Assembly (NCBI GenBank): GCA_003151735.1
Contig: PLYI01000095.1
Location: forward strand, 1-64,000
Direction of reading: 5' to 3'
DNA: 64,000 bases
Source: Candidatus Bathyarchaeota archaeon
Lineage (GTDB): Archaea; Thermoproteota; Bathyarchaeia; Bathyarchaeales; Bathycorpusculaceae
This document shows, in pieces, positions 1 to 64,000 of this stretch; position 1 is the first letter of the stretch, and each line of letters opens with the position of its first letter. The position numbers and the translations under genes were made by a program. The notes beneath the pieces were generated by a model. That model saw nothing but the letters and a program-made list of their open reading frames with translations, was not told where the DNA came from and did no database searches.

Positions 1-2
1 TT

Positions 3-305
3 ACTCCTACACCAACTCCAACCCCCACGCCAACATCCACGGCATCACCATCACCTCCACCGACAGCAAACCCAACGTCTCAGCCCACATCTAACCCCAC
101 TTCCAAACCAACTTCTACTCCAACTCAAACGCCAACTTCAACTCCTACACCCACCTCAACCCCGACATTTACACCAACAGTAGCACCGACACAAGAAGCC
201 CAAACAGCTTCATCCTTCCCAACAGAATACATGGCAATCGGGGCAATTGCTATCATAGTAATAGTCGCCTTAGCCGCTGTTGTGTTAATGAAGAGAAAAC
301 GGTAG
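3..305 (+). CDS. C-terminal part of a Thr/Pro-rich surface protein with a membrane anchor (partial)
   Basis: The reading frame enters from the left edge and stops with TAG. The first about 65 codons are almost only Thr, Pro and Ser (TPTPTPT-like repeats). Next comes a short linker, one hydrophobic segment of about 22 residues (MAIGAIAIIVIVALAAVVLM) and a basic end (KRKR). This is the usual C-terminal layout of archaeal surface proteins: a stalk, probably glycosylated, and a single transmembrane anchor with the basic tail inside. The functional domain lies outside the window, so the role is unknown. A frame on the other strand over the same bases is only a mirror of the repeats. Confidence 0.8.
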   Translation, partial: TPTPTPTPTPTSTASPSPPPTANPTSQPTSNPTSKPTSTPTQTPTSTPTPTSTPTFTPTVAPTQEAQTASSFPTEYMAIGAIAIIVIVALAAVVLMKRKR

Positions 306-585
306 GGCGTGAAAACTCTTAATAGAGCTTTAAGTGGTAGCTTACCTATTCCCCTTTTTTGGTTATTCACTGTCAGGTTCATCTGCGTTAAATGCTTGGT
401 TAAGCGATTTTACGATTGACACTTACAGCCAAGAAATAAAGGCTTTAACTCAACAGTTTGTTACAACAATAAACATGCTTATCGCTTTGAGTAAGTAACA
501 TTTAGCATGCGCGGAACTCAAAGCAAGCACACGCTTAACTAACAAATAACTTATGTGAGCGCAAACATAAACCAAAACTGCAAGG

Positions 586-909
586 TTAGCTTTTTTTGAG
601 GATTCTTTGTGTTTTCTTCTTAGCCATAAACTCTATTTTACCACAATTAGCACATACATACAGTAAGATAGGGAGGAGTATTTCGCCACTAACATCATAC
701 ATAGAAGATATACTAAGAATTTCTTTCAATCCCTGAGAACCAACCATTCTGAGTTTTACTTCTTTATAGTTCATTTCTGAGCCACAAAGAGGGCATTTCA
801 AAATTTCTGTTATTTCTACCGTTTCAGCTTCGAGATTTTTGTTAAAACAGTAAGGACACACCTTTGCATTATCCGCTAAAATTTCCTCGCCGCAGTTCAG
901 CCATTTCAT
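586..909 (-). CDS. small zinc-ribbon protein, function unknown
   Basis: The 107-residue product has three Cys-pair motifs: NCGEE with CPYC near the start, CPLCGSE in the middle, and CANCG near the end. This points to two zinc ribbons. The first knuckle lacks one cysteine (WLNCGEEI where family members usually read CPxCG). I chose the ATG at 909 rather than the TTG at 918, because a TATA-like ACATATA lies about 25 bases upstream, which would give a leaderless transcript. The gene is alone. Zinc ribbons of this kind are usually nucleic-acid or protein binding, but no family was recognised. Confidence 0.7.
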   Translation of the reverse strand: MKWLNCGEEILADNAKVCPYCFNKNLEAETVEITEILKCPLCGSEMNYKEVKLRMVGSQGLKEILSISSMYDVSGEILLPILLYVCANCGKIEFMAKKKTQRILKKS

Positions 910-1106
910 AGCAATCAATTTATGCCTATATGTACTGTTTTGGTTTTAACATTTTTGTTCTAAGGAATGCGATTGAGCTTCCAGTTGCCCATGACTGTTT
1001 TTGTTCGCAATTTAGCTTTAAACCCACAGAGCGCCAACTTGCAAGTAAAACAGAGGTTTTGAAATTGAAAAACGAAATAAAACCCCAATAGTGAGAGGTT
1101 GAAAAA

Positions 1107-1268
1107 TTGAAGTTATCCTTCAAAAAGAAAAAGGACTCGATTGAACTAGGATACGCTAAGTTATTGCGTTTACAATTACGAGAAAAAACTTTTTCTAAAC
1201 AGTATTTTGATGAAGCAGCAAAACTTGAGAAACAAAGAAAACCAAAGGCAAAGGAGTATATCCGCTGA
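1107..1268 (+). CDS. 53-residue basic protein, first gene of a two-gene unit
   Basis: It begins with TTG, preceded by GAGAGG at a suitable distance, and ends in TGATG, where its stop overlaps the ATG of the next gene. The product is very rich in Lys and predicted helical (KLSFKKKKDSIELG..., then FDEAAKLEKQRKPKAKEYIR). It has no known domain. The overlap and the ribosome binding site are the main evidence that it is real. It may help or regulate the zinc-finger protein behind it. Small coupled pairs like this are common in archaeal mobile elements. Confidence 0.5.
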   Translation: MKLSFKKKKDSIELGYAKLLRLQLREKTFSKQYFDEAAKLEKQRKPKAKEYIR

Positions 1269-1483
1269 TGGAAAATAGACAATCCCCAATTTATCGTAAA
1301 GGCACAAACTCCTATCATTTCAATATTATGAATAGAAATAAAATAAATCGTGGACATACCAGGAAACCGTCAGTTTGTAAACGCTGCAAAAAACCAATTT
1401 TAAAAAATGAAGTAAGACACAAAGGAGGCCGAAGTCTCTATCATGAATCGTGTTACAAGGAAACCCAAATCGGCGAGGACTAA
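1268..1483 (+). CDS. small zinc-finger protein, second gene of a coupled pair
   Basis: The 71-residue protein is basic and has a CKRCKKPI knuckle followed about 23 residues later by YHESC, a LIM- or treble-clef-like Cys2-His-Cys arrangement. The start codon overlaps the stop of the preceding 53-residue gene (TGATG), so translation is probably coupled. Binding of nucleic acid is plausible from charge and zinc ligands, but the target is unknown. The surrounding region is rich in broken genes, which suggests an old integrated element. Confidence 0.6.
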   Translation: MENRQSPIYRKGTNSYHFNIMNRNKINRGHTRKPSVCKRCKKPILKNEVRHKGGRSLYHESCYKETQIGED

Positions 1484-1554
1484 AAAAATGAGCGAATTCA
1501 GGGAAGTCTTTTTCAGTTCTTGTTTTTTAATTACTCTAAGCCTTAATCAACTAT

Positions 1555-1722
1555 ATGGTAGATTTATCTAGACCTTGTGATGCTTGCGGCAAAATCGTTG
1601 GTGGCGGCGTTTATTCTTGCTCGAAATGAAAGATTTACTTCTATTTCTACTGCTCAATTAAACTTTCAGATATGCAAAGCCTAAAGCATGAATGTCCTAT
1701 GTGCGGTGGAAAATTCACGTAA
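1555..1722 (+). pseudogene. zinc-ribbon gene interrupted by in-frame TGA at a cysteine position
   Basis: From ATG 1555 the frame gives a CDACGKIVGGG knuckle and then VYSCSK, followed by TGA at 1627-1629. It then continues in the same frame through KIYFYFYCSIKLSDMQ to CPMCGGKFT and a TAA. The pattern C-S-K-stop-K is where zinc ribbons of this type have C-S-K-C-K, so the stop replaces an expected zinc ligand (TGC or TGT to TGA). Simple point-mutation decay is most likely. Selenocysteine insertion is formally possible, but I see no SECIS-like hairpin. If intact, the product would be about 55 residues. Confidence 0.55.
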
Positions 1723-1891
1723 GCTTTGAGTATTTTTTTGAATCCCGAGCAGAAAGGACCAAAACTCAATCATAGATTTTTTTTCGTTTAAAAATTAAAA
1801 AACACCCTAAAAACAAACATGCATAAATGCTTTAAAACAAGGACGCCATATGAGCGTAATAGTGAGTCAAAATAGCAAGAGGTGATATATC

Positions 1892-2161
1892 ATGGCAGCA
1901 AATCAAATAATGCCTGAAGATATAGCCCAAGCAGATGACATGGATTGGACAGAAGAAAATGAATTCTGGAATACTTATCGCTTAAGCGATGGAACTCTTT
2001 TAAAAGTTAAGATGGTTCTGAAAGGAGTAAAAAGGCTGAAAAAATATTCGCCAGATGGTACCCCAATTTACATCATAATGAGCGACAATGTTGTTAGAGC
2101 TATGGAAATACAAGGAAATGTGAAGCTAAAGCCCAAACCATCAAACATGAAACCCACTTAA
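1892..2161 (+). CDS. 89-residue protein of unknown function
   Basis: It starts with ATG behind a good ribosome binding site (AGAGGTGATAT), and an AT-rich box (GCATAAATGC) lies about 70 bases upstream. The N-terminus is acidic (MPEDIAQADDMDWTEEN). The middle looks like beta strands (RLSDGTLLKVKMVLKGVKRL, then TPIYIIMSDNVVRAMEI). The tail is basic and Pro-rich. I know archaeal proteins of this length and style, but no family name is secure. It is the last clearly intact gene before a stretch of pseudogenes. Confidence 0.7.
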   Translation: MAANQIMPEDIAQADDMDWTEENEFWNTYRLSDGTLLKVKMVLKGVKRLKKYSPDGTPIYIIMSDNVVRAMEIQGNVKLKPKPSNMKPT

Positions 2162-2165
2162 TTCC

Positions 2166-2470
2166 CATACTTTTTATTTGCCAGGCGGCGGAGCAGAAAA
2201 AGGTGAAGCCAAAAAACCGCTGCAATTAGAGAATTAAAAGAAGAACCCCTCCTTGAAACAGTTGCTTGCAAATTTCTTTTTGAATATGAATCGTTAACTG
2301 ACAACCACGAAGTCTTCTTGATAGAAACCTCTGGAGTTGCTAAGCCAAGCAGCGAAATCAAATACATAGACTACTTCAATAGCTCAAACCTGAAAGTTTC
2401 CATTGCAACATTGGAAATACTTGAGCTATACCTTGCAACCAAAGTGACCACGAAAAAATTCTCGCTTTGA
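2166..2470 (+). pseudogene. decayed Nudix hydrolase
   Basis: The sequence encodes FYLPGGGAEKGEAKK, then a single-base frame change near 2218, then AAIRELKEEPLLETV. Together these rebuild most of a Nudix box (G-x5-E-x7-REU-x-EE), with the final Gly replaced by Leu. The second frame runs on for about 80 codons to TGA with normal Nudix-like strands (CKFLFEYESLTDNHEVFLIE). No start codon or N-terminal strand is present before the box, and the upstream gene ends only a few bases earlier. It is truncated at the 5' end, frameshifted and very probably not expressed as an enzyme. Confidence 0.7.
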
Positions 2471-3352
2471 CTTTTCTGCAAAAACCCTCTTTTTTTGTTG
2501 TCCAAACAAAAAGCGACAAAATCATGCGTGAACGAAAATAAGTTGTCTGTCGTGATTGTTTCGAAGCCAAGCATAAAACTCGGTAAAAGTGGCCGAGGTG
2601 CAAGTTTTGCATGGAAAAGCGGCCGGGGTGATGTATTTTGTGTCAGTTTGTTGTCAACCGTAACCCTTTCCCTTTTTTCTGGAGACTTTTTAGTTGGTTG
2701 ACGCTGATCGTGTTAAGCGTAAGTTGCCGATAACTATGATTTTTTTAGCTAAAGACTTCATTTAATACGGTGTCTCCTTGAGTGCCTTTGTTAACGTTAC
2801 TCCAACATCGTGAAGCTTCACTTTAAAGTTTTTATTGAGTCTTATTCTAGAAGAACCGAACGCTGTATGAGCCTGTTTTATGTCGCGTGCGATAAAGTAG
2901 ATGTGAAGTAAATTTGCGTGTGCATCACGTTCATATCTTACAGAGAAGCAAGTTTTTTTAGCAATTGACAAAAAGTCGTTTTTTGTTTGTGCAACGACAA
3001 ATAAGTGGCATATGCTTTCGCATTGAGAAATGAAAGGTGTGCGTGTGAACATTTTGTTTACTCTGTACGTTGACTGTAATTGCTGTTTAGAAGTTATAAT
3101 CCTTCCCACGGTTTTTCCGCGGGTTATTCATATTATTCAATTAATTACTGCAAATTACGCCTTAAAGAAATACGCTGACTTGGCAAAGATAAATGGAACG
3201 AATACACAGTTTCCCATTTCAATGGAACTGAGATTCACTACTTTAGAAAGCCAAAGAGGTTTGGTGTTTAACAATGGGTGCTCAAGATATACAACAAACG
3301 TTAAATCGTTAATCGAGCAACTAATGCTCATTCGATTTCGAGATGAATTGCA
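2471..3352. other. 880-base stretch without a secure gene
   Basis: Two frames are open here but unconvincing. One is on the minus strand (2762-3109, 115 codons). The other is on the plus strand (3030-3356, 108 codons), and its stop overlaps the TTG of the following membrane-protein gene as TTGA. The second has a plausible C-terminal half and could be coupled to that gene. Two short direct repeats (GGCCGAGGTG and GGCCGGGGTG) lie at about 2592 and 2622. Bases 2690-2740 encode LVDADRVKRKLP in one frame, resembling the fragment at 4361-4410. The stretch looks like degraded accessory DNA. Confidence 0.4.
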
Positions 3353-4261
3353 TTGAGCTTGGAAAGTCTTCTTCCTTCTTTTAGTGATTTAGGTAGTCTT
3401 TCGGTTATTATTCTTCTAAGTGCTGCAGGATTATACTATTTTGGCAAACTAATTTTGGATGTCAAGGTTGAGCAACAAGAACAAACATCAGCATACTATA
3501 CAACAGGCTTGATGTTTGCTTTGGGTAATGTTGCATTACCCTTCATAATTGTGTGGGCAATTACTGGCTACTTTAACGTCTCCTTGTCTATTCTTCCAAA
3601 CGTAATTGTTCAATTAATTGTCTTAAGCATTCTTACCTATGGTTTGATTCTTAATACAGGAAGATACACCTTGTTTTCAAGGTTTAAGGATGCTTACAAA
3701 TTCCAAATAGACATTGAAAAAAATGATAATAAACTTGTCAAATTTGCAGACAATAGAATGGGCGAAAACTTGGTAGCAAAATCGATGAAGCTTCAAGAAA
3801 AAATCTCGAACATAATAACAAATAATTACACTGTTTTAATTTTGTCTCTAATAGTCAGCTGGACAATCTTCCCATCAGCAAAAAGTGTGACTCTTATCAG
3901 TCCAGAATCGGTCCTGCTTTACATTTTGACTTTCCTTAACTTTACATTACTTGCATTAATCTTTGGATATATCGGCATTTACCATCCACCAGCAACAATT
4001 GTCCTTGATAATGGGGAAAGAATTGCTGGCAGAATCGTAAAAATAGGCAAATTTGTAAATCTTATTAACGAAGCAGATGGCAAAAAATTCTTCATTAACT
4101 CAAGCAAAATCATATATGTAGAAGAATCAATGTTTAAAGAAAAATTCAATGAAGCTCTAAGATTAGCAAAGGAAAAATCGTCTTCTCAACCTACTCAAAA
4201 AGAAAACGAACCCACTGGAAAAGAACAGATTGATGGTAACTCACTTTCAGAGGGTATATAG
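3353..4261 (+). CDS. multi-pass membrane protein with an Sm-like C-terminal domain
   Basis: The 302-residue product has hydrophobic segments near residues 15-35, 50-72, 77-100, 155-178 and 185-208, separated by a charged loop (about 105-150). After the last segment comes a compact beta pattern (TIVLDNGERIAGRIVKIGKF, then INEADGKKFFINSSKIIYVEE). This resembles an Sm-like or small beta-barrel fold on the cytoplasmic side. The tail is hydrophilic and rich in Gln, Glu and Lys. The TTG start overlaps the TGA of an upstream frame. It is flanked by pseudogenes and looks like a surviving cargo gene. No functional family was recognised. Confidence 0.75.
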   Translation: MSLESLLPSFSDLGSLSVIILLSAAGLYYFGKLILDVKVEQQEQTSAYYTTGLMFALGNVALPFIIVWAITGYFNVSLSILPNVIVQLIVLSILTYGLILNTGRYTLFSRFKDAYKFQIDIEKNDNKLVKFADNRMGENLVAKSMKLQEKISNIITNNYTVLILSLIVSWTIFPSAKSVTLISPESVLLYILTFLNFTLLALIFGYIGIYHPPATIVLDNGERIAGRIVKIGKFVNLINEADGKKFFINSSKIIYVEESMFKEKFNEALRLAKEKSSSQPTQKENEPTGKEQIDGNSLSEGI

Positions 4262-4330
4262 TCATTCTAAACAAGTTCCAGTTTAACGTTTGTTAAATCT
4301 ACGCATGAATTTGGGGAGATTGTCACCCGC

Positions 4331-4621
4331 ACAAACAAAAACCCTTCTTTTTCTTTTTTTGAGTTTTTCAGCTTGGTTAATTCTGACGGTGTTAAACGTA
4401 AATTGCCTTCTCTGCTTGTGGATGATTCAACGACTAAGAGAACCGGCTTGAATAGTCTTATTCGTTAACGGTACCGCTTCGAGCAATTCAAAAGAAAAAC
4501 CCCTGAAAAATGTGATGCGATAACAAATCGTCTGATTGCTGATTTAGCTGAGTTAGAAAAAGCTGTTTCATTAAATATAGTTAGCCAAAAGAAAGCGCAT
4601 CAGAGTCTTAAGGTCAAATAA
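4331..4621 (+). pseudogene. degraded gene fragment with internal TAA
   Basis: One frame is open from about 4331 to TAA 4619-4621, apart from a TAA at 4466-4468. It reads FFSLVNSDGVKRKLPSLLVD, then DSTTKRTGLNSLIR-stop-RYRFEQFKRKTPE, and then a helical stretch (NRLIADLAELEKAVSLN). The codon pattern and helical periodicity look coding on both sides of the stop. A related short stretch (LVDADRVKRKLP) occurs at 2693-2735, so the flanks of the intact membrane-protein gene share sequence. The identity is unknown. The C-terminal part could be DNA- or protein-binding helices from a mobile element. Confidence 0.4.
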
Positions 4622-4708
4622 TAAAAAGTGTCATAAACAGGCACCAAGACTTAAGACCTGTTTTGATGAAGTAGGTATTCTTGAATCTATGGATGCTCTG
4701 TAGTTTTG

Positions 4709-4930
4709 CTAATCGTAGAAACCGCCTTTTATCAATTCTTTGTCAAATTTATCCTCTAGAAAAATCAGGATTCTAGTTAGATTATTTTCTTCTTTTCCAA
4801 TATTAGCATCTGGGTAAAGTTCAGCAAGCAAATTAAGGTAATCCTTTAGGATTTTCTTTAGGCTTATTGTTTCTATTCCTGCTGGCGATAGGTTTTTTGT
4901 GAAGGTTTTGCTTAATCCATAATCTGCGAT
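4709..4930 (-). pseudogene. 3' fragment of a gene truncated beside an integrase remnant
   Basis: Read on the minus strand, the frame gives IADYGLSKTFTKNLSPAGIE, then SLKKILKDYLNLLAELYPD, and then NLTRILIFLEDKFDKELIKG before TAG. The composition is typical of coding sequence, but there is no start codon before an upstream in-frame stop. Coding character ends exactly where the plus-strand integrase remnant begins (4931). It is therefore the C-terminal 70 or so codons of a gene cut off at a recombination junction. The function is unknown. Confidence 0.45.
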
Positions 4931-5047
4931 AAATATTTTTCAGCTATTGCAAACACGACTAAAGAAAAACAGGGCTTAATCGAAGATGGCTGGGAATATG
5001 TGACAAGCGACCCCGATGGAACCCAATATTATAGGAAGCCAAAATAA
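4931..5047 (+). pseudogene. C-terminal remnant of a tyrosine integrase
   Basis: The last 38 codons match the end of the integrase at 60284-61414 in pattern. Here it reads KYFSAIANTTKEKQGLIEDG followed by WEYVTSDPDG...YYRKPK and a stop. There it reads KYYSATAKTVEEACQLIEDG, WSYHVEIDG...FRKPK and a stop. Nothing of the catalytic domain is left. This marks the site of an older integration by the same family of element, now lost or rearranged. The sequence on its left is a truncated gene on the other strand. Confidence 0.7.
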
Positions 5048-5077
5048 TGCTAAATTATCGGGTTACTAGTTGCAGAA

Positions 5078-6253
5078 TCAAGGTATTGTTTGGTTCCAGT
5101 AGAAAACAGCGGTATAATTCTTTAATAATGGCCCAATTATTTCCGGCTCGTCATAGAGAATATCAAAACGAGAACCATACTTTGCTGGTAATGTGTTGTT
5201 TGTGTCTTCGAAGATTTTTTGTGAAAGTGCGTCTGCTGGAAACATGCCCCAGTTGGTGTCGTTAGGGCTGCGGAAGCCAAATCCGTAATCCTTTGGCACG
5301 ATGTAGACGGCTTCAGGCTTGTTTGAACCAAAGCTGGCGAGGTTGCTGTGGAGGGTGTTCCAGAATTTCTGTAAAGCCTCAAAATGTTCATCCTGTAAGA
5401 TGCCGTATTGATTGTTGTCTGGGTATGTGGGAAAACTGAAAACTACCGCGTATTTAGCTCCAGAACTGTAAGCCAACGATAAATCCGCGTACAGTTCGTT
5501 TCCTGATTCAAGATAAGGATGCTGATCATATTTCCAGTTAACTACAACGGCCCAATCCTTGTTGAACGCTGCCGCAGCGCCTCTATCTAACGCGATAATC
5601 CGTTGCTTGCTTTCGTTGCCAACAAATTCAGCGAAGATAGCGCTGTAGTTTGCTTTGTAATCAAACCAGTTAAGCCCATAGTCTGAGGTGAAAACTTTTG
5701 GGGTAAACTCCAAGTAATAATTTGAGAAAAACCCTAAGGTATCGGTAAAATTCTCTTCTACGTCAGCGTAGGTTGTGTTTCTTTGGAGCATGGTGCTGTT
5801 GAAGAGTTGGTAAGCGCCGTTGTCCAGTTGATTTCCGCCAGGTTCATCGTACCTGTCGATTCCCAAAAAACTATTGCCATACCGAGCCTTGGCATCAACC
5901 ATCCACTCTGTAATGTTGTAGCTGTACATGTTTAAGCCTGTGAATAAAACAATAAAGTTTAGTTTAGCGTCAAAGATGTAATCGCAGGCGGCGGTTAAAG
6001 CGGATTCATCAAATGTTAAGCCAACTGAACCCATCACAAACAGGTTCGTGTAATCCTTAACTTTGTCTACTAAGGCTTCAACTTGAGATACTTGAACTGG
6101 AACAGTTTGATTATTACCATAAGCATATTCAACGCCTACATAGAATTGTCTGCTTTGGGTTTGGTTGTTAAAAGAGTTGAGTGCCAAAAAAAGCGATAGC
6201 ACAATCAAAGCGATAAGTACGGTGCCGGCCAATGTTGCGAGTTTTCGGTTCAA
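5078..6253 (-). CDS. secreted or membrane-anchored protein resembling TIM-barrel glycoside hydrolases
   Basis: The 391-residue protein starts with a basic MNRK and a hydrophobic segment (residues 7-27), so it is exported and either anchored or cleaved. The rest is rich in Asn-x-Ser/Thr sites and aromatic residues, as in archaeal exoproteins. The order of strands and helices (FIVLFTGLN, WMVDAKARYGNSFLGIDRYDEP, AVVVNWKYDQHPYL, YAVVFSFPTYPDNN) suggests a TIM barrel. Asp/Glu of IDRYDEP are candidate acids. I do not recognise a specific hydrolase family, and no substrate can be named. It stands alone, with its start just after a short intergenic gap. Confidence 0.75.
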   Translation of the reverse strand: MNRKLATLAGTVLIALIVLSLFLALNSFNNQTQSRQFYVGVEYAYGNNQTVPVQVSQVEALVDKVKDYTNLFVMGSVGLTFDESALTAACDYIFDAKLNFIVLFTGLNMYSYNITEWMVDAKARYGNSFLGIDRYDEPGGNQLDNGAYQLFNSTMLQRNTTYADVEENFTDTLGFFSNYYLEFTPKVFTSDYGLNWFDYKANYSAIFAEFVGNESKQRIIALDRGAAAAFNKDWAVVVNWKYDQHPYLESGNELYADLSLAYSSGAKYAVVFSFPTYPDNNQYGILQDEHFEALQKFWNTLHSNLASFGSNKPEAVYIVPKDYGFGFRSPNDTNWGMFPADALSQKIFEDTNNTLPAKYGSRFDILYDEPEIIGPLLKNYTAVFYWNQTIP

Positions 6254-6337
6254 ATGTGCTCAACCAATCGTTAGAATAATCATGCGGTAAAGTATTTAAC
6301 GTTGAACGGTTGCCGCTGATAAAAAAAGGGTACAGGT

Positions 6338-6778
6338 TTACCTGTGGTAGAGTCCTATCAATTCGCCCTTCGCAATGATATGTCCCTGCATGGCTTTTTC
6401 AAGGTCCCTTTTAGTTGTCTTGGCGCCTAAATTTAGCTCTTTGTCAAGGGCGTAAACCTTAAAGAAATATCTATGCGTGCCTGAAGGCGGACATGGACCC
6501 ATATATCCCTGTTGCCTTGCACTGTTCAACCCTTCAGTTCCCGGCACCGAATTCTCAGCTATTTTGGTTGTGGAAGTTGGAATGTTCCAGACGACCCAGT
6601 GGTCAAATGTTCCGTTTGGCGCGTCAGGGTCATCTATAACCAGGGCAAGGCTCTTTGCTTCTTTAGGTGTACCATCGATTGTGATAGGTGGATTGGTGCC
6701 TTCGCCGTCGCAGCTGTATTTTTTGGGGATTGGGCTATTGTGCTGAAATGATGGGCTTTTGATTATTAGTTCTTTCAT
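6338..6778 (-). CDS. PEBP family protein (YbhB/YbcL type)
   Basis: The 146-residue product has the family's signature pieces: an N-terminal SPSFQHNSPIPKKYSCDGEG, the ligand-site motif DDPDAPNGTFDHWVVWNIP, and GPCPPSGTHRYFFKVYALD. These are the phosphatidylethanolamine-binding or Raf-kinase-inhibitor-like proteins. They bind small anionic ligands in a shallow pocket, and their archaeal role is unknown. I took the ATG of MKELIIK. The frame is open 7 codons further up (6799), but this start matches the family length. It is probably cytoplasmic, as no signal peptide is seen. Confidence 0.9.
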   Translation of the reverse strand: MKELIIKSPSFQHNSPIPKKYSCDGEGTNPPITIDGTPKEAKSLALVIDDPDAPNGTFDHWVVWNIPTSTTKIAENSVPGTEGLNSARQQGYMGPCPPSGTHRYFFKVYALDKELNLGAKTTKRDLEKAMQGHIIAKGELIGLYHR

Positions 6779-6851
6779 TAAAATGCCTGTTAAAAACAAT
6801 GTTTCGTCGGCTAGATAAAGTTGGTGCGACCAGCAAACCTGGAGGATTAAT

Positions 6852-7016
6852 CTAATTTGAGGCGTCTGCTTTTGCTTCGTGATTCTGGCTTTGCCCTTTA
6901 TGCATATCCATTCTATGCTGTCTTAGTTCTTCACGCGTTGAAAACTCTGCTTTGCAGATTGGACACCTATAAGTTTCATATGTCGTTTGCTGTTCCCCTT
7001 TACCCAGCCACTTCAA
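6852..7016 (-). CDS. 54-residue C2H2 zinc-finger protein
   Basis: It starts with TTG at 7016 and contains one classical finger, YRCPICKAEFSTREELRQHRMDMH (Cys-x2-Cys, then His-x4-His). A hydrophilic tail follows (KGQSQNHEAKADASN). Short single-finger proteins of this type are common in archaea and their viruses and probably bind DNA or RNA. No clear Shine-Dalgarno site is visible. The product stops just before the downstream PEBP gene, on the same strand. Confidence 0.7.
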   Translation of the reverse strand: MKWLGKGEQQTTYETYRCPICKAEFSTREELRQHRMDMHKGQSQNHEAKADASN

Positions 7017-7033
7017 CGTGATTGTTTAAATGA

Positions 7034-7261
7034 TTATGTGACTTCAACGTGGCAACAGCTAAGGTTAAAATGGGAAGTTTTTTCCTCTGTCCATTTCTCC
7101 AAAATTAACTTGCCGTCTTTTGGGCTAAAGTGAACCTTAACAGGCATTGAGCGGCTGCATTTTAATGGAAACATGCTGTCGATTACAAGGCGAATAGGCA
7201 AGTAATGCAGATAACGGTCGTCTTTTCGCCGAAATAATGTTCCTTTTCCCTCGTTGCCCAT
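7034..7261 (-). CDS. 75-residue conserved archaeal protein with AbrB-like features
   Basis: It starts with ATG at 7261. The product reads GKGTLFRRKDDRYLHYLPIR, then LVIDSMFPLKCSRSMPVKVH, and then a strand KLILEKW. The alternation of charged and hydrophobic residues resembles small swapped-hairpin or beta-rich archaeal proteins. I have an impression of similar proteins in TACK archaea but cannot name a family. It lies upstream of the zinc-finger gene on the same strand, with about 18 bases between them, so the two may be one operon. Confidence 0.6.
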   Translation of the reverse strand: MGNEGKGTLFRRKDDRYLHYLPIRLVIDSMFPLKCSRSMPVKVHFSPKDGKLILEKWTEEKTSHFNLSCCHVEVT

Positions 7262-7342
7262 AAGCTGTCACAGGCAAGCTAACGTTGTCTCGCTATGTGC
7301 TTTTAAAGGCGACTGTGAGAAATCTCTAAAAAGGAGTATGCG

Positions 7343-9034
7343 TTAAATTTGAGCCTTTTTTAGGAATTCAGCGGCTATGCCAAGGTTTATTCTGTAGAAG
7401 ACTATGCTGATGCCTAAGGAAATTGCTGCGCTGATGCCGACGCCGAGAGCAAGGTTAAAAAAACCGATGATGCCGCCTGTAAAAAGTGATAATCCAACTG
7501 AAAGTAATAACGGTGCCAATACAAATAATCCAACTATAGCACCGACAACTAAACCTATCAGTGACCATTCTTGCCGCACCATTCTTGCTCTGCGGCTCTG
7601 CGAGAAATCCGGACCTTTAAAGCCAATTGTAAGTGCAACTATGCCTACAGCTAAAAGCGCAAAGAAACCTTCAAGGAAAACAGCAATTGCCACTTGTACA
7701 GTCGGGTGATAAAATATCACACCTATAACGCAGCTTATAAGCAGAATAACAGTTGAAAAAACCGTCAGAAAGAACGTTTTACTTTTAACCAGGCTCTTAG
7801 GTGAAATCGGCGAAGCGTAAATTCTCCACACTGCCTGTCCTTCTTCGCCAATCATAACTTCGCCAAGCAGCAACGCCATAAAAGTGGCGGGTAACAGGAA
7901 AATTATGCCTGAAAAGACAAAGTTGCTTTGACTTGACGCAGCGTTGCCGCTTACACCTATTGATTGAGTTAGAGGAAGAACAATCATAATTATCGGCACG
8001 ATAAAAACGCTTATCATCTCTCGGCGGCGGGTGAATGCTCTTAAATCTTTTCTGATTAATGCTGCTTCGGCAGTGGAGAAACCCAGTTTGCCTAAAAGCC
8101 CTGTTTTAGGTGCGTAGATTGCTCCGCTTTTCTGAAGCCTAATTGCTGGAGGCTCATACAACCCAAATCGCTGGTTTAGTAGCACAGCCAAATAGTAAAG
8201 TGCAGCAATGAAGAGCGCTGATGACGCCAAGTAGGCTAATGCCTGCAAGTACAATCCCCCAAAAATGTTGCCGATCGCTAACGCCAACCAAATAAACGGT
8301 ACAAACCAAGCGACGCTTTGAATCTGCTGTAAAGTGGTGAAAAACGTTAGGGCGCCTGTTCCATAAACTACATAGGAATAAGCAGTGTAGAAAACCACGA
8401 AGAAAAACAGGGTACCAATTAACCGTACCCAGATTGCTGCTCTGCCGCTTGACTTGTAAACTGCGCCGACGAAGCGCATCTGTAGCAGCCTTAAAATTTC
8501 TGTTGTGGCGCTTGCCAAGAAAGCCGTTGCAAGCAACGCAAAACAAGTCAAAAACGCCTGTAAAATTAAACCGTTCAACGCTCCAAAAACCATAACTCCT
8601 GCTCCGATGCCTAGAACAAGTGCGATAGGTAAGCCTAAGAGGTTAGATAAGATGGATGCCATCGTTTGTTCTTGCCAGGTTACGGGTAGCCAATACATTA
8701 CTTGACCTGCTGCTTTGACGCCTGCAGCCTGGATTTGCTGGAGCAAAGTGAAAACAAAGCAGAAGACTAAAGTGATAGTTGGCAATGTCACGAAAACACT
8801 TAATGTACCTGTGGTTAATGCGGGTAGGTTAGGAATAGCTGTGGAACCGGAATAAATTGAGGACACAGCCAAATTGGCAATAACGCCGCCTACTACTCCG
8901 AGGATTAACGCTACCCAATAGGGCCAATAAGCAATAAAGCGGTTCTCTCTGTAGCGTGTAGCTTTTATGCCTCTGATTAACCTGCCAGATTTGCGTTCCA
9001 CACGCAGCAGGAAGAGAACGTTCTTCCAATTCAT
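7343..9034 (-). CDS. large ABC-2-type transporter permease
   Basis: The 563-residue protein is almost wholly hydrophobic, with about a dozen transmembrane segments and a charged cytoplasmic patch near the middle (KLGFSTAEAALIRKDLRAFTRRREM). That patch marks a duplicated ABC-exporter permease layout. Its ATG overlaps the TGA of the ATPase gene by 4 bases, so the two are translated together. Together they would form an ATP-driven exporter or membrane-stress system of the ABC-2 class. The substrate cannot be told. Lys/Arg-rich N-terminus (VERKSGRLIRGIKATRYREN) should face the cytoplasm. Confidence 0.85.
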   Translation of the reverse strand: MNWKNVLFLLRVERKSGRLIRGIKATRYRENRFIAYWPYWVALILGVVGGVIANLAVSSIYSGSTAIPNLPALTTGTLSVFVTLPTITLVFCFVFTLLQQIQAAGVKAAGQVMYWLPVTWQEQTMASILSNLLGLPIALVLGIGAGVMVFGALNGLILQAFLTCFALLATAFLASATTEILRLLQMRFVGAVYKSSGRAAIWVRLIGTLFFFVVFYTAYSYVVYGTGALTFFTTLQQIQSVAWFVPFIWLALAIGNIFGGLYLQALAYLASSALFIAALYYLAVLLNQRFGLYEPPAIRLQKSGAIYAPKTGLLGKLGFSTAEAALIRKDLRAFTRRREMISVFIVPIIMIVLPLTQSIGVSGNAASSQSNFVFSGIIFLLPATFMALLLGEVMIGEEGQAVWRIYASPISPKSLVKSKTFFLTVFSTVILLISCVIGVIFYHPTVQVAIAVFLEGFFALLAVGIVALTIGFKGPDFSQSRRARMVRQEWSLIGLVVGAIVGLFVLAPLLLSVGLSLFTGGIIGFFNLALGVGISAAISLGISIVFYRINLGIAAEFLKKAQI

Positions 9035-9804
9035 CGCAGCAGTTCCTCAACGACAGCTCTTAAATCTCCAGTTCCAGTTAACTTCAAGAAAATATCTTCC
9101 AAATCGGAACTTGGCAAACTTGCCCTGCTTCGCAGCTCAATCATGGTACCTAACGCTAAAATGCTGCCCTGATACATGATGGCAATTCGGTCGCATAATG
9201 CCTCAGCAATCTCCAACACGTGCGTTGACAATATTGTTGTTACGCCCTGTGCTTTTAGTTCATGCAGCAAATCCTTAACTATTCTTGCACTTCGCGGGTC
9301 AAGGGCGTTTAGGGGCTCGTCAAGAATCAGGAGTTTGGGTTTGTGAAGAAACGCTGAGATTAGGCTAATTTTCTTTTTCATGCCGTCTGAGTAACTGTTT
9401 ATCATGTCGCCTTCTCGTCCTTCAAGCTGAAGAGCTCTAAGATACTCAGTTATGCGCTGTTGCTTCTCAGCTGGCGGCACACCATAAATGTCAGCTATGA
9501 AATCGAGGTACTCGATTCCTGTCAGAAACTCGTAAAGAGTAGGTGATTCTGGAACATAACCAACCTGCTGCTTAACCGCAACCGGGTCTTTCTGAACATC
9601 TATTCCTAACACGTTGATTGATCCAGCAGTAGGTTGAACTAAACTCAGCAGCATTTTGAGGGTGGTGGATTTTCCTGAGCCGTTAGGTCCTAGCAGCGCG
9701 AAGATTTCGCCCCGGTTAATGGTTAGGTTCATGTTGTTTACTGCTACTATTTCGTTGTAACGTTTAGTTACACCTGCAATTTCGACTGCGTATGGGCTGC
9801 TCAT
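9031..9804 (-). CDS. ABC transporter ATP-binding protein paired with the 7343-9034 permease
   Basis: All nucleotide-binding motifs are visible: Walker A GPNGSGKST, Q-loop VGYVPESPTLYE, a signature reading NSYSDGMKKK in place of LSGGQ, Walker B KLLILDEPLNALD, and the H-loop STHVLE. The length (about 257 residues from ATG 9804) is normal. The frame is open 11 codons further up to 9837. It powers the adjacent permease, and the 4-base overlap supports one complex. The signature SDGMKK is usual in ABC-2 drug/Na exporters, so export is likely. Confidence 0.92.
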   Translation of the reverse strand: MSSPYAVEIAGVTKRYNEIVAVNNMNLTINRGEIFALLGPNGSGKSTTLKMLLSLVQPTAGSINVLGIDVQKDPVAVKQQVGYVPESPTLYEFLTGIEYLDFIADIYGVPPAEKQQRITEYLRALQLEGREGDMINSYSDGMKKKISLISAFLHKPKLLILDEPLNALDPRSARIVKDLLHELKAQGVTTILSTHVLEIAEALCDRIAIMYQGSILALGTMIELRSRASLPSSDLEDIFLKLTGTGDLRAVVEELLR

Positions 9805-9942
9805 GCTACTCACTGCTTGATTGCAATTAGAAAGCATCTGTATTTAAGGCTAATGCGTATTTTCAAAAATTTATCAATTGTTGGCAAATTAAACAAAATT
9901 TTCTCAAAGAAAACAAGAAAAAGGGAAAAAATTGTTTTAAGT

Positions 9943-10380
9943 TTACTTAAAGTTCAATTCAAAACTTATCGGAACAGCTTCGCCCCATGACTGCCGAATC
10001 GGACAAATCTTCTGCGCCATCCCGTAAACTGTGGTGGCTTTCTTGCGTTCACGCTCATTATCGTTCACTAAGCCCACGTTCATGTTGAAGTGAACATTTG
10101 TGAAAATCAGTTTCTCCATGCCTTCCACGCTCATCTTAACGTTTGCAATGGTTTCCAAGTTTTTAAGTTCTAACTGGCTATTTTTAGCAATTAAAAGAAA
10201 CAGTGTGTTAATGCATGAAGCTAATGCGGCGGCGAATATGTCTTCTGGTACGCAGTAGCCTTCTTTTCCTCCGAACGACGGTGGTGGGCTGACAGTTACA
10301 ATTTTGTTGCCTTTAATTGAAAGTTCACATTCTGTTGCGCCTTTCCATGTGGCGGTTCCTTCAAAGTTCATTTCTGGCAT
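9943..10380 (-). CDS. OsmC/Ohr family protein
   Basis: The 145-residue product has the OsmC layout: N-terminal strands (EGTATWKGATECELSI), the first active-site cysteine in a helix (EDIFAAALASCINTLFLLIA), and the second in KICPIRQSWG. Family members reduce organic or lipid hydroperoxides with this Cys pair in the cytoplasm. The start ATG at 10380 fits the family. The ArsR gene just upstream on the same strand may regulate it, although about 110 bases separate them. Confidence 0.9.
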   Translation of the reverse strand: MPEMNFEGTATWKGATECELSIKGNKIVTVSPPPSFGGKEGYCVPEDIFAAALASCINTLFLLIAKNSQLELKNLETIANVKMSVEGMEKLIFTNVHFNMNVGLVNDNERERKKATTVYGMAQKICPIRQSWGEAVPISFELNFK

Positions 10381-10491
10381 GGTTAGTTACACATCCTTAA
10401 GACATTCTGTCATTAGAATATGTTAACTTATTTATATCTTTTCTATCCTGAACAACAAGCCTAACGTACTTTTAGTTTAACCGCAAGTACT

Positions 10492-10845
10492 TTATTTTTG
10501 ACTTATTTGAGCAGCCAGGTTCTTAGAAAGTTCCTGCCTTCGCCCAAGCGATTCAATCAGAAGTTCTCTTACAAGATCGCAAGCCATGTTTATTTTGGGA
10601 TAAGCAACGCTGTAGTATATGTTGGAACCTTGTTTTCTAGTTTTCAAAATTTGCGCTTGCCGCATTATAGAAAGGTGCTGAGAAAGATTTGACTGCCTTA
10701 AATCAAGAAGATCTGTAAGTTCGCCGACGGATTTTTCGCCTCCCCTTAAGGCGTGCAGTATCCTTAGCCGAGTCGAGTTAGCCAAAGTCTTGCAGATTTC
10801 AGCTTGCATCTCGAAAACATCAATGTTACTCTGTGCTTTATCCAA
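10492..10845 (-). CDS. ArsR family transcription regulator
   Basis: The 117-residue winged-helix protein shows the ArsR core: ICKTLANSTRLRILHALRGG, SVGELTDLLDLRQSNLSQHL (recognition helix) and a wing (RKQGSNIYYSVAYPKI). No metal-binding ELCVCDL motif is present, so it may sense something other than arsenite or cadmium, for example redox state. The C-terminal helix is basic. It lies upstream of the OsmC gene in the same direction. TATA-like TTCTAATATT bases lie upstream of its start (about 10860). Confidence 0.9.
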   Translation of the reverse strand: MDKAQSNIDVFEMQAEICKTLANSTRLRILHALRGGEKSVGELTDLLDLRQSNLSQHLSIMRQAQILKTRKQGSNIYYSVAYPKINMACDLVRELLIESLGRRQELSKNLAAQISQK

Positions 10846-10925
10846 TTAGTCATCCCCAATATTAGAATATTCTAAGAGCACTTGGCTCTTTTATTGTTTA
10901 CCTGAAACCTCGGTTTGAGAGTTAA

Positions 10926-12398
10926 TTATGAATGTTTCCTCTTAGGGTTCCTCATCAATCTTCTATAGTAATCTCCAATGTGGAAGATTACATGTGCTAA
11001 GAAAACATGTTCTTGCCGGTATATTCGGCGGAAAATGTTCTGCTCCGAAATAAGGGCTTGTTTGGCTTCGGCTAATTCTTTCTTCGGTGAATACTTGATG
11101 TATATGGGAATTCCAACCAGAAGCAGAATGACTCCGATGGCAATCTGGGAGAGACTACACTGGGTAATTAAATAAATCGAGAAAACAATGCCCAGCACTG
11201 GAATCACCATATTTCTTTTACCATAAACCACGTTAGGAATAGGGTTCTTCTTGCGCAGAGGAAACACTGCCGCGCTTGTTGCTAAATAAGCAATTGCCAA
11301 GAAAAACACTGAAACCGAAATAAGCAAGCCTAATCCGCCGAAAAGAGGTGCCAAAAGTGCAGCAGCAAGAGCCGTAACACTCTGAATTATGACTGAAGCG
11401 TAGGGGTCTTGAATTTTGTGTGAATTTTGGCAAAAATCTTTGGGAACAATCCGTCTGCAGCCAACGCGTAACCAAGCCTTGCTGTGCCAATCATTCCAGA
11501 CTCATCTGAACCTGCAACGGAAATTAAAGCTCCAATGCCAACTAGCAAGCCGCCGAAAAGCGCTAAAGCCACGTTTGAAGATAAGATGCCGTTTGATGCA
11601 GCTGCTAACGGCGCGGTGTCGGTTGCCAGTTGGCCGTAGTTGCGAACAGCAAAAAGAATGATGTTTGTAGTTAAGTAGAAAACCGTAACCACCAAAATGC
11701 CGATTATAACTGCTTTAGGAATTGTTTTGCTGGGTTGATCCACGTCATCTGCAAGAATAGTAGAAATCTCGAACCCTGCGTAAGCCCAAAAAATCAAAAC
11801 TACAGCCGACCCAAAACCCGCAAACCCAAAAGGCGTAAACGGAAAAAAATTTGTTAAAGCCACCGTTGGATTTATAGAAATCCAGGTTAAGCCAGCGATA
11901 ACAAAGAAAACCAGCGGAGCCAGCTTAAGCAACGTTAAAACGTCATTAACTCTACCTGCAGCTCTAACCCCAAGAATGTTTGTTACCGCAAGAAAAGCAA
12001 CAAATAAAACTTTAACAAAACTCTGAGTCAAAGCGTCAAGATTAGGAACAAAAAACAGCAGATACCTTGTAAACGCTAAAGGAAAAACCGGCAGCGAAAC
12101 CCACTCAGCAAGCCACAGCGACCAACCCACGATAAAGCCAGCAAACGGTCCCCAAGCGCGGGTAGCATAAGCATATGGTCCCCCAACTTTTGGCAGCATC
12201 ATCGCGCACTGAGCAAAACAAAGAGCGATTACAATTGCGATTAATCCCGCAACTACCCAAACCACGTAAACTGAAGGGGCCGAGAAAACCACCGCCAAAA
12301 GAAGATGCAACGTAGATGTCTGCGCCAATTATTGCACCTTTGACTAGGTTGGTGACGTCGAATAACGAGAGTTTTCTGGGCGGTTTCGTCTCAGACAT
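10926..12398 (-). pseudogene. amino-acid permease (APC family) with two compensating frameshifts
   Basis: The pieces join into one protein of about 490 residues, normal for APC permeases. The N-terminus KPPRKLSLFDVTNLVKGAII with TM1 IYVASSFGGGFLGP is in one frame. A long middle (AQCAMMLPKVGGPYAYATRA, FWAYAGFEISTILADDVDQP) is in a second. The C-terminus (VIIQSVTALAAALLAPL to the basic tail RNPKRKHS) is back in the first frame. Both breaks fall at runs of four C/G, near 12277 and 11402. Removing one base at the first and adding one at the second restores GPSVYVVW and KTPYASVI. True decay and homopolymer sequencing error are both possible. If intact, it would import amino acids. Confidence 0.75.
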
Positions 12399-12566
12399 TG
12401 TAAAACGCTTCAATTAAGCATAAACTAGCCAGTTGCTGTTCATTTAGTTTTTTCTGGAAATTGTCGATAACCGTTTCACTTCACTTTTTTGCTTTTTTTC
12501 AGTGAGGTGATGCAAATATCCTTAAATCTGGGCTATGTTTCATTGGTAAAAAGAGAAAACCAGCCA

Positions 12567-13556
12567 ATGACACACGCAATCGAAACTCACCAATTAACAA
12601 AAGCGTACAACTCGCTAAAAGCAGTCGATGCACTGAACATCTCGGTTGAGTCAGGTGAAATTTTTGGGTTGCTAGGACCCAATGGTGCTGGCAAAACAAC
12701 TGCAATATCCATGTTCTGCACAATTCTGAAACCAACCTCTGGCACCGCGACTGTGAACGGCTTTGACATCGTTCGCGAAGCAAACAAAGTTCGAAAATCT
12801 ATCGGCATCGTTTTCCAAGAACCCAGCGTTGACGACCGTTTAACTGGAAGAGAAAACCTCTTGATGCACGCTAACCTCTATGGCGTTCCAGCGTCAGAGC
12901 AGAAAGAACGCATAAACCGTATCCTTAAACTTGTAGAACTGGAAGATAGAGCAGACGATTTACTGCGTACCTATTCTGGTGGGATGCGGCGCAGGCTTGA
13001 GCTTGGACGCGGCTTAATCCATTATCCTAAAGTGCTGTTTTTGGATGAGCCAACTGTTGGATTGGACCCACAAACCCGCGACCACATGTGGAAATATATT
13101 AAAGAACTTAAAGAAGCACATGACATCACCGTGGTCTTGACAACTCATTACATGGATGAGGCGGATAGGCTTTCAGACCGCATCGCTATCATGGACCATG
13201 GCAAAATCGTCGTCTTGGATACACCTCCCAAACTTAAAGAAACGCTTGAAGGCGACGTCGTCGTGATAAGAACAGATAAAATTGATGCTTTATCGGAGGT
13301 TGTAAGTAAGGCATTAGGGCTGGAAAACAAACAAATTGTCGACGGCGCACTTGAAATAACTGTTCGCAACGGAAAATCTGTGATGCCAAGAATTATGGAG
13401 TTGGCAACTCAGAACCAAATTTATGTAGAGTCAATTCTACTGAGAGAACCAAACCTTGAAGACGTTTTCCTGCATTATACAGGAAGGACGATTCGGGAGG
13501 ATGCTGGTAAGGAGTTGCATGGTATGGCGGCTATTCAGCGGAGAACAATAAAATGA
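12567..13556 (+). CDS. ABC transporter ATP-binding protein (daunorubicin-resistance type)
   Basis: About 329 residues with Walker [11 protein letters not shown]-loop GIVFQEPSVDDRLTG, signature YSGGMRRR, Walker B KVLFLDEPTVGLD and H-loop TTHYMDEADRL. A C-terminal DUF4162-like extension (DVVVIRTDKIDALSEV..., ending EDVFLHYTGRTIRED) follows. This is the DrrA class that partners with a single-domain ABC-2 permease for export of drugs or other hydrophobic compounds. The frame is open further up to 12489, but MTHAIETHQLTKAY is the likely start. The stop overlaps the start of the permease gene as ATGA. Confidence 0.92.
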   Translation: MTHAIETHQLTKAYNSLKAVDALNISVESGEIFGLLGPNGAGKTTAISMFCTILKPTSGTATVNGFDIVREANKVRKSIGIVFQEPSVDDRLTGRENLLMHANLYGVPASEQKERINRILKLVELEDRADDLLRTYSGGMRRRLELGRGLIHYPKVLFLDEPTVGLDPQTRDHMWKYIKELKEAHDITVVLTTHYMDEADRLSDRIAIMDHGKIVVLDTPPKLKETLEGDVVVIRTDKIDALSEVVSKALGLENKQIVDGALEITVRNGKSVMPRIMELATQNQIYVESILLREPNLEDVFLHYTGRTIREDAGKELHGMAAIQRRTIK

Positions 13557-14329
13557 CTGAAATTCGCGGTCTCTATACTCTTTGGCTCCGAGAAATCAAG
13601 CGGTTCCTACGAGATAGAACAAGACTCATCAGTATGTTTATTCAACCTCTGCTCTGGTTAGTTATTTTCGGTGCAGGCTTTGGTTTGCACTTTACGCTCC
13701 CAGGCTTGACTTATCAACAGGTCATTTTTCCAGGAATTGTTGGGCAGACACTGCTTTTTACTTCGATGTTCATGGGCATAAGCGTGCTTTGGGATAAAGA
13801 ATTTGGGTTCATGAAAGAAATTCTTGTTTCTCCTGTTTCTCGCTTAACTATTTTTTTGGGAAAAATGATAGGTGACAGCACATCCTCATTTCTTCAAGGC
13901 ATAATGGTCTTTGTCATCGGAATCGCATTGCAGATACCTATTGATCCAGTTACTGTCCTATACGCCTTGCCAATTATGTTGCTCATAACTTTCGGTTTAG
14001 TAAGCATTGGTTTAACAATAGCAAGTTTAATAGGCACCTTAGAATCCTTCGGTGCAATTCAAACATTCATAAACCTGCCACTGTTCTTCTTAAGCGGCGC
14101 ACTATTTCCCCTCAAAGGACCAGGAATCAGCCTTCCAAGCTGGTTAACGACCGTTGCAGCATGGAATCCATTAACATACGGTGTTGATGCACTAAGAAGC
14201 GTTGTTTTAGGCAATGCATGGGGCACCTCTCTTCAAATTCAACCACTGTGGGTAGATTTGGGAATTGTTGGGTTGTTTGACGGGATTATGATTGTGATTG
14301 GTACTTGGGCGTTCACAAAAATGAAATAA
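13553..14329 (+). CDS. ABC-2 permease partner of the 12567-13556 ATPase
   Basis: A 258-residue ABC-2 membrane protein. The N-terminal amphipathic stretch (TLWLREIKRFLRDRTRLIS) precedes six hydrophobic segments. The cytoplasmic loop KEFGFMKEILVSPVSR is the typical coupling helix of DrrB-like permeases. The ATG overlaps the ATPase stop by 4 bases. The pair makes a complete exporter, and the substrate is not indicated. Confidence 0.9.
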   Translation: MTEIRGLYTLWLREIKRFLRDRTRLISMFIQPLLWLVIFGAGFGLHFTLPGLTYQQVIFPGIVGQTLLFTSMFMGISVLWDKEFGFMKEILVSPVSRLTIFLGKMIGDSTSSFLQGIMVFVIGIALQIPIDPVTVLYALPIMLLITFGLVSIGLTIASLIGTLESFGAIQTFINLPLFFLSGALFPLKGPGISLPSWLTTVAAWNPLTYGVDALRSVVLGNAWGTSLQIQPLWVDLGIVGLFDGIMIVIGTWAFTKMK

Positions 14330-14415
14330 AATCTCAAGATAAAGAGGGGACCTTTGCATTACTCTTTTTTATTTATGGACTAATGATTATAAAAGAAATG
14401 GAATAAAACAGTTTA

Positions 14416-14700
14416 TCATTTGTTGGTCATTTCGTTGATTTGCTGTTCCATAGCGTGTCCACGGCAGAAAACCACTGCTTTTTTCACGCCTGGAACCGAC
14501 TTTGCCGCGTCCCTGATGTCTGCCGAGAGTTTGAAGGCAATGGGGCAGAATGGGCTTGTCGGTACGAATTCAACGGTGACCGTTCCTGGCTCGGTTTCTT
14601 TTACGCTTTGGATCATCTGCATTTCTTCAAAGGATTGCCCTGTCTCTGGGTCTTGCACTTTACCAACTTCTACACGCACTTTATCTTCAAGTTCACTCAT
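14416..14700 (-). CDS. MIP18/DUF59-type Fe-S assembly protein
   Basis: The 94-residue protein has the MIP18 (DUF59) fold pattern: VQDPETGQSFEEMQMIQSVK, then VEFVPTSPFCPIAFKLSADI with the conserved cysteine, and VPGVKKAVVFCRGH. Family members (PaaD, SufT, CIA2) help insert iron-sulfur clusters into target proteins in the cytoplasm. It is a single gene in opposite orientation to the HIT gene, and the two starts are only about 50 bases apart, so they share a divergent promoter. Confidence 0.88.
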   Translation of the reverse strand: MSELEDKVRVEVGKVQDPETGQSFEEMQMIQSVKETEPGTVTVEFVPTSPFCPIAFKLSADIRDAAKSVPGVKKAVVFCRGHAMEQQINEMTNK

Positions 14701-14753
14701 TTTTAAAACTCTCCTGATTAAAATATATGAGGTTGAAATGGCATATAAACTGA

Positions 14754-15182
14754 TTGATTAACTTGACATTTGATGAATCATGTATATTTTGCAAAATCGT
14801 CCGCAAACAAGCACCCTCAAGCATCATCTATGAGGACGAAACCGTCATTGCATTTCTTGATATACGACCCCTAAACATGGGACACACTCTTGTTATACCG
14901 AAAGCTCATTTCGTCAACATTTTTGACATCCCAGAAGAGTTGCTAAGCCAAATCTACAGAGCCACAAAACAAGTTTCGCTCGCAACTAAAAAAGCAACCG
15001 ACTCCGACGGCATTAGCATAATCCAGCAAAACGGCAAAGCTGCAGGACAAGACATATTTCATTTCCATGCCCATATTGTTCCGCGGTTTGAGGGGCAGAA
15101 ACTCCCGCTTTTTAGTGAACTCAAAGAGGTTGAGAGAGCCAAACTGGATGCAATGGCAAAGAAAATAAAACAAAATCTCTAA
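14754..15182 (+). CDS. HIT family nucleotide hydrolase or transferase
   Basis: The 142-residue protein has the N-terminal CIFCKIVRKQAPSSIIYEDE and the histidine triad HFHAHIVPRF, with the N-x-G-x-x-A-G-Q lead (QNGKAAGQDIFHFH). This is the Hint branch, which hydrolyses AMP conjugates such as nucleoside phosphoramidates. The cysteine pair at the start may hold zinc. The start is TTG at 14754 or a second TTG three codons later (14763). It is divergent from the MIP18-like gene. Confidence 0.92.
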   Translation: MINLTFDESCIFCKIVRKQAPSSIIYEDETVIAFLDIRPLNMGHTLVIPKAHFVNIFDIPEELLSQIYRATKQVSLATKKATDSDGISIIQQNGKAAGQDIFHFHAHIVPRFEGQKLPLFSELKEVERAKLDAMAKKIKQNL

Positions 15183-15242
15183 ATTGAAAATAGTTTAGAG
15201 TAAATTTTAAAAATAGGGAGCCTGCAAAATTGTCAGGCTTGT

Positions 15243-15695
15243 TTACATTGGTTTTTCCATGAAGGCCATCTTTGGCATCAACACTTTATCTATGGCATGG
15301 CAAACCCCGTTGTCCACGACTAAGTCAGGTTTTATGATGTTTGCCCCGTTAACCTTAATGTTTCTGTGTAGGTGCCAGTTCTTAGCGTCAATTCGGAGTT
15401 CTCCGCCATTAAGCGCCTTCAAATACTCATGCTCCTTCAAATCTGCAGCCATCATTTTTCCTTCGGCTACATGGAAAGTTAAGACTTCCTTGAGTTTCGC
15501 TGGGTCGTTCATAAGCATATCCCAGTCTGCTTTAGGAATTTTGTTGAATGCTTCATCTGTGGGTGCAAAAACCGTGAAGGGACCTGGACCTTTGAGGGTG
15601 TCTACGAGCCCTGCTGCTTTTACTGCTTCTACAAGTTTGGTCATACCTGATGCCATTGCGGCGTCAACAATATCCGGCAAAAATTTCACCTCCAC
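15243..15695 (-). CDS. fasciclin-domain protein
   Basis: One FAS1 domain fills the 150 residues: DIVDAAMASGMTKLVEAVKA, the H1 motif GPGPFTVFAPTDEAFNKIP, TFHVAEGKMMA, and the H2-like VNGANIIKPDLVVDNGVCHA ending in IDKVLMP. No signal peptide or membrane anchor is seen, which is unusual, since FAS1 domains are mostly secreted adhesion modules. It may act in the cytoplasm or leave by another route. It is a single gene. Confidence 0.9.
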   Translation of the reverse strand: MEVKFLPDIVDAAMASGMTKLVEAVKAAGLVDTLKGPGPFTVFAPTDEAFNKIPKADWDMLMNDPAKLKEVLTFHVAEGKMMAADLKEHEYLKALNGGELRIDAKNWHLHRNIKVNGANIIKPDLVVDNGVCHAIDKVLMPKMAFMEKPM

Positions 15696-15862
15696 ATAGG
15701 TTAAATTTTCTTAAAATCACTATTACTACTATGGACAAAACAAACTATAAACCTTGCTAATGTATTTGGGTATTGCTCGCCTGCGTCCTCACAATCCTGA
15801 CTGCCCTGAGCAGCTTCATAATTATGGCGCTTCACTCAAACGGTTAAACAAAAAGTTTGGTT

Positions 15863-16270
15863 TCAGCTTGGGGGTCTTTTTTGTGCGTATTGGTATCTGC
15901 GTGGTTTGCCTATGCGGGTTAGTATGTTGTCTTTAACTAAATCTACTAGTGCGTGGGCGACGGCTGTGCGGTCGTAGTGGAATCCTTTGCGTGCGAGTTC
16001 CGTGTGGACGTCGTCTAAACCTCGGGGTTGGCTAAACCAGTTTTCTTCCCAGAGTTTTTGGATTACGCCTCGGCAGGTTTCTGCTCGGGGGAGGGGTGCG
16101 GGGCGTTCGGCGATTTGGCTGAGGTTAGTATTTTTTAGTCGGTCGGTGATGGTTGTGAGGATTCTGTCGACGGCGGTTTGGATTTGGTCTGGTTGGGCTT
16201 CGATTTCGAATTCTATTTCGCCGATTTTCATTTTTACTTTGATGGGTGGGTTTTGCGGGTTTTGTGTCAA
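15863..16270 (-). CDS. winged-helix-like protein divergent from nurA-herA
   Basis: The start TTG at 16270 follows AGGTGAAG. The frame is open much further up, but that part overlaps the promoter and the nurA start. The 135 residues have an acidic N-terminal segment (MKIGEIEFEIEAQPDQIQTA), a coiled helix, and a C-terminal winged-helix pattern (GLDDVHTELARKGFHYDRTAVAHALVDLVKDNILTRIGKPRRYQYA, split by its turns). It probably binds DNA or a repair partner. Its divergent promoter with nurA-herA suggests a functional link. I know no established name. Confidence 0.75.
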   Translation of the reverse strand: MTQNPQNPPIKVKMKIGEIEFEIEAQPDQIQTAVDRILTTITDRLKNTNLSQIAERPAPLPRAETCRGVIQKLWEENWFSQPRGLDDVHTELARKGFHYDRTAVAHALVDLVKDNILTRIGKPRRYQYAQKRPPS

Positions 16271-16292
16271 CTCTTCACCTATTGTATATTGA

Positions 16293-16358
16293 ATTGTGCA
16301 AGATGCACATGCACAATATTTAAATATTTCACCAATAAAGATATTGAATATTGGTGAA
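16293..16358. promoter_or_regulatory. divergent promoter with two inverted repeats upstream of nurA
   Basis: Between the divergent starts lie two exact inverted repeats. ATTGTGC (16293-16299) pairs with GCACAAT (16311-16317). TTCACCAAT (16328-16336) pairs with ATTGGTGAA (16350-16358). An A/T core AATATTTAAATATT (about 16315-16328) between them can serve as TATA box in both directions. The second repeat would sit over the transcription start of nurA, and the first over that of the winged-helix gene, which suggests two operators. Confidence 0.55.
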
Positions 16359-16363
16359 TCATC

Positions 16364-17437
16364 GTGATTGAACAATATACAACCACTAACAAATATAACT
16401 TTCCACAACCCATCACCGACACAAACCTCCCACAACGCTTCCTAGAACAAAGCATCCACACCCTCCAACAAGTCCAACATCAACCTTTCCAACTAAACCA
16501 ACAAACTGTACAACAGTTCAACACATCCGAACAAACCCCTCACAACATCCAGCTAAAACCCCAACCAATCACCCTAAAACCAGACCACCAAGAAACAATA
16601 GTTGCCGCCATAGACACCTCAACAATAAAAATCGGCGAAACCACCACAGGAATCCTCGTTGCTGTCCGTGGAGCAACCACATGGAAACAAAACGGCTCCT
16701 ACAAATACACTCGCATAGGACCATTCATTTTTCATATAACTGAAGAAAACAAAAACCAGCTCTACAACACCCTCGAACACGCGTACTTCAGCACAACTTA
16801 CGGCAGCTGCCACCAAGCCGCCCCAAACATCATGCAGATGCCTACGCGCCTTGCCAGCCTCTTGGAGCGTTGGCTACAAACTATGATTGCCAAAACCGTA
16901 AATCACGGCATCCTCCTTTTCGATGGCTCGCTAACTGCAGGTACCCCTGAAACCCCAACCCAACGCCTCAGGGAAATCCTGGGCTATGTAAGAAGAAACC
17001 AAAGCACTGTTTTGGCGTTTTCGAAAGCTACAACTTTGAGAGCTAACGGTTTGCTGATAACGGAGCAGCTGCCAAGCCGTGATCCACCTTACCTGCTGGA
17101 AACTGCCGGTTTGCATTCCAAGCCGCCCATGATGCTGCTGGGCGAAGTTTACGTTGCGCGGCTAAACAAAGCAAACTTGGCGTTTAGATTGGACATTGAC
17201 AGGGAAACTCCTGTTGAGCAGCGGATGGATGCAATTCAAAAACTCTTGGGCAACGATCTTTACACACAAAGCTACCCCGAAACTCTGCGGCTCTCACACA
17301 TCCTTTGTACTTTTACCGCCAACGAAGTGTTGGCTATCAAACACTTCATCACGCGCAAACATGGTATCCAAATCGTCAACCGACCCGACATGCACAAAGT
17401 GCTTTTCGGGTCCTACGGGTTTAAAGGAGAAAATTAA
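16364..17437 (+). CDS. nurA: NurA nuclease
   Basis: The 357-residue product carries the NurA core: the metal-binding Asp in VAAIDTSTIKIGETTTGILV, a second acidic strand HGILLFDGSLTAGTP, the helix STVLAFSKATTLR, and a C-terminal HGIQIVNRPDMHKVLFGSYG. NurA is a 5'-3' nuclease that works inside a ring formed by HerA during DNA end resection. The herA gene follows after 2 bases. The start is GTG at 16364, just behind an inverted repeat. The N-terminus before residue 60 is Gln/Thr-rich and not conserved. Confidence 0.85.
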   Translation: MIEQYTTTNKYNFPQPITDTNLPQRFLEQSIHTLQQVQHQPFQLNQQTVQQFNTSEQTPHNIQLKPQPITLKPDHQETIVAAIDTSTIKIGETTTGILVAVRGATTWKQNGSYKYTRIGPFIFHITEENKNQLYNTLEHAYFSTTYGSCHQAAPNIMQMPTRLASLLERWLQTMIAKTVNHGILLFDGSLTAGTPETPTQRLREILGYVRRNQSTVLAFSKATTLRANGLLITEQLPSRDPPYLLETAGLHSKPPMMLLGEVYVARLNKANLAFRLDIDRETPVEQRMDAIQKLLGNDLYTQSYPETLRLSHILCTFTANEVLAIKHFITRKHGIQIVNRPDMHKVLFGSYGFKGEN

Positions 17438-17439
17438 CC

Positions 17440-18900
17440 ATGAAACTCTACAAAAAAGAAGGCAACATCCTACAAATTATCAGTTTCCCCACCCAGAGCG
17501 CTGAAAAAGGCGACTATTTACTGGTTGAAGACGGAGATGCCGCTAAAGCCTTAATCGCGCAGGTTATTGACGTGCAATTCGCTGCTGTTCCGGGAGTTCT
17601 GGAGGAGCTTTTGCGTACGCTGCCCGACGGAGGCGAACCCTTGCAAGGCGAAGACATCGACCCAATGGAAATTGCACCGTACATCACCTACATCCAAGAT
17701 GCAAGCCTGCTAATCTGCAAGATACGCGCTACTTTGGAAAATGAAATGCTCAGCCCAAGCAGCAGCTGGCTACCTTCACGCTCGCAATCTACAATCAAGA
17801 AACTCTCCATCCCCATGCTTATGAAACTTGCCAAAGTTGACGGTAAACTGCCTATAACTTTGGGCGGAACCAAAGACTCCTCGCTATTGACAATCGATGC
17901 CTCATCCATAGATGGCACATTAAACATTATAACAGGCAAGAAAGGCTGCGGCAAATCCCACCTTTCCAAACTCCTCATGGTAAACCTTGTTGGGTACAAA
18001 GCCACCGTTGTTATCTTCGACTTGAACGGCGAATACAGCAGCCTCGGCCTGACCAACGACGGCAAACGAAACATGTACTACGACAAAATCCACACGCTGG
18101 TACCATCGCAGAACTTCAAGGTGGCGCTTGAACAACTACCCCTGAACACGGTTATGGGAATACTCGTAAACGCCCTGCATCTGCCCGGAACCTCTGCCCG
18201 CGAATTCCGCCGCCTCTGGAAAATGCTCAAGGAACAAGGTAAGCTGAACATGCAGAATTTGGGTGAGGCAATCCGCGACTTAAACTGTAATCAGCACGTG
18301 CGAGATGCGTTGGCTTCGCGGTTTCATTCGTTTGCTAACTCTGGTTTTTTCACTGACTGTGTTGGCGAAGCAACACTTTTGGATGAGAGCATTTTGAAAT
18401 CTAAAGATTGTGGCGGCGCCATCATCGTAAACCTGAAAAACACCAGCAACATTGACCGCCAAATCGTTGTGGAATACGTTTTGGGCAAACTGGTAGATTC
18501 GCTTTCAAACTGGAAACTCAAAGCCGTCTTCCTATTCGCTGAAGAAGCCCACCTTTACCTGCGCGAAACCTACTGGGACGACATCGTGACCCGAATGCGC
18601 CACTACGGCATATTCACCACGTTCATCACAAACCAGCCTGACACCATCCAAGAAACCATCTACCGACAAGCCGATAACATCTTCCTCTTCAACTTCACCA
18701 ACGAACACGACTTAGATGTGGTTTCAAGGGCGTCTCGTGTGGACGCGGAGACGGTGCGTTCCATCGCCCGTGATTTGCCTCCCCATCATTGCCTCACATT
18801 AGGCAAAGTAGTCAGGGATTTCCCCATAGTTGCACGCGTCAGAGCCTTAGACATCAAAACACTGGGAGAAACACGCCTGTTTTTTAGCGATAAGAATTAG
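17440..18900 (+). CDS. herA: HerA bipolar DNA translocase
   Basis: The 486-residue protein has an N-terminal HAS-barrel-like strand set (GDYLLVEDGDAAKALIAQVI) and a RecA/FtsK-type ATPase with Walker A ITGKKGCGKSHLSKLL. Walker B is KAVFLFAEEAHLYL, with the usual Glu-Glu-Ala-His. Sensor residues lie in RMRHYGIFTTFITNQPD, with an arginine in FNFTNEHDLDVVSRASR. HerA hexamers drive NurA along DNA ends with Mre11-Rad50, which are not in this window. The C-terminus overlaps the convergent Nudix gene by 17 bases. Confidence 0.9.
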   Translation: MKLYKKEGNILQIISFPTQSAEKGDYLLVEDGDAAKALIAQVIDVQFAAVPGVLEELLRTLPDGGEPLQGEDIDPMEIAPYITYIQDASLLICKIRATLENEMLSPSSSWLPSRSQSTIKKLSIPMLMKLAKVDGKLPITLGGTKDSSLLTIDASSIDGTLNIITGKKGCGKSHLSKLLMVNLVGYKATVVIFDLNGEYSSLGLTNDGKRNMYYDKIHTLVPSQNFKVALEQLPLNTVMGILVNALHLPGTSAREFRRLWKMLKEQGKLNMQNLGEAIRDLNCNQHVRDALASRFHSFANSGFFTDCVGEATLLDESILKSKDCGGAIIVNLKNTSNIDRQIVVEYVLGKLVDSLSNWKLKAVFLFAEEAHLYLRETYWDDIVTRMRHYGIFTTFITNQPDTIQETIYRQADNIFLFNFTNEHDLDVVSRASRVDAETVRSIARDLPPHHCLTLGKVVRDFPIVARVRALDIKTLGETRLFFSDKN

Positions 18901-19330
18901 ATTTCTCTAATTTTTCCCTGTTCTGCCCAAAGAAAACCCGAAAAGACGCAGTCAAATTGTAATTTTCTACCTCACCAAACGGTACCAACCGTAACTCTGC
19001 GGCATCGCTTGCAGCTTGAATTTCGCCAGCTTTAACATGGACAAGGTAGTCGATGATGATGTAATGGTATTTTATTTTGCCTTGCTCATCCAAATCAACG
19101 TTGTCCACCACATCAATTAGGCATGGGTTGTCGACGTCAAGGCAGGTTTCTTCTTTGGTTTCGCGGATAACTGCTGCGTCGAGGCTTTCGCCGAGTTCAA
19201 CTAAGCCACCGGGGATGGTCCATTTGCCTTTGCTGGGTTCGTTACCTCGTTTTATCAGCGCTATTTTGCCGTCTTGGATTATGACTGCTCCAATGCCTAC
19301 GACTGGTTGGTCAGGGTATAAGCGTTTCAC
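18884..19330 (-). CDS. Nudix hydrolase (ADP-ribose pyrophosphatase or MutT type)
   Basis: A full Nudix box is present, GGLVELGESLDAAVIRETKE followed by ETCLDV, within 148 residues. The lead-in ALIKRGNEPSKGKWTIPGG is typical of enzymes acting on nucleoside diphosphates linked to other groups. The last codons overlap the 3' end of herA on the other strand. It could clear damaged nucleotides or hydrolyse ADP-ribose, and the sequence does not decide. It is different from the broken Nudix gene at 2.2 kb. Confidence 0.9.
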   Translation of the reverse strand: MKRLYPDQPVVGIGAVIIQDGKIALIKRGNEPSKGKWTIPGGLVELGESLDAAVIRETKEETCLDVDNPCLIDVVDNVDLDEQGKIKYHYIIIDYLVHVKAGEIQAASDAAELRLVPFGEVENYNLTASFRVFFGQNREKLEKSNSYR

Positions 19331-19426
19331 TCAGAAACCTCAGCATGATATATTATTTGTATCTTAAAACTGCTATGGGTTTGAGTTTAAAAAATAAAAG
19401 AAAAATGGTTGGATTAGACTGCCTTA

Positions 19427-20770
19427 CTACTCGTATCGTAGAGCTTCTACTGGTTTCAACTTGGATGCGCGCCATGCGGGATAGAGTGCGAAGATTACGC
19501 TTACGCCGACACCGAACGCTAAAGCACCCGCTAAAACTTCAGGCGTTAGCAGGGGTGTTATGGTGAATCCGCCACCATTGCCGAACACTCCTGAACCCAA
19601 AACTCTTGCGGTAATGTTCGCTAATATCCAGCCCAGCACGATGCCTATGATTGCGCCCATCAAGCCAATTATCACTGATTCGCCTAGGAATATTGTTAGT
19701 ACGGTTCTGCTTTTCATGCCTAACGCTTTGAGGATGCCGATTTCACGTGTGCGCTCGATCAGCGATACTATCATGATGTTCATTATTCCAATGCCTGCGA
19801 CTAATAATGAAATTGCTGCAATGCCTCCGAGGAACAATTGCAGTATGCTAAAGATGCTTGTGAGCAAACTCAAAACTGCAGTTGCAGATATGACGGATAC
19901 TTGGTTGCTGAAGTGGTCGGTTATGAGTTTGGAAACGTTTGTGATGGTTGCATTATCGCTGCTCTTGAGTTGGACAAGTATCATGTCAGCTTGGTTAGTT
20001 CCAAAGAAGCTCTCTGCTTTATCGAGTGGTATGTATACGCCCGTGTCTGAGGGTCCGCCGATGCCGAAACCACCGATTTTGCCTAGTACAGATGCAACGT
20101 TAGCGGAATAAGTTTCGTTTACTGGTGGAAGAACTGTAGCGTTAGTCCAGACGATATTGATACTATCGCCTACACCAAAGAATATGGTTCCATTCTGTCC
20201 TGGCTGGTTAACACGTGTGCCAACAACTGCGTCGGTATCAGCTGGACTTGTAGGTATGGTTCCGCTTGCTGCAACAAAAGTGGTGCCGTAGAGTTGAGCG
20301 TATTGATTGAAATCGACGCCGTAAATAGTAACCGTGCGGTTCAAGTTGCCTGTTTGAATGTATCCTGTGCGGCTTATTATAGCAATTGAGGACTGTATGT
20401 CTGGCGATAATGCGTCTATTTCACTGGTATAGTTGACGTATAGATTAAAGCCTGAGTTGCTGGCTCCTCCTCCGCCGCCAAATCCTCCGCCTGGGCCTCC
20501 ACCACCTGCACCTGCTCCCGCGCCGGCACCTGCGCCTCCGCCCGCTGCGCCACCTAAAGCTCCGCCGCTGCCTGGAGTTACAATTAAGGTGTTGGCTGAT
20601 AACCCTTGGTTGAGTTGGTGGGTTAAGGTTGCTTGTAAGCCCTGCGTGATGGAGAGCAATGCCACTATTGCAGCGATTCCTATGATAACGCCAAGGGTAG
20701 TTAATGCTGCACGGAGTTTGCGGAGTTTAATTGCGCTAAATGAGTAACCGAAAATATCTATTGTCTTCAT
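19427..20770 (-). CDS. MacB/FtsX-type ABC permease with a Gly/Ala-rich extracellular insert
   Basis: The 447-residue protein has the MacB plan: TM1 (LRAALTTLGVIIGIAAIVAL), a large extracellular domain, and three C-terminal transmembrane segments with the conserved loop LIERTREIGILKALGMKSR. After about residue 68 there is a run of almost pure Gly and Ala (about 40 residues with a few Pro, Ser and Phe), which is unusual for the family. The gene end overlaps nothing. Its ATG overlaps the ATPase stop by 4 bases. It probably exports peptides or acts as a mechanotransmission system. Confidence 0.9.
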   Translation of the reverse strand: MKTIDIFGYSFSAIKLRKLRAALTTLGVIIGIAAIVALLSITQGLQATLTHQLNQGLSANTLIVTPGSGGALGGAAGGGAGAGAGAGAGGGGPGGGFGGGGGASNSGFNLYVNYTSEIDALSPDIQSSIAIISRTGYIQTGNLNRTVTIYGVDFNQYAQLYGTTFVAASGTIPTSPADTDAVVGTRVNQPGQNGTIFFGVGDSINIVWTNATVLPPVNETYSANVASVLGKIGGFGIGGPSDTGVYIPLDKAESFFGTNQADMILVQLKSSDNATITNVSKLITDHFSNQVSVISATAVLSLLTSIFSILQLFLGGIAAISLLVAGIGIMNIMIVSLIERTREIGILKALGMKSRTVLTIFLGESVIIGLMGAIIGIVLGWILANITARVLGSGVFGNGGGFTITPLLTPEVLAGALAFGVGVSVIFALYPAWRASKLKPVEALRYE

Positions 20771-21465
20771 TGCTGGTTCACCACTTCAGATGTTATTTCA
20801 CCATCAAACATCTGCACGGTTCTTCTTGCTTCCCGAGCTAGATGCTGGTCATGAGTGACCATGATGATACTGACGTTGTTTTCAACGTTGAGCTTCTTGA
20901 TTAAAGTTAAAACTTCATTTGCCGTTTTGGAATCCACGTTCCCCGTCGGTTCATCCAGCAATAGGAACTTGGGGTTGTTTGCCAAAGCACGTGCGATGGC
21001 GACGCGTTGCTGTTGTCCACCGCTTAGTTCAGCGGGTTTATGGTTGACTCTGTCTTTGAGTCCGACTGTTTCCAAAAGTTCTATTGCATGTTTCTTTCTC
21101 TCTGCTTTGCCCATGTTAGCTATTGCCATGGATAATTCAACGTTGTCTTTAGCTGTTAACCTGGGGATTAGGTTAAAAAACTGGAAAACAAAACCGATTT
21201 TAAGCCTTAACTCTGCAAGTTGATTATCAGTTAACTTGGAGATGTCTACGCCGTCGATGAGCAGCGTGCCTGAAGTTGGCTTGTCTAACGCGCCAATCAG
21301 GTTGAGCATTGTTGATTTGCCGCTTCCCGACGGGCCGAGTATAGCTAAGAAGTCTCCGGTTTCAACTTTGAGGTTTACTCCTCGCAGTGCTTCAACTGGA
21401 ACTTTTCCAAGCATGTAAGTTTTTGTTACGTTGGTTGCTTCAACGACTGGAATTGTTTTTGACAT
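20767..21465 (-). CDS. MacB/LolD-type ABC ATPase
   Basis: The 232-residue ATPase has Walker [11 protein letters not shown]-loop [16 protein letters not shown], signature LSGGQQQR, Walker [14 protein letters not shown] and H-loop VTHDQHLA. This exact set belongs to the MacB/LolD/FtsE branch. It forms one operon with the 19427-20770 permease (ATGA overlap). The start ATG lies behind a weak purine stretch. It is cytoplasmic and membrane associated. Confidence 0.95.
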
Positions 21466-21567
21466 TTTTTTTCGCTTCTTTGTTAAATATTTTGTTTTAA
21501 CATGGAAATGGCACTTTCTTATAAAGTATAGCTAAATTATAAAAAGACAAGAAGGGAAACTTAGCCC

Positions 21568-22410
21568 TTACTTGTTTAGGTATCTCCAAGAGAGCACCAC
21601 ACATATAGCTGTTACAACGATTGCAAAGATGCCGACGACCGCAAAGTCAAGGGGCAGAGGACCGAATCCGTCGCTGAATACCATTAGTCTTCGCACTGCA
21701 TCGATTGTGTAGGATATGGGGTTGACGTTTGCGATTGTTTGTAGCCAACGGGGCATTTGGGCAATGGGGAAGTAGGCGCTGCTTGCAAACATTAGTGGTA
21801 GCGTTATAAGTTGGAAGATTGCTTAAGGCATCTCCATTCTTGTTGCTCGCAGTGTTAAGGCAGTGAAGAACGATGATAAGCCAACGCTTATGAGGAATAC
21901 TATGACGAATACTCCAAAGAGGCTCCAGACTGTAAAGTTGCTCCCTGTGGTGATTCCTAAGGCAAATGCTACGACCATAACGATGACTGCTTGGAAGAGG
22001 GCTCGAACGCTTGCAGCGAACACTTTGGAGAGGATTATAGCTGACCGTGATACTGGCGTGCTTAACACTTTGTTCATGAATCCTAAGCGTTTATCCCAAA
22101 CCACCGACATACCCACGAATGCTGTCGTGAAAACTACAGTGAAAGCGACCATGCTCATGGACATAAACGAGAAATAATCTGGCGTTCCAAACGTGTGCAT
22201 CATAACTAACCTGGGATCTACGCCTGGAATGCCTGTCACGATGTTGCTTATGTTCATTGCTTTTCCAAGCAAAGCTAACCATAGAATCGGCTGGAGAATT
22301 CCCATGGCCAAAACGAAGGGTTGCTGATACCATTTTTTAAGTTCTCGATTAGTTAATGCCCAGAGTCCATGGAGTCTGCTTGTTGAATATTGTACTTCTT
22401 GATTGCTCAT
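21568..22410 (-). pseudogene. ABC-2 permease gene with one in-frame TAA
   Basis: The sequence encodes a complete DrrB-like permease of 280 residues. It runs from SNQEVQYSTSRLHGLWALTN through the coupling loop KRLGFMNKVLSTPVSRS to LSWRYLNK. A TAA at 21823-21825 breaks it after RATRMEMP, and the frame then resumes as AIFQLITLPLMFASSAYF. A Gln codon (CAA) changed by one base would explain it. The ATPase partner also carries a TAA. Either the operon is decaying or the readings are wrong. No other frame break is visible. Confidence 0.75.
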
Positions 22411-23423
22411 CTGTGTGACCTCGCCATGGCCATTCTTTGCGCTATTACGCCTTCACGTGATTCTTCCGCATCACGCATAGATTTTCCAGTGTACTGCAGG
22501 TAAACTTCGTTTAAGGTTGGTTTTGTCAGGGAAAGCTTTGTCACGATGTGGTTGTTGTTTCGAAGTGCTTCAATGATTAGTGGCGCAGCTAATTCTCCGT
22601 TAGCAGCTTTTATCAGATAAGATCCATTTTCTTTTTTGACTTCTTTGACGTATTCGATTTTGCTAATTAAATCGGTGATGTCTTCGTTTTTTTGGATGCT
22701 TAATGTGATGATGTCACCGCCTAAGCTGTCTTTTAGGTCAGTGGGGCTTCCTATAATAACGATTTTTCCATGGTCAATTATTGCGATTCGGTCGCAGAGT
22801 GCGTCAGCTTCTTCAAGGTAATGGGTTGTCAAAAACAGTGTCATGCCGAATTCTTTTTTGAGCATCTTAACATAGTTCCATGTTACCGCACGTGTTTGAA
22901 CATCTAAACCCAGGGTTGGCTCATCTAAGAAGAGCACTTTTGGGCGGTTGATTAAGCCGCATGCCAACTCAAGCCTGCGACGCATGCCACCTGAAAAAGT
23001 TTGGACGCGTTTATCTTTGAACGCTGTTAACTCAACCAAATTCAAAAGGTCTGCTGCTCGTTTCTTTGAAACTGCACGTGGAATGCCATAGAGGTCGGCA
23101 CATAAGAGGATGTTTTCGATGCCCGTTAAGTCTTCATCAGCAGTGTATTCTTGGGGAACAACGCCGATTGAGCCTCGCACATCCATGCTTTAGTTCGTAA
23201 TGTCGCCGCCGAGTATCGTTGCTTTTCCTTCGGTGGGTCTTGTGATTGTTATGAGCATTTTGATGGTGGTGGTTTTTCCTGCGCCGTTTGGGCCGAGAAA
23301 ACCAAAGATTTCTCCGCGTTTTACGCTGAAGTTTATGTGGTCAACGGCTACTAGGCTGTGGTTGAATTGTTTGGTTAAGCCTTCAACCTTTATTATATCT
23401 TCGTTATCACTCATGTTTTTCAC
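22407..23423 (-). pseudogene. ABC ATPase gene (DrrA type) with one in-frame TAA
   Basis: The 339-codon frame has Walker [11 protein letters not shown]-loop GVVPQEYTADEDLTG, signature FSGGMRRR, Walker B KVLFLDEPTLGLD, H-loop TTHYLEEADAL and the DUF4162-like tail (DIITLSIQKNEDITDL). It is broken only by TAA at 23190-23192, between ILGGDITN and SMDVRGSIG, that is, between Walker A and the Q-loop. The stop makes a short N-terminal fragment and a fragment without Walker A. It overlaps the permease (ATGA) and the padR gene, which form one operon. Confidence 0.8.
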
Positions 23424-24021
23424 CTTTTAGTTTACTGTTCATTTCCTCAAGCTTCACTGAAGCTTCATCCAGAATTTTTAGGGCTTGATCTAAATCTTTT
23501 TCAGAATATTTTTCTCTCAAAGTTTTACCCAGCTTTATCGTTGAAACTAACAATCTTCGCATAGAAGCACGAATCTGGTTTGTTTTTTCTTGTGGTATGC
23601 TGCTGAAGAATCTGTCAAAGAAGGGGTTTGTCATAAAGCCTGCGTCTGCCCGGAACTTTTCCCGGATTTTTGTCTGTTCTTCAAGCAGGTCTTTGCCACT
23701 TTGGGTTAACTCATAGCGTTTGAACCCGTCTTCTGTAGGCAGTTCTTTTACGTATGCGTTGTCTTGGAGCCAGGCGAGGAGTGGGTAGATTGAGCCTGGA
23801 CTTGGTTTCCAGTTGCCGCCTGTGTGTTTGTGGATTTCATCCATCAGTTCGGAGCCTGACATTGCTTTTTGGTTTAGGGCTTCTAGGACGTGGTAGCGTA
23901 GGAATCCTTTTGGGACCATGGCGTTGTGGCGTAGCCAGTTTCGTTTGTGGAACGTCATGTGTTTTTTTTCGCGCATCTGATGTTTTAATTGTTTTGATTC
24001 ATCTTTTTCTTCATCATTCAA
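23407..24021 (-). CDS. PadR family transcription regulator
   Basis: The 204-residue protein starts at TTG 24021 and has the PadR winged helix: [20 protein letters not shown], the [16 protein letters not shown] motif, the wing [19 protein letters not shown], and a coiled-coil C-terminal helix for dimer formation. PadR proteins with a downstream DrrAB-type ABC pair normally repress that exporter and release it on binding a hydrophobic drug. The 3' end overlaps the ATPase gene by 17 bases. A later ATG (codon 16 or 22) is possible. A candidate operator sits directly upstream. Confidence 0.92.
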
Positions 24022-24022
24022 T

Positions 24023-24080
24023 CAATATCACTATCGATATCGTTATTGACTCATTCACGATATGACTAGCGACATTTAAA
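24023..24080 (-). promoter_or_regulatory. padR promoter: TATA box and imperfect palindrome
   Basis: Read on the minus strand, TTTAAA at about 24075-24080 is a good TATA box. The 26-base stretch 24023-24048 (ends CAATA and TATTG, centre ATCGATA) is palindromic at 20 of 26 positions and lies where transcription should start, a few bases before the TTG of padR. This placement fits self-repression by the PadR protein. Confidence 0.5.
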
Positions 24081-24160
24081 TTTGTCTCCAAATCTCACCA
24101 AAACCACCCAATAACTACAATCATAGAGCCAAAAACAAGGGAAAAAGACAAAAATCTCAG

Positions 24161-24835
24161 CTAGCTAATCACGGTGCCAACATTCTCGCCTTCAATAGCC
24201 GCCAAAATGTTCTCAGGCTTAAACCCGTTTACGACCACCAGCTTGAGCCGTTTGCGTTTAAAAACTTTGATGGCTTCAGGATCAATAATCTGATGAATCC
24301 CCGCTTTGTGCTCGTTATGCTCGAAGACTTTGGCTAAATCCTCAACCGACAAACGGTCAAGCTTTACTGCATCAGGGCTTTTACGCGGATCTTTATCATA
24401 AACGCCATCTTGGTCAGTGCCCTTAACCAGCAACTCCGCGTTTAAACGTTCAGCCACCAACGCCGCAACAGCGTCCGTGGTGATTCCAGGCTTCAAACCA
24501 CCCATCACAACAACCTTGCCCTCGCCAAGACACTCTGCCGCATCATCAAGCGTTAGGGCGACTTTGCTGCAAGCCGCATCGCCGAGTTTCTTAAGAAATA
24601 ACTGCGCAAACAGGCGCGAACAGGAAATGGCAATCTCATCCTGCGCCACCATATCCAAACCCAAGTTTTTAGCAATCCCAATAAACTCCCTAGCCAAAGC
24701 ACCGCCGCCTACAACAACGGCGACTTCGTGGCCTTGATTTTTCACAGTTTTTATTATGTTAGCGTATTTGCTTATCAGCTCGGTGTTGATTGGTGACGCG
24801 ACAACTGAGCCGCCTATTCGCACAACGATGCGCAT
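24161..24835 (-). CDS. pyrH: uridylate kinase, archaeal type
   Basis: The 224-residue amino-acid-kinase-fold protein has MRIVVRIGGSVVASPINTEL, the glycine loop VAVVVGGGALAREFIGIAKN, the UMP-site segment VVVMGGLKPGITTDAVAALV, and GTDQDGVYDKDPRKSPDAVK. It converts UMP to UDP with ATP in pyrimidine nucleotide synthesis. The CTP synthase gene at 29.8 kb acts two steps later in the same pathway, but the two are not in one operon. The length matches archaeal enzymes (about 225). Confidence 0.95.
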   Translation of the reverse strand: MRIVVRIGGSVVASPINTELISKYANIIKTVKNQGHEVAVVVGGGALAREFIGIAKNLGLDMVAQDEIAISCSRLFAQLFLKKLGDAACSKVALTLDDAAECLGEGKVVVMGGLKPGITTDAVAALVAERLNAELLVKGTDQDGVYDKDPRKSPDAVKLDRLSVEDLAKVFEHNEHKAGIHQIIDPEAIKVFKRKRLKLVVVNGFKPENILAAIEGENVGTVIS

Positions 24836-24932
24836 GATTAGTCTCCTTTGTTGGCTTACAATGCGCTTTGGAGTTAAAAATCTTTAATATCCAACAACTG
24901 CAGTAAACAAAGCAATTAAGAGAAGATGCAAT

Positions 24933-25856
24933 ATGGCTTTCACCGAGAACTTCCAACTTAAAGCTTTGGCGCCATTCTCCTTCGATTTGTGTACTCAAAT
25001 CTTCTCTAGTGGCGACCCAGAAATTCGTGCCTACGCAAACGGCGTGTTCTATCAGGTGCTGAAAATCAATGGCAACCTTGTCTTGGTTAATTTATCTTCG
25101 GCGGGAACCATACAGGAACCAAAAATAAAAGTTCAGCTAAAATCAAACCACCCAATAACAGTGGAGGATAAGCGGAAAGCAGAGGAAACAGTCGTTTTCA
25201 TCTTCAACTTGGACTTTGACCTCTGCTCATTTTACAAAGACGTTGAAAACGAACCAGTAATGCATAAGATAGCCCAGCAACTCTACGGATTAAAGAACCC
25301 AACCACGCCAACGGTTTTTGAATCGTTGGTGGATTCGATTGTGGAGCAGCAAATCAGCATCAAAGTAGCTCATACCATAGAGCAACGATTAACGAAGAAA
25401 TTCGGAGAACCCCTCATCATAGACGACAACACCTACTATGCTTACCCAACACCCAAAAACATCGCAGACGCCAGCATAAGCAAAATCCAGCAGGTCGGGC
25501 TAAGCCTGCGCAAAGCCGAGTACATCCAAAACGCAGCTAAACTCATTGCGGCAGGCAAATTGGATCTTGAAAAACTAAAAAGCAACCCAAACCCTGATGA
25601 AATCATCGCTGAACTAGATGAAATCCGTGGAATTGGGGTTTGGACTGCTAAGCTTACGATGCTGAGGGGAATGCAGAAGTTAGATGCTTTGCCAGCTGAT
25701 GATTTAGGCATAAGGCGCGTGATTTCAAGGTACTATTGCGGTGGAAAGTCAATCGGGACTGATGAGGCACGGGAAATCGCTAAGTCGTGGGGCAGATGGG
25801 AGGGTTTAGCGGCTTACTACCTGATAATCGCTGAGGTCAAAGGCATCACAATTTAG
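24933..25856 (+). CDS. AlkA-like DNA glycosylase (HhH-GPD superfamily)
   Basis: The 307-residue protein has an N-terminal beta domain and a C-terminal helical domain. The helix-hairpin-helix reads LDEIRGIGVWTAKLTMLRGM, and the catalytic Asp lies in LDALPADDLGIRRVISRY. FESLVDSIVEQQISIKVAHT is the usual AlkA entry helix. It removes alkylated purines such as 3-methyladenine, or perhaps 8-oxoguanine, from DNA. The first base pairs of the convergent permease gene overlap its stop. Confidence 0.92.
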   Translation: MAFTENFQLKALAPFSFDLCTQIFSSGDPEIRAYANGVFYQVLKINGNLVLVNLSSAGTIQEPKIKVQLKSNHPITVEDKRKAEETVVFIFNLDFDLCSFYKDVENEPVMHKIAQQLYGLKNPTTPTVFESLVDSIVEQQISIKVAHTIEQRLTKKFGEPLIIDDNTYYAYPTPKNIADASISKIQQVGLSLRKAEYIQNAAKLIAAGKLDLEKLKSNPNPDEIIAELDEIRGIGVWTAKLTMLRGMQKLDALPADDLGIRRVISRYYCGGKSIGTDEAREIAKSWGRWEGLAAYYLIIAEVKGITI

Positions 25857-26686
25857 CCTGTTAAACGTTTTTTCATCAAATTAATGCTCAGAACAAAAAA
25901 GAACAGTGTAACTGCAATTATCCAAACCAAACTTACAGCAATTAACACAGTAGGGTTCAAGCCAAGGATTGGTTCAAGGTGCCCAGTGAGAAGCCCTCTT
26001 GTAATGTTTACCACATGGGTTAGGGGTAAAACAGCCGTGGCGATTCCCTGTGCTGCAACAGGCAACGATGTCAATGGGAAGAAGGTGCCGCATAAAAAGA
26101 ACATGGGCGTCAGGAATAGGAATGAGGGAAAATTAAAAAAGTCGATGTTGGGCGCAACGGACGTGAAACACATTGCCATTGAAGCAAACATTAAGCCTCC
26201 GAAAAACGCGAACGGGATTACCAGCAGGAACAGTGGGCTTGAAATTAAGCCGAAAGCCGCAACCACCGCCAACACAATGGTTGTGTTAATTGTTGCCCGC
26301 GTGGCTCCCCAAAGAAGTTCTCCAGCAACCACTTCTTCAACGCTGACTGGGGTAGCGACGATGGCGTCGAAGGTTTTTTGGAAGTACATGCGCACAAACG
26401 ACGCAAAGGTGCATTCGAAGAATGAGCCGTTCATAACTGAAATAGCCACCAGCGCAGGCGCAATAAAGGCAATGTATGATTGCCCTCGGATACTTGGGAT
26501 AAATCCGCCTAAGCCATAGCCGAATGCCAGCAGGTACAATATGGGTTCAAGAAGCGAAGGCAAAAAATTGACAGCTATAGTTTTGGTGAAGACATCGAAG
26601 TTGCGGTGCCAAACCTTCCAAACCCTATAAGACAATCGGGGAATAGTGAATGGTGCTGGCGACTTTCGGATGCTGGGGTTACTCAT
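25853..26686 (-). CDS. ABC-2 permease
   Basis: The 277-residue membrane protein starts with a hydrophilic tail (SNPSIRKSPAPFTIPRLSYR), then six hydrophobic segments. Between TM2 and TM3 is the cytoplasmic loop VRMYFQKTFDAIVATPVSVE. This is the ABC-2 (NodJ/DrrB-like) fold. The start overlaps the ATPase stop by 4 bases, so the two make one exporter. It is complete, unlike the fourth ABC locus. Confidence 0.9.
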   Translation of the reverse strand: MSNPSIRKSPAPFTIPRLSYRVWKVWHRNFDVFTKTIAVNFLPSLLEPILYLLAFGYGLGGFIPSIRGQSYIAFIAPALVAISVMNGSFFECTFASFVRMYFQKTFDAIVATPVSVEEVVAGELLWGATRATINTTIVLAVVAAFGLISSPLFLLVIPFAFFGGLMFASMAMCFTSVAPNIDFFNFPSFLFLTPMFFLCGTFFPLTSLPVAAQGIATAVLPLTHVVNITRGLLTGHLEPILGLNPTVLIAVSLVWIIAVTLFFFVLSINLMKKRLTG

Positions 26687-27609
26687 TCTTCCTTCAGTCC
26701 CCTTCCAGTCAATTTCAGGAAAACGTCTTCAACGTTGGCTTTGCGAATTGCGACGTTTTGTATTGGGTGTTCTTTTAGGAATTCTTCGAAGACGCCGTGT
26801 GGTTTGTCAGTGAATATTTGCATTCGGTCGCCGAGTTTTTCGACGCGTGCTTCTGGAAAAGACTCTTTTAGAATAGTTATCAGTTTCTCATCGTAATCTA
26901 GTTCGAGCACGTCTTCTCCGATGTGTTTTTTTACAAGTTCAGCGGGAGCGCCTTCCTCAATAATTTTGCCTTTATCAACGATTAGGATTCGGTCGCACAG
27001 AACTTCAGCTTCATCCATATAGTGGGTTGTTAAAATTATGGTGACCTGCTTCTTTTTTAGATGCCGCACTTCATCCCAAACAAGATGCCTTGCCTGCGGA
27101 TCCAACCCTGTGGTGGGCTCATCTAAGAGCAGAATTTGCGGTTGATTAATCAGAGCACGGGCAAAAATCAACCTGCGTTTCATGCCTGTTGACAGAGCCA
27201 TTATGGGAACTTCCCTTTTCTCTTCCAACTGGAAAAATTTTAGTTGCTCATCAGCCCGCTTTAAAGCTTCATCTTTTGAGATGTCAAAGTAGCGGGCGTA
27301 AACAGTTAGGTTTTTTATAACTGTGAAGTCTGGGTCCAAGTTGTCTTCTTGCGGCGCCACACCAACCATGCCTTTTATTTCTCTACATTGCTTGTTGACG
27401 CTTAAGCCTGCAACAGTTAATTCGCCGTCGGTTGGAGGCAAAAAACAATAGATCATGCGGACAGTTGTCGTTTTTCCTGCGCCGTTGGGTCCCAAGAAAC
27501 CGACGCATTCGCCCTTGTAAACTTTGAAGTCTATGTGGTCTACGGCGGTGAAATCGTCGAATTTCTTGGTTAAACCGCTTGCTTCAATGACAACATCTCT
27601 AGAAACCAT
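26683..27609 (-). CDS. ABC transporter ATP-binding protein (NodI/DrrA-like)
   Basis: The 308 residues show Walker [11 protein letters not shown]-loop GVAPQEDNLDPDFTV, a signature reading LSTGMKRR in place of LSGGMKRR, Walker B QILLLDEPTTGLD and H-loop TTHYMDEAEVL. They end in a DUF4162-like tail with EDVFLKLTGRGLKEE. The Gly-to-Thr change in the signature is tolerated in some NodI-type proteins. It forms an operon with the permease at 25853-26686. Confidence 0.92.
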   Translation of the reverse strand: MVSRDVVIEASGLTKKFDDFTAVDHIDFKVYKGECVGFLGPNGAGKTTTVRMIYCFLPPTDGELTVAGLSVNKQCREIKGMVGVAPQEDNLDPDFTVIKNLTVYARYFDISKDEALKRADEQLKFFQLEEKREVPIMALSTGMKRRLIFARALINQPQILLLDEPTTGLDPQARHLVWDEVRHLKKKQVTIILTTHYMDEAEVLCDRILIVDKGKIIEEGAPAELVKKHIGEDVLELDYDEKLITILKESFPEARVEKLGDRMQIFTDKPHGVFEEFLKEHPIQNVAIRKANVEDVFLKLTGRGLKEE

Positions 27610-27654
27610 AAATAATCAAATCTAGATTTGCAGAGGCTAACTTAAAACTAACGA

Positions 27655-27891
27655 TTAGGGTTTGCCTGAAATGTACTGGCAGTAGCCGAAGCTGATTGGT
27701 CCAAGCTTGGTGGTTTCACAAGGGAACTCACTGCATTCGAAGCAAATTTTAACGCCTTTGTGGAAGGCGCAGTTGCAGATTTGGCAGAACTTGTTTTCTC
27801 TTGCCACGCAACCAACCGCTCCGTTGGGGCATGTGCCACTTTGCATTCTGGGACATTTCTCACAAGCGATTCCACAAACACCAATCAGCAT
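27655..27891 (-). CDS. cysteine-rich DUF3795-like protein
   Basis: The 78 residues carry MLIGVCGIACEKCPRMQSGT, CPNGAVGC, KFCQICNCAFHKG and ICFECSEFPCE: about a dozen cysteines in a pattern that matches DUF3795 proteins, which are common in archaea and anaerobes. They probably bind a metal or a cluster. ATG 27891 gives the standard MxxGVCGIAC start; the frame is open six codons further up. The function is unknown. Confidence 0.8.
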   Translation of the reverse strand: MLIGVCGIACEKCPRMQSGTCPNGAVGCVARENKFCQICNCAFHKGVKICFECSEFPCETTKLGPISFGYCQYISGKP

Positions 27892-27975
27892 ACTCAACCA
27901 CAAGAACAATTCTATAATTGGTTATTTATACAGTTTTTCAAACATGCTAATGGCAGCTGAAAATGCCAACAGCCA

Positions 27976-28163
27976 TCTACCCCCGATAGGTTTCTGCAAT
28001 GAACCACTATTAGGCTCCGAGGGGTGTGCATTATTCTGTTTTTTTGCGGTTTTTTGCTTTTTGCTGTTATTTCTCAAGTTGCTTACCAGAAAAGTTAAAC
28101 ATCAAAAAGAATACAAAACCGAATTGTGCACACTTTTTGGCTCCTAATAGGCTCCAAATATGC
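27976..28163. repeat. MITE-like inverted-repeat element, copy 1
   Basis: The core at 28007-28150 has near-matching inverted ends: CTATTAGGCTCC then GTGTGCATTATTCTG on the left, and the reverse complement of CCGAATTGTGCACAC then GGCTCCTAATAG on the right. The inside is T-rich with a GCTTACCAGAAAAG stretch. Copy 2 at 42905-43143 is nearly identical in reverse orientation, and the similarity extends left to TCTACCCC (27976). No long reading frame is inside. It lies between two gene ends, so it does not break a gene. Confidence 0.7.
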
Positions 28164-28261
28164 TGCGTAAACTTTTTTTGCCTCACTTTTGGCACTAAGA
28201 TAGCCCCGCTAAAACCTACCCTTATCTATCATTACAAACTTTCATGTACGACAAAAAAGAC

Positions 28262-28768
28262 CTAAACTACGTATTTGCCTGTTTTCTCAAAATCCCGAAC
28301 AATCTCCATCACACGCTTAGGTGCGTTGTATGGTCCAAGCGGAATATCCTTTAGCAAAACCCAAGGCGACTTACGCGCAACCACCGTGGCAATGTGCTCC
28401 TCACCAAAGCTTTTCTTTGCCACCTCAATAACTTCGCGCCTAACGCCTGTTTCTGAAAGGTCGCCAAGTGCATGCAGGTACTCGTGCAAGAGTAGATTGT
28501 AAACTAATGCGTTGACGGTGGGTTTGTCGCTCATTGATGCCTCCACGATTTCTACAAGCGCACGGTTTAGGACGATGTTGTTGGTTCCAACTGGGTAGTA
28601 AGCGCCCAGCAGCAGGGGTAAATCATCCAGAAATAACATCATGCTATCTCTGCGTTTGCCCAGCGCATATTCAGCGGATTCTTTTACGATTTTCCAGACT
28701 TCAGCGTAGTTTTTGGATTTGTCTAAGCTGGCACCAAACCGTTCGGTGTCTTTAGTGTTGCCTCTCAA
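28262..28768 (-). CDS. putative zinc metallopeptidase-like protein with HEYLH
   Basis: The 168-residue protein has one clear HExxH motif (LLLHEYLHALGDLSETG) in a helix after a YYPVGTNNIVLNRALVEIVE segment, which is the layout of minimal metalloproteases. A third zinc ligand could be the later Glu or His (VAKKSFGEEHIATVV). There is no signal peptide, so it would act in the cytoplasm. The family is probably an archaeal conserved protein, and peptidase activity is inferred only from the motif. Confidence 0.75.
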   Translation of the reverse strand: MRGNTKDTERFGASLDKSKNYAEVWKIVKESAEYALGKRRDSMMLFLDDLPLLLGAYYPVGTNNIVLNRALVEIVEASMSDKPTVNALVYNLLLHEYLHALGDLSETGVRREVIEVAKKSFGEEHIATVVARKSPWVLLKDIPLGPYNAPKRVMEIVRDFEKTGKYVV

Positions 28769-28889
28769 AAGCAGTCACCTTTAGATGAATGAAAAAGAAA
28801 GAACCCTTTAAGTGTTACACTAACGGCAGGAAAACAAAAAATTGATAAATACGTGTGCTTCTGTCATAGACGTTATAGGTGAAAATTGA

Positions 28890-29312
28890 ATGGCAAGTAA
28901 TGTCGTCGTAAAAGACATCATGCAAAAAGACGTTAAAGTTGTAAACAACAACACAACCATGCAAGAAGTAGTTGCAACAATGAACAAATTCGACAAAGAC
29001 GCAATTCTCGTTGTCCAAAGCGGAATACCAACGGGCATCATCACCGTCAAAGACGTTCTAATCCGAGCAGTTGAAGCAGGCACCCCTCTTAGAACCATAA
29101 TTGCAAGAATGGTCTACACAAACCCACTCGTAACCATCGATGAAAACGCAACTGTTGAAGAAGCAGCAAAACTCATGAAGCACTGGAGCATCAAACACTT
29201 ACCAGTTGTCGACAAAAAAGGCGCCCTAGTAGGCTTGCTAGATGATAGAGCAATTGTCTACGCGGTTCCAAAATTGATGTCGATAATGGAAGAATTCTGC
29301 CGCCGAAAATAA
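28890..29312 (+). CDS. two-CBS-domain protein
   Basis: The 140 residues hold two CBS repeats: VVKDIMQKDVKVVNNNTTMQ to GIITVKDVLIRAVEAGTP, and MVYTNPLVTIDENATVEEAA to LVGLLDDRAIVYAVPKL. Such stand-alone pairs bind adenosine nucleotides and act as energy or redox sensors for partner enzymes. No partner is adjacent. The ATG lies just behind ATAGGTGAAAATTGA. Confidence 0.92.
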   Translation: MASNVVVKDIMQKDVKVVNNNTTMQEVVATMNKFDKDAILVVQSGIPTGIITVKDVLIRAVEAGTPLRTIIARMVYTNPLVTIDENATVEEAAKLMKHWSIKHLPVVDKKGALVGLLDDRAIVYAVPKLMSIMEEFCRRK

Positions 29313-29420
29313 TTTCTTTCCCTAATCTTTAGTTTTTTATTTACCAACCATTTTTCCAAACAAACTAGTCAAAAAAGGCTCTTCTGCGCAGGAGTAAACA
29401 AGAAAAAGATAGAAAAGGGC

Positions 29421-29732
29421 CTATGGCTTGTTTTCTTTAGCCCAAGCTTCTTTAGCCCAAGCTTCTTTAGCCATTTTAGCGATGTTGTCAGTGTTTGTCT
29501 GGTCATTTAAATCTGTCAAAACATTTTTGATTTCGTTTCTGACAAGTAGTGCAATTTCGTTGACGCGGAGTGGTTCAGGCCTTGTTGATTGATAGATGCG
29601 TAGAGCACGTAGAACAAATCGAACAATCAAGTTATTGAGTTCATCTTGTAATTCGGTAAGTTCATCCTTGCTTTGGGTCATTTTTTTGCTATAAGCGTCT
29701 GAATCTCTTTTTCCAGTAGGTTCCATTTTCAA
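29421..29732 (-). CDS. small helical protein with a tandem AKEAW repeat at its end
   Basis: The 103-residue product is predicted mostly helical (DELTELQDELNNLIVRFVLR, then EIALLVRNEIKNVLTDLNDQ). At the C-terminus an 18-base unit is repeated in tandem and gives MAKEAWAKEAWAKENKP. That repeat probably arose by replication slippage. Start ATG is at 29732 or 29726. It lies on the same strand as the CTP synthase gene, just after its end. No family was recognised. Confidence 0.7.
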   Translation of the reverse strand: MKMEPTGKRDSDAYSKKMTQSKDELTELQDELNNLIVRFVLRALRIYQSTRPEPLRVNEIALLVRNEIKNVLTDLNDQTNTDNIAKMAKEAWAKEAWAKENKP

Positions 29733-29804
29733 TCGGTCCTTTAAGCAGAAGTATCAACGGCGCATTATAGCCTTTTCTAGTAAAGTCACGCATCTAAAAA
29801 AAGA

Positions 29805-31433
29805 TTAAGAAATGGTTGTTTTTGGTTTACCCAGCTTGCGGTTTAGGCAGGCTTGAATGAAACCAGCATATTCTGGGGAGGGTCTTCCTGGTCGACTCTT
29901 GAATTCGCCGTGGAACTGCGATGCAAAATAGAAGTATTTATCCGATAATTCTAAGGTCTCCATTCTTCTGCCGTCGCTACTTTTTCCAGTAAAGCACAAA
30001 CCATTATTTTTTAGGGCTTCAATGTAGTCGAGGTTGACTTCGAAGCGGTGGCGGTGGCGCTCATGGATTTCTTCCTGAGCAAACATACTGTAAGCTAACG
30101 TGACCTTCTGCAGAACCACCTTGTGGGCTCCAAGCCGCATGGTTGCACCTTTAATTTCTATTCCACGCTGCTCAGGCATAAGGTCAATGACTGGATAGGG
30201 TGTATCAGGGTTGATTTCGGTGCTGTTAGCATCTTTTAAGCCGCAGACGTTGCGGGCGAACTCTATAACTGCCAATTGGAAACCGTAACATATCCCCAGA
30301 AAAGGAATGTTGTTTTCTCGAGCGTATTTGGTCGCAGCTATTTTGCCTTCTGTACCTCTTGGTCCAAAACCGTAAGGAACAAATACGCCATCAAAATTCG
30401 CTAAGTCACTAATGCAGTGGGGTTCGCGCTCGAATTTTTCAGCTTCTAAGTAGGAAATGCAGACTTTGGCTTTGCATGCTGCTCCGCCATGTCGCAGTGC
30501 CTCAGTCATGCTTACATAGCTGTCAGATAATCCAGCGTATTTGCCGACTAAAGCGATTTTGACTTCATGTTCGGGATGAACCATGCCGTCAACGAATACT
30601 TCCCAGCCGCTGAAGTCTTTACCTTTACATTTTATGGCTAAACGTCCACAGATAAAATCGCCCATGCCTTGCTTGTCAAGAATTAGTGGGACTTGATAGA
30701 CTGTTTCTGCGTTGTATGAGCAGAAAACTGCGCTCTCCGGAATTGTTCCGAACAACGCGATTTTTCTGAGTGCTTCAGCATCAATCATGGTGGGGCTTCG
30801 GGCAACGATGGTGTCAGGTTGGATACCGATGCGTCGTAACTCGTTAACGCTGTGCTGTAGAGGTTTAGTTTTCATTTCTCCTGTAACATCTAAAACGGGT
30901 ACCAAAGCCACATGAACATAAAGTGTGTTCTCGTATCCTTCTTCCACACGCATCTGGCGGATTGCTTCCAGAAACGGCAAACCCTCGATGTCGCCAACTG
31001 TGCCGCCGACCTCAGTTAAGACTATTTCGGCATTTACCATTTTGCCTGCGTTTCTAATGCGGTTTTTAATCTCGTTAGTTACATGAGGAACAATTTGGAC
31101 GCATCGACCCAAAAAATCGCCGCGTCGCTCTTTCTCGATAACGGATTTGTAAATTGTTCCTGTGGTTAAGTTGTTTTCTTGTTTTAGGCTTAAATCCAAG
31201 AAGCGTTCATACCAGCCAAGATCCAAGTCAGTTTCGCCGCCGTCGTCGGTGACGAAGACTTCGCCATGCATGTACGGGTTCATTGTTCCCGCGTCAATGT
31301 TAACGTAAGGGTCAATTTTTACGACTGTCGGTTTTAATCCTCTTGCTTGAAGCATTTTGCCGATGGAGGAAGTTAAGATGCCCTTACCGACTGAACTTAG
31401 CACACCACCTGTTACGAAAATGTACTTAACCAT
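29805..31433 (-). CDS. pyrG: CTP synthase
   Basis: The 542-residue enzyme has the N-terminal amidoligase domain (KYIFVTGGVLSSVGKGILTS, EVGGTVGDIEGLPFLEAIRQ) and the C-terminal class I glutaminase. The nucleophile is Cys in FLGICYGFQLAVIEFA, and His-Glu lie in SQFHGEFKSRP. The usual FHPEF has Gly in place of Pro, which occurs in some archaea. It makes CTP from UTP, ATP and glutamine. The length is typical, and it is a single gene. Confidence 0.97.
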   Translation of the reverse strand: MVKYIFVTGGVLSSVGKGILTSSIGKMLQARGLKPTVVKIDPYVNIDAGTMNPYMHGEVFVTDDGGETDLDLGWYERFLDLSLKQENNLTTGTIYKSVIEKERRGDFLGRCVQIVPHVTNEIKNRIRNAGKMVNAEIVLTEVGGTVGDIEGLPFLEAIRQMRVEEGYENTLYVHVALVPVLDVTGEMKTKPLQHSVNELRRIGIQPDTIVARSPTMIDAEALRKIALFGTIPESAVFCSYNAETVYQVPLILDKQGMGDFICGRLAIKCKGKDFSGWEVFVDGMVHPEHEVKIALVGKYAGLSDSYVSMTEALRHGGAACKAKVCISYLEAEKFEREPHCISDLANFDGVFVPYGFGPRGTEGKIAATKYARENNIPFLGICYGFQLAVIEFARNVCGLKDANSTEINPDTPYPVIDLMPEQRGIEIKGATMRLGAHKVVLQKVTLAYSMFAQEEIHERHRHRFEVNLDYIEALKNNGLCFTGKSSDGRRMETLELSDKYFYFASQFHGEFKSRPGRPSPEYAGFIQACLNRKLGKPKTTIS

Positions 31434-31545
31434 GCTTTTCCCCGCAATAACCTCTACCTTTCATGCCGAATTAATATAACTCTTTTGTGTGCCAAGCTGT
31501 AAAAACGTGCAACCAAGCATGTTTAATTCTAAATAGGTGAATAGA

Positions 31546-31884
31546 TTATTGGGGCGGTGGCGCTTGCCTGTATCCGCGGTTGCGTCTTAAACCCCACATT
31601 AAGAGCCATACGCCGAGTAAAATTAGTACAACTGGCCAGAAATACTGCCAAAACAGCGACAACGACCGGAAAAGTGCTGCTAACCCAATAAGCAATATAA
31701 ATAAGCCGGCGATGAGAAGCCCTAAACCGTTGCCGCTTCGATGGTAACCGTATCCTTCCTCATAATAGCGTCGTCGGTCGTATCTTGTGTGAGGTCTATT
31801 TTCAATTCTAAGTGGAGCGCCACAATTTGAACAAACAGATGCGGTGTCAGGGTTGAGTGTGCCGCATTTTGTGCAATAAACCAT
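31546..31884 (-). CDS. zinc-ribbon membrane protein
   Basis: The 112-residue product has an N-terminal zinc ribbon (MVYCTKCGTLNPDTASVCSNCG), a basic Tyr/Arg-rich linker (RYDRRRYYEEGYGYHRSGNG), two hydrophobic segments (GLLIAGLFILLIGLAALF and YFWPVVLILLGVWLLMWGL) and a basic tail. This is a common archaeal layout for small membrane proteins of unknown function. The frame extends 15 codons upstream, but the Met just before YCTKCG is the natural start. Confidence 0.85.
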   Translation of the reverse strand: MVYCTKCGTLNPDTASVCSNCGAPLRIENRPHTRYDRRRYYEEGYGYHRSGNGLGLLIAGLFILLIGLAALFRSLSLFWQYFWPVVLILLGVWLLMWGLRRNRGYRQAPPPQ

Positions 31885-32020
31885 CCTTTTTAACTCCTCG
31901 AATATTCTTCTAAGAAGCATTAAACTCATATAATTTTTGGTTTCAGATGTTAGATAGATGCTTTAGTGCATAAGATATTAATTACAAGTGCTGCAATAAC
32001 TATACTGGAGATCACTCTAA

Positions 32021-32254
32021 ATGCCGCAAGCCTTTGTATTAATAAACGTTGAATCAGGAGCCGAAGAAGATGTTGTCCGGGAACTCAAAAAGATTGATGG
32101 TGTGGAGGAAGCGTATTTTTCATATGGCGTTTACGACATCATTGCTAAAGTTAAAGCCGAATCAATGGAGAAACTAAAAGACACGGTGACCCGCAAAATA
32201 AGAACACTTGGCAGAGTACGCTCAACATTAACATTGATAATGATGGAAGAATAA
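32021..32254 (+). CDS. stand-alone Lrp/AsnC ligand-binding (RAM) domain protein
   Basis: At 77 residues, this is only the RAM domain of Lrp/AsnC regulators: QAFVLINVESGAEEDVVREL, then KKIDGVEEAYFSYGVYDIIA, and VRSTLTLIMMEE. There is no DNA-binding helix-turn-helix. Such proteins form dimers or octamers and bind amino acids or other small ligands, perhaps modulating full-length Lrp factors. Three paralogues occur at 33956-34192, 34546-34830 and 45776-46006. Confidence 0.9.
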   Translation: MPQAFVLINVESGAEEDVVRELKKIDGVEEAYFSYGVYDIIAKVKAESMEKLKDTVTRKIRTLGRVRSTLTLIMMEE

Positions 32255-32307
32255 GCTGCTTCGCGAAAAGCGCTTAACCACTATATTTTTTAAAAATCCA
32301 TAGAAAA

Positions 32308-32691
32308 CTAAATAATTTTCCGTCTTAACGCTGACCATATATCATCAATTGACACCATAGCAACCGCCTGCAACCCAACCGTTTTAGCACACGCCGCAAT
32401 CTTATCCCTGTTAACATCAGTCTTGACTTTCGACGTTACCTTTGGATAAGTTACCCACAACAAACCTTTCTCGGCTAACAGTGACTTAAGCGGGAATAGC
32501 TGGTCAAGTTCTTTCTTAGAAGTTAAAAAAATCTGAATAAAATCGACAGGACCCTGAGGCTCAACTGTTACTTTAGTTTTTAGGGGGAGGGCGCCGAGAA
32601 GAGACCTGTAACCGGTGGGTTCGTTGATAAGCAATACTCTGTAGTTCTCTTTGATGAGAAGTTTCTGTGCAACTGGTTTCTCAGACATCAA
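32308..32691 (-). CDS. DUF3052-like protein
   Basis: The 127-residue product reads KENYRVLLINEPTGYRSLLG, then FIQIFLTSKKELDQLFPLKS, LWVTYPKVTSKVKTDVNRDK and IAACAKTVGLQAVAMVSIDD. This arrangement matches DUF3052-type proteins, small alpha/beta proteins seen in actinobacteria and archaea. No catalytic residue can be assigned. It lies convergent to the RAM-domain gene at 32021-32254. Confidence 0.75.
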   Translation of the reverse strand: MMSEKPVAQKLLIKENYRVLLINEPTGYRSLLGALPLKTKVTVEPQGPVDFIQIFLTSKKELDQLFPLKSLLAEKGLLWVTYPKVTSKVKTDVNRDKIAACAKTVGLQAVAMVSIDDIWSALRRKII

Positions 32692-32865
32692 AAAATGCTC
32701 CTTTTTCGGTTTTACATTTAGTTTTAACCCAGTTTTGTTAAATAAAGATAGCTTCGGCGGTTGGCGTAAAAAAAGATGATCATGTAACCGAGATGATTTT
32801 GCTGGTAATTCTGATTAACGCTTAATAGCTTAGCCACAAAAGTCTAACCAAGGCTTGAAACCCCA

Positions 32866-33903
32866 ATGAATCCAGCGAAAAAACCCTTCCGCATAAACGC
32901 CATTTTTTTACTATTAATTTTGGGTTTAGTCGCCTTCATCATTTACATCTATTTTTATATCAATCCAACAGAAGTCATCGGAATCCTCTCAAGAACAAAT
33001 CTCGTCGTCTACACTGGCGCGTTTGTAGCTTACTTCCTGTTCGCCCTCTTCTCCTCGCTGGTCTGGCAGCAACTCCTAAGCAGCTTATCTATAAAAATAA
33101 GCAAACGCAAAACCCTGCTCTTCACATGGGTTGGATTATTTTTTGATGCAACTGTGCCTCAGTTAGGCTGGTCAGGAGACGTATCAAAAACATATCTTTT
33201 AGCTAAGGATTCAAAGGGCGACGCGGGAAAAATCGGTGCATCGGTTGTTGGACAAAAAATTTTCACTATGACACTAACCATCGTTGCTTTAAGTGCTGGT
33301 TTGAGTTTAGTGATTGCTAACTATTCCCTACCTTTTGCAACAACTCTTTTAATCGCCTTCGTTTTGATCCTGTCAATTCTAGCTTTAGCCATCGTTTATT
33401 TTGTTAGCATAAAGCCGGCAACCACCAAAACCCTGCTTAACTGGGCAATAAAAATCGGGGTTTTCTTCCGAAAACGTTGGAACCCACAGAATTTCCAGGT
33501 TAAAGCTGAAGAACTACTGGGTAAATTCCATGGTGGATTCAAGCAGCTAGCTGAGCATCCTAAAGCATTGGCTAAAGCCGCTGTTTTTGCAGTTTCAAGT
33601 TTTATTTGTGAAGTCTCAGTTATTTTCATAACTTTCGTCGCGTTAGGTTACCCTGTTCCAATTGAAAAAGTGTTGATTGTTTTTACTTTAACTGGAACAT
33701 TGCAGACTGTCGGCGTAACATTTTTCGGGTTTCCAGAGTTGATTATGACTGTTTCGTTTAGTGCGCTCTTGATTCCTGCCTCGCTTGCGCTCTCAGTGAC
33801 TTTGCTAACAAGGGTTGTGAACCTGTGGTTTAGGCTTATCGCATCGTATTTGGCGCTGCAGTGGGCTGGAATAAAAATCCTCAGACAAGGACAGGTAAGT
33901 TAA
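32866..33903 (+). CDS. flippase-like membrane protein (UPF0104 / LPG synthase TM family)
   Basis: The 345-residue protein has about nine hydrophobic segments beginning with NAIFLLLILGLVAFIIYIYF. Motifs of the UPF0104 family include WVGLFFDATVPQLGWSGDVS, the gate-like GKIGASVVGQKIFTMTLTI, and the C-terminal TVGVTFFGFPELIMTVSFSA. Family members are related to lysylphosphatidylglycerol synthase membrane domains and are thought to move lipids. The ATG is in good context. Confidence 0.85.
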   Translation: MNPAKKPFRINAIFLLLILGLVAFIIYIYFYINPTEVIGILSRTNLVVYTGAFVAYFLFALFSSLVWQQLLSSLSIKISKRKTLLFTWVGLFFDATVPQLGWSGDVSKTYLLAKDSKGDAGKIGASVVGQKIFTMTLTIVALSAGLSLVIANYSLPFATTLLIAFVLILSILALAIVYFVSIKPATTKTLLNWAIKIGVFFRKRWNPQNFQVKAEELLGKFHGGFKQLAEHPKALAKAAVFAVSSFICEVSVIFITFVALGYPVPIEKVLIVFTLTGTLQTVGVTFFGFPELIMTVSFSALLIPASLALSVTLLTRVVNLWFRLIASYLALQWAGIKILRQGQVS

Positions 33904-33955
33904 GCAAGGAAACATTTTAATGCCGACTAATCCTAAGTATTTGGTGAGGATTGTT

Positions 33956-34192
33956 ATGCCTACAGCGTTTGTGTTAATAAATACTGAGATAGGCTCTGAA
34001 TCTGATGTTCTAAAAGAGCTGAAAAAGGTTGAAGGCGTGGAAGAAGCCTCAGCCGTTTACGGAGTCTACGACATCGTTGCAAGAGTTAAAGCAGACACCA
34101 TGGATAAACTAAAAGAAATAGTAACCTGGCGAATTCGGCGACTAGATAAAGTGCGTTCAACACTCACAATGATTGTTGTGGAAGACAAGTAA
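33956..34192 (+). CDS. stand-alone RAM-domain protein, paralogue 2
   Basis: The 78-residue RAM domain has TAFVLINTEIGSESDVLKEL, KKVEGVEEASAVYGVYDIVA and VRSTLTMIVVEDK, closely similar to the product of 32021-32254. I used the ATG of MPTAFVL; the frame is open 12 codons further up. It lies about 50 bases behind the flippase-like gene, so the two could be co-transcribed. The HTH domain is missing, as in the paralogues. Confidence 0.88.
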   Translation: MPTAFVLINTEIGSESDVLKELKKVEGVEEASAVYGVYDIVARVKADTMDKLKEIVTWRIRRLDKVRSTLTMIVVEDK

Positions 34193-34332
34193 ACATCAAA
34201 TTCCCTTTCTTTTAGATCGAAACCGATTTTTCCAATCATAATGTTACAGTTGTGACTAGCATGATACAGTCACATAATTTTAAATCATTTTCAACTGAAG
34301 TATCATTCCTGTGCGTCAAAGGCAGTGAGAGA

Positions 34333-34500
34333 ATGAAAATAAACCTGGAAGTCAAAGGGATGCTCAAAGAGAACCAATTGAAAGTAGCAACTCTCGCCGC
34401 CAACGGATGCACTGAATTTTTAATCGGTTGGATAAAGAGGTTTGGAAACACATTGAAACTTTTTGTGTTCCCATTCAATAAAGAGCAACCGAACTTCTGA
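34333..34500 (+). CDS. 55-residue protein, uncertain
   Basis: ATG 34333 follows GAGAG. The product (MKINLEVKGMLKENQLKVAT, then AANGCTEFLIGWIKRFGNTL) has beta-like and helical parts and sits between two RAM-domain genes. A tight position and reasonable codons support it, but there is no known family. It could be a chance frame. Confidence 0.35.
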   Translation: MKINLEVKGMLKENQLKVATLAANGCTEFLIGWIKRFGNTLKLFVFPFNKEQPNF

Positions 34501-34545
34501 AACCAACCACCCCCTCCCTCTCAAATGAAAAGGAGAAACAAAAAA

Positions 34546-34830
34546 ATGCCAACAGCCTACATTCTTTTAAATACTGAAATCGGGGCCGAAAACCAAGTCC
34601 TAAGGGCGCTTAAAAAAATCGAAGGCGTTGAAGAAGCCAATAGTCTGTGGGGGGTCTACGATATAATTGCTAACGTCAAGGCAGACAGCATGGATGAACT
34701 CAAGCACATAATAACGAAGCGGATTGAAAAAATCAGCAGGATAAACTCTAAATTAACCATGATAATTAATGAGAAAACCCAAAATACTATTCATGAGCAA
34801 GTAATTTTTGAGAATCAACTAATCATGTAA
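34546..34830 (+). CDS. stand-alone RAM-domain protein, paralogue 3
   Basis: ATG 34546 is preceded by AAAAGGAGAAAC. The first 77 residues are a RAM domain (TAYILLNTEIGAENQVLRAL, KKIEGVEEANSLWGVYDIIA, INSKLTMIINEK). An 18-residue tail (TIHEQVIFENQLIM end) is longer than in the paralogues. The three genes at 32.0-34.8 kb form a local family that arose by duplication. It precedes the tiaS gene on the same strand. Confidence 0.88.
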   Translation: MPTAYILLNTEIGAENQVLRALKKIEGVEEANSLWGVYDIIANVKADSMDELKHIITKRIEKISRINSKLTMIINEKTQNTIHEQVIFENQLIM

Positions 34831-34932
34831 ATAATGCCTAAATGTGTTTTAGGCTAACAATACTTTTTATCTTCCAGCCCATCTTCTTTAGTTCTATTTG
34901 GAGAGCAGCCGCCGTTGACACAGCGACAGACA

Positions 34933-36279
34933 ATGCACATAGGGTTAGATGACACAGATTCTACGAAGGGAGGCTGCACCACCTATCTTGCCGCGGTTCT
35001 CATCGAAAAACTCGAAAAATTCAACGTGCAGTTTGTTGATTATCCTGCCTTGATTAGGCTCAACCCTAACGTGCCGTGGAAAACAAGGGGAAACGGCGCC
35101 TTATGCCTGCGGTTCACCTACGCGTCCGAGTTTGAAACCCAAATAAAAGATACAGCCATGCAATTGTGGGAAGAACACTCAGCAATCAAAGAGAAAGGCA
35201 CAGACCCAGGAATCATATTCTACAAAAACAGGGAGATCCCCGCGGAACTGGGGGCTTTCTCAAAAAAAACGGAAACAGCCATCGTAACACTCAAGGAAGG
35301 CATGGCACTAATCAAAAAACTGGGCGCTGAAGCAGCAGGGTTTAATTCTTGTAGGGGCATCATCGGCGCATTTGCAGCTATCGGCGAAACCCTTGACGAC
35401 GACTATACCTACGAGTTGATAGCTTACCGAACAAAGGAAAATTTAGGCACAAAAAGGCGGGTGGATGAGGCTTCGATTTTTGAGATGGATAAGTTAACGC
35501 AGCCTTGCACTTTCAACAATGTGGATACTGAGAAAGGCAGGGTTATCATTACTCCGCGTGGTCCCGACCCCATCCTGTTTGGAATCAGAGGAGAATTAGC
35601 CGAAACAGTCAAAAAAGCATTCGGCTTAGTAAAGCCACTGGAAGCGGTTGAGCGCTGGGTTATTTTCCGCAGCAACCAAGGCACAGACGCCCACCTAAAA
35701 CATGCCCAATCATTAGGAACCTTGGAACCATATAGTTCAGTCATCGCCAAAGGCGTGGTTTCCCAGAATCCACGGATAGTTCCCCTTCGCCACGTCATCT
35801 TCTCCATCAAGGACGAGTCGGCAGAGGTGGATTGCGCCGCTTACGAACCCACAGGTGACCTGCGCAAGATTGCAAGGGAACTCATCGTCGGCGACAGCGT
35901 CGAAGTTTATGGCGCGGTGCACAAAGCAACCGTGAGCAAGCCGTTAACGATTAACTTGGAAAAAATCAACATCATAGACCTTGAACAGCAAACCCTGCTG
36001 GAAAATCCGCTTTGCCCCAATTGCGGAAAACATTTGAAGTCCATGGGCAAAAACCAAGGTTTCCGCTGTGAAAAATGCGGCGGCAAATACAACAATCTAA
36101 GAAAGAAGGAAACGGTTATACCTAGGTCGCTTAAGGCGGGTTTGTACGTGACTTCAACGAGGTCGCAAAGACATCTAACCAAACCTCTTCGGCGGTACGG
36201 CCAAGAAAAACTGGGCGCTAACGAGAAACCGATGATTAAGGGTTGGCATTCTTCTTTGCATGAAATTTCGGCAAAATAA
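34933..36279 (+). CDS. tiaS: tRNA(Ile2) 2-agmatinylcytidine synthetase
   Basis: The product of about 448 residues begins with the diagnostic HIGLDDTDSTKGGCTTYLAA, continues with the kinase-like and agmatine-binding domains, an OB-fold (KDESAEVDCAAYEPTGDLRK), and ends with a zinc ribbon CPNCGKHLKSMGKNQG...CEKCGG. TiaS attaches agmatine to C34 of tRNA-Ile so it reads AUA, and the enzyme is found only in archaea. I used ATG 34933; TTG 34915 behind GGAGAG is possible. Confidence 0.95.
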   Translation: MHIGLDDTDSTKGGCTTYLAAVLIEKLEKFNVQFVDYPALIRLNPNVPWKTRGNGALCLRFTYASEFETQIKDTAMQLWEEHSAIKEKGTDPGIIFYKNREIPAELGAFSKKTETAIVTLKEGMALIKKLGAEAAGFNSCRGIIGAFAAIGETLDDDYTYELIAYRTKENLGTKRRVDEASIFEMDKLTQPCTFNNVDTEKGRVIITPRGPDPILFGIRGELAETVKKAFGLVKPLEAVERWVIFRSNQGTDAHLKHAQSLGTLEPYSSVIAKGVVSQNPRIVPLRHVIFSIKDESAEVDCAAYEPTGDLRKIARELIVGDSVEVYGAVHKATVSKPLTINLEKINIIDLEQQTLLENPLCPNCGKHLKSMGKNQGFRCEKCGGKYNNLRKKETVIPRSLKAGLYVTSTRSQRHLTKPLRRYGQEKLGANEKPMIKGWHSSLHEISAK

Positions 36280-36335
36280 TTTAAATGCATGAATCTCGTA
36301 ACCCATAAACGCAAAACAACTGGAGCGGCTGAAAT

Positions 36336-39140
36336 TTGACCAAGACGTTTACAGAAAAAGATTATGCGCTTCCATTCTTCAAGGAGGAAGGTTTCGTTAG
36401 GAAGCTTTGTCCAAAATGCGGAGAATATTTCTGGACCCAAAACGCCCAGCAAGAAACCTGCGGCGAATCCGGTTCAGACGAGTGCGGATGCTACACTTTC
36501 CTTGGCAACCCTGCAACAACCAAAAAATTCAGCCTCTCCGAGATGCGCGAAGCGTTCCTCTCGTTCTTCGAAAAGAACGGTCACACACGCATAAAACCGT
36601 ACCCAGTTGTTGCACGTTGGAGAAAAGACATTTATCTAACCCACGCAAGCATCATCGATTTTCAACCGTACGTGACTGAGGGAATTGCGCCGCCGCCAGC
36701 CAACCCACTGGTAATTTCTCAGCCATGCATCAGATTAACCGACATATCCAACACGGGACCAACCTTCGGAAGGCACCTAACCATCTTTGAAATGGGCGGA
36801 GCACACGCATTCAACTACCCAGACAAAGAAATCTACTGGAAAGACGACACCGTACGCTTCCACCACAGATTCGCCACTGAATGCCTCGGCATAACATCTG
36901 AAGAAGTAATCTATAAGGAGGGCGTGTGGGTTGGCGGAGGAAACGCTGGTCCAGACGTAGAATGCATCTGCCGCGGCTTAGAAGTGGGCACATTGGTGTT
37001 TATGCAGTACAAGGTTGTCGGCGACGACTTCGTCGAGTTGCCCATTCGCACGGTTGATACAGGTTATGGTATTGACCGTTTCACTTGGATTAGTCAGGGC
37101 GTTCCAAGTCTGTTCCAAGCAATTTACGGCGATTTGCTTAACAAAGTCATGACTTTGGCGGGAATAACCAATGTTGATAATGATTTCTTGGCGCGTGTTG
37201 CAAAGTATTCTGGTTTAGTGAGCGTTGACAAACGTGCAAACAGACTAGTCGCGCGCAAACGAGTTTCCGAGCTTACAGGCATCGACATGCAAACACTCGA
37301 CAAAGTACTCATCCCCATCGAGAACGTTTGGGCAGTAACCGACCACACCAAAACCCTCAGCTTCATGCTAAGCGAAGGCGTTGTCCCATCCAACATCCAA
37401 GAAGGCTATCTAGCAAGGCTCCTGTTCCGACGGGTTTACCGTTTAATGCGCACCCTAAACATGGAACCAGCCAAACTCTACGACATCATCGACATGCAAG
37501 CCGATTACTGGGGCAAAGATTTCCCTCGTATCAAAGAAATGCAAAATGAAATCATTGAAATGCTCAAAGTCGAAGAGGAAAAATTCGTTGAAACACTAAA
37601 ACGTGGTGAAGGCATGGTTAAGCGCATAGCAGTTGACCTGAAAACTAAAGGCACAGGCAAACTTCCAATGGACACCCTCACGGAGCTGTACGATTCGCAT
37701 GGGCTTCCTCCAGAAATCGTCAAGCAAGCCGCCGAAAAAGAAGGCATTGAGGTTGAAGTTCCAGAAAACTTCTACGCATTGATTGCCAACCGCCACATGC
37801 AAGCACCAAAACCAACAGAGGAAGAAGAGACGCAGGCTGAGCAGACCCTTCAGAAAATAGCTGAACAACTGCCCGCGACCGAGCAACTGTATTACTCAGA
37901 CGTTTACCAAAAAGAGTTCGATGCCCAAGTTCTAAAAATCATTAACGGCACCTACGTCGTGCTGGATAAAACCTGCCTGTATCCTGAAGGCGGCGGTCAA
38001 CCAACCGATCAAGGCTGGCTAATCAGCGGCAACACAAAGTCTGAAGTTGTCGACGTCCAAAAAATCGGCAAAGTCATCGCGCACAAACTAAGTGCTCCAG
38101 CAACATTCAAAGAAGGCAGCAAGGTCCACGGCGTAATCGACTGGAACCGAAGATATTTGCTGATGAAAGCCCACACTGTTACGCACCTCATAAACGGAGC
38201 TGCAAGACGCGTTTTAGGCGAGCACGTTTGGCAATCAGGCACCCAAAAAGGATTAGAAACATCAAGACTCGACATCACCCATTATCGCAGGTTAACCCCG
38301 GAAGAAATACATAAAATCGAAACCCTCGCAAACCAATCCATCGAAGCTAACATGAAAGTTGAAACCACATGGCTGCCACGCAATGAAGCAGAATCCCGCT
38401 ACGGCTTCAGGCTGTATCAGGGCGGTGCAGTTCCGGGAAAAGACATCCGTGTGGTGAAAACTGGAGATTGGGACGTTGAAGCATGCGCGGGAACACATTT
38501 AGGAAGTACTGGTGAAGTGGGTTTTGCAAAAATTGTTTATACGGAGCGTGTGCAGGATGGCGTGGAACGCTTGAGCTACGCGGTTGGACTCAAAGCCTTG
38601 AAGGCGATGCAGGACCAGGAGAGTTTGCTGAGTAAAGTCGCCGAAGTCTTAACCGCTCCCATCGACAAACTCGACAAAACAGCCGAGAAAGTCGTTAAGG
38701 AACTAAAAGAAGCCAACGTAGAAAAACGCAAACTAATCAAAGAATTAGCTGCAAAGGAAAGTGCAGTTGGACAAACACAAACCTGTGAAGCAGCAACCGA
38801 AGTTGGCGGAGTGACCATCATTAAACGGGATTTTGGCGAAGTAATCGATGCAGATCGCATGCTAAGAACAGGAAGCGAAATCATTAAACGCAATGAAGCC
38901 ACTGTCACGCTCTTCTATGGGTCAGATCGCAAAACCTGTAGGCTTATGGTTATGGCTGGCGAAGTCGCAGTGAAGAAGGGAGTTAACGCAGGCAGTATTG
39001 TGAAGGAGGCGGCGCCGATTTTTGGCGGAGGCGGCGGCGGAAGGCCTAACTTTGCTCAAGGCGGCGGAACGAAGCCTGAGAAGCTGGCGGAAGCCGTGCA
39101 GGCAGCGGAAGAAGTAGCTAAAAAACAACTTAAAGCTTAA
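36336..39140 (+). CDS. alaS: alanyl-tRNA synthetase, archaeal type
   Basis: The 934-residue enzyme starts with a Cys-rich segment (KLCPKCGEYFWTQNAQQETC) found in archaeal AlaRS. The class II catalytic core follows (PYPVVARWRKDIYLTHASII, motif 2 and 3 regions GRHLTIFEMGGAHAF and TGYGIDRFTW), then the tRNA-recognition helices. The editing domain has HTVTHLINGAARRV and CAGTHLGSTGE, and a C-terminal Gly-rich end (FGGGGGGRPNFAQGGG). It charges tRNA-Ala and hydrolyses mischarged Ser or Gly. The start is TTG 36336. It follows tiaS by 56 bases. Confidence 0.97.
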   Translation: MTKTFTEKDYALPFFKEEGFVRKLCPKCGEYFWTQNAQQETCGESGSDECGCYTFLGNPATTKKFSLSEMREAFLSFFEKNGHTRIKPYPVVARWRKDIYLTHASIIDFQPYVTEGIAPPPANPLVISQPCIRLTDISNTGPTFGRHLTIFEMGGAHAFNYPDKEIYWKDDTVRFHHRFATECLGITSEEVIYKEGVWVGGGNAGPDVECICRGLEVGTLVFMQYKVVGDDFVELPIRTVDTGYGIDRFTWISQGVPSLFQAIYGDLLNKVMTLAGITNVDNDFLARVAKYSGLVSVDKRANRLVARKRVSELTGIDMQTLDKVLIPIENVWAVTDHTKTLSFMLSEGVVPSNIQEGYLARLLFRRVYRLMRTLNMEPAKLYDIIDMQADYWGKDFPRIKEMQNEIIEMLKVEEEKFVETLKRGEGMVKRIAVDLKTKGTGKLPMDTLTELYDSHGLPPEIVKQAAEKEGIEVEVPENFYALIANRHMQAPKPTEEEETQAEQTLQKIAEQLPATEQLYYSDVYQKEFDAQVLKIINGTYVVLDKTCLYPEGGGQPTDQGWLISGNTKSEVVDVQKIGKVIAHKLSAPATFKEGSKVHGVIDWNRRYLLMKAHTVTHLINGAARRVLGEHVWQSGTQKGLETSRLDITHYRRLTPEEIHKIETLANQSIEANMKVETTWLPRNEAESRYGFRLYQGGAVPGKDIRVVKTGDWDVEACAGTHLGSTGEVGFAKIVYTERVQDGVERLSYAVGLKALKAMQDQESLLSKVAEVLTAPIDKLDKTAEKVVKELKEANVEKRKLIKELAAKESAVGQTQTCEAATEVGGVTIIKRDFGEVIDADRMLRTGSEIIKRNEATVTLFYGSDRKTCRLMVMAGEVAVKKGVNAGSIVKEAAPIFGGGGGGRPNFAQGGGTKPEKLAEAVQAAEEVAKKQLKA

Positions 39141-39234
39141 CGCGAAACCACGCGTGAGCTCTTTCCCATATTTTGGCTACGTTTTTTTTGACTCCGTGAA
39201 TTTATCATGCTTTATTTGTAATTTTATGCCAGAA

Positions 39235-39289
39235 AATATATAAGCGCGCATGCACACGTGTGCTCAAGGTGAAGTGGTGCAGAAGCACC
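39235..39289 (+). promoter_or_regulatory. promoter of the grpE-dnaK operon with a palindrome and a leader hairpin
   Basis: A TATA box (AAATATATAAG, about 39234-39243) is followed by the perfect 12-base palindrome GCACACGTGTGC (39252-39263). The palindrome covers the expected transcription start about 26 bases downstream. Next comes a short hairpin, GGTGC-AGAA-GCACC (39276-39289), some 20 bases before the first start codon. The layout fits a repressor-controlled heat-shock promoter, with a possible RNA structure in the leader. Confidence 0.5.
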
Positions 39290-39307
39290 TAAACCGCTGG
39301 TGAATAC

Positions 39308-39709
39308 ATGCGTAGAAGCTTAACAGTAACCCCAGAAAACGACAAAAAAATCCTACTAACAAAAGGACGATTCCTCACAGGAGACGCACCCTTTGACATT
39401 GACTACACCACACTCGTCAACATATTCATCGAGCTTGGCCACAAACTGATGATCGCAGCCTGGAAAGACAGCACACCCCCAGACGTCATCATAGACAAAA
39501 ACGAAATCATAGAATCCTTCAAGAAGCATTTCTTTAACGCCGAATTAAAAGAAGAAGCAGTCGGAGACCAAGTTGCCGAAATCATATTTAGAAAACTAGT
39601 GGAGCAATCCAACATGACTGCAAGCGACCAAAGCAACCAAAACACCCCTGCATTACCTGCTGAACAACCAAGTACTAAAGAGACAAAAAAACAAAAATAC
39701 ATCGCGTAG
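39308..39709 (+). CDS. 133-residue protein upstream of grpE
   Basis: It begins MRRSLTVTPENDKKILLTKG, with a beta start, then FDIDYTTLVNIFIELGHKLM (helix) and a C-terminal Ser/Gln/Asn-rich tail ending KKQKYIA. It is the first gene of the operon with grpE (24 bases later) and dnaK. The tail looks unstructured. No family is recognised. Its position suggests a role in the chaperone response, perhaps as a regulator or co-chaperone. Confidence 0.7.
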   Translation: MRRSLTVTPENDKKILLTKGRFLTGDAPFDIDYTTLVNIFIELGHKLMIAAWKDSTPPDVIIDKNEIIESFKKHFFNAELKEEAVGDQVAEIIFRKLVEQSNMTASDQSNQNTPALPAEQPSTKETKKQKYIA

Positions 39710-39733
39710 AGTTAACACAAGAGGAACAAATCA

Positions 39734-40285
39734 ATGGTTGATGAACAAACCGCGGCTGAATCGCCAAATTTTGAAGAACTGCTAGAAAACGAAAAGAAGC
39801 GTTCAGAAGATTATCTGACAAGGCTTAGGTATCTGCAGGCGGACTTCGAAAACCTGAAGAAACGTTACGAAAGGGAAGCTGAGCAAATCAAAAACTACGG
39901 CACCGAATGCTTAGTCCTTCAACTATTAGATGTCGTGGATGAGCTCGAGTTAGCGGTTAAGAACGGAGAAATCTCCACGTCACCCGAATCGTTAATTGAA
40001 GGGGTCGAAATGACATTAAAGAAACTTAGAAAAGTTCTTGAGCAAGAAGGAGTAACTCCAATAGAGAGCCCAGAAGGCAAAGTTTTTGACCCCTCACGCC
40101 ACAACGCCATCGCCACAGAAGAGCGGGATGATGTTGACGCCTGCACGGTGCTTGAAGAAATACGGAAAGGCTACATGATGCGGGGCAAAGTGCTTAGGCC
40201 AACCATCGTTAAAGTTTCTGTTAAGTCAAAAGAAAATAATCAAAATCAAAGTAACCAAACGGAGGAAAAAAACAAAAATGAGTAA
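39734..40285 (+). CDS. grpE: GrpE nucleotide exchange factor
   Basis: The 183-residue product has a long coiled-coil start ([40 protein letters not shown]), a helix bundle ([20 protein letters not shown]), and the C-terminal beta wing, including [16 protein letters not shown] and [17 protein letters not shown]. It releases ADP from DnaK. The 3' end overlaps the dnaK start by 8 bases, which supports coupled translation. Confidence 0.96.
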
Positions 40286-42203
40286 TCAAAATCCAAAAAC
40301 AAACCAAAAAGTGTTAGGTATAGATTTGGGAACAACCAATTCAGCAGCCGCCATCTATGAAGGCGGACATGCCACGGTTATTCCAAGCGCCGAAGGACCC
40401 ACAATGGCTGGAAAAATGTTTCCATCAGTTGTTGCCTTCACAAAAGACGGGCAACTCCTGGTAGGTGAATCGGCAAAACGCCAAGCAACCACCAACTCTG
40501 AAGGAACAGTTTTTGAGATAAAACGTAAAATGGGAACAGACTACAAAGTCAACATCTACGGCAAAGAATACACACCCCAACAGATCTCAGCATTTATTCT
40601 GCAGAAAATAAAGAAAGACGCCGAAATCTACCTTGGCGGCTCAATCAACAAAGCAGTCATCACAGTTCCAGCACACTTCAACGATAACCAACGCCAAGCA
40701 ACCAAAGACGCAGGTGAAATCGCAGGGTTCCAAGTCATGAGAATCATCAACGAACCCACAGCTGCATGTCTCGCATACGGCATCGACAAGCTTGAGCATG
40801 AAATGAAAATCCTCGTCTTCAGCTTCGGCGGCGGCACCCACGACGTAACTGTTATGGATTTTGGCAAAGGAGTTTTCCAGGTTTTAAGCACCAGCGGCGA
40901 CACCCAGCTCGGCGGAACAGACGTTGACAAAGCAGTAATGGACTACATTCTAGGAGAGTTTAAGCGTCAAACTGGCATTGACGTTAGCGGCGATAGGATG
41001 GCGATGTCTCGGCTAAAAGAAGCCGCTGAAAAGGCCAAAATTGAGCTTTCCACACTGATGAGCACAGACATTGACCTGCCATTCTTGACAGCGGATGCTT
41101 CAGGACCAAAACATCTAAAATTAACTTTGACACGCACAAAACTCGAGTCTTTAGCGCAGCCAGTCGTTCAAAAAACCCAACGCACACTGGAAAAAGCCTT
41201 AGAAGATGCAAAACTAACGCCGCAGGGAATCGACAAAATCATCCTAATCGGCGGCATGACCCGAATGCCCCTTGTTCAACGCTTCGTTGAGCAAATCTTG
41301 GGCAAAGCACCTGAACGTGGACTTGACCCTATGGAATGCGTTTCCATCGGCGCAGCTATCCAAGCTGGAGTTATCACGGGCGAAGTCACCGATCTATTGC
41401 TCTTAGACGTTACCCCACTTACCCTTGGACTTGAAACCATGGGCGGCGTATTCACAAAAGTCATGGATAAAAACACTACCATCCCCACCAAACGCAGCCA
41501 AGTGTTCACGACAGCCGCAGACTTCCAAACCGCAGTCACCATCCATGTACTTCAGGGCGAACGTGCAATGGCAGCTGACAACGTCTCGCTTGGCGAATTC
41601 AACCTCGTCGATTTGCCCCCAGCGCCCAGAGGAGTTCCGCAGATCGAAGTAACCTTTGATATAGACGCCAACGGCATCATGAACGTAACCGCTAAAGATA
41701 GAGCCACAGGAAAAGAAGCAAAAATCCGCATCACAGCATCCACAAAACTTGGCAAAGATGAAAAAGAACGCTTAATCAAAGATTCTGAACAGTTCGCTGA
41801 CCAAGACCGAAAGAAGAAAGAAGAAGCAGAACTCAGAAACAACGCTGACAGCCTCGTCTACACCGCTGAACGCACGAAGAGTGACCTTGCAGGCAAAATC
41901 AGCCCCGAAGAAGTCGCCAAAGTCGACGCAGCCGTAACTGAACTCAAAAATGCATTAGCGAGCAACGACATGGCACAGATCAAAGCCAAATCCGACGCGC
42001 TCCAGAAGGTTCTGCAAGAGGTCGGGACTAAAGTGTACCAGCAAGCAGCAGCTGAAGCAGCAAAACAGCAAGGACAACAGCCAGGTGGTCAGCAAGAAGG
42101 CCCACAGCCAGGCGAGGGACAAGAGCCACCGCCAAGCGGCGAACCACAAGCAGGCCCAGAAGGCGAACACGTGGTCGACTCAGAAGACTATAAAGTGAAG
42201 TAG
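40278..42203 (+). CDS. dnaK: Hsp70 chaperone DnaK with an altered phosphate-2 motif
   Basis: The 641-residue protein has the Hsp70 ATPase ([52 protein letters not shown]), the beta substrate domain and the helical lid, and ends in a Gln/Gly/Pro/Glu-rich tail. The usual D-L/F-GGGT-F/H-D of the phosphate-2 loop reads SFGGGTHD here. The first Asp, needed for magnesium binding and ATP hydrolysis in bacterial DnaK, is Ser (AGC). No dnaJ gene is adjacent, unlike in many archaea. It folds or protects proteins under stress, perhaps with a changed ATPase. Confidence 0.97.
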
Positions 42204-42393
42204 CCCTAGGCTATCACTCATATTTTTTATATACTTCATTTTTTATCCATCTTGGATTTCCTTTAGCATCTGCTTTTTGCTATACTTAGCTTTCGGATTT
42301 GGCTGTCTTCATATCTGTCTTGTCCAATAACTAGCGTGAAAGTCAAAAAATATAAAAATCATTGCAGTTAAAAAAGCCTCCAAGGTTACCACA

Positions 42394-42729
42394 ATGAAAT
42401 TCTGTCCACAGTGCGGAACTTTGCTCCAAGTAGTCAAGAAGGGCACTCCTTCACTCAGATGCCCAAAATGCAGATACCAAAAAACTATAAACCGAGAAGA
42501 AACAAAACAAAAAATTAACGTCTACTGTGGCAAATCAGCAGAAATCGCAGTCATAGACAAAAAAGCAGCATCGCTAAGACAACTCCCCACAGTTAAAGTG
42601 GTCTGTCTAACATGCGGCCATACCGAAAGCGAAACTTGGAACGTGGAAGCAGCAGACGAGACCATCCATTCAACAATCACTTTCTTTAGATGCACAAATT
42701 GCGGAGCAACACGAAGAGAAGCAGGATGA
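42394..42729 (+). CDS. tfs: transcription factor S (TFIIS/RPB9-like)
   Basis: The 111 residues have an N-terminal zinc ribbon (MKFCPQCGTLLQVVKKGTPS, LRCPKCRY) and a C-terminal one (VVCLTCGHTESETWNVEAAD, FFRCTNCGATRREAG). Standard TFS reads about CPKCG...ADE...RC..C. The acidic DE pair in the last loop (AADETIHSTITFFRC) matches the residues that reach into the RNA polymerase active site to trigger cleavage. It rescues stalled polymerase. The 5' end is about 190 bases from dnaK, with an A/T-rich box before it. Confidence 0.9.
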   Translation: MKFCPQCGTLLQVVKKGTPSLRCPKCRYQKTINREETKQKINVYCGKSAEIAVIDKKAASLRQLPTVKVVCLTCGHTESETWNVEAADETIHSTITFFRCTNCGATRREAG

Positions 42730-42904
42730 TCCAAATAACAAAAGTGCTAACTAACTTTTCAAGCAAAGTATTTCTTTGAGAGTACTAAACCTGTTTTGGC
42801 CTACGATTTGATAATTAGCACCTTTTTTTAACGGTACCTTTGGAACGTGTGGTTGATTTTATAAAATTAAGTTTTTCAAAAACATTTTTAGAAATGGTTT
42901 TTTC

Positions 42905-43143
42905 GGGCATATTTGGATCCTGATATCCAATCGTTGCAGAAACGATAGAGGGATGTCTTCACCAACCTATTTGGATCCGAGAAGTGTGCATAATTCGGTT
43001 TTGTATTCTTTTTGCTGTTTATCTTTTCTGGTAAGCAACTTGAGAAGTAACAGCAAAAAAGCAAAAAACCGCAAAAAAACAGAATAATGCACACCCCTCA
43101 GATCCTAATAGACTATTATTGTAGAAATCTATAAGGGGTAGAC
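42905..43143. repeat. MITE-like inverted-repeat element, copy 2 (reverse of copy 1)
   Basis: The core 42967-43111 is the reverse complement of the copy at 28007-28150 with only a few changes. The inverted ends read CTATTTGGATCCGAG then AAGTGTGCATAATTCGG, and, from the other side, CTATTAGGATCTGAG then GGGTGTGCATTATTCTG. This copy carries about 50 extra bases at its left side (42905-42960), where a related module (TCGTTTCTGCAACGATTGG in reverse) is repeated. It lies between the tfs and AK6 genes. Confidence 0.7.
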
Positions 43144-43264
43144 AATATTGGATGTTTGCGTTCATTAGTATGTTGATTTTCAGTGCTTTATATAGGGGAG
43201 GGTAGTTGCAAGAGCAACTGCGAGGCGGAATGGATATGAATAACTGTGGGTCACCTTATCAGCT

Positions 43265-43849
43265 ATGAATAAGCAGGTAATCTTGATTACAGGCACGCCT
43301 TGCGTTGGAAAAACATCCTCTGCGAGACAACTCGCCGCAAAACTCAACGCAGAATACATTAACTTAACTGATTTTGCCAAAACCTACAACCTAACCTTGG
43401 GCGAAGATAAAGAACGTAAAACCACCATAATCGACGAAGAAGCCATGCAGCAGAAACTCAAAGAAACCATCGATGCCTCAGCCAGCGCCAACATCATCGT
43501 GGATGGACACTACGCAGCGGCAGTTACCCCACCCAGCCAAGTTACCAATGTCTTCGTTTTACGTCGAAACCCTAAAGAACTCAAAGCGTTCATGCATAAA
43601 TGCGGCTTTTCAGAAGCAAAGATGTGGGAAAACCTTTCGGCGGAAATCATCGACAGCTGCCTTGTTGAAGCAGTGCAGATACAGCCGGGGAAGGTTTGCG
43701 AGTTGGATGTGACGGGGAAAGCGGTGGATGAAAATGTGGCGGAGATTATTGAGGTTTTGGAGAAACGCAAGAAGTGCTACGTTGGCATTGTGGATTGGCT
43801 TGGGATGCTTGAGCAGGAAGGCATTCTTGACGAATACTTAAAGACGTAG
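43265..43849 (+). CDS. adenylate-kinase-like (AK6/Fap7-type) NMP kinase
   Basis: The 194-residue protein has the P-loop ILITGTPCVGKTSSARQLAA, an NMP-binding region with NLTDFAKTYNLTLGEDKERK, DGHYAAAVTPPSQVTNVFVL, and a lid (RNPKELKAFMHKCGFSEAKM) as in AK6. It converts AMP or other nucleoside monophosphates and in eukaryotes assists small ribosomal subunit maturation. The C-terminal extension (VGIVDWLGMLEQEGILDEYL) is longer than in many homologues. The start is ATG 43265. Confidence 0.9.
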   Translation: MNKQVILITGTPCVGKTSSARQLAAKLNAEYINLTDFAKTYNLTLGEDKERKTTIIDEEAMQQKLKETIDASASANIIVDGHYAAAVTPPSQVTNVFVLRRNPKELKAFMHKCGFSEAKMWENLSAEIIDSCLVEAVQIQPGKVCELDVTGKAVDENVAEIIEVLEKRKKCYVGIVDWLGMLEQEGILDEYLKT

Positions 43850-43850
43850 G

Positions 43851-44213
43851 TTATCGGAAGCTGCCGATTTTCTGCTTCGTCAACAACGTTATTTTGCGTC
43901 TGTTACTGTAGGATTTTGCGTGGTCGCTGAATTTCTCGCCAATCATAATGGGACTTGACAAATCAACATCTTCTGAGGACGTGTCCAAGTTGATTATTAC
44001 GTTGACGCCGATGGTTCGGTTCCAGTCACGTACCCAAACACCCTGTTCCAGACGTCCTTTCTGCACGATCAAATCAAAATGTCGCGCGACGCCGCTGTGT
44101 CCTTCCAACTTGACGTTTTCGCTGTTAACTTTGTAACCTTCCTTCTTGAAGTATGCAACTGCCAGCTCGGTTAAATGGGATCTGGACTTAAACTGTTCTC
44201 CATCAATGTCCAT
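43851..44213 (-). CDS. restriction-endonuclease-like fold protein
   Basis: The 120-residue product has SRSHLTELAVAYFKKEGYKV, then SGVARHFDLIVQKGRLEQGV, and INLDTSSEDVDLSS. The order (helix with Glu, then H-F-D-L-I-V, then charged strand) fits a PD-(D/E)xK nuclease core, such as archaeal restriction-endonuclease-like proteins, though the second lysine motif is not obvious. Start ATG 44213; the frame is open further up. It overlaps the divergent promoter with the DUF1922 gene. Confidence 0.65.
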   Translation of the reverse strand: MDIDGEQFKSRSHLTELAVAYFKKEGYKVNSENVKLEGHSGVARHFDLIVQKGRLEQGVWVRDWNRTIGVNVIINLDTSSEDVDLSSPIMIGEKFSDHAKSYSNRRKITLLTKQKIGSFR

Positions 44214-44283
44214 AATGCTCGCTCTCTCTACCAAACCATTAATGAACCTGTATGATGAAAAGCCTTTCGGAAGCAACTCCAAA

Positions 44284-44487
44284 ATGGGCGTAACACTAAT
44301 CGTAAAATGCACAAAATGCGCCGGCTTAATGTTAACGGCTAAAGGCCAGAAAACAAAAGTTTGCCCCTACTGCGGCACCCACGTAAACCTGCTGAGAGTC
44401 CAACGAGTGGCAGCTTCAGACAGCGCTTTTGAAGCTTCAGAAATGTTGCGTAAACTAAAAAGCGAAAAAGGATTCGATAAAAAATAA
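44284..44487 (+). CDS. DUF1922-like zinc protein
   Basis: The 67-residue product reads MGVTLIVKCTKCAGLMLTAK, KVCPYCGTHVNLLRVQ and a helical tail. It has a Cys-x2-Cys and a CPYC pair like the archaeal DUF1922 rubredoxin-like fold. An upstream Met (44239) is possible. It lies just before the tRNA thiolation gene (convergent, 1 base apart), and it may be a zinc or sulfur carrier. That link is only positional. Confidence 0.75.
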   Translation: MGVTLIVKCTKCAGLMLTAKGQKTKVCPYCGTHVNLLRVQRVAASDSAFEASEMLRKLKSEKGFDKK

Positions 44488-44488
44488 T

Positions 44489-45427
44489 TTAGCGAACATG
44501 CCTAAGCAACTCGCAGGCTTTACACAAATCCAACGCTGACGGCTCCCCACATTCAGCGCACACTTTAAAATCTTCTTTTTTGGCTGTTTCCTCGAGTGCA
44601 GGTCGCAGGCGTTCAAGGGCTTTGAAAACAGTGAATTTTGTTCCCGCATGCTTTTCCTCCATTCGGTTAATCATGCCGCGAACGTCGTTGCGCAGGGCTC
44701 CTGAAGCGTAGGGGCAGGGGGTGTCTTGGAAATCTATTTTTTTGACATAGGCGTATAGGGCGCTTTCTTTTTCGGGGATTTCGCAGAAAGGCTTAATCTT
44801 TTGAACAAACAGCGGGTGCACTTCGCTGGTGACTGGTTTCTCCTTTGCTAATCTTGCGATGTCGCCGCGTAAAATGTTCATAAGAACCGTCTGCACCTCA
44901 TCATCAAGCGTGTGGGCTGTAGCGATTTTAGTGGCTTTAACATCCCGTGCACCATGATTAATGGCTTTGCGCCGCAACACACCGCAGTAAGCGCAAGCTG
45001 TCAACTCCGTCTGCCCTCCTTTTCGCGCTTTAAAAATCATTTCATCCAGCGTGAAGCCATAAAGTTCCTTAAACGAGACGATGTGGTGGGGGATTTCGAG
45101 TTTTTTGCAGTTAGAGGAAGCGATTTCCAAGGCTTCATTACGGTAGCCTTTGATGCCTTCATCCACTGTAACCGCAGTGAGATGGGTTTTTGGTCTGGAC
45201 CGCTTGAGCTTTGCCAGTATATACAGTAGGCTTAGGCTGTCTTTGCCGCCTGAAACCGCGATGGCTAAGTGGTCGTTGAAGTTGAGCATGTGGTAGCGTG
45301 TGATGGTTGAGCGGACTTTGGCTTCGATGGATTCTGTGAAGCATTTTTTGCACAGTCGCTCACCTGAATACTGCCTGAAGAAGAAGGCTTCGCGGGTTTT
45401 GCAGATGCAGCAGACTGGTGTATCCAT
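44489..45427 (-). CDS. TtuA/Ncs6-type tRNA 2-thiolation protein
   Basis: The 312-residue protein has an N-terminal zinc finger (CCICKTREAFFFRQYSGERL, CKKCFTES) and the PP-loop AVSGGKDSLSLLYILAKLKR. It also has CAYCGVLRRKAINHGARDVK with the conserved Cys pair for an Fe-S cluster, IATAHTLDDEVQTVLMNILR, and a C-terminal ribbon CAECGEPSALDLCKACELLR. It adenylates and thiolates uridine in tRNA (position 34 or 54). TtuA-like proteins take sulfur from a ubiquitin-like carrier; no carrier gene is in the window. Confidence 0.92.
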   Translation of the reverse strand: MDTPVCCICKTREAFFFRQYSGERLCKKCFTESIEAKVRSTITRYHMLNFNDHLAIAVSGGKDSLSLLYILAKLKRSRPKTHLTAVTVDEGIKGYRNEALEIASSNCKKLEIPHHIVSFKELYGFTLDEMIFKARKGGQTELTACAYCGVLRRKAINHGARDVKATKIATAHTLDDEVQTVLMNILRGDIARLAKEKPVTSEVHPLFVQKIKPFCEIPEKESALYAYVKKIDFQDTPCPYASGALRNDVRGMINRMEEKHAGTKFTVFKALERLRPALEETAKKEDFKVCAECGEPSALDLCKACELLRHVR

Positions 45428-45541
45428 CGGGGGTCCTTCGTTAGCTTTGATTGGATATTAAAGTAAATATAGTTTCTCCCGACAACATCACCCGCCAACT
45501 TTCCCTTTTTTCTATTTTTCTTTTGAGGAGTGCAACAATAC

Positions 45542-45775
45542 TTGACTAGGAAAAAGAGGCATATTGGAGTTAGCTTAGTTTTTGCGGCTTTAATCCAGAT
45601 TGTTTTAGGTTTGGCTATCGTTTACGGAGGCATAACGCTGTATTCGTTTAATTTAGTGTTTTTTACACTTGTTTTTCCAGCTAATTCTATAGAGCAAACG
45701 TTAGCGGTTGTTCTTGGAGCATTATTTTTCAGCTCTGGTTTAATGACGGCTGGCTTATCTAAAAGATTCCCTTAA
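45542..45775 (+). CDS. small two-helix membrane protein
   Basis: The start TTG 45542 lies 11 bases behind GAGGAG. A GTG at 45530 is too close to that site. The 77-residue product has two hydrophobic helices (VSLVFAALIQIVLGLAIVYG and VVLGALFFSSGLMTAGL) with basic ends and looks like a membrane anchor or small transporter. It is convergent to a RAM-domain gene, and its stop is adjacent. The family is unknown. The leader contains TTTTTCTATTTTTC. Confidence 0.65.
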   Translation: MTRKKRHIGVSLVFAALIQIVLGLAIVYGGITLYSFNLVFFTLVFPANSIEQTLAVVLGALFFSSGLMTAGLSKRFP

Positions 45776-46006
45776 CTATTTAATCAGCAAGAGCGTTACT
45801 AAGCTGGTTACGCCAGCTGTCTTTCTAATGCCTAATTTAATTATGTCTTTTAGCTTGTCTATGGACATTGCTTTAACTTTTATCACAAGATCGTAGACAC
45901 CATATAGGGAATATGCCTCTTCAACTCCTTCTACGCCTTTTAGGTTTTCTAGCACTTTATCTTCGACGCCTAAAGCGGTATTTACTAAGACTAACGCAGA
46001 TATCAT
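45776..46006 (-). CDS. stand-alone RAM-domain protein, paralogue 4
   Basis: The 76-residue protein reads ISALVLVNTALGVEDKVLEN, LKGVEGVEEAYSLYGVYDLV and VTSLVTLLLIK, the fourth RAM-domain-only protein in the window. It differs most from the group at 32-35 kb (for example, it lacks the basic residue in VRSTL). The ATG at 46006 is behind GGAAGG. Confidence 0.88.
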   Translation of the reverse strand: MISALVLVNTALGVEDKVLENLKGVEGVEEAYSLYGVYDLVIKVKAMSIDKLKDIIKLGIRKTAGVTSLVTLLLIK

Positions 46007-46150
46007 GTATCAATCCTTCCTGTTCATCTCTCTACCTTCCAACATTATAGTTAAGACTGTGTTGTCGCATAGGTGAACCTACAACTGCTTGCTTCAAACC
46101 AGAAAAATACTCGCTTTCTTTCTACTTTTTTTCTGTACCAAATTTACTGT

Positions 46151-46345
46151 TCAACTCTCTACTAATATCGGCAAAGCTTGTTTAAAACTGGAAAGCTCCA
46201 GGTATTCGTATGCGTGGTGCATGTCTTCAAATTCAGTGTTTTGTGTGTCCTTTACTTCAATTTGCAGTTGTTTTTCAACGCTGATTTGGTTTAGCTCCGC
46301 TTTGAATCTGATGTAGGCTAAAGCTGATTTTGGCTTGACTTTTGA
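46151..46345 (-). pseudogene. minus-strand coding-like fragment
   Basis: The frame gives KVKPKSALAYIRFKAELNQI, SVEKQLQIEVKDTQNTEFED and HHAYEYLELSSFKQALPILV before a stop. The helical composition looks coding, yet no clear start exists near 46345, where the facing plus-strand frame begins. It could be the C-terminal end of a lost gene. I am not certain it is real. Confidence 0.28.
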
Positions 46346-46433
46346 TGGTCTCAATGTCAGAAAAGAATTAGAATATGCAAAACAGAGAAAACAAATGTTA
46401 GAATTGGAAGATAATTCTGAGGAGGAAAAATAA
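46335..46433 (+). CDS. 32-residue upstream frame coupled to the 46436-46672 gene
   Basis: TTG 46335 opens a short charged frame (LTFDGLNVRKELEYAKQRKQ, then MLELEDNSEEEK) that stops at 46431-46433, two bases before the next ATG. It also contains the GAGGAGG that serves the downstream start. It may be a short leader or the end of a truncated gene. Its resemblance to the small protein at 1107-1268 is only in composition. Confidence 0.3.
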   Translation: MTFDGLNVRKELEYAKQRKQMLELEDNSEEEK

Positions 46434-46435
46434 AA

Positions 46436-46672
46436 ATGGAGTTTCAAGTAAAAGACAATACGTTCTATGTCCTATTGAACAAAGAAGGAAAAACTAATTC
46501 GCTAATGATTTTCAGCGAACTATCACCCTCAGTCAAAAAGGTAAAAGAATATCTGAAAAGCGGAATTAAAACAGAAACCTTGGAACTAATGAGCTTAAAC
46601 TACAAAGGCGAAAGCTTCGAGGTAAAGACGATTCCTTGGAACATTATAGCGATGGAACTCATAAAAGAATAA
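46436..46672 (+). CDS. 78-residue protein of unknown function
   Basis: It has a strong ribosome binding site (GAGGAGG, 11 bases upstream). The product (MEFQVKDNTFYVLLNKEGKT, NSLMIFSELSPSVKKVKEYL, then ELMSLNYKGESFEVKTIPWN) shows beta-rich and helical elements, like a small antitoxin or Cas-accessory protein. No family is recognised. It is adjacent to the convergent ASCH gene. Confidence 0.65.
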   Translation: MEFQVKDNTFYVLLNKEGKTNSLMIFSELSPSVKKVKEYLKSGIKTETLELMSLNYKGESFEVKTIPWNIIAMELIKE

Positions 46673-46697
46673 TTCCTCTTTTTATTTTTTGCACTAT

Positions 46698-46997
46698 TCA
46701 AAACTCAATAGTGTAAGCGGAAAAGATTCCGGTTGTATCTTCATATAATTTTTTAAAATATGCTTCTGCTTCTTCCGGGCTATTTGCAGTTGGAATAATT
46801 TTTTTATAATCATTTAGTCTAAACAGTTCTTTCAAAGTGTCTTCTTGTTTCTTTATAATTTTTCCTCTCAGTCTTTGTGACCCGCACGTATAGACAGCTT
46901 TTTCTCCGGCCATTTGTTTTCCTTTTTTAACCTCAATAGTTTTGTATCCGTTTTTTACCCAATCAAAAACTTCTTGTTTAACCATGAACAAAGGCAT
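46698..46997 (-). CDS. ASCH/PUA-like domain protein
   Basis: The 99-residue product begins MPLFMVKQEVFDWVKNGYKT, then IEVKKGKQMAGEKAVYTCGS and LRGKIIKKQED. The early basic strand with V-x-K-G-K and the RGKII strand are the hallmarks of the ASCH family, a PUA-like fold that binds RNA. Some members hydrolyse modified cytidine. The start ATG is at 46997. Confidence 0.82.
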   Translation of the reverse strand: MPLFMVKQEVFDWVKNGYKTIEVKKGKQMAGEKAVYTCGSQRLRGKIIKKQEDTLKELFRLNDYKKIIPTANSPEEAEAYFKKLYEDTTGIFSAYTIEF

Positions 46998-47080
46998 TTT
47001 TCCACTTCTAAGAGGTTCTATGTTGGCTTTTAACTTAAACAGTTTTGGGTATCAACCGATTTTTCACAGAGAAAATCATG

Positions 47081-47135
47081 AATCTCTCGAAAGTTGACAT
47101 GAACCCCAAATCTCCCAAAGAGTTGACAGAACCCT
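47081..47135 (-). repeat. direct-repeat module (copy i) with GTCAAC cores
   Basis: On the minus strand it reads GGGTTCTGTCAACTCT, a spacer, then GGGGTTCATGTCAACTTTC. The same layout occurs at 48798-48845 with GTGAAG/GTGAAA cores, and at 48691-48742 with GTTAAC cores. Within each copy the cores match each other better than those of the other copies. It lies between the ASCH gene and the thiamine-binding gene. Confidence 0.45.
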
Positions 47136-47292
47136 AATTGTTTTCTCCATCTTGGCAATCATACTTATAACTCGAAAACAGAGACCTAGCGAAAAATTTA
47201 GCGAAGATGAAACATGCAAACGCAAAACCGCATAACCATGTTAAGAAACTTTAAATGCTTAGTTCAAATACTTCAATTTTGAGGTTTTTCTG

Positions 47293-47619
47293 TTGGATAA
47301 AAATCATTCAGTTATAGCCGAATTTAGCATAATACCAATTGGCCAAGAGGGAAGCAGTGTAGGCCGTTATGTAGCAGCGGCAGTTAACGCATTCAAGAAT
47401 GTGAAAGGCTTAGACTTTGAAGTAACACCCATGGGAACCATCCTTGCAGCAAAAGATCTCGACACAATATTTGAAGCTGTTCGCCAAGCCCATGAAGCCA
47501 TCATCGCTACGGGGGTCAAAAGAGTATCATCCACGCTAAGGATAGATGACCGAAGAGATAAGCAACGGACAATGGATGATAAGGTAAAAGCAGTCAAAGA
47601 ATACATGAAACAGAGTTAG
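47293..47619 (+). CDS. MTH1187/YkoF-type thiamine-binding protein
   Basis: The 108-residue product has VIAEFSIIPIGQEGSSVGRY, VEVTPMGTIL-like FEVTPMGTILAAKDLDTIFE, and IIATGVKRVSSTLRIDDRRD. This is the DUF77 ferredoxin-like fold, which binds thiamine or a similar ligand and forms tetramers. The start TTG 47293 fits the family length. It is a single gene. Confidence 0.9.
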   Translation: MDKNHSVIAEFSIIPIGQEGSSVGRYVAAAVNAFKNVKGLDFEVTPMGTILAAKDLDTIFEAVRQAHEAIIATGVKRVSSTLRIDDRRDKQRTMDDKVKAVKEYMKQS

Positions 47620-47699
47620 AGGCTAAGCCAAACACATAGCAAGCTAATTTCAAAATCGGGGAAAATTTCAGAAGAAAAAAAAGAAAAAGGAATTGACGA

Positions 47700-47987
47700 T
47701 TATTCCTTGGCAGGATCGTTGAGAGTTAGTGAGGGGTATGCCAGGATTTCTTTGAAGATTGGTTTTACGTTGAAGATTTCCATGAGGGTGTCTGGTGACA
47801 TGCCTTCCATTGAGCTGTGACAAAGTTCTACCAGATGATATTCCAAGTTTTGCTCTAACGTTTCGTTGTCCATTTTTGCTTGAACCCGGAAGTATTCAAG
47901 AACGTTCTTTGGCACTTTCAGGGTCACAGTTTCAAATTCTATGGATTGTTTTTTCTCTTTTGTTTCTGTTTTTTGTGGTTTAGACAT
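47700..47987 (-). CDS. ribbon-helix-helix-like protein
   Basis: The 95 residues begin with a lysine-rich tail (KPQKTETKEKKQSIEF), then a strand and helix pair (TVTLKVPKNVLEYFRVQAKM, DNETLEQNLEYHLVELCHSS), which fits an RHH dimer domain. The last part (DTLMEIFNVKPIFKEILAYP) may be an effector helix. It forms an operon with the 48000-48290 gene, with which it has a 12-base gap. A DNA-binding antitoxin-like role is plausible. Confidence 0.6.
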   Translation of the reverse strand: MSKPQKTETKEKKQSIEFETVTLKVPKNVLEYFRVQAKMDNETLEQNLEYHLVELCHSSMEGMSPDTLMEIFNVKPIFKEILAYPSLTLNDPAKE

Positions 47988-47999
47988 GCTGTTTCTCTC

Positions 48000-48290
48000 C
48001 TAGTCTAATCCTGCTTTCTGAGCCATTTCGACGCCATGCACAGCAAGGTAAGCAGCTTTCATCGGGTCGGTTTCAACCAGTCGCGTTATTGCCTCAACGA
48101 ACGTGGTAGCGTTTCCTTTTTCAACCTTCTCAATCAACGTCACAAGCATTGTCAGTCCATCGATGCGGTCTTTGGCTTCTTCAAGGTCTTTGCTTTCTTT
48201 TAATTCGCACCGAACAACTTCCAATAGGGCTTTTTGTTTGCTGAGGGATTCAAGCTCAGAAAATTTTTTATTTTTCAAACGTTCAGACAT
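48000..48290 (-). CDS. 96-residue helical protein, upstream partner
   Basis: It reads SERLKNKKFSELESLSKQKA, LLEVVRCELKESKDLEEAKD and RIDGLTMLVTLIEKVEKGNA. It is wholly helical, with no transmembrane segment. It starts at ATG 48290, divergent from the AbrB gene at 48392, and precedes the RHH-like gene. The pair could be a regulator and its target. There is no family match. Confidence 0.6.
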   Translation of the reverse strand: MSERLKNKKFSELESLSKQKALLEVVRCELKESKDLEEAKDRIDGLTMLVTLIEKVEKGNATTFVEAITRLVETDPMKAAYLAVHGVEMAQKAGLD

Positions 48291-48318
48291 TTTATTTTCT
48301 CCTTTTTGGTGTATGTTT

Positions 48319-48381
48319 GGTATATACTCAATACCTATCTAAGGATATGCTTATATTTAAGTATATCCCAAGTATACACTG
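48319..48381. promoter_or_regulatory. divergent operator-like repeats upstream of the AbrB gene
   Basis: Several related boxes occur between the divergent starts: GGTATATACT, CAATACC, AAGTATATCC and AAGTATACAC. They overlap possible TATA elements for both strands and are spaced by about 15-40 bases. The AbrB-type protein encoded directly downstream is a good candidate to bind them. Confidence 0.4.
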
Positions 48382-48391
48382 TGAGTCGGTT

Positions 48392-48556
48392 ATGGAATTG
48401 CCAGTAAAATTCACCCTAAAAGCAGGTAAAGTAAATCGCAGCATCAAAGTAACAATCCCAAAAGAAATCTGTGAATACCTCAAAATCAAACCCGGTGACG
48501 CACTCGAAATGTGGGCTGAAGGAAAACAGATTATCGTAGAGCGAAAACCCCAATGA
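48392..48556 (+). CDS. AbrB-like antitoxin or regulator
   Basis: The 54-residue protein has MELPVKFTLKAGKVNRSIKV, TIPKEICEYLKIKPGDALEM and WAEGKQIIVERK, the swapped-hairpin AbrB/SpoVT fold. The stop overlaps the ATG of the next frame (ATGA at 48553-48556), which is the remains of a phosphatase. In archaea small AbrB proteins often act as antitoxin partners or as regulators of accessory genes. The frame extends further up but the ATG of MELPVK is natural. Confidence 0.82.
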   Translation: MELPVKFTLKAGKVNRSIKVTIPKEICEYLKIKPGDALEMWAEGKQIIVERKPQ

Positions 48557-48702
48557 TTAGCAAAATAACTGAAAACCTCTACATAGGCGAGTACTCAGAC
48601 GTTATAGGGCAAACACTAGAAGAAACTAAGGCTCATCTTAACCAATTTAAGACCTTAGGAATTGAACATGTTTTAAGTTTATGCAAACAAGGGTTCTGTT
48701 AA
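48553..48702 (+). pseudogene. truncated dual-specificity phosphatase gene
   Basis: ATG 48553 overlaps the AbrB stop. The frame reads ISKITENLYIGEYSDVIGQT, LEETKAHLNQFKTLGIEHVL and SLCKQGFC and then stops at TAA 48700-48702. This is the N-terminal half of a dual-specificity phosphatase (ITENLYIG, then G-I-x-H-V-L-S-L). The signature CxxxxxR is absent, as it would lie downstream. The coding part ends where the 30-base repeat block begins (48691), so a rearrangement has cut the gene. Confidence 0.7.
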
Positions 48703-48845
48703 CTTCTCGTCAGAGAAGGTTTCTCTGTTAACTGCCGTCAGATAGCTTATTTTCGTCTGCTAACTGTTGCTTACCTTTTGTTTTTGATGCTAAGATAAAG
48801 GTTCTGTGAAGTCTTTAACGAATATGGGGTTCATGTGAAATTTCA
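48691..48845 (+). repeat. three direct repeats and a fourth related module
   Basis: TTCTGTTAACTTCTCGTCAGA (48694-48714) is followed by CTCTGTTAACTGCCGTCAGA (48723-48742) and TCTGCTAACTGTT (48756-48768), at about 29-32-base spacing. At 48798-48845 a related module (GGTTCTGTGAAGTCT, then GGGGTTCATGTGAAATTTC) matches the minus-strand copy at 47081-47135. No gene is inside. The start of the block coincides with the break in the phosphatase gene. Confidence 0.5.
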
Positions 48846-48897
48846 TCGGATAACGTATTCTATTTTCTGTCTAGTCCTTTGGTGAGCAATTCCTAAA

Positions 48898-50106
48898 TTA
48901 TACTTCTGCATGGTCAAAATTTTTAGTTAAATAATTTAGAATACAATCATGGGCAACTCGTTCAAACCAATAAAAAGACGGAATATCCCTTTTAGCAATC
49001 ATTTTATTGTCACATGTAATCTGAGTTGTGATTTTTGCCGTTTCATAATTATCAAAAGCGCCCTTTGAAGGAGTTTTTCCGCTGTGGAAGAAAGCTGAAC
49101 GCAACTCAGAATAGATAGTTTTTAACGTCTTAGATAATTCATCTCTGGTTAGTTTTGAATCGGCATTATAGAGGTACCAATGTCTTAGAACATGTTCATA
49201 TGCTTCTTTTTCTTTTAAGGGCATATCTTCTTTATTTTTGAAAGCCTTTTCTAATCGTTTTATTGCGGAATCATTCAAAATAAACTTTAGATGTGTTATA
49301 CCTATTTTTTCATAATTTTCTCTCTCTTGTTCAAGATGTAAAAAATCTGGTTTTGTACTCACATCATGGAATCTTTGCTGGTCGTATCGATCTTCTTCTA
49401 CCGCTTTAGAGTCAAAACTGCTCCAAAAGTCTAATGGAAGAAAATCTTCTATAAACTTTATGAACTTAGCTTTTTCATCCATTCCAGAACCCTTGTAAAG
49501 TTTACTACTTATTGTGTCGATAGATGAAACTAATAACGAGTATGCCAGTCCAACATCCAATGGGCGTGTTAATTGAGAAAGTTGATATAAATGAAAACTT
49601 TTCATTAAAGTTTCAAACTTTACAGGATTTGTTTTTTTAAGTACATTAATAATCAGCAGAAATTCCAGATTTCTTTCTTTAATACTTTTTAATGAAGGAC
49701 ATTTAGGTGTCAAAAAACCTCCCTGATCAGATATAACCCTTATAAACGTATCAAAAGGTCTGCATAGATTCCCGTTTTCGTCATGACGGGAATGACGTCT
49801 TGAGGCTTGAAAACGTGAACGAAATGAAAAAGAGAGAATACTAGCTAACGCTTCAGAAAAATAAATTTCGCTTGATGGAAATACAGATTGAGGAATATTT
49901 ACAGATAATAAATTTGTTTGAAGATTGCCTAAACTGCTGATGCCTTCATCTTTTATAATGATTTTACCGCAAAGTGGAATACTTTCAGCAAGGGAACAAT
50001 CTGAAAAAATTACTGCACAGTAAGTATTACTAATTTCCAAATCACCATTTTGAAGTATTTCCCAGAGTTGCTCAGAGCAGATGTTAAATTCCAGATTTTC
50101 CCGCAT
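48898..50106 (-). CDS. HEPN-domain protein of the ApeA-like type (candidate defence RNase)
   Basis: The 402-residue protein starts with a beta-rich region (NLEFNICSEQLWEILQNGDL, SYRF-like FSFRSRFQASRRHSRHDENG). It continues with a helical domain (VGLAYSLLVSSIDTISSKLY) and ends with the HEPN motif R-x4-H in ELRSAFFHSGKTPSKGA, with a further helix WFERVAHDCILNYL. The R-x4-H is the ribonuclease signature of HEPN domains. ApeA-type HEPN proteins act in abortive infection by cleaving RNA. The beta N-terminus could be the sensor. It is a single gene with its own SD (AAGGGGAA). The antiviral role is inferred. Confidence 0.72.
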   Translation of the reverse strand: MRENLEFNICSEQLWEILQNGDLEISNTYCAVIFSDCSLAESIPLCGKIIIKDEGISSLGNLQTNLLSVNIPQSVFPSSEIYFSEALASILSFSFRSRFQASRRHSRHDENGNLCRPFDTFIRVISDQGGFLTPKCPSLKSIKERNLEFLLIINVLKKTNPVKFETLMKSFHLYQLSQLTRPLDVGLAYSLLVSSIDTISSKLYKGSGMDEKAKFIKFIEDFLPLDFWSSFDSKAVEEDRYDQQRFHDVSTKPDFLHLEQERENYEKIGITHLKFILNDSAIKRLEKAFKNKEDMPLKEKEAYEHVLRHWYLYNADSKLTRDELSKTLKTIYSELRSAFFHSGKTPSKGAFDNYETAKITTQITCDNKMIAKRDIPSFYWFERVAHDCILNYLTKNFDHAEV

Positions 50107-50204
50107 TATCGAAATTCCCCTTTTTGGATCATTACCTCTTTTTCGTTCTTTATATTTAAAATCTGCTTATCGCCAAATTTTATTTTTCTATAGAGGCTAA
50201 AGAC

Positions 50205-50756
50205 TTGAAAACTAAAAAGCTGAGTGCCAAAATTCTTATTACTATAGGATTAATTTCGTTATTTTTAGGTTTAGGTCTTATTGGCATGACTGTTTATGCT
50301 AATATTCAACCTTTTGGCGGACCTCTCGGCGTATTTAGTAGTCAAGATGGCCGCTATACTGTTATTTTTACCCCGACCCAAGCGACTCTCGCAATCAACC
50401 AATCGGTAACGTTTACAACCTCTTTTGGATCAGCGATTGACACAAACGCCCACAAAATAACTTATTCTTGGTTTGTTGACCAAAATCAAATACCAGTGAC
50501 AAGTTCTTCCTGTTTCCTGTTTTTTGAGAACCCTGGCATTCATCAAGTCAAGGTTGAAATAACGATTGATGGAATCCAAATTAACTGTGTTTCATCTTTA
50601 ACGGTAAAAAATCTCGATGGGTCCTTACCATCGGTTTCAAACCCAACTCCAACACCCGTAGCAACAACAGCATTGACCCCAACATACTCTCTTGAGGCAG
50701 GTTCAGTTCTCAGTATTTTTGGCGTCGTATCCATTTTGGTATCAAGAAAAGTCTAA
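50205..50756 (+). CDS. exported protein with a PKD/Ig-like domain and a C-terminal anchor
   Basis: The 183-residue protein has a basic N-terminus (KTKKLSAK) and a hydrophobic segment (ILITIGLISLFLGLGLIGMT). A beta-sandwich-like domain (FTPTQATLAINQSVTFTTSF, YSWFVDQNQIPVT, HQVKVEITIDGIQINCVSSL) follows, then a Thr/Pro-rich linker (NPTPTPVATTALTPTYS) and a final hydrophobic helix with RKV. This is a surface protein with two membrane spans. The TTG start follows TTTTCTATAGAGG, a form of the shared leader. Function unknown. Confidence 0.75.
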   Translation: MKTKKLSAKILITIGLISLFLGLGLIGMTVYANIQPFGGPLGVFSSQDGRYTVIFTPTQATLAINQSVTFTTSFGSAIDTNAHKITYSWFVDQNQIPVTSSSCFLFFENPGIHQVKVEITIDGIQINCVSSLTVKNLDGSLPSVSNPTPTPVATTALTPTYSLEAGSVLSIFGVVSILVSRKV

Positions 50757-50870
50757 CCTTTTTCTTAGATAAGGTTGGAAAGTTTTATTTTTCTATTGTA
50801 CGGTTGGAAACCCCTATCAGCCAAATAGGTTATCTTCAATTTCAATTTTGTTCCTCTTCCAACCGTTCAT

Positions 50871-50888
50871 CTATTTTTCTATTAGGTG
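50871..50888 (+). promoter_or_regulatory. shared T-rich leader (CTATTTTTCTATTAGGTG) before the 50900 gene
   Basis: This 18-base element sits directly before the ribosome binding site. The same element, with small changes, occurs upstream of 54004 (53981-53997), 56083 (56054-56073), 55126 on the minus strand (55151-55169) and 50205 (50179-50196), and an orphan copy lies at 50783-50799. The role could be a promoter part or an initiator; I cannot tell from the sequence alone. Confidence 0.5.
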
Positions 50889-50899
50889 ATTGAGAAGAC

Positions 50900-51202
50900 A
50901 TGGGTTATAATGCTCGTAGTGGTCATGGTTATGGCAATCAGAAACATGGTTCAGGTGGTTCTCGGTTTTCATGGAGAAAACAAAAAAAGCCTAAAGAGGA
51001 TGTTTACGTTAAAGACGATCCCGAGCCTAAAGTACCTGAAGAAACTATCGTTTGGACTCCTCGACCTTTAGCGCCTGGTGTGCAGGTCTTTTTGGCTAAG
51101 CCGACAACGTTGACTTCTAACGGTTGCAAATTTGTTCTATCGAATGATTTGACACAGCAAAATGAGTTGGCTTACCCAAACGGTTGCGCTATTGCCTATT
51201 GA
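50900..51202 (+). CDS. 100-residue hydrophilic protein
   Basis: The start ATG follows ATTAGGTGATTGAGAAGAC. The N-terminus is rich in Gly, Ser and Arg (GYNARSGHGYGNQKHGSGGS, RFSWRKQKKPKEDVYVKDD). Next comes a beta-like segment (PEETIVWTPRPLAPGVQVFL, FVLSNDLTQQNELAYPNGC). The last codons overlap the 3' end of the LarA-like gene on the minus strand by 14 bases. No family was recognised. A nucleic-acid-binding tail is possible. Confidence 0.55.
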   Translation: MGYNARSGHGYGNQKHGSGGSRFSWRKQKKPKEDVYVKDDPEPKVPEETIVWTPRPLAPGVQVFLAKPTTLTSNGCKFVLSNDLTQQNELAYPNGCAIAY

Positions 51203-52538
51203 GAATCTGCAGATATGCACAAGGATATACTATTACTTTGAGGCGTTTGCGCGGTTTTTGCTCCCTCTTAACTGTTTGGAGGATGTTTTTCCATTGCGAT
51301 GTTGGTTTGATACCTGGGATATCGATCGGAAGATCTATATTGTGTTTTCCGGGGCGATAGAGCCATATTGGGTTCTTGTTTTCAGTATTGTTGGAGGCTG
51401 AGTCTTCTTTGATTTGGGAAGATATTCTTTTCGCGAAAGAGTGGCCATAATAGATCATACCTTGACGCAACATTTCAGTGGTTCTGCCAAGGCCAAATGC
51501 CCGAAAAACTCGGAGCAGATGTCGTTCTCTGTGAAATCTCGGTGCATTTAAGAAAGGAAAAATGTTATGAAGACCTATACCCTCATCGCATGACGCGATG
51601 GCAATCCTTGACGAGTTTTGATTGCAGTCCCTGAATGGCTCGAATCCCTTCATTTGAGCAAAAGTGAGTGAAAGGTCACAAGGGTAGGTGTTTGAGATTA
51701 TAACGTCTGCATCTTTGCAAAATAACGTGCTAAATGTTTGACGACAAAAATCCGCCGCCGCTAGATAGTACTTCTGGGGATCACCGCAGTCGACACGGAT
51801 AATCTCTCTGTTTGGATTAATCTGAACTGATATAGTAGTGTTCAAACCTATCATATTTGCGATTTCGTTCAAATCTCTACGAAAACTGCCGTCGGTTTGC
51901 ACTTGACCCCACCCACAATATTTATGCCGGAAATGCAGATCAAAAATTGATTGTATCCCGAGAACGCCTACCGCCAGCTTCGTTCCGCCACCAAGACCTG
52001 CAGTGTAATTAGGGTATATGCCTCCTATCCCGATTACAAAATCGCTATTGAGAAAGGTACGGTCGACATACACGGGTGTGTCGAAAGAAGTTTTTCCTAT
52101 TTTGGCGTTTCCCTTGAAACAATCGTGAATAAGTAATCGACACGATTCAGCCGCTGTTCTCCCCACTTTTTTGCGAAACACTGCTGTGGTTGGTTTGCCG
52201 TGTGATCCTGTCGCCATCAAAATGGTAACATCTGTTAATGGCATATGGGCATCTCGGAACAATTCCAAGAGAATATCCATTATCGGTTCAGCAGGAGTTG
52301 GGCGGTTCAGGTCGTCGACCACTATAAGTGGGCGTGATTTTCCTTTGCAGAGACTCTGGATAGGTGCTTGCCCCACTGATCTCTGGAGACTCTCCGCTAT
52401 TTGATCCTTAGTTATTGGGGGTGGCGTTTGGGGCCACAAGATAGTAACATCCCAACTATTCGGTGTTTTTAGCTCAAGCTGGTGATCCCCATACCACGCC
52501 CCTGTGCGCAGATTCAATTTAGATTGTACGCCAATCAC
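51189..52538 (-). CDS. LarA-like (nickel-pincer racemase family) protein
   Basis: The 449-residue protein has PLIVVDDLNRPTPAEPIMDI, then VTILMATGSHGKPTTAVFRK, a LarA-like motif with the expected His. Further on come FVIGIGGIYPNYTAGLGGGT and KLAVGVLGIQSIFDLHF. These match the DUF2088/LarA N-terminal domain, which holds the nickel-pincer nucleotide in lactate racemase. LarB, LarC and LarE genes are absent from the window, so the substrate and even cofactor use are uncertain. It is 27 bases downstream of the methyltransferase gene, and both point the same way. Confidence 0.78.
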   Translation of the reverse strand: MIGVQSKLNLRTGAWYGDHQLELKTPNSWDVTILWPQTPPPITKDQIAESLQRSVGQAPIQSLCKGKSRPLIVVDDLNRPTPAEPIMDILLELFRDAHMPLTDVTILMATGSHGKPTTAVFRKKVGRTAAESCRLLIHDCFKGNAKIGKTSFDTPVYVDRTFLNSDFVIGIGGIYPNYTAGLGGGTKLAVGVLGIQSIFDLHFRHKYCGWGQVQTDGSFRRDLNEIANMIGLNTTISVQINPNREIIRVDCGDPQKYYLAAADFCRQTFSTLFCKDADVIISNTYPCDLSLTFAQMKGFEPFRDCNQNSSRIAIASCDEGIGLHNIFPFLNAPRFHRERHLLRVFRAFGLGRTTEMLRQGMIYYGHSFAKRISSQIKEDSASNNTENKNPIWLYRPGKHNIDLPIDIPGIKPTSQWKNILQTVKREQKPRKRLKVIVYPCAYLQILNRQ

Positions 52539-52565
52539 CTATTCTTCTTTATTCAAGGAATTAAT

Positions 52566-53429
52566 TCATACTTTCTTTGCTAAGACAATGTATTGTGCCC
52601 CGGTTGAGCGCAAAATTGGAAATCCGACGTCCGCGTATTCTTGCAGTTTCTGATTGATTTTGACTCCAATACGATCAGGAAACTCGATGTGGGGGAAAAG
52701 TAAGAACGGCCCAAACCCTAAATTTGTGTTCCTGACGTTTTTCAGATTTGCCTCATGGAGGTAAGCATTGAATTTCTGGATCGAATATGCATGAGGTTGA
52801 AAAACGTTTCGATTATTTTGTGAACCTACTCTGCTTAGTTTTTTTTTAAGCCATTCGCGGGTCGATTTAGCGAAGGGAGAACGCCGGGGATCAAATAGCC
52901 AGTTCAAACGAAACAGGTTGTCAGCATTGAGGATAACATATCCCCCATGTACCAATACACGTGCAATTTCATTCAATGCTTTCTTCACATCATAAAGCCA
53001 TGGAGTTACTCCCAAAGCAATAATCAGATCAAAAGATTGATTATGGAAAGCCAGATTATGGGCATCACCTATATTCAAATGAATTTTTTTGTCTAGACTT
53101 GTTTGCATCGCGTTATTTTGAGCAACTTTAATCATTTTGTGGGAATAGTCTAAGACCTCTACCGTAAATCCTCTCTTTGCAAGGGCTAATGCCATAAAAC
53201 CTGATCCGCAGCCGATTTCCAGAGCACGAGTATTATTTGGAAGAGATAACTCGGAAACATATCTGAGCGCAATGGCCAGCCGTTGCTGGTGAATAATTGC
53301 GAAAAGATCCTTTCGATAGTAGATCTGCGTCCAGAATGCTGATGAACCGTTGAAAAACTCACGTACGTGGTTTTGCTCAAGTTGGTCAATTCTGTTAAAC
53401 GTAGTCGAGTGGCAACAATCTTCTTCCAT
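52566..53429 (-). CDS. SAM-dependent methyltransferase (class I)
   Basis: The 287-residue protein shows the class I motifs: ALEIGCGSGFMALALAKRGF (motif I), VEVLDYSHKMIKVAQNNAM (acidic loop), HLNIGDAHNLAFHNQSFDLI and ALGVTPWLYDVKKALNEIAR. A C-terminal cap (IEFPDRIGVKINQKLQEYAD) may bind the substrate. Genes of this type near LarA-like proteins act in secondary-metabolite or cofactor pathways; that is inference. The start ATG follows AAGGAATG. Confidence 0.85.
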   Translation of the reverse strand: MEEDCCHSTTFNRIDQLEQNHVREFFNGSSAFWTQIYYRKDLFAIIHQQRLAIALRYVSELSLPNNTRALEIGCGSGFMALALAKRGFTVEVLDYSHKMIKVAQNNAMQTSLDKKIHLNIGDAHNLAFHNQSFDLIIALGVTPWLYDVKKALNEIARVLVHGGYVILNADNLFRLNWLFDPRRSPFAKSTREWLKKKLSRVGSQNNRNVFQPHAYSIQKFNAYLHEANLKNVRNTNLGFGPFLLFPHIEFPDRIGVKINQKLQEYADVGFPILRSTGAQYIVLAKKV

Positions 53430-54003
53430 TTATCATTCCTTGTTTCAGACAGATAAGTCAGCTGTCCCGAGTCTTGAAATCCAGCATGCCATTGAATCCA
53501 TCCTCAAAGAAGTATTCGGTTTTGAAATTGTCAAGTCAGAACGTGAGCTTGGCAGTGGAAAAGTAAATAATACTATTTCTGCAACTGGACTTTTTTGCGA
53601 CTCGGTGTTAGACTCTTTCTTATTTCTATTTCTATATGACACCAAACCCCGAGTTCAACAGTTGAACTCTGGATCGCATATTTAAGACTATGTGATTGCG
53701 TGAATGCGCTTACAAAACGCTAACTTAAAAATAGAGCCAGAACATGCCGGGCAGAGACACTCCTTACAAATTAATAGCCCTTTTAGAGGGAAACAACTTT
53801 GCATAGTTTGGGTATTTCAGTTTTTTCTCTTCATTGTTTTCAGAGCAAATAATGTGGGCTTTTGGAGCCTCAAATATGCCTAGTCGTTTTCCATGATGTA
53901 TGTTAAAAATAGGTAGAACAGCCTAAAGGAAAAACCTAAAACCTTTAAGCTGCCTACCTACACAAGAAAAAACAGATTGTTATTTTTCTATTAGGTGCGT
54001 TAA
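53430..54003. other. gap with a possible plus-strand gene fragment
   Basis: On the plus strand, 53455-53685 encodes TDKSAVPSLEIQHAIESILK, EVFGFEIVKSERELGSGKVN and NTISATGLF, which looks coding but has no clear start of its own. It overlaps the region upstream of the methyltransferase gene. The rest of the gap (53690-53970) shows no long frame. The shared T-rich leader (53981-53997) lies at its end. Confidence 0.35.
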
Positions 54004-54399
54004 TTGGAAGAGAATAACAAATCAGATGGTGGAGCGAACCATTCTATTTGGATAAACACGGCTGCCTTTAATCAGTTTAAAACCAATAGCAGAATGCTGC
54101 ACAAGAAGTCTGCGAGTGAAAGGATAGAGGCCTTTGTCATTGCTGAGAACATTAAGGATAATGGTGAGGGAGCCAACGTTGATTATTCCTCTCGGTTAGA
54201 GGATCAAACAATATCTGAGCTAAGAACATGTGAGGTAGAGCTGGGGAAACTTAGGAAGATAGTGGAAGCTGATGATAAGAGCTATGAGAGAATGCTCCGA
54301 ACTGCTACAGATGCTGGAGTTAAACGTATGCAGGGCAACAGAGATCGTAAGCAATCTGGCAGGGTGCTTCTCTCGGAAGTTGATGATGCTCTTATGTAA
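54004..54399 (+). CDS. 131-residue hydrophilic protein, MobC- or RHH-like
   Basis: The start TTG 54004 follows TATTTTTCTATTAGGTGCG. The product has NHSIWINTAAFNQFKTNSRM, LHKKSASERIEAFVIAENIK and a long helix (SELRTCEVELGKLRKIVEAD, KSYERMLRTATDAGVKRMQG). The early strand-and-helix order fits a ribbon-helix-helix DNA-binding domain, and the rest looks like a coiled coil. It overlaps the next small gene by 17 bases. It may be part of a mobile element, and the role is open. Confidence 0.6.
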   Translation: MEENNKSDGGANHSIWINTAAFNQFKTNSRMLHKKSASERIEAFVIAENIKDNGEGANVDYSSRLEDQTISELRTCEVELGKLRKIVEADDKSYERMLRTATDAGVKRMQGNRDRKQSGRVLLSEVDDALM

Positions 54400-54544
54400 G
54401 CTGTATGCGGTTGAAGTTGCTGGTGATGATTCCGAACTCTGGGATTATATGCTACAGTTCACGGAGCTGTTACGCAATAAGTTGAAGTACAAGAAGGTAC
54501 TCAGAGAAGTAAGAGCTAAGAAACATAGCGTTAATCCCTCTTAA
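54383..54544 (+). CDS. 53-residue small protein overlapping the previous gene
   Basis: It starts at ATG 54383 within the end of the 131-residue gene (GATGATGCTCTTATGTAA reads both). The product MLLCKLYAVEVAGDDSELWD, then YMLQFTELLRNKLKYKKVLR, is amphipathic-helical with a basic end. The 17-base overlap fits translational coupling. It could instead be a downstream segment of a frameshifted single gene. No family is known. Confidence 0.5.
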   Translation: MMLLCKLYAVEVAGDDSELWDYMLQFTELLRNKLKYKKVLREVRAKKHSVNPS

Positions 54545-54949
54545 CTCCTTTTCTTTTTTGCCGTCATACATTTTTAATGGGATACTTTGTGGTTAACCTA
54601 GGCCCTTAAGGTTTTTTTCTTTCAATTTTTTTTTGAATGCTATTAGCATTAGCTTCTAATAAAAACACCCCCTAACTAATATTAAGAGAGGAAACAGGCT
54701 GTAAGCATGGAGAGATGGAAAGGTCGGGGGGATTTACGAACATGCGCAATCTGCATTTCTGACTTTATCTAGCGCTAGTGGAATTTTATTGTGTTTGCTG
54801 TGGGGGTTGTAATTAGAACTGAGACATATTCGTTTATGGGCTTTCCATGTTGAAATGCCACATTCATAACATGAATTTACGCGTTTACCTTATAAGCATG
54901 GAGCTTTCCCATGCCTCAAGCAAGAATAAAAAATAGGCTTTGCAAAGCC
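54545..54949. other. gap with a GCATGG hairpin and a possible attachment-site match
   Basis: No gene is seen in these 405 bases. GTAAGCATGG at 54701-54710 is repeated exactly at 61411-61420, around the integrase stop. The bases after it are also similar (AGAGATGG and GAGAATTGG). A hairpin GCATGG-AGCTTTC-CCATGC lies at 54896-54914, behind the end of the minus-strand AbrB gene. T-rich runs (CTTTCAATTTTTTTTTG) occur near 54622. It may be the left edge of the integrated element. Confidence 0.4.
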
Positions 54950-55126
54950 TTACAATGCCCTAAAAAGGGGTTTACACGCTTTGATTACAGTGCGTTCTTT
55001 ATCTATGATAAATTCAAGCTCAGCATTTTCCTCAAGCCCAAAATAACGAATTACAGACTCGGGAATTTCTACAACCAATTTGCCATCAAGTTTCGTTATA
55101 TTCTGGAAACGGTCATTATCCGCCAA
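54950..55126 (-). CDS. AbrB-like regulator in the integrated element
   Basis: The 58-residue protein starts at TTG 55126 behind GGAGGTGAAAGG. It reads NDRFQNITKLDGKLVVEIPE, SVIRYFGLEENAELEFIIDK and ERTVIKACKPLFRAL, an AbrB-type swapped-hairpin domain. The frame is open further up, but that part contains the shared T-rich leader (55151-55169). It is divergent from the HTH gene at 55331, with two palindromic sites between them. Confidence 0.75.
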   Translation of the reverse strand: MADNDRFQNITKLDGKLVVEIPESVIRYFGLEENAELEFIIDKERTVIKACKPLFRAL

Positions 55127-55193
55127 CCTTTCACCTCCACGCCTCACAATGTCTAATAGAAAAAATAGAATGCAGCAAAGCAATAGTCCATGA

Positions 55194-55291
55194 GTCTAAG
55201 CCTTAGACGTTGGCTTCGACGGATGCTTCAATGACGCTTTATTGTTGGAACGCAAAGCAATCCATCGATAAAGAAAGTCTAAGCCTTAGAC
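55194..55291. promoter_or_regulatory. two identical palindromic operator sites GTCTAAGCCTTAGAC
   Basis: The 15-base sequence GTCTAAGCCTTAGAC, with 7-base perfect arms, occurs at 55194-55208 and at 55277-55291. The two lie in the divergent region between the AbrB gene and the HTH gene. A half site (CCTTAGAC) is also inside the HTH gene near its end (about 55990). Such paired sites suit cooperative binding of a dimeric regulator, most likely the 229-residue HTH protein. They may control both genes or an origin. Confidence 0.65.
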
Positions 55292-55330
55292 AAGGTAAAT
55301 ATGCTTTTTTCTTGTAGGAGTAATGTAAGA

Positions 55331-56020
55331 ATGCAGATAGAAAAGGAAAAACAGAATGTAGTTGACTTAACTAAAATGCCTCAAAACCTACCAATCATGG
55401 GACACGCCTCACACGAGACGTTAACCCTGATAACTGAAGGCATAGAAGATAGAATACCCCAAATTGACCCAGATGAAGCCATGACTTTGTTGGTCAACTT
55501 GGATAACTTACCGATCAGAGCAAGGGCCTTTATTACTAAGCTTCAGCCAAATGCCGTAGCTGTGTTTGATAAGGAAGGCACGTTATACCTTGAAATCAAC
55601 CTCAATATACTACGTGATCTCACTTGTTTCCAGATGTTCCTTAGCTTTTATCATAGCCTACTTTCAGAGTTTCCAGAATTGAAGCCTTATATTTCACTTT
55701 GCGAAGCCACTGAACATGTAAAAGTGATTCCTCCGAAAGGCGCACCTCCAGAACATCTTAGGGAAGCTTGGCTGACAAAACACTTCTACGTTACGCTCAA
55801 CGTCACCGACTTACTTATCGCAAAACTCAAAAGCCATTTTGCGCCCGACGAGTATCCAGCGCCAGCGAGCTTCAGCTACTTATTAGCACATGGATTCGAT
55901 AAAGAAGCTCTTTCAACCACTTTCAAGGTTTCAAGAGCAACTCTTTTCAATTATCAAGCCAAAACAAAGAAATCTAACGACAATCCAGACCTTAGACACC
56001 CTGAAGAAGCTATAGACTAA
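55331..56020 (+). CDS. HTH regulator or replication-control protein of the element
   Basis: The 229-residue product starts at ATG 55331 (GGAG 12 bases upstream). The N-terminal two thirds look like a mixed alpha/beta sensor or dimer domain (MTLLVNLDNLPIRARAFITK, LYLEINLNILRDLTCFQMFL). The C-terminus has a helix-turn-helix (FSYLLAHGFDKEALSTTFKV, SRATLFNYQAKTKK). It is adjacent to two palindromic sites. It could repress its own promoter and the AbrB gene, or start replication. No family is known. Confidence 0.7.
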   Translation: MQIEKEKQNVVDLTKMPQNLPIMGHASHETLTLITEGIEDRIPQIDPDEAMTLLVNLDNLPIRARAFITKLQPNAVAVFDKEGTLYLEINLNILRDLTCFQMFLSFYHSLLSEFPELKPYISLCEATEHVKVIPPKGAPPEHLREAWLTKHFYVTLNVTDLLIAKLKSHFAPDEYPAPASFSYLLAHGFDKEALSTTFKVSRATLFNYQAKTKKSNDNPDLRHPEEAID

Positions 56021-56082
56021 GCCGTTTCGGAACTATCTAAAAAATACATTATCTATTTTTCTATTAAGAGGTGTATGCAATA

Positions 56083-56301
56083 ATGCAAGTAAACAAAAAT
56101 ATTGAAAGTGAAATGGAACCAAAAATGCTCGACCTTTTGGAAAAAGAAAACATGCCCCTGAGTATCGGTTTCGTAGCCTTTAACTTGAAAATAACCTGGC
56201 AAACTGCGAGAGCTCTCTTATTGAAAATGAGCTTAACCGGAAAAATCACGGCGTTAGAAACAAGCAAGGGCTTCATGTTCCAGAAAAAACAACGCAATTA
56301 A
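56083..56301 (+). CDS. 72-residue winged-helix-like protein
   Basis: ATG 56083 follows AAGAGGTG, and the shared T-rich leader (56054-56073) lies before it. The product has a helical start (NIESEMEPKMLDLLEKEN) and a winged-helix pattern (MPLSIGFVAFNLKITWQTAR, ALLLKMSLTGKITALETSKG). This is a small DNA-binding protein. It stands directly before the palindrome island, so it may bind there. Confidence 0.7.
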   Translation: MQVNKNIESEMEPKMLDLLEKENMPLSIGFVAFNLKITWQTARALLLKMSLTGKITALETSKGFMFQKKQRN

Positions 56302-56406
56302 ACACTAAATTTCCTTCCCCCTATTTTATTCCAAATTTTATTTACTATTTGAAAAACGTTTCTAATTGAAAATATTAAGCACAACAACTTTTCCACAAAC
56401 TGTGAG

Positions 56407-56848
56407 TTAACCCAGGTTAATAGTTATAGTTAAGCGATAAAACAACACGTTGTTTTACGCTTTAGTTAACAAATTTATAGCCATAAGATGGCTCGATACC
56501 GAGAGCTCTCGGATTGAATAGACGTTGGCAACGGCGTTGCTAAACATATCGTAATACATTATATAAGTCAACCAGGTTGACAAGGTCAACGACTCAAATG
56601 TTCACCCTTAACAACGCCGTTGTTAAATTACCTGAATTTGTTATCGGGGAACTCCTCTCTTCTCTTGCTTAAAGTCCGCACGTGCGTACTATCACTTTTT
56701 AAGTCAATGTTGTCGCAACGTTTGTGATTCATTGTCCTGAGAGTCAAAGCTTTCTGAGGCTGAGTTGTCACGTGTCAACCGATTAGGCAATAGTTCTAAT
56801 AGCTAAAAGTTGACCCAGGTCAACGGCTCAAAGTTTGCACGTGCAAAC
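56407..56848. repeat. island of at least ten palindromes (candidate origin or partition site)
   Basis: Perfect or near-perfect palindromes follow one another in about 440 bases without a gene: TTAACCCAGGTTAA (56407), AAAACAACACGTTGTTTT (56439), CCGAGAGCTCTCGG (56499), GCAACGGCGTTGC (56528), GTCAACCAGGTTGAC (56567), TTAACAACGCCGTTGTTAA (56608), CGCACGTGCG (56677), GTTGTCACGTGTCAAC (56764), GTTGACCCAGGTCAAC (56809) and GTTTGCACGTGCAAAC (56833). Three share the form GTYAACC-AGGTTRAC, and three carry CACGTG. A direct repeat AGGTCAACGRCTCAAA occurs near 56584 and 56818. It is probably a cis-acting site of the element. Confidence 0.75.
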
Positions 56849-57025
56849 AAATGTGGTATATGCCACAAATCTTGTCATTAATTTGGGTTCGCCTGGCGAA
56901 CTGGTCTCTTTTCTTTTGTACTCATCGATTAGTAAAATGGTTATCAGCATTACTTCTTGTTCGTGGATTATGCATTTTTTCTTTTTTCTTATGCAAGGTT
57001 TTGAGGCCTTGCAGGATTAAAGAAC

Positions 57026-57208
57026 TTGGACAACAAAGAACCTAATAAAATAACAATTAAAATTAGCGGACAAAGAACCGCTGTTCTAAACACCCTGAAA
57101 AGAATCGAAGGCGTTTTCCCATTATTTTTAGAAGGCAAAGAAAAACCAAATGATGATGGAACTGGCATCCATGTTTTTTTGGTTGTTGCTTGCCCCGAGG
57201 AGGCTTAG
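57026..57208 (+). CDS. 60-residue small protein of the element
   Basis: It starts at TTG 57026. The product (NKITIKISGQRTAVLNTLKR, IEGVFPLFLEGKEKPND, then HVFLVVACPEEA) looks like a beta-alpha-beta fold. It is the first of a chain of four small genes (57.0-57.9 kb) with gaps of at most 2 bases or overlaps. A role in the element is likely, but there is no family match. Confidence 0.6.
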   Translation: MDNKEPNKITIKISGQRTAVLNTLKRIEGVFPLFLEGKEKPNDDGTGIHVFLVVACPEEA

Positions 57209-57210
57209 AG

Positions 57211-57405
57211 TTGCCTTTCAATTTTGATATGGACCTTAATGGCTTCTTGCCGAAAGCGGAACCGAAAATACAATTTTGCCATGAATGCCATTTTTTTACG
57301 AGATACACGGCGAGCCACTGTAGGTTAGGGCTTTTCACTCAAGCATCTTGGAAAAGATGTAGGCAAGCTCTGCCAATCAAAAACGGATTAAAGGAAGGGT
57401 ATTAG
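57211..57405 (+). CDS. 64-residue Cys-rich protein of the element
   Basis: TTG 57211 lies 2 bases behind the previous stop and behind CCGAGGAGGC. The product (FNFDMDLNGFLPKAEPKIQF, then CHECHFFTRYTASHCRLGLF, TQASWKRCRQALP) has four Cys and three His and may bind zinc. It is tightly packed with its neighbours. Function unknown. Confidence 0.6.
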   Translation: MPFNFDMDLNGFLPKAEPKIQFCHECHFFTRYTASHCRLGLFTQASWKRCRQALPIKNGLKEGY

Positions 57406-57407
57406 CT

Positions 57408-57767
57408 TTGGATCGCAAGCAGATTGAGTTCTTAGTGAAGCTCCGCGACGCTCATACGATGGCAGCCGAAGCCGTAAATGATTATCTGGAAACCTTCGCT
57501 CCAAAAGAAGAAAAAACAGCCGTTAACGAAGAAATATTTAGTATCCTAAAGTTTGACCTTCAGCAAGATACTAAACTTGGCGAGTTTGAAGTTGCATATC
57601 AGCAAAACAACATAGCAGAGAAATTCCAACACGCTTTTGAGGTTCTCTCTAAGTCAAACGCAACAATCCAGAGCAGGTACCACGGCAAAGAATATGCTTA
57701 TTCATATTGGGTTTACGGCGAAGGCAAGATTTACAGACAAAAACTCAAAGGAGTTACCTCACATTGA
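57408..57767 (+). CDS. 119-residue protein of the element
   Basis: TTG 57408 follows the previous stop by 2 bases. It reads RKQIEFLVKLRDAHTMAAEA, VNDYLETFAPKEEKTAVNEE and IFSILKFDLQQDTKLGEFEV; mainly helical and charged. The stop overlaps the next TTG as TTGA at 57764-57767. It resembles small proteins of archaeal plasmids, but no family is recognised. Confidence 0.65.
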   Translation: MDRKQIEFLVKLRDAHTMAAEAVNDYLETFAPKEEKTAVNEEIFSILKFDLQQDTKLGEFEVAYQQNNIAEKFQHAFEVLSKSNATIQSRYHGKEYAYSYWVYGEGKIYRQKLKGVTSH

Positions 57768-57868
57768 AGATAAATTCAACGTGTGCAACTTGCAAGGATA
57801 ATTGCTGCGAAATACGCGCCGATTGCGTCGATGATGAAAGAGTAACACAAGAGGTTCTTCAACATTGA
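57764..57868 (+). CDS. 34-residue Cys-rich micro-protein
   Basis: This very short gene begins at TTG 57764 (TTGA overlap) and ends at TGA 57866-57868, which again overlaps the TTG of the next gene as TTGA. The product KINSTCATCKDNCCEIRADC has five cysteines in 20 residues and could fold around zinc or iron. The overlaps on both sides are strong evidence that it is translated. Confidence 0.55.
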   Translation: MKINSTCATCKDNCCEIRADCVDDERVTQEVLQH

Positions 57869-58248
57869 CCGAGCAGAGCAATGAATGGCTAGAAGAACCC
57901 GCAATGCCTAAACCCGAGGATTTTAAGAACCATGAAAACTATGAGTTTGCCTTCAACGAATACAAACAAAAATTGACAACCTATCAAGCAAGAATTAGAC
58001 TACACAATGATTGCAAAAAATACACAGAAGACGAAATAAAAGAAAAAGCTGAACAAGAAGAAGAACTGCTCAAAAGTCCGTTCTTTAGATTAATGGTTGA
58101 ATGTGACGAAAAAGGAGAGCCTAAACAACGCAGACAATTCCCAGACTATGAATTTTTCACTCCATACAACGAAGAAGAACAAAAACTCGGATATGGAAAA
58201 TCGGCTGTAAGAGATCCATTCAAAACAGCAAAGTCTCAGAGTGGTTAA
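57865..58248 (+). CDS. N-terminal part of a D5/SF3-type primase-helicase protein (before a -1 frame change)
   Basis: The 127-codon frame starts at TTG 57865 (TTGA overlap) and has a charged N-terminal region (TEQSNEWLEEPAMPKPEDFK, NYEFAFNEYKQKLTTYQARI, EDEIKEKAEQEEELLKSPFF) and then KLGYGKSAVRDPFKTAK. Its stop at 58246-58248 is followed, in the -1 frame, by a smooth continuation (VSEWLNQEFAFKTDLETGIL). The -1 frame is open from 58230 and lacks its own start, so the two parts are almost certainly one protein. Slippage could occur at GCAAAG; an indel is the simpler alternative. Confidence 0.65.
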   Translation: MTEQSNEWLEEPAMPKPEDFKNHENYEFAFNEYKQKLTTYQARIRLHNDCKKYTEDEIKEKAEQEEELLKSPFFRLMVECDEKGEPKQRRQFPDYEFFTPYNEEEQKLGYGKSAVRDPFKTAKSQSG

Positions 58249-59525
58249 ACCAGGAGTTTGCTTTTAAAACAGATTTAGAAACAGGGATACTCTACATCTA
58301 CGATGGCAGAAGTTGGATACCAAACGCAGAAGGATATGTCAAGAAAATCGTTTCAATAATACTGGGAAAAGAAGACCGTGAAAACCACTTCAAAAACATA
58401 TTATTCTCACTCCAAGGTCTAACACTTTGCAACGTAACATTCAGTCAAAAAATAGCTTGCGACAACGGATTACTTAACGTTGAAACTCAAGAGACAACGC
58501 CGTTCAGCAAAAAAGAAATGCCATTTCACCAAATCTCAGTAAAGTTTGACCCAACCACTAAATGCCCAAATTGGGAAGCATTCATATCTCAAGTTGTCAA
58601 CGGAGACGATTTAAAGACAATTCAAGAATGGAGCGGTTTCTTACTTTTACCAGATTACCGCTTTCATAAATTGTTGTGGATACAGGGTGAAGGTCGCAAT
58701 GGCAAAGGAGTTTGGCAAAGAACAATGGAAGCAATCTTAGGACAAACAAACGTCTCAAACATTGGCCTAGAAGAATTTGATGGATCTCACCGATTTTCTA
58801 TGGAAAGACTATACGGCAAACTATTCAATCCATGCTCAGAACCACGCACAAACAAAGAACTACAAACCAACCTACTGAAATACGCAACAGGACAAGACAC
58901 CATAGAAGCAGAAATCAAAGGTCATCAAAAACGAATACATTTCAGAAACTACGCAAAGATTACAGTTTTAGCCAACCGTTTCCCAAAAGTCAACGACCAA
59001 ACATTAGCATTTAAAGAACGTAGGCTTTTCATAAAGTTTCCAAATGAATTTACTGGAAGCAACCAAATACAGAACATAGAGCAAAATTGGTTAACAATCA
59101 ACGATGAAAGAAGCGGCATATTAAACTGGATGCTTCAAGGCTTACAACGCCTCTTAGAGCAAGGATACTTCACTGAATCAAAGACACAGCGAGAAACAGA
59201 AGCAGCTTTTCTACGAGCAAGCGACACAATAAGTGGTTGGCTTCACGAAGTAGGAATCAAAGACAAAAACAGAGTAACCACAAGAAGCGAAGCAACAGAA
59301 TCATACAAGAGTTATTGTGAAGTCTATGGGTTAATAACTGAAAGTGAACAGGAGTTTACAAAGAAACTAAAAGAAGTTTCATGGATTACTGTTTGCTCAG
59401 TTAAGAAGCCTAAACAGGAACGTGCTTGGAAAGGCTTAGGATTACTCAGAATAGATGATGATGGCAAGATAACAGATACAGTGGATACACAGGATACACT
59501 TTTACATGCCTCTTTACCCCTGTAA
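58230..59525 (+). CDS. D5/SF3 helicase core of the integrated element
   Basis: The frame is open from 58230 and has D5-type parts: an N-terminal module (WLNQEFAFKTDLETGILYIY, GKEDRENHFKNILFSLQGLT), then the ATPase. The ATPase has Walker A WIQGEGRNGKGVWQRTMEAI, an acidic strand (LYGKLFNPCSEPRTNKELQT), a sensor-like KITVLANRFPKVNDQTLAFK and an arginine region (ERRLFIKFPNEF). This is the replicative helicase family of archaeal plasmids and viruses. The first ATG in the frame is 58518, but coding sequence begins much earlier, so the frame is probably joined to the 57865 frame by a shift. Confidence 0.82.
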   Translation, partial: KVSEWLNQEFAFKTDLETGILYIYDGRSWIPNAEGYVKKIVSIILGKEDRENHFKNILFSLQGLTLCNVTFSQKIACDNGLLNVETQETTPFSKKEMPFHQISVKFDPTTKCPNWEAFISQVVNGDDLKTIQEWSGFLLLPDYRFHKLLWIQGEGRNGKGVWQRTMEAILGQTNVSNIGLEEFDGSHRFSMERLYGKLFNPCSEPRTNKELQTNLLKYATGQDTIEAEIKGHQKRIHFRNYAKITVLANRFPKVNDQTLAFKERRLFIKFPNEFTGSNQIQNIEQNWLTINDERSGILNWMLQGLQRLLEQGYFTESKTQRETEAAFLRASDTISGWLHEVGIKDKNRVTTRSEATESYKSYCEVYGLITESEQEFTKKLKEVSWITVCSVKKPKQERAWKGLGLLRIDDDGKITDTVDTQDTLLHASLPL

Positions 59526-59591
59526 TTACAGAAAAGATCTTAAATAATATACAGGATAGAAAGGGTGTATCTTCTGTATCCTCTGTATCTG
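59473..59591 (+). repeat. 27-base inverted repeat near the helicase 3' end
   Basis: CAGATACAGTGGATACACAGG (from 59473) and the reverse complement of GTGTATCTTCTGTATCCTC (59565-59591) are about 85 percent complementary, with some 65 bases between. The left arm encodes TDTVDTQDT in the helicase frame, and the right arm VSSVSSVSD in the -1 frame. It can form a stem-loop in DNA or RNA and surrounds the second frame change. Confidence 0.5.
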
Positions 59592-59851
59592 ATGAAAGCA
59601 AATTAAAGATTGTCGCTGAAGAATCTGGATTAAGGCGCATAGAAGCAAATAATCTTGTAAGTGCTAAACGGTTTAGGCCTAAACCTGGTGTTCTCTGCCA
59701 AACAATAGATCACGACTTGATTTGCGCTAAAGAAGCTGAATATTCGATAAATGGAAATCGTTATTGTCCGGAACATTTCGATGATGAAAAAGAGAACTTG
59801 CGGAAAATAGGGAAAACTGTTTGTGTAGAATGGGCAGAGGAGGCGGTTTAG
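59523..59851 (+). pseudogene. C-terminal domain of the D5 protein in the -1 frame (no start codon of its own)
   Basis: From about 59523 a frame runs to TAG 59849-59851 without any ATG, GTG or TTG before the conserved part. It reads TEKILNNIQDRKGVSSVSSV, SDESKLKIVAEESGLRRIEA, then CQTIDHDLICAKEAEYSING and YCPEHFDDEKENLRKIG. It has several cysteines that could make a zinc site. It follows the helicase frame by a -1 step, like the first break. It therefore appears to be the C-terminal zinc domain of the same protein, either broken or reached by frameshifting. Confidence 0.5.
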
Positions 59852-59971
59852 TTGGACCCTAAAACCTTAGCTGCTTTAGAGCAAGCGCAATTCGATATAC
59901 GCCTCAACAATCTTTCTAAAACTTTCAAGGACATTGACCAACGAAGTAAAAAGAAGGAGGAGTTACATTGA
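59852..59971 (+). CDS. 39-residue small protein
   Basis: TTG 59852 directly follows the previous TAG. The product DPKTLAALEQAQFDIRLNNL, then SKTFKDIDQRSKKKEELH, is a charged helix. The stop TGA overlaps the next TTG (TTGA, 59968-59971), and its last codons hold the next ribosome site (AAGGAGGAG). It is part of the coupled gene chain that ends with the integrase. Confidence 0.5.
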   Translation: MDPKTLAALEQAQFDIRLNNLSKTFKDIDQRSKKKEELH

Positions 59972-60282
59972 CGTATGTAGGATTCGTTCAATGTCCATAT
60001 TGTCCTTCACTTTTTGTGGATAAAGCCGAACTTGAAAAACACCTTAGCGGAAAGGCTGAGAGCAAATATCATCCACCATGCAGTAAAGGCGACTATAACA
60101 ACTGTGAGAAGTGCCTACACCCAAAAAAGCAACTATGCAAACGTGACGTCTATTTTTGCCGAGACGACCTGACATGCCTGAAGTACAGCTTATTTAATTA
60201 TCATTGTTGTCATGGCGGCGGCCCAGCTTGCAATCTTTGGCGACGTAAAACAAACCAGATAATTGAAACTGGAGGGGTCTAA
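59968..60282 (+). CDS. Cys/His-rich zinc-finger protein
   Basis: The 104-residue product starts at TTG 59968 behind AAGGAGGAG. The first finger is VGFVQCPYCPSLFVDKAELE with the His in EKHLSGKAESKYH, a C2H2 pattern. Then come PPCSKGDYNNCEKCLHPKKQ, LCKRDVYFCRDDLTC, and HCCHGGGPAC, with many further Cys and His. It probably binds DNA or assists the integrase, whose start follows at 60284. Confidence 0.7.
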   Translation: MTYVGFVQCPYCPSLFVDKAELEKHLSGKAESKYHPPCSKGDYNNCEKCLHPKKQLCKRDVYFCRDDLTCLKYSLFNYHCCHGGGPACNLWRRKTNQIIETGGV

Positions 60283-60283
60283 A

Positions 60284-61414
60284 TTGGAACCCCAAGCCCA
60301 AACCGCTAACCTTGTTTGCCCTTCATGCGGCAGCGAGAAATTCTTTAAAGACGGCATCCGGAAGCTCTTAAACGACACAGAAAAGCAACGTTATGTTTGC
60401 CGTGTATGTAGCTACAGATACACGTCACCCAATAGCTTAAATTCTATCCTTGACAACTCCGAGAGTAGCCAAATATGCGCCAACATGGTGAAAAATTTGG
60501 ACCCAACCGCAGAATTAAAGACTGTGGTGGGTGATGAAAAAACAAATTTAATCGCTTACGCATGGCAACAAAAGAAACGAAACATACAAGACAACACAAT
60601 CGCAAACCGCATGTACTTACTTGGACAGCTCATAAAATTAGGCGTTGACTTACTTAACCCCGATTCGTTTGAAACTGTCGTAGCTACGGAACCAATGAGT
60701 AAAGCAAAAAAACGAAACTTTGTATCTGCTTACCGTTCATACACTAAAGTCAATAAAATCTCCTGGGAACCCATAAAAGTCGGCTATGAACCAAAACAGC
60801 CGTTTATTCCAACAGGTGAAGAAATATCAGCCTTAATTCATGCAGCCGGTAAACGTTTAGCCACATTCTTACAAGTCCTTGCAGATACAGGTGCTAGAGT
60901 AGGGGAAGTATGCCAGCTTCAATGGACCGATGTCAACGTAAAAAACTGCACTATAGCCATTAACAACCCTGAAAAACACTCAAGAGCGCGAACCCTAACG
61001 GTGACACAGAAAACAATCGCTATGATCCAAGCCCTTCCTAACCCTGACAAATATGGAAACCGAATCTTTAACGCTAACCCCGATACGATAGCGCAAGGAT
61101 TCTCTGAATTAAGAAAACGCCTAGCTGAAAACCAAAAAAACCCAAGGTTCAAACAAATACACCTTCATACCTTCCGACACTATTACGCTTGCACATTATA
61201 CAGCAAAACAAAGATTCTAAAAACTGTTCAAGATGCTTTAGGCCATAAATCCATAACGAACACAGAAATCTATACGAAACTTGTCGTTTTCCATGAAGAA
61301 AAATATTACTCTGCAACCGCTAAAACTGTGGAAGAAGCATGTCAGCTAATCGAGGATGGATGGAGCTATCACGTTGAGATTGACGGAATTAAAATCTTCA
61401 GGAAGCCTAAGTAA
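60284..61414 (+). CDS. tyrosine recombinase (integrase)
   Basis: The 376-residue protein starts at TTG 60284 behind GGAGGGG. It has an N-terminal zinc ribbon (VCPSCGSEKFFKDGIRKLLN, YVCRVCSYRYTSPN), a core-binding helical region, and the catalytic domain. The catalytic Arg lies in LADTGARVGEVCQLQWTDVN, His-x-x-Arg in LHTFRHYYACTLYSKT, His in ALGHKSITNTEIYTKLV, and the nucleophile is Tyr in that same segment. The C-terminal tail (QLIEDGWSYHVEIDG) matches the remnant at 4931-5047. It is the last gene of the element, and its stop overlaps a candidate attachment repeat. Confidence 0.92.
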   Translation: MEPQAQTANLVCPSCGSEKFFKDGIRKLLNDTEKQRYVCRVCSYRYTSPNSLNSILDNSESSQICANMVKNLDPTAELKTVVGDEKTNLIAYAWQQKKRNIQDNTIANRMYLLGQLIKLGVDLLNPDSFETVVATEPMSKAKKRNFVSAYRSYTKVNKISWEPIKVGYEPKQPFIPTGEEISALIHAAGKRLATFLQVLADTGARVGEVCQLQWTDVNVKNCTIAINNPEKHSRARTLTVTQKTIAMIQALPNPDKYGNRIFNANPDTIAQGFSELRKRLAENQKNPRFKQIHLHTFRHYYACTLYSKTKILKTVQDALGHKSITNTEIYTKLVVFHEEKYYSATAKTVEEACQLIEDGWSYHVEIDGIKIFRKPK

Positions 61415-61502
61415 GCATGGGAGAATTGGTGTATTTGTTGCAGAAATTGACAACTAAAGTAAATAAACGATGCCACATTAAAGTAGAAAATGGCGCGTAA
61501 AT

Positions 61503-62213
61503 ATGGCGGTTAAGCCGACCAGACATGGAGAATACAAAGAAGTAGCTTATTCCAGCACACGCTGGGAACAGTTGAAGGCGCTGAGAGGCAGAGCAGTTTG
61601 GGTCATAGCGGCATTAGAAGCGTTTCATTTGCGGTCGCTGACGCATGGCAGCATAGCCAGAGGCGACGTAAACTTAGGCAGCGACGTGGATGTGTTCATT
61701 CCTGAAGTGCAGAGCAGTTTTTTGGTGGAAACCGCCCTTGAAAAAGCCAAAATCCCCATCAACTCGCGGTTTATCGTTCAAGCTACACCATCCTACGCCA
61801 TGAAAGCACACATCGAAATCTACGAGTGCACTACGGTTTCGTTTCCTTTGATGGAGATGCGGCGTGTTGAGAGGGAATTTTACAGATTCGGCGGAGAAGT
61901 AAATCTGGCTCAGCTCAAAGAGAATGTGCGGGTAGCAGGGGTGGATAAGCGGCTCATGCTTATAGAACCCACGGAGAAGGGGCATGTGGAAAGCAGCGTT
62001 GTTGGCAAGGAAGAGTTTGCCGCTAAAATCTTGGGAGTTGCTGCTGAAACTGTGTTAGATAGGGTTCATGCTTTGTTGAAGCGTGACGCGGTTGGCAGAA
62101 CAGGTGTCTTCGTAAAGAGAGAGTTGGCTGAGGACGAAACTTTTGAGTTAGCTCTAAAAAAACTCTCTGAGTTGAACCCTGCGGTTCGGCGTAGAATGAA
62201 AAAAGATGTTTAA
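61503..62213 (+). CDS. archaeal nucleotidyltransferase (Pol beta superfamily)
   Basis: The 236-residue protein has the nucleotidyltransferase signature HGSIARGDVNLGSDVDVFIP (Gly-Ser, then Asp-x-Asp), with RGRAVWVIAALEAFHLRSLT before it. A helical C-terminus follows (EFAAKILGVAAETVLDRVHA, ALKKLSELNPAVRRRM). It resembles an archaeal family of predicted nucleotidyltransferases of unknown substrate. The stop overlaps the end of the convergent TBP gene by 4 bases. Confidence 0.82.
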   Translation: MAVKPTRHGEYKEVAYSSTRWEQLKALRGRAVWVIAALEAFHLRSLTHGSIARGDVNLGSDVDVFIPEVQSSFLVETALEKAKIPINSRFIVQATPSYAMKAHIEIYECTTVSFPLMEMRRVEREFYRFGGEVNLAQLKENVRVAGVDKRLMLIEPTEKGHVESSVVGKEEFAAKILGVAAETVLDRVHALLKRDAVGRTGVFVKRELAEDETFELALKKLSELNPAVRRRMKKDV

Positions 62214-62782
62214 GAGGGGTAGTAGATGAGTTCTTTTTCTTCTAGTAGCGCTTGGATTTTGTCGACTGCTTCGTAGACTTGCTCTTCTTTTTTGGCGCCT
62301 ACACAGACGAGTTTTCCAGCTGAGAAGATTAAGAACACCACTTTTGGTTCATCCATGCGGTAAACTGCACCTGGAAACTGTTCAGGTTCATACATGACTT
62401 TGCTGAGTTTGTAGACGAGGCTTTCAAGGTCAATTTCGCCGCCAAGTTCAGCTGAAGCAACGATGTTTTGGATGTTTACGACTGGTTTTTCTGTAATTTG
62501 GATGCCTTCGCCGCGGAGTTCTTTAACGACTTTTTCTACTGCGCTGCGGGATTCTTTTTCTGATTTAGCGCCTGTGCAAACCATTTTGCCGGTTCCGAAG
62601 ATTAAGGTGGCTGTTTTTGGTTTTTTTAGTCTGAAAACAAGGCCTGGAAAAACGCTTGGGTTGTATTCGGTTTGCGGGAATTTTTCCACGATTTTTTGCA
62701 AATCGATTTTCTGGTTAAGTGAGACTGAGGCTACGATGTTTTGGATCTTGATGATCGGTTTTCTTTTACTCATGTCACTCAC
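62210..62782 (-). CDS. tbp: TATA-box-binding protein
   Basis: The 190-residue protein has two direct repeats of the TBP core. The first has KIQNIVASVSLNQKIDLQKI, PGLVFRLKKPKTATLIFGTG and KMVCTGAKSEKESRSAVEKV. The second has NIQNIVASAELGGEIDLESL, PGAVYRMDEPKVVFLIFSAG and KLVCVGAKKEEQVYEAVDKI. It binds promoter TATA boxes and recruits TFB and RNA polymerase. Start GTG 62782, or ATG 62773; the nearby TATA box suggests a leaderless or nearly leaderless message. Confidence 0.97.
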   Translation of the reverse strand: MSDMSKRKPIIKIQNIVASVSLNQKIDLQKIVEKFPQTEYNPSVFPGLVFRLKKPKTATLIFGTGKMVCTGAKSEKESRSAVEKVVKELRGEGIQITEKPVVNIQNIVASAELGGEIDLESLVYKLSKVMYEPEQFPGAVYRMDEPKVVFLIFSAGKLVCVGAKKEEQVYEAVDKIQALLEEKELIYYPS

Positions 62783-62807
62783 GGTCGACTATTTAAATAG
62801 AAAAGAG

Positions 62808-62817
62808 GTATATAAAG
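62808..62817 (-). promoter_or_regulatory. TATA box of the tbp gene
   Basis: On the minus strand CTTTATATAC lies about 26-35 bases before the GTG start of tbp, the normal distance from TATA box to transcription start. The message would begin within a few bases of the start codon. A second TATA-like run (CTTTATATAAAG near 62995) lies further up and may belong to an alternative start. Confidence 0.55.
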
Positions 62818-63032
62818 CATCTTTATAAGGGGCATTCAAGGGCAAGTTTGCCTGGTTTTTTGCATCTTTTGGAAAAACAATTCAGGTCTTTTTTACGATT
62901 TTTTATTGTTTTCGAAAATATTTTACAACAATCAAAATGCCAAAACTATCGGTTACATTCTAACGCAGAAAAAATCTATACCCCCCTTTATACCTTTATA
63001 TAAAGGAATTTTAATCGTAAACTATGCGTCCC

Positions 63033-64000
63033 TTAACTGTCCGTCGCCGTATCCCGGTATATTGGAAATCTTAGCAGCGCAGCTATTCCGCCAAGCGAGA
63101 GCAGTTTTGCTCCTGCTTCATGTTCCGTACTAACAACAGTTATGGGTGCGTGGCGTTTTTCAACTTGATGCATCAGTTCCTCAAGCTTAAGCCGCTGTTC
63201 CTCATCAGCGTCTCGAAGCATTGTGTCGGCGACAATAAGTTTCTCAACTGCACCCATCATGACCGCGTTCTCCACCGCCGTCAAGCCGTAAGTGATGGTT
63301 CCTTCGCCTTTACCTAATCGTTTCATAACTTCCTCGATAGTTTCGGTTTCATCTACAAGTCGAAGCTTATGCGCCGCCTTCAACAAAACACCCGAACGCA
63401 ACGCCTCGTCGATTCCTGCGGTGCCGCCGTTGTTAACGCTTTTAACGTCCACAACAGCCCGAGACATTTCTTTGGATTCCTCATTGAGGTATTTTACGAA
63501 GTCAGTTTTAACGTATCCCGCGCCGATAATCACTATGGGATTGTGGTTTGGAGCCCACAGTTTGTTTAGGCTGGTTAATGCAAGTTTGAAATAGGCTTTT
63601 GTAGCTTCTACGCGTTTGTCTGCTTCTTGTTTTCCCGGCAGCCGCATGCGTTGGTCAACTCTGGTTTCGTAACCGTATTGCTTAGTTTCCGCGATAGCAA
63701 AGCCCTCGTCGTCGATGGATAGGATCAGCAGCGATTTCTCGGTTTCGCTTGCTTTAGTTAACCTGTCTAAGAGATGCTTGGGCCATTCCTTCTTCACAAC
63801 CGTCATAGGTTGATTGAGCGCAATACTGAGGGTGTGGTGTGCACCCGTGGGAATTATGTCTGGAGCATGACAAATCAAGCCGTGAACGCGCAGCTTTCCC
63901 AAAAACTTGTCCCAACCAACCGAAATTACTTTTACACCCATGAAAGCTGAGACGCGCTCGGCGCCTTTGGGGCGGGATGTTTCTGTGTCGCTTTTTATGG
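63033..64000 (-). CDS. pelA: pelota mRNA surveillance protein (partial, N-terminus beyond window)
   Basis: The frame is open to the window edge. The upstream codons (IKSDTETSRPKGAERVSAF) belong to the N-terminal Sm-like domain. Visible parts are VSVGWDKFLGKLRVHGLICH-like ISVGWDKFLGKLRVHG, the central domain (AIAETKQYGYETRVDQRMRL, PIVIIGAGYVKTDFVKYLNE), and the eRF1-like C-terminal domain (NNGGTAGIDEALRSGVLLKA, KLIVADTMLRDADEEQRLKL). Pelota rescues stalled ribosomes with ABCE1 and an EF-Tu-like partner. The first about 50 residues are missing here. Confidence 0.93.
   Translation of the reverse strand, partial: IKSDTETSRPKGAERVSAFMGVKVISVGWDKFLGKLRVHGLICHAPDIIPTGAHHTLSIALNQPMTVVKKEWPKHLLDRLTKASETEKSLLILSIDDEGFAIAETKQYGYETRVDQRMRLPGKQEADKRVEATKAYFKLALTSLNKLWAPNHNPIVIIGAGYVKTDFVKYLNEESKEMSRAVVDVKSVNNGGTAGIDEALRSGVLLKAAHKLRLVDETETIEEVMKRLGKGEGTITYGLTAVENAVMMGAVEKLIVADTMLRDADEEQRLKLEELMHQVEKRHAPITVVSTEHEAGAKLLSLGGIAALLRFPIYRDTATDS

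Follow-up and report, generated by a model that had tools for sequence, protein, structure and literature searches.

A noncoding region unusually dense in short palindromes, located within an integrated, apparently replicative element of a Bathyarchaeia genome, is likely to be the transcriptional control region of that element, combining promoters with an array of two-fold operator sites. Replication of the element probably starts not there but at inverted iterons at the 3' end of its helicase gene. Both assignments come from sequence patterns, structure prediction, and genome comparison. The DNA analyzed, referred to here as the window, is 64,000 nucleotides long, and the palindrome island lies inside an insertion of ∼16 kb (positions 45459-61465). 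The individual features are listed in Table 1.

Table 1. Palindromic sites, genes, and boundary repeats of the element (window coordinates; a dot marks features with no assigned strand)
Feature	Coordinates	Strand	Basis or remark
Palindrome island (putative operator-promoter region)	56407..56901	.	9 palindromes vs ∼0.4 expected
GTTAACCCAGGTTAAT	56406..56421	.	near member of GTY..RAC family
TAAAACAACACGTTGTTTTA	56438..56457	.	9-bp arms; CAAC-N2-GTTG geometry
AGCCATAAGATGGCT	56479..56493	.	palindrome scan
CCGAGAGCTCTCGG	56499..56512	.	perfect palindrome
GCAACGGCGTTGC	56528..56540	.	CAAC-N3-GTTG geometry
TATA-like box TTATATAA	56559..56566	+	pattern only; putative promoter role
GTCAACCAGGTTGAC	56567..56581	.	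GTY..RAC family; directly abuts TATA-like box
GTTGACAAGGTCAAC	56576..56590	.	overlaps 56567 site
Direct repeat copy 1 AGGTCAACGACTCAAA	56583..56598	+	repeat comparison
TTAACAACGCCGTTGTTAA	56608..56626	.	9-bp arms; CAAC-N3-GTTG geometry
GTCCGCACGTGCGTAC	56674..56689	.	GTY..AC ends, CACGTG center, one mispair
GTTGTCACGTGTCAAC	56764..56779	.	GTY..RAC family, CACGTG center, one mispair
GTTGACCCAGGTCAAC	56809..56824	.	GTY..RAC family
Direct repeat copy 2 AGGTCAACGGCTCAAA	56817..56832	+	repeat comparison
GTTTGCACGTGCAAAC	56833..56848	.	perfect; GTY..RAC family
TGTGGTATATGCCACA	56852..56867	.	near-palindrome
GTTCGCCTGGCGAAC	56887..56901	.	GTY..RAC family; scores also as terminator-like stem
GTCTAAGCCTTAGAC copy 1	55194..55208	.	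between divergent genes 54950 and 55331
GTCTAAGCCTTAGAC copy 2	55277..55291	.	between divergent genes 54950 and 55331
AbrB/MazE-like small protein, divergent from 55331	54950..55183	-	weak: Pfam E 0.025, PHROG E 7e-4
Orphan protein, 229 aa, C terminus helix-turn-helix-like by eye	55331..56020	+	poor model
Small winged-helix protein, 76 aa, candidate binder	56071..56301	+	predicted structure
SF3 (DUF5906, D5-like) replication helicase	58203..59525	+	profile and frame analysis
Candidate replication origin: inverted 9-bp iterons (GATACANNN), AT-rich core	59473..59591	.	sequence layout
Tyrosine recombinase, zinc-ribbon-like N-terminal part	60263..61414	+	Pfam PF00589 E 2e-22
Left flanking 11-bp repeat TAAAGTAAATA	45459..45469	+	sister-genome comparison
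Right flanking 11-bp repeat TAAAGTAAATA	61455..61465	+	sister-genome comparison

The palindrome island and its host element

The palindrome density reported in the initial annotation is well above chance: positions 56400-56905 contain 9 palindromes with arms of at least 6 bp and spacers of at most 2 bp, whereas 500 dinucleotide shuffles averaged 0.40 and never exceeded 4, and the total rises to 11 once spacers of up to 3 bp are counted. This is the densest palindrome cluster among the 375 sequences scanned (∼3.3 million bases, overlaps included), in which no 500-base stretch apart from copies of the island held more than 7, the number reached in an AT-rich locus (L212). The best 500-base window at the island has a Poisson score of 9.2 (minus log10 p, uncorrected), compared with a maximum of 4.5 across 179 other sequences scanned. 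Among 79 intergenic gaps from 24 loci, the island alone stands out, with 10 palindromes versus 0.94 expected; the remaining 78 gaps hold 47 versus 37.4 expected, no clear enrichment. Several short motifs recur as well. The three CACGTG-centered copies noted earlier are indeed present (0.09 expected from the rest of the window), GTCAAC occurs 6 times (0.33 expected, on the same basis), and CAAC/GTTG occurs 16 times (5.8 expected), although the density of the last is not unique (18 per 500 bases at the island, 19 at 16380). The 16-base direct repeat, AGGTCAACGRCTCAAA, was likewise found at 56583 and 56817, the copies being identical at 15 of 16 positions.

The start of the island at 56407 stands as first described, but its end had been set too early, at 56848: the GTTCGCCTGGCGAAC site at 56887 extends it to 56901. 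The view that it holds no gene agrees with the reading frames, the longest one fully inside coding for 47 aa, with frames of 61 and 64 aa overlapping the right edge. Coding DNA was rejected as an explanation, since the region does not look coding and no notable open reading frame covers it. An insertion sequence or other repeated element was rejected as well, as the island DNA has no match in the other genomes of the class or in phages; matches within its own genome are short ones only. The region is not a described RNA family either, an Rfam search of positions 54500-58500 having returned no matches up to an E value of 1. A gapped self-alignment had pointed to a very long nested palindrome, which was discarded because the ungapped symmetry at the island centers is matched at many places in the window.

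The ∼16-kb insertion was delimited by comparison with five sister genomes (G008, G029, G007, G023, and G011), in each of which the matches to positions 44001-45469 and 61452-62300 overlap or lie less than 50 bases apart. As the flank matches adjoin in all five, the window must carry an insertion, and this insertion is absent from all five sister genomes examined. An alternative pair of attachment repeats at 53880 and 61280 (16 of 17 positions identical) was dropped, since the five genomes set the boundaries near 45459 and 61455. The recombinase gene ends 40 bases from the right repeat; its match to a zinc-binding domain (E value of 1.7e-5) is below the cut-off of that domain. The apparent cargo of the element includes a LarA-like racemase domain protein, a methyltransferase, and a thiamine-binding protein. 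The same genome carries a sister element (G000:C22, L372) with 86-87% identical DNA at positions 45510-45755 and 59543-59855, which lacks the island. This sister element (L372, positions 2-5122) is smaller and encodes a related integrase and, seemingly, only the C-terminal part of the helicase.

Two-fold sites and their candidate binders

Operator arrays of plasmid and provirus regulators are a known general kind of control region. The island resembles them in having clustered dyads next to a small winged-helix gene and before the replication genes, with a TATA-like box inside; it differs in its unusual density, its several types of site center, and a site family defined solely by the outer GTY..RAC bases. 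The placement before the replication genes, as first described, is right in that the island lies upstream of them, but the two do not adjoin, the open helicase frame beginning ∼1.3 kb rightward.

The spacing of the inverted repeats bears directly on their nature. With arms of at least 6 bp, the island has 11 repeats with spacers of 0 to 3 bp, where the whole window would predict ∼0.56, and lacks any with spacers of 4 to 20 bp (∼2.0 predicted); with arms of at least 5 bp, the respective numbers are 13 versus 1.9 expected and 8 versus ∼8. This preference for short spacers, with none of 4 to 20 bp, points to two-fold sites for dimeric proteins rather than hairpins. That the palindromes instead work as hairpins or cruciforms, in the DNA or in an RNA leader, appears quite unlikely. 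The island does fold better than its shuffles (z of -5.7 as DNA and -5.8 as RNA), the paired repeats AGTTAACCCAGGTTAA and AGTTGACCCAGGTCAA differ by matching changes in both arms, and three island sites score as terminator-like stems (5 such stems in the 1.3 kb scanned, shuffles having a mean of 1.2). The fold scores, however, are a consequence of the palindromes themselves, and hairpins should not favor spacers of 0 to 2 bp over those of 3 to 6 bp; with arms of at least 6 bp, the island has no spacer of 4 to 20 bp.

Repeated dyad-symmetric sites above chance are what an operator array would display, and many of those in the island share their ends. The family had been described as GTYAACC-AGGTTRAC with three copies, but the strict pattern fits the 56567 site alone: the 56406 site has one extra central base and a mismatch at the last base, and the 56809 site reads GTTGACC..GGTCAAC. 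GTY-N9/10-RAC, at 15 to 16 bp, is a better description. GTY..AC ends are found in 7 of the 14 near-palindromes of 15 to 16 bp in the island, the other half falling outside the GTY family. The family is also represented upstream of the neighboring regulator-like gene 55331, by the two identical copies at 55194 and 55277. In the region 55150-56905, 9 of 18 such near-palindromes have GTY..AC ends; the rest of the window has 3 among 110 (Fisher p of 4.5e-7, a value that is too kind because the motif was picked post hoc and two sites share bases), and 20 related loci have 9 among 531. Of the three window sites beyond this region, the one at 53653 lies within the element but outside both control regions. 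The second recurring geometry, CAAC-N2/3-GTTG, is seen in the sites at 56438, 56528, and 56608, and the 56567 site fits both geometries. A 19-mer at 56207, within the winged-helix gene, is 89% similar to the 56499 site. The two 15-bp palindromes at 55194 and 55277 are 83 bp apart, an arrangement as in a two-operator switch.

The regulator gene that would be expected beside an operator array is represented by 56071, as judged from its winged-helix model. The best of five single-sequence models of its product has a pLDDT of 82 (53-67 for the others) and an H-H-H-E-E order of secondary structure elements. A Foldseek search with this model gave a best E value of 2.3e-3, with none at 1e-3 or better, and the list contains varied winged helices, including the Z-alpha domain of ADAR1 and MarR-type regulators. 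Weak relatives of the protein are encoded in 4 of the 89 other genomes of the family. The 55331 protein has no relative in these 89 genomes or in phages, and its structure model is poor (pLDDT of 40); a search of viral contigs for relatives of this protein and of the integrase of a related element (L129) led nowhere.

Under the proposed mechanism, regulator dimers of the element would bind the island sites, most likely those of the 56071 winged helix, perhaps together with the 55331 protein. Once bound, these regulators would either keep the replication genes to the right repressed or adjust their expression, acting through a promoter close to the TATA-like box at 56559, and replication would begin at the inverted iterons found where the helicase gene ends. 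Since the site centers (0 to 3 bp) and interiors vary, either one tolerant protein or several binders would be needed. A more specific and rather unlikely version is that a single winged-helix dimer reads the outer GTY..RAC ends plus the symmetry or shape of sites in which the two arms have changed in parallel inside these ends, so that 7 to 13 different palindromes form one cooperative switch. We know of no description of such end-plus-symmetry site recognition for archaeal elements.

A candidate origin at the 3' end of the helicase gene

Positions 59473-59591, at the 3' end of the rep helicase gene, are laid out like an iteron origin: the 9-bp repeats GATACAGTG, GATACACAG, and GATACACTT face inverted copies across an AT-rich core, which gives one iteron set on either side of it. 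Folding scores along 6 sequences (360 windows) flagged the helicase 3' end, and the two lowest scores of the window DNA are a z of -4.0 at 59400 and -3.6 at 56400 (the island). For pieces of L024 and L357 that lack the right arm, the z values (1.07 and 0.13) are uninformative. Among solved structures, those closest to the helicase profile are the "DNA primase" chains 7ola and 7om0, which we take to be a SaPI Rep. The helicase frame is broken in this assembly (57865-58248 and 58203-59525), and no start codon precedes 58518 in the downstream frame. The frame is continuous in the helicase relatives of L024 and L129; the break may reflect an assembly error, recoding, or decay.

The layout recurs in related archaea. 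The helicase matches comprised 34 rows, of which 24 and a further 6 were tested; those left out were G031, G229, and G034:C96, which have no DNA past the gene, and the second piece of G000:C3, which represents the same gene. The best inverted repeat at the rep end beats every control window of its own locus in 20 of 24 cases and ties with controls in the other 4 (G035:C35, G012, G000:C3, and G000:C22), the number of control windows ranging from 1 to 89 and being small for some loci. Arm identity at a lag of 9 is 0.76; other lags give 0.20-0.28, and the best control arms reach 0.30. A mean lag-9 arm identity of at least 0.6 was seen in 21 of the 24 and 2 of the 6 loci, that is, in 23 of 30 testable Bathyarchaeia helicase loci, the window included. 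These loci are partly dependent: three G034 copies and G035:C17 are almost identical in their repeat, and G021 is related to G035:C35. The loci that miss are G246, G000:C3, G244:C70, G038, G014, G244:C3, and G027, and G012 passes with a low-complexity sequence that is no better than its own controls. As a background, 23 of 639 tiled windows over 14 loci pass the lag test, the rep ends themselves included. The core is AT-richer than its own locus in 22 of 24 loci. In a hand-picked subset of 48 of 155 more distant loci, 9 pass with a repeat score of 17 or more as an added requirement, and two of these have the same arms.

Further iteron sites at the helicase 3' end include those in L024 (10076-10177), L357 (5442-5586), L129 (7350-7437), and L372 (3446-3545). 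The iterons differ between most elements, and these loci are candidate Rep-origin pairs with a layout like that of phage satellites. Nearly the same 22-nt arms are found at four loci in two genomes of one related genus (G034:C3, C43, C78, and G035:C17), which suggests one element family in several copies.

This arrangement has parallels outside the Bathyarchaeia. In phage-inducible islands, two iteron sets surround an AT-rich core at the rep 3' end (PMC6092414). The Rep-ori regions of SaPI/PICI and SCCmec resemble the candidate origin, not the palindrome island, in that two iteron sets flank an AT-rich core directly at the Rep helicase 3' end (PMC6092414, PMC7581432). By comparison, the candidate origin of the window is archaeal, has 9-bp iterons, and has its left iteron set inside the rep frame and the right one past the stop codon. 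In the Sulfolobus plasmid pRN1, the origin is a large stem-loop close to where the gene for its SF3-helicase Rep ends (PMC4234260). Here too the likeness is to the candidate origin rather than the island, the layout being conserved and the sequence not; pRN1 differs in that its Rep has a prim-pol domain and its stem-loop begins 54 bp downstream of the gene, and 9-bp iterons are not part of the portion of the pRN1 description available (PMC4234260).

The island in related elements and its alternative readings

According to the initial annotation, retention of the genes in related elements without the palindromes would count against its reading, and this is largely the case: helicases that are 62% (G009) and 54% (G021 and G035) identical to that of the window lie in other, island-free contexts. 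The island DNA has no match in 255 other genomes of the class or in 50,697 phage records, and its occurrence in a single genome is the main weakness of the operator assignment. A milder cluster in about the same place is found in L357 (genome G082), where a small open reading frame, apparently noncoding DNA, frames of 102 and 109 aa, the helicase, and the integrase follow one another. Four of its palindromes lie in the gap itself, and one more is found where the next frame begins (uncorrected score of 3.8); the gap is overlapped by short frames and by one of 205 aa on the opposite strand. The 109-aa frame is weakly similar to the frame at 57408 of the window (28% over 46 residues, E value of 1e-6 in a single comparison), but the 83-aa frame of L357 at the place of the 76-aa winged helix has no sequence similarity to the latter. 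In L129 (genome G035), the site CGTCAACCTAGCAGGTTGACG, with arms as in the 56567 site, is found upstream of the helicase gene, which may be due to chance. The pattern GTCAACC-N0-5-GGTTGAC occurs in 3 of 32 genomes of the genus (the one studied here, G001, and G024), the G001 match lying in apparently coding DNA. The 15-base repeat has exact matches in 92 stretches of viral contigs, a raw count that led no further. A viral contig with an AT-rich palindrome cluster (L022) was set aside, as its genes look like those of a bacterial phage. No described archaeal site with this mix of palindromes was found in the literature searched, which took in part of the subscription journals; PMC7145576, PMC10848311, and PMC8371274 do not alter the assignments.

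Of the three roles considered in the initial annotation (origin, partition site, or operator array), the last agrees best with the dyads, the shared end motif and its recurrence upstream of the regulator-like gene nearby, the predicted winged helix, and the TATA-like box. An origin or auxiliary origin element, with the palindromes bound by the helicase-type Rep, is unlikely. It would suit the position upstream of the replication genes, and only two 80-mers of the element are less stable than the adjoining segment 56296-56375; the L129 site also has the same arms, and the helicase and the integrase are the DNA-binding proteins clearly present in both elements. The local GC skew changes sign near the island, but equal shifts occur elsewhere in the window. 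This role is weakened chiefly by the better candidate, of recurring layout, at the helicase 3' end, with its inverted 9-bp iterons here and in most of the testable loci and its AT-richer core. The island does not have the sequence of an iteron origin, as GATACACAG, GATACAGTG, and even the core GATACA are absent from it. Since the island lacks iterons and the closest relatives have iterons but no island, the island is better taken as an operator-promoter region and the helicase 3' end as the likely origin.

A partition (centromere-like) or stability site bound by the small winged helix, in the manner of AspA in plasmid pNOB8, is very unlikely and went unsupported, in spite of the winged-helix gene that adjoins the clustered palindromes. 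In pNOB8, dimers of the winged-helix protein AspA bind a 23-bp palindrome and spread (PMC5120986). The two cases are alike in having a small winged-helix dimer (predicted here), palindromic sites, and an archaeal element. However, AspA has a single nucleation palindrome, whereas the island has many different ones, and no ParA or ParB family, as would be expected with a partition site of this type, was found by Pfam among 20 different proteins of the element, a scan that took in part of the small open reading frames. It is highly improbable that the island is a relic, in which unrelated operators or site families have gathered in a decaying element. The broken helicase frame and the restriction of the island sequence to one among all genomes searched would agree with decay, but several sites are perfectly symmetric, which speaks for selection that is ongoing or recent.

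To our knowledge, little is known of the replication and control of Bathyarchaeia mobile elements. If the operator-array and origin assignments are both correct, the window combines a small control region, in which operators are unusually dense, with a candidate origin at a separate place. Iterons of this kind are seen in most related archaeal loci examined, in a layout that resembles the origins of bacterial phage satellites, and this likeness would make a comparison of Rep-origin systems across the two domains directly testable.
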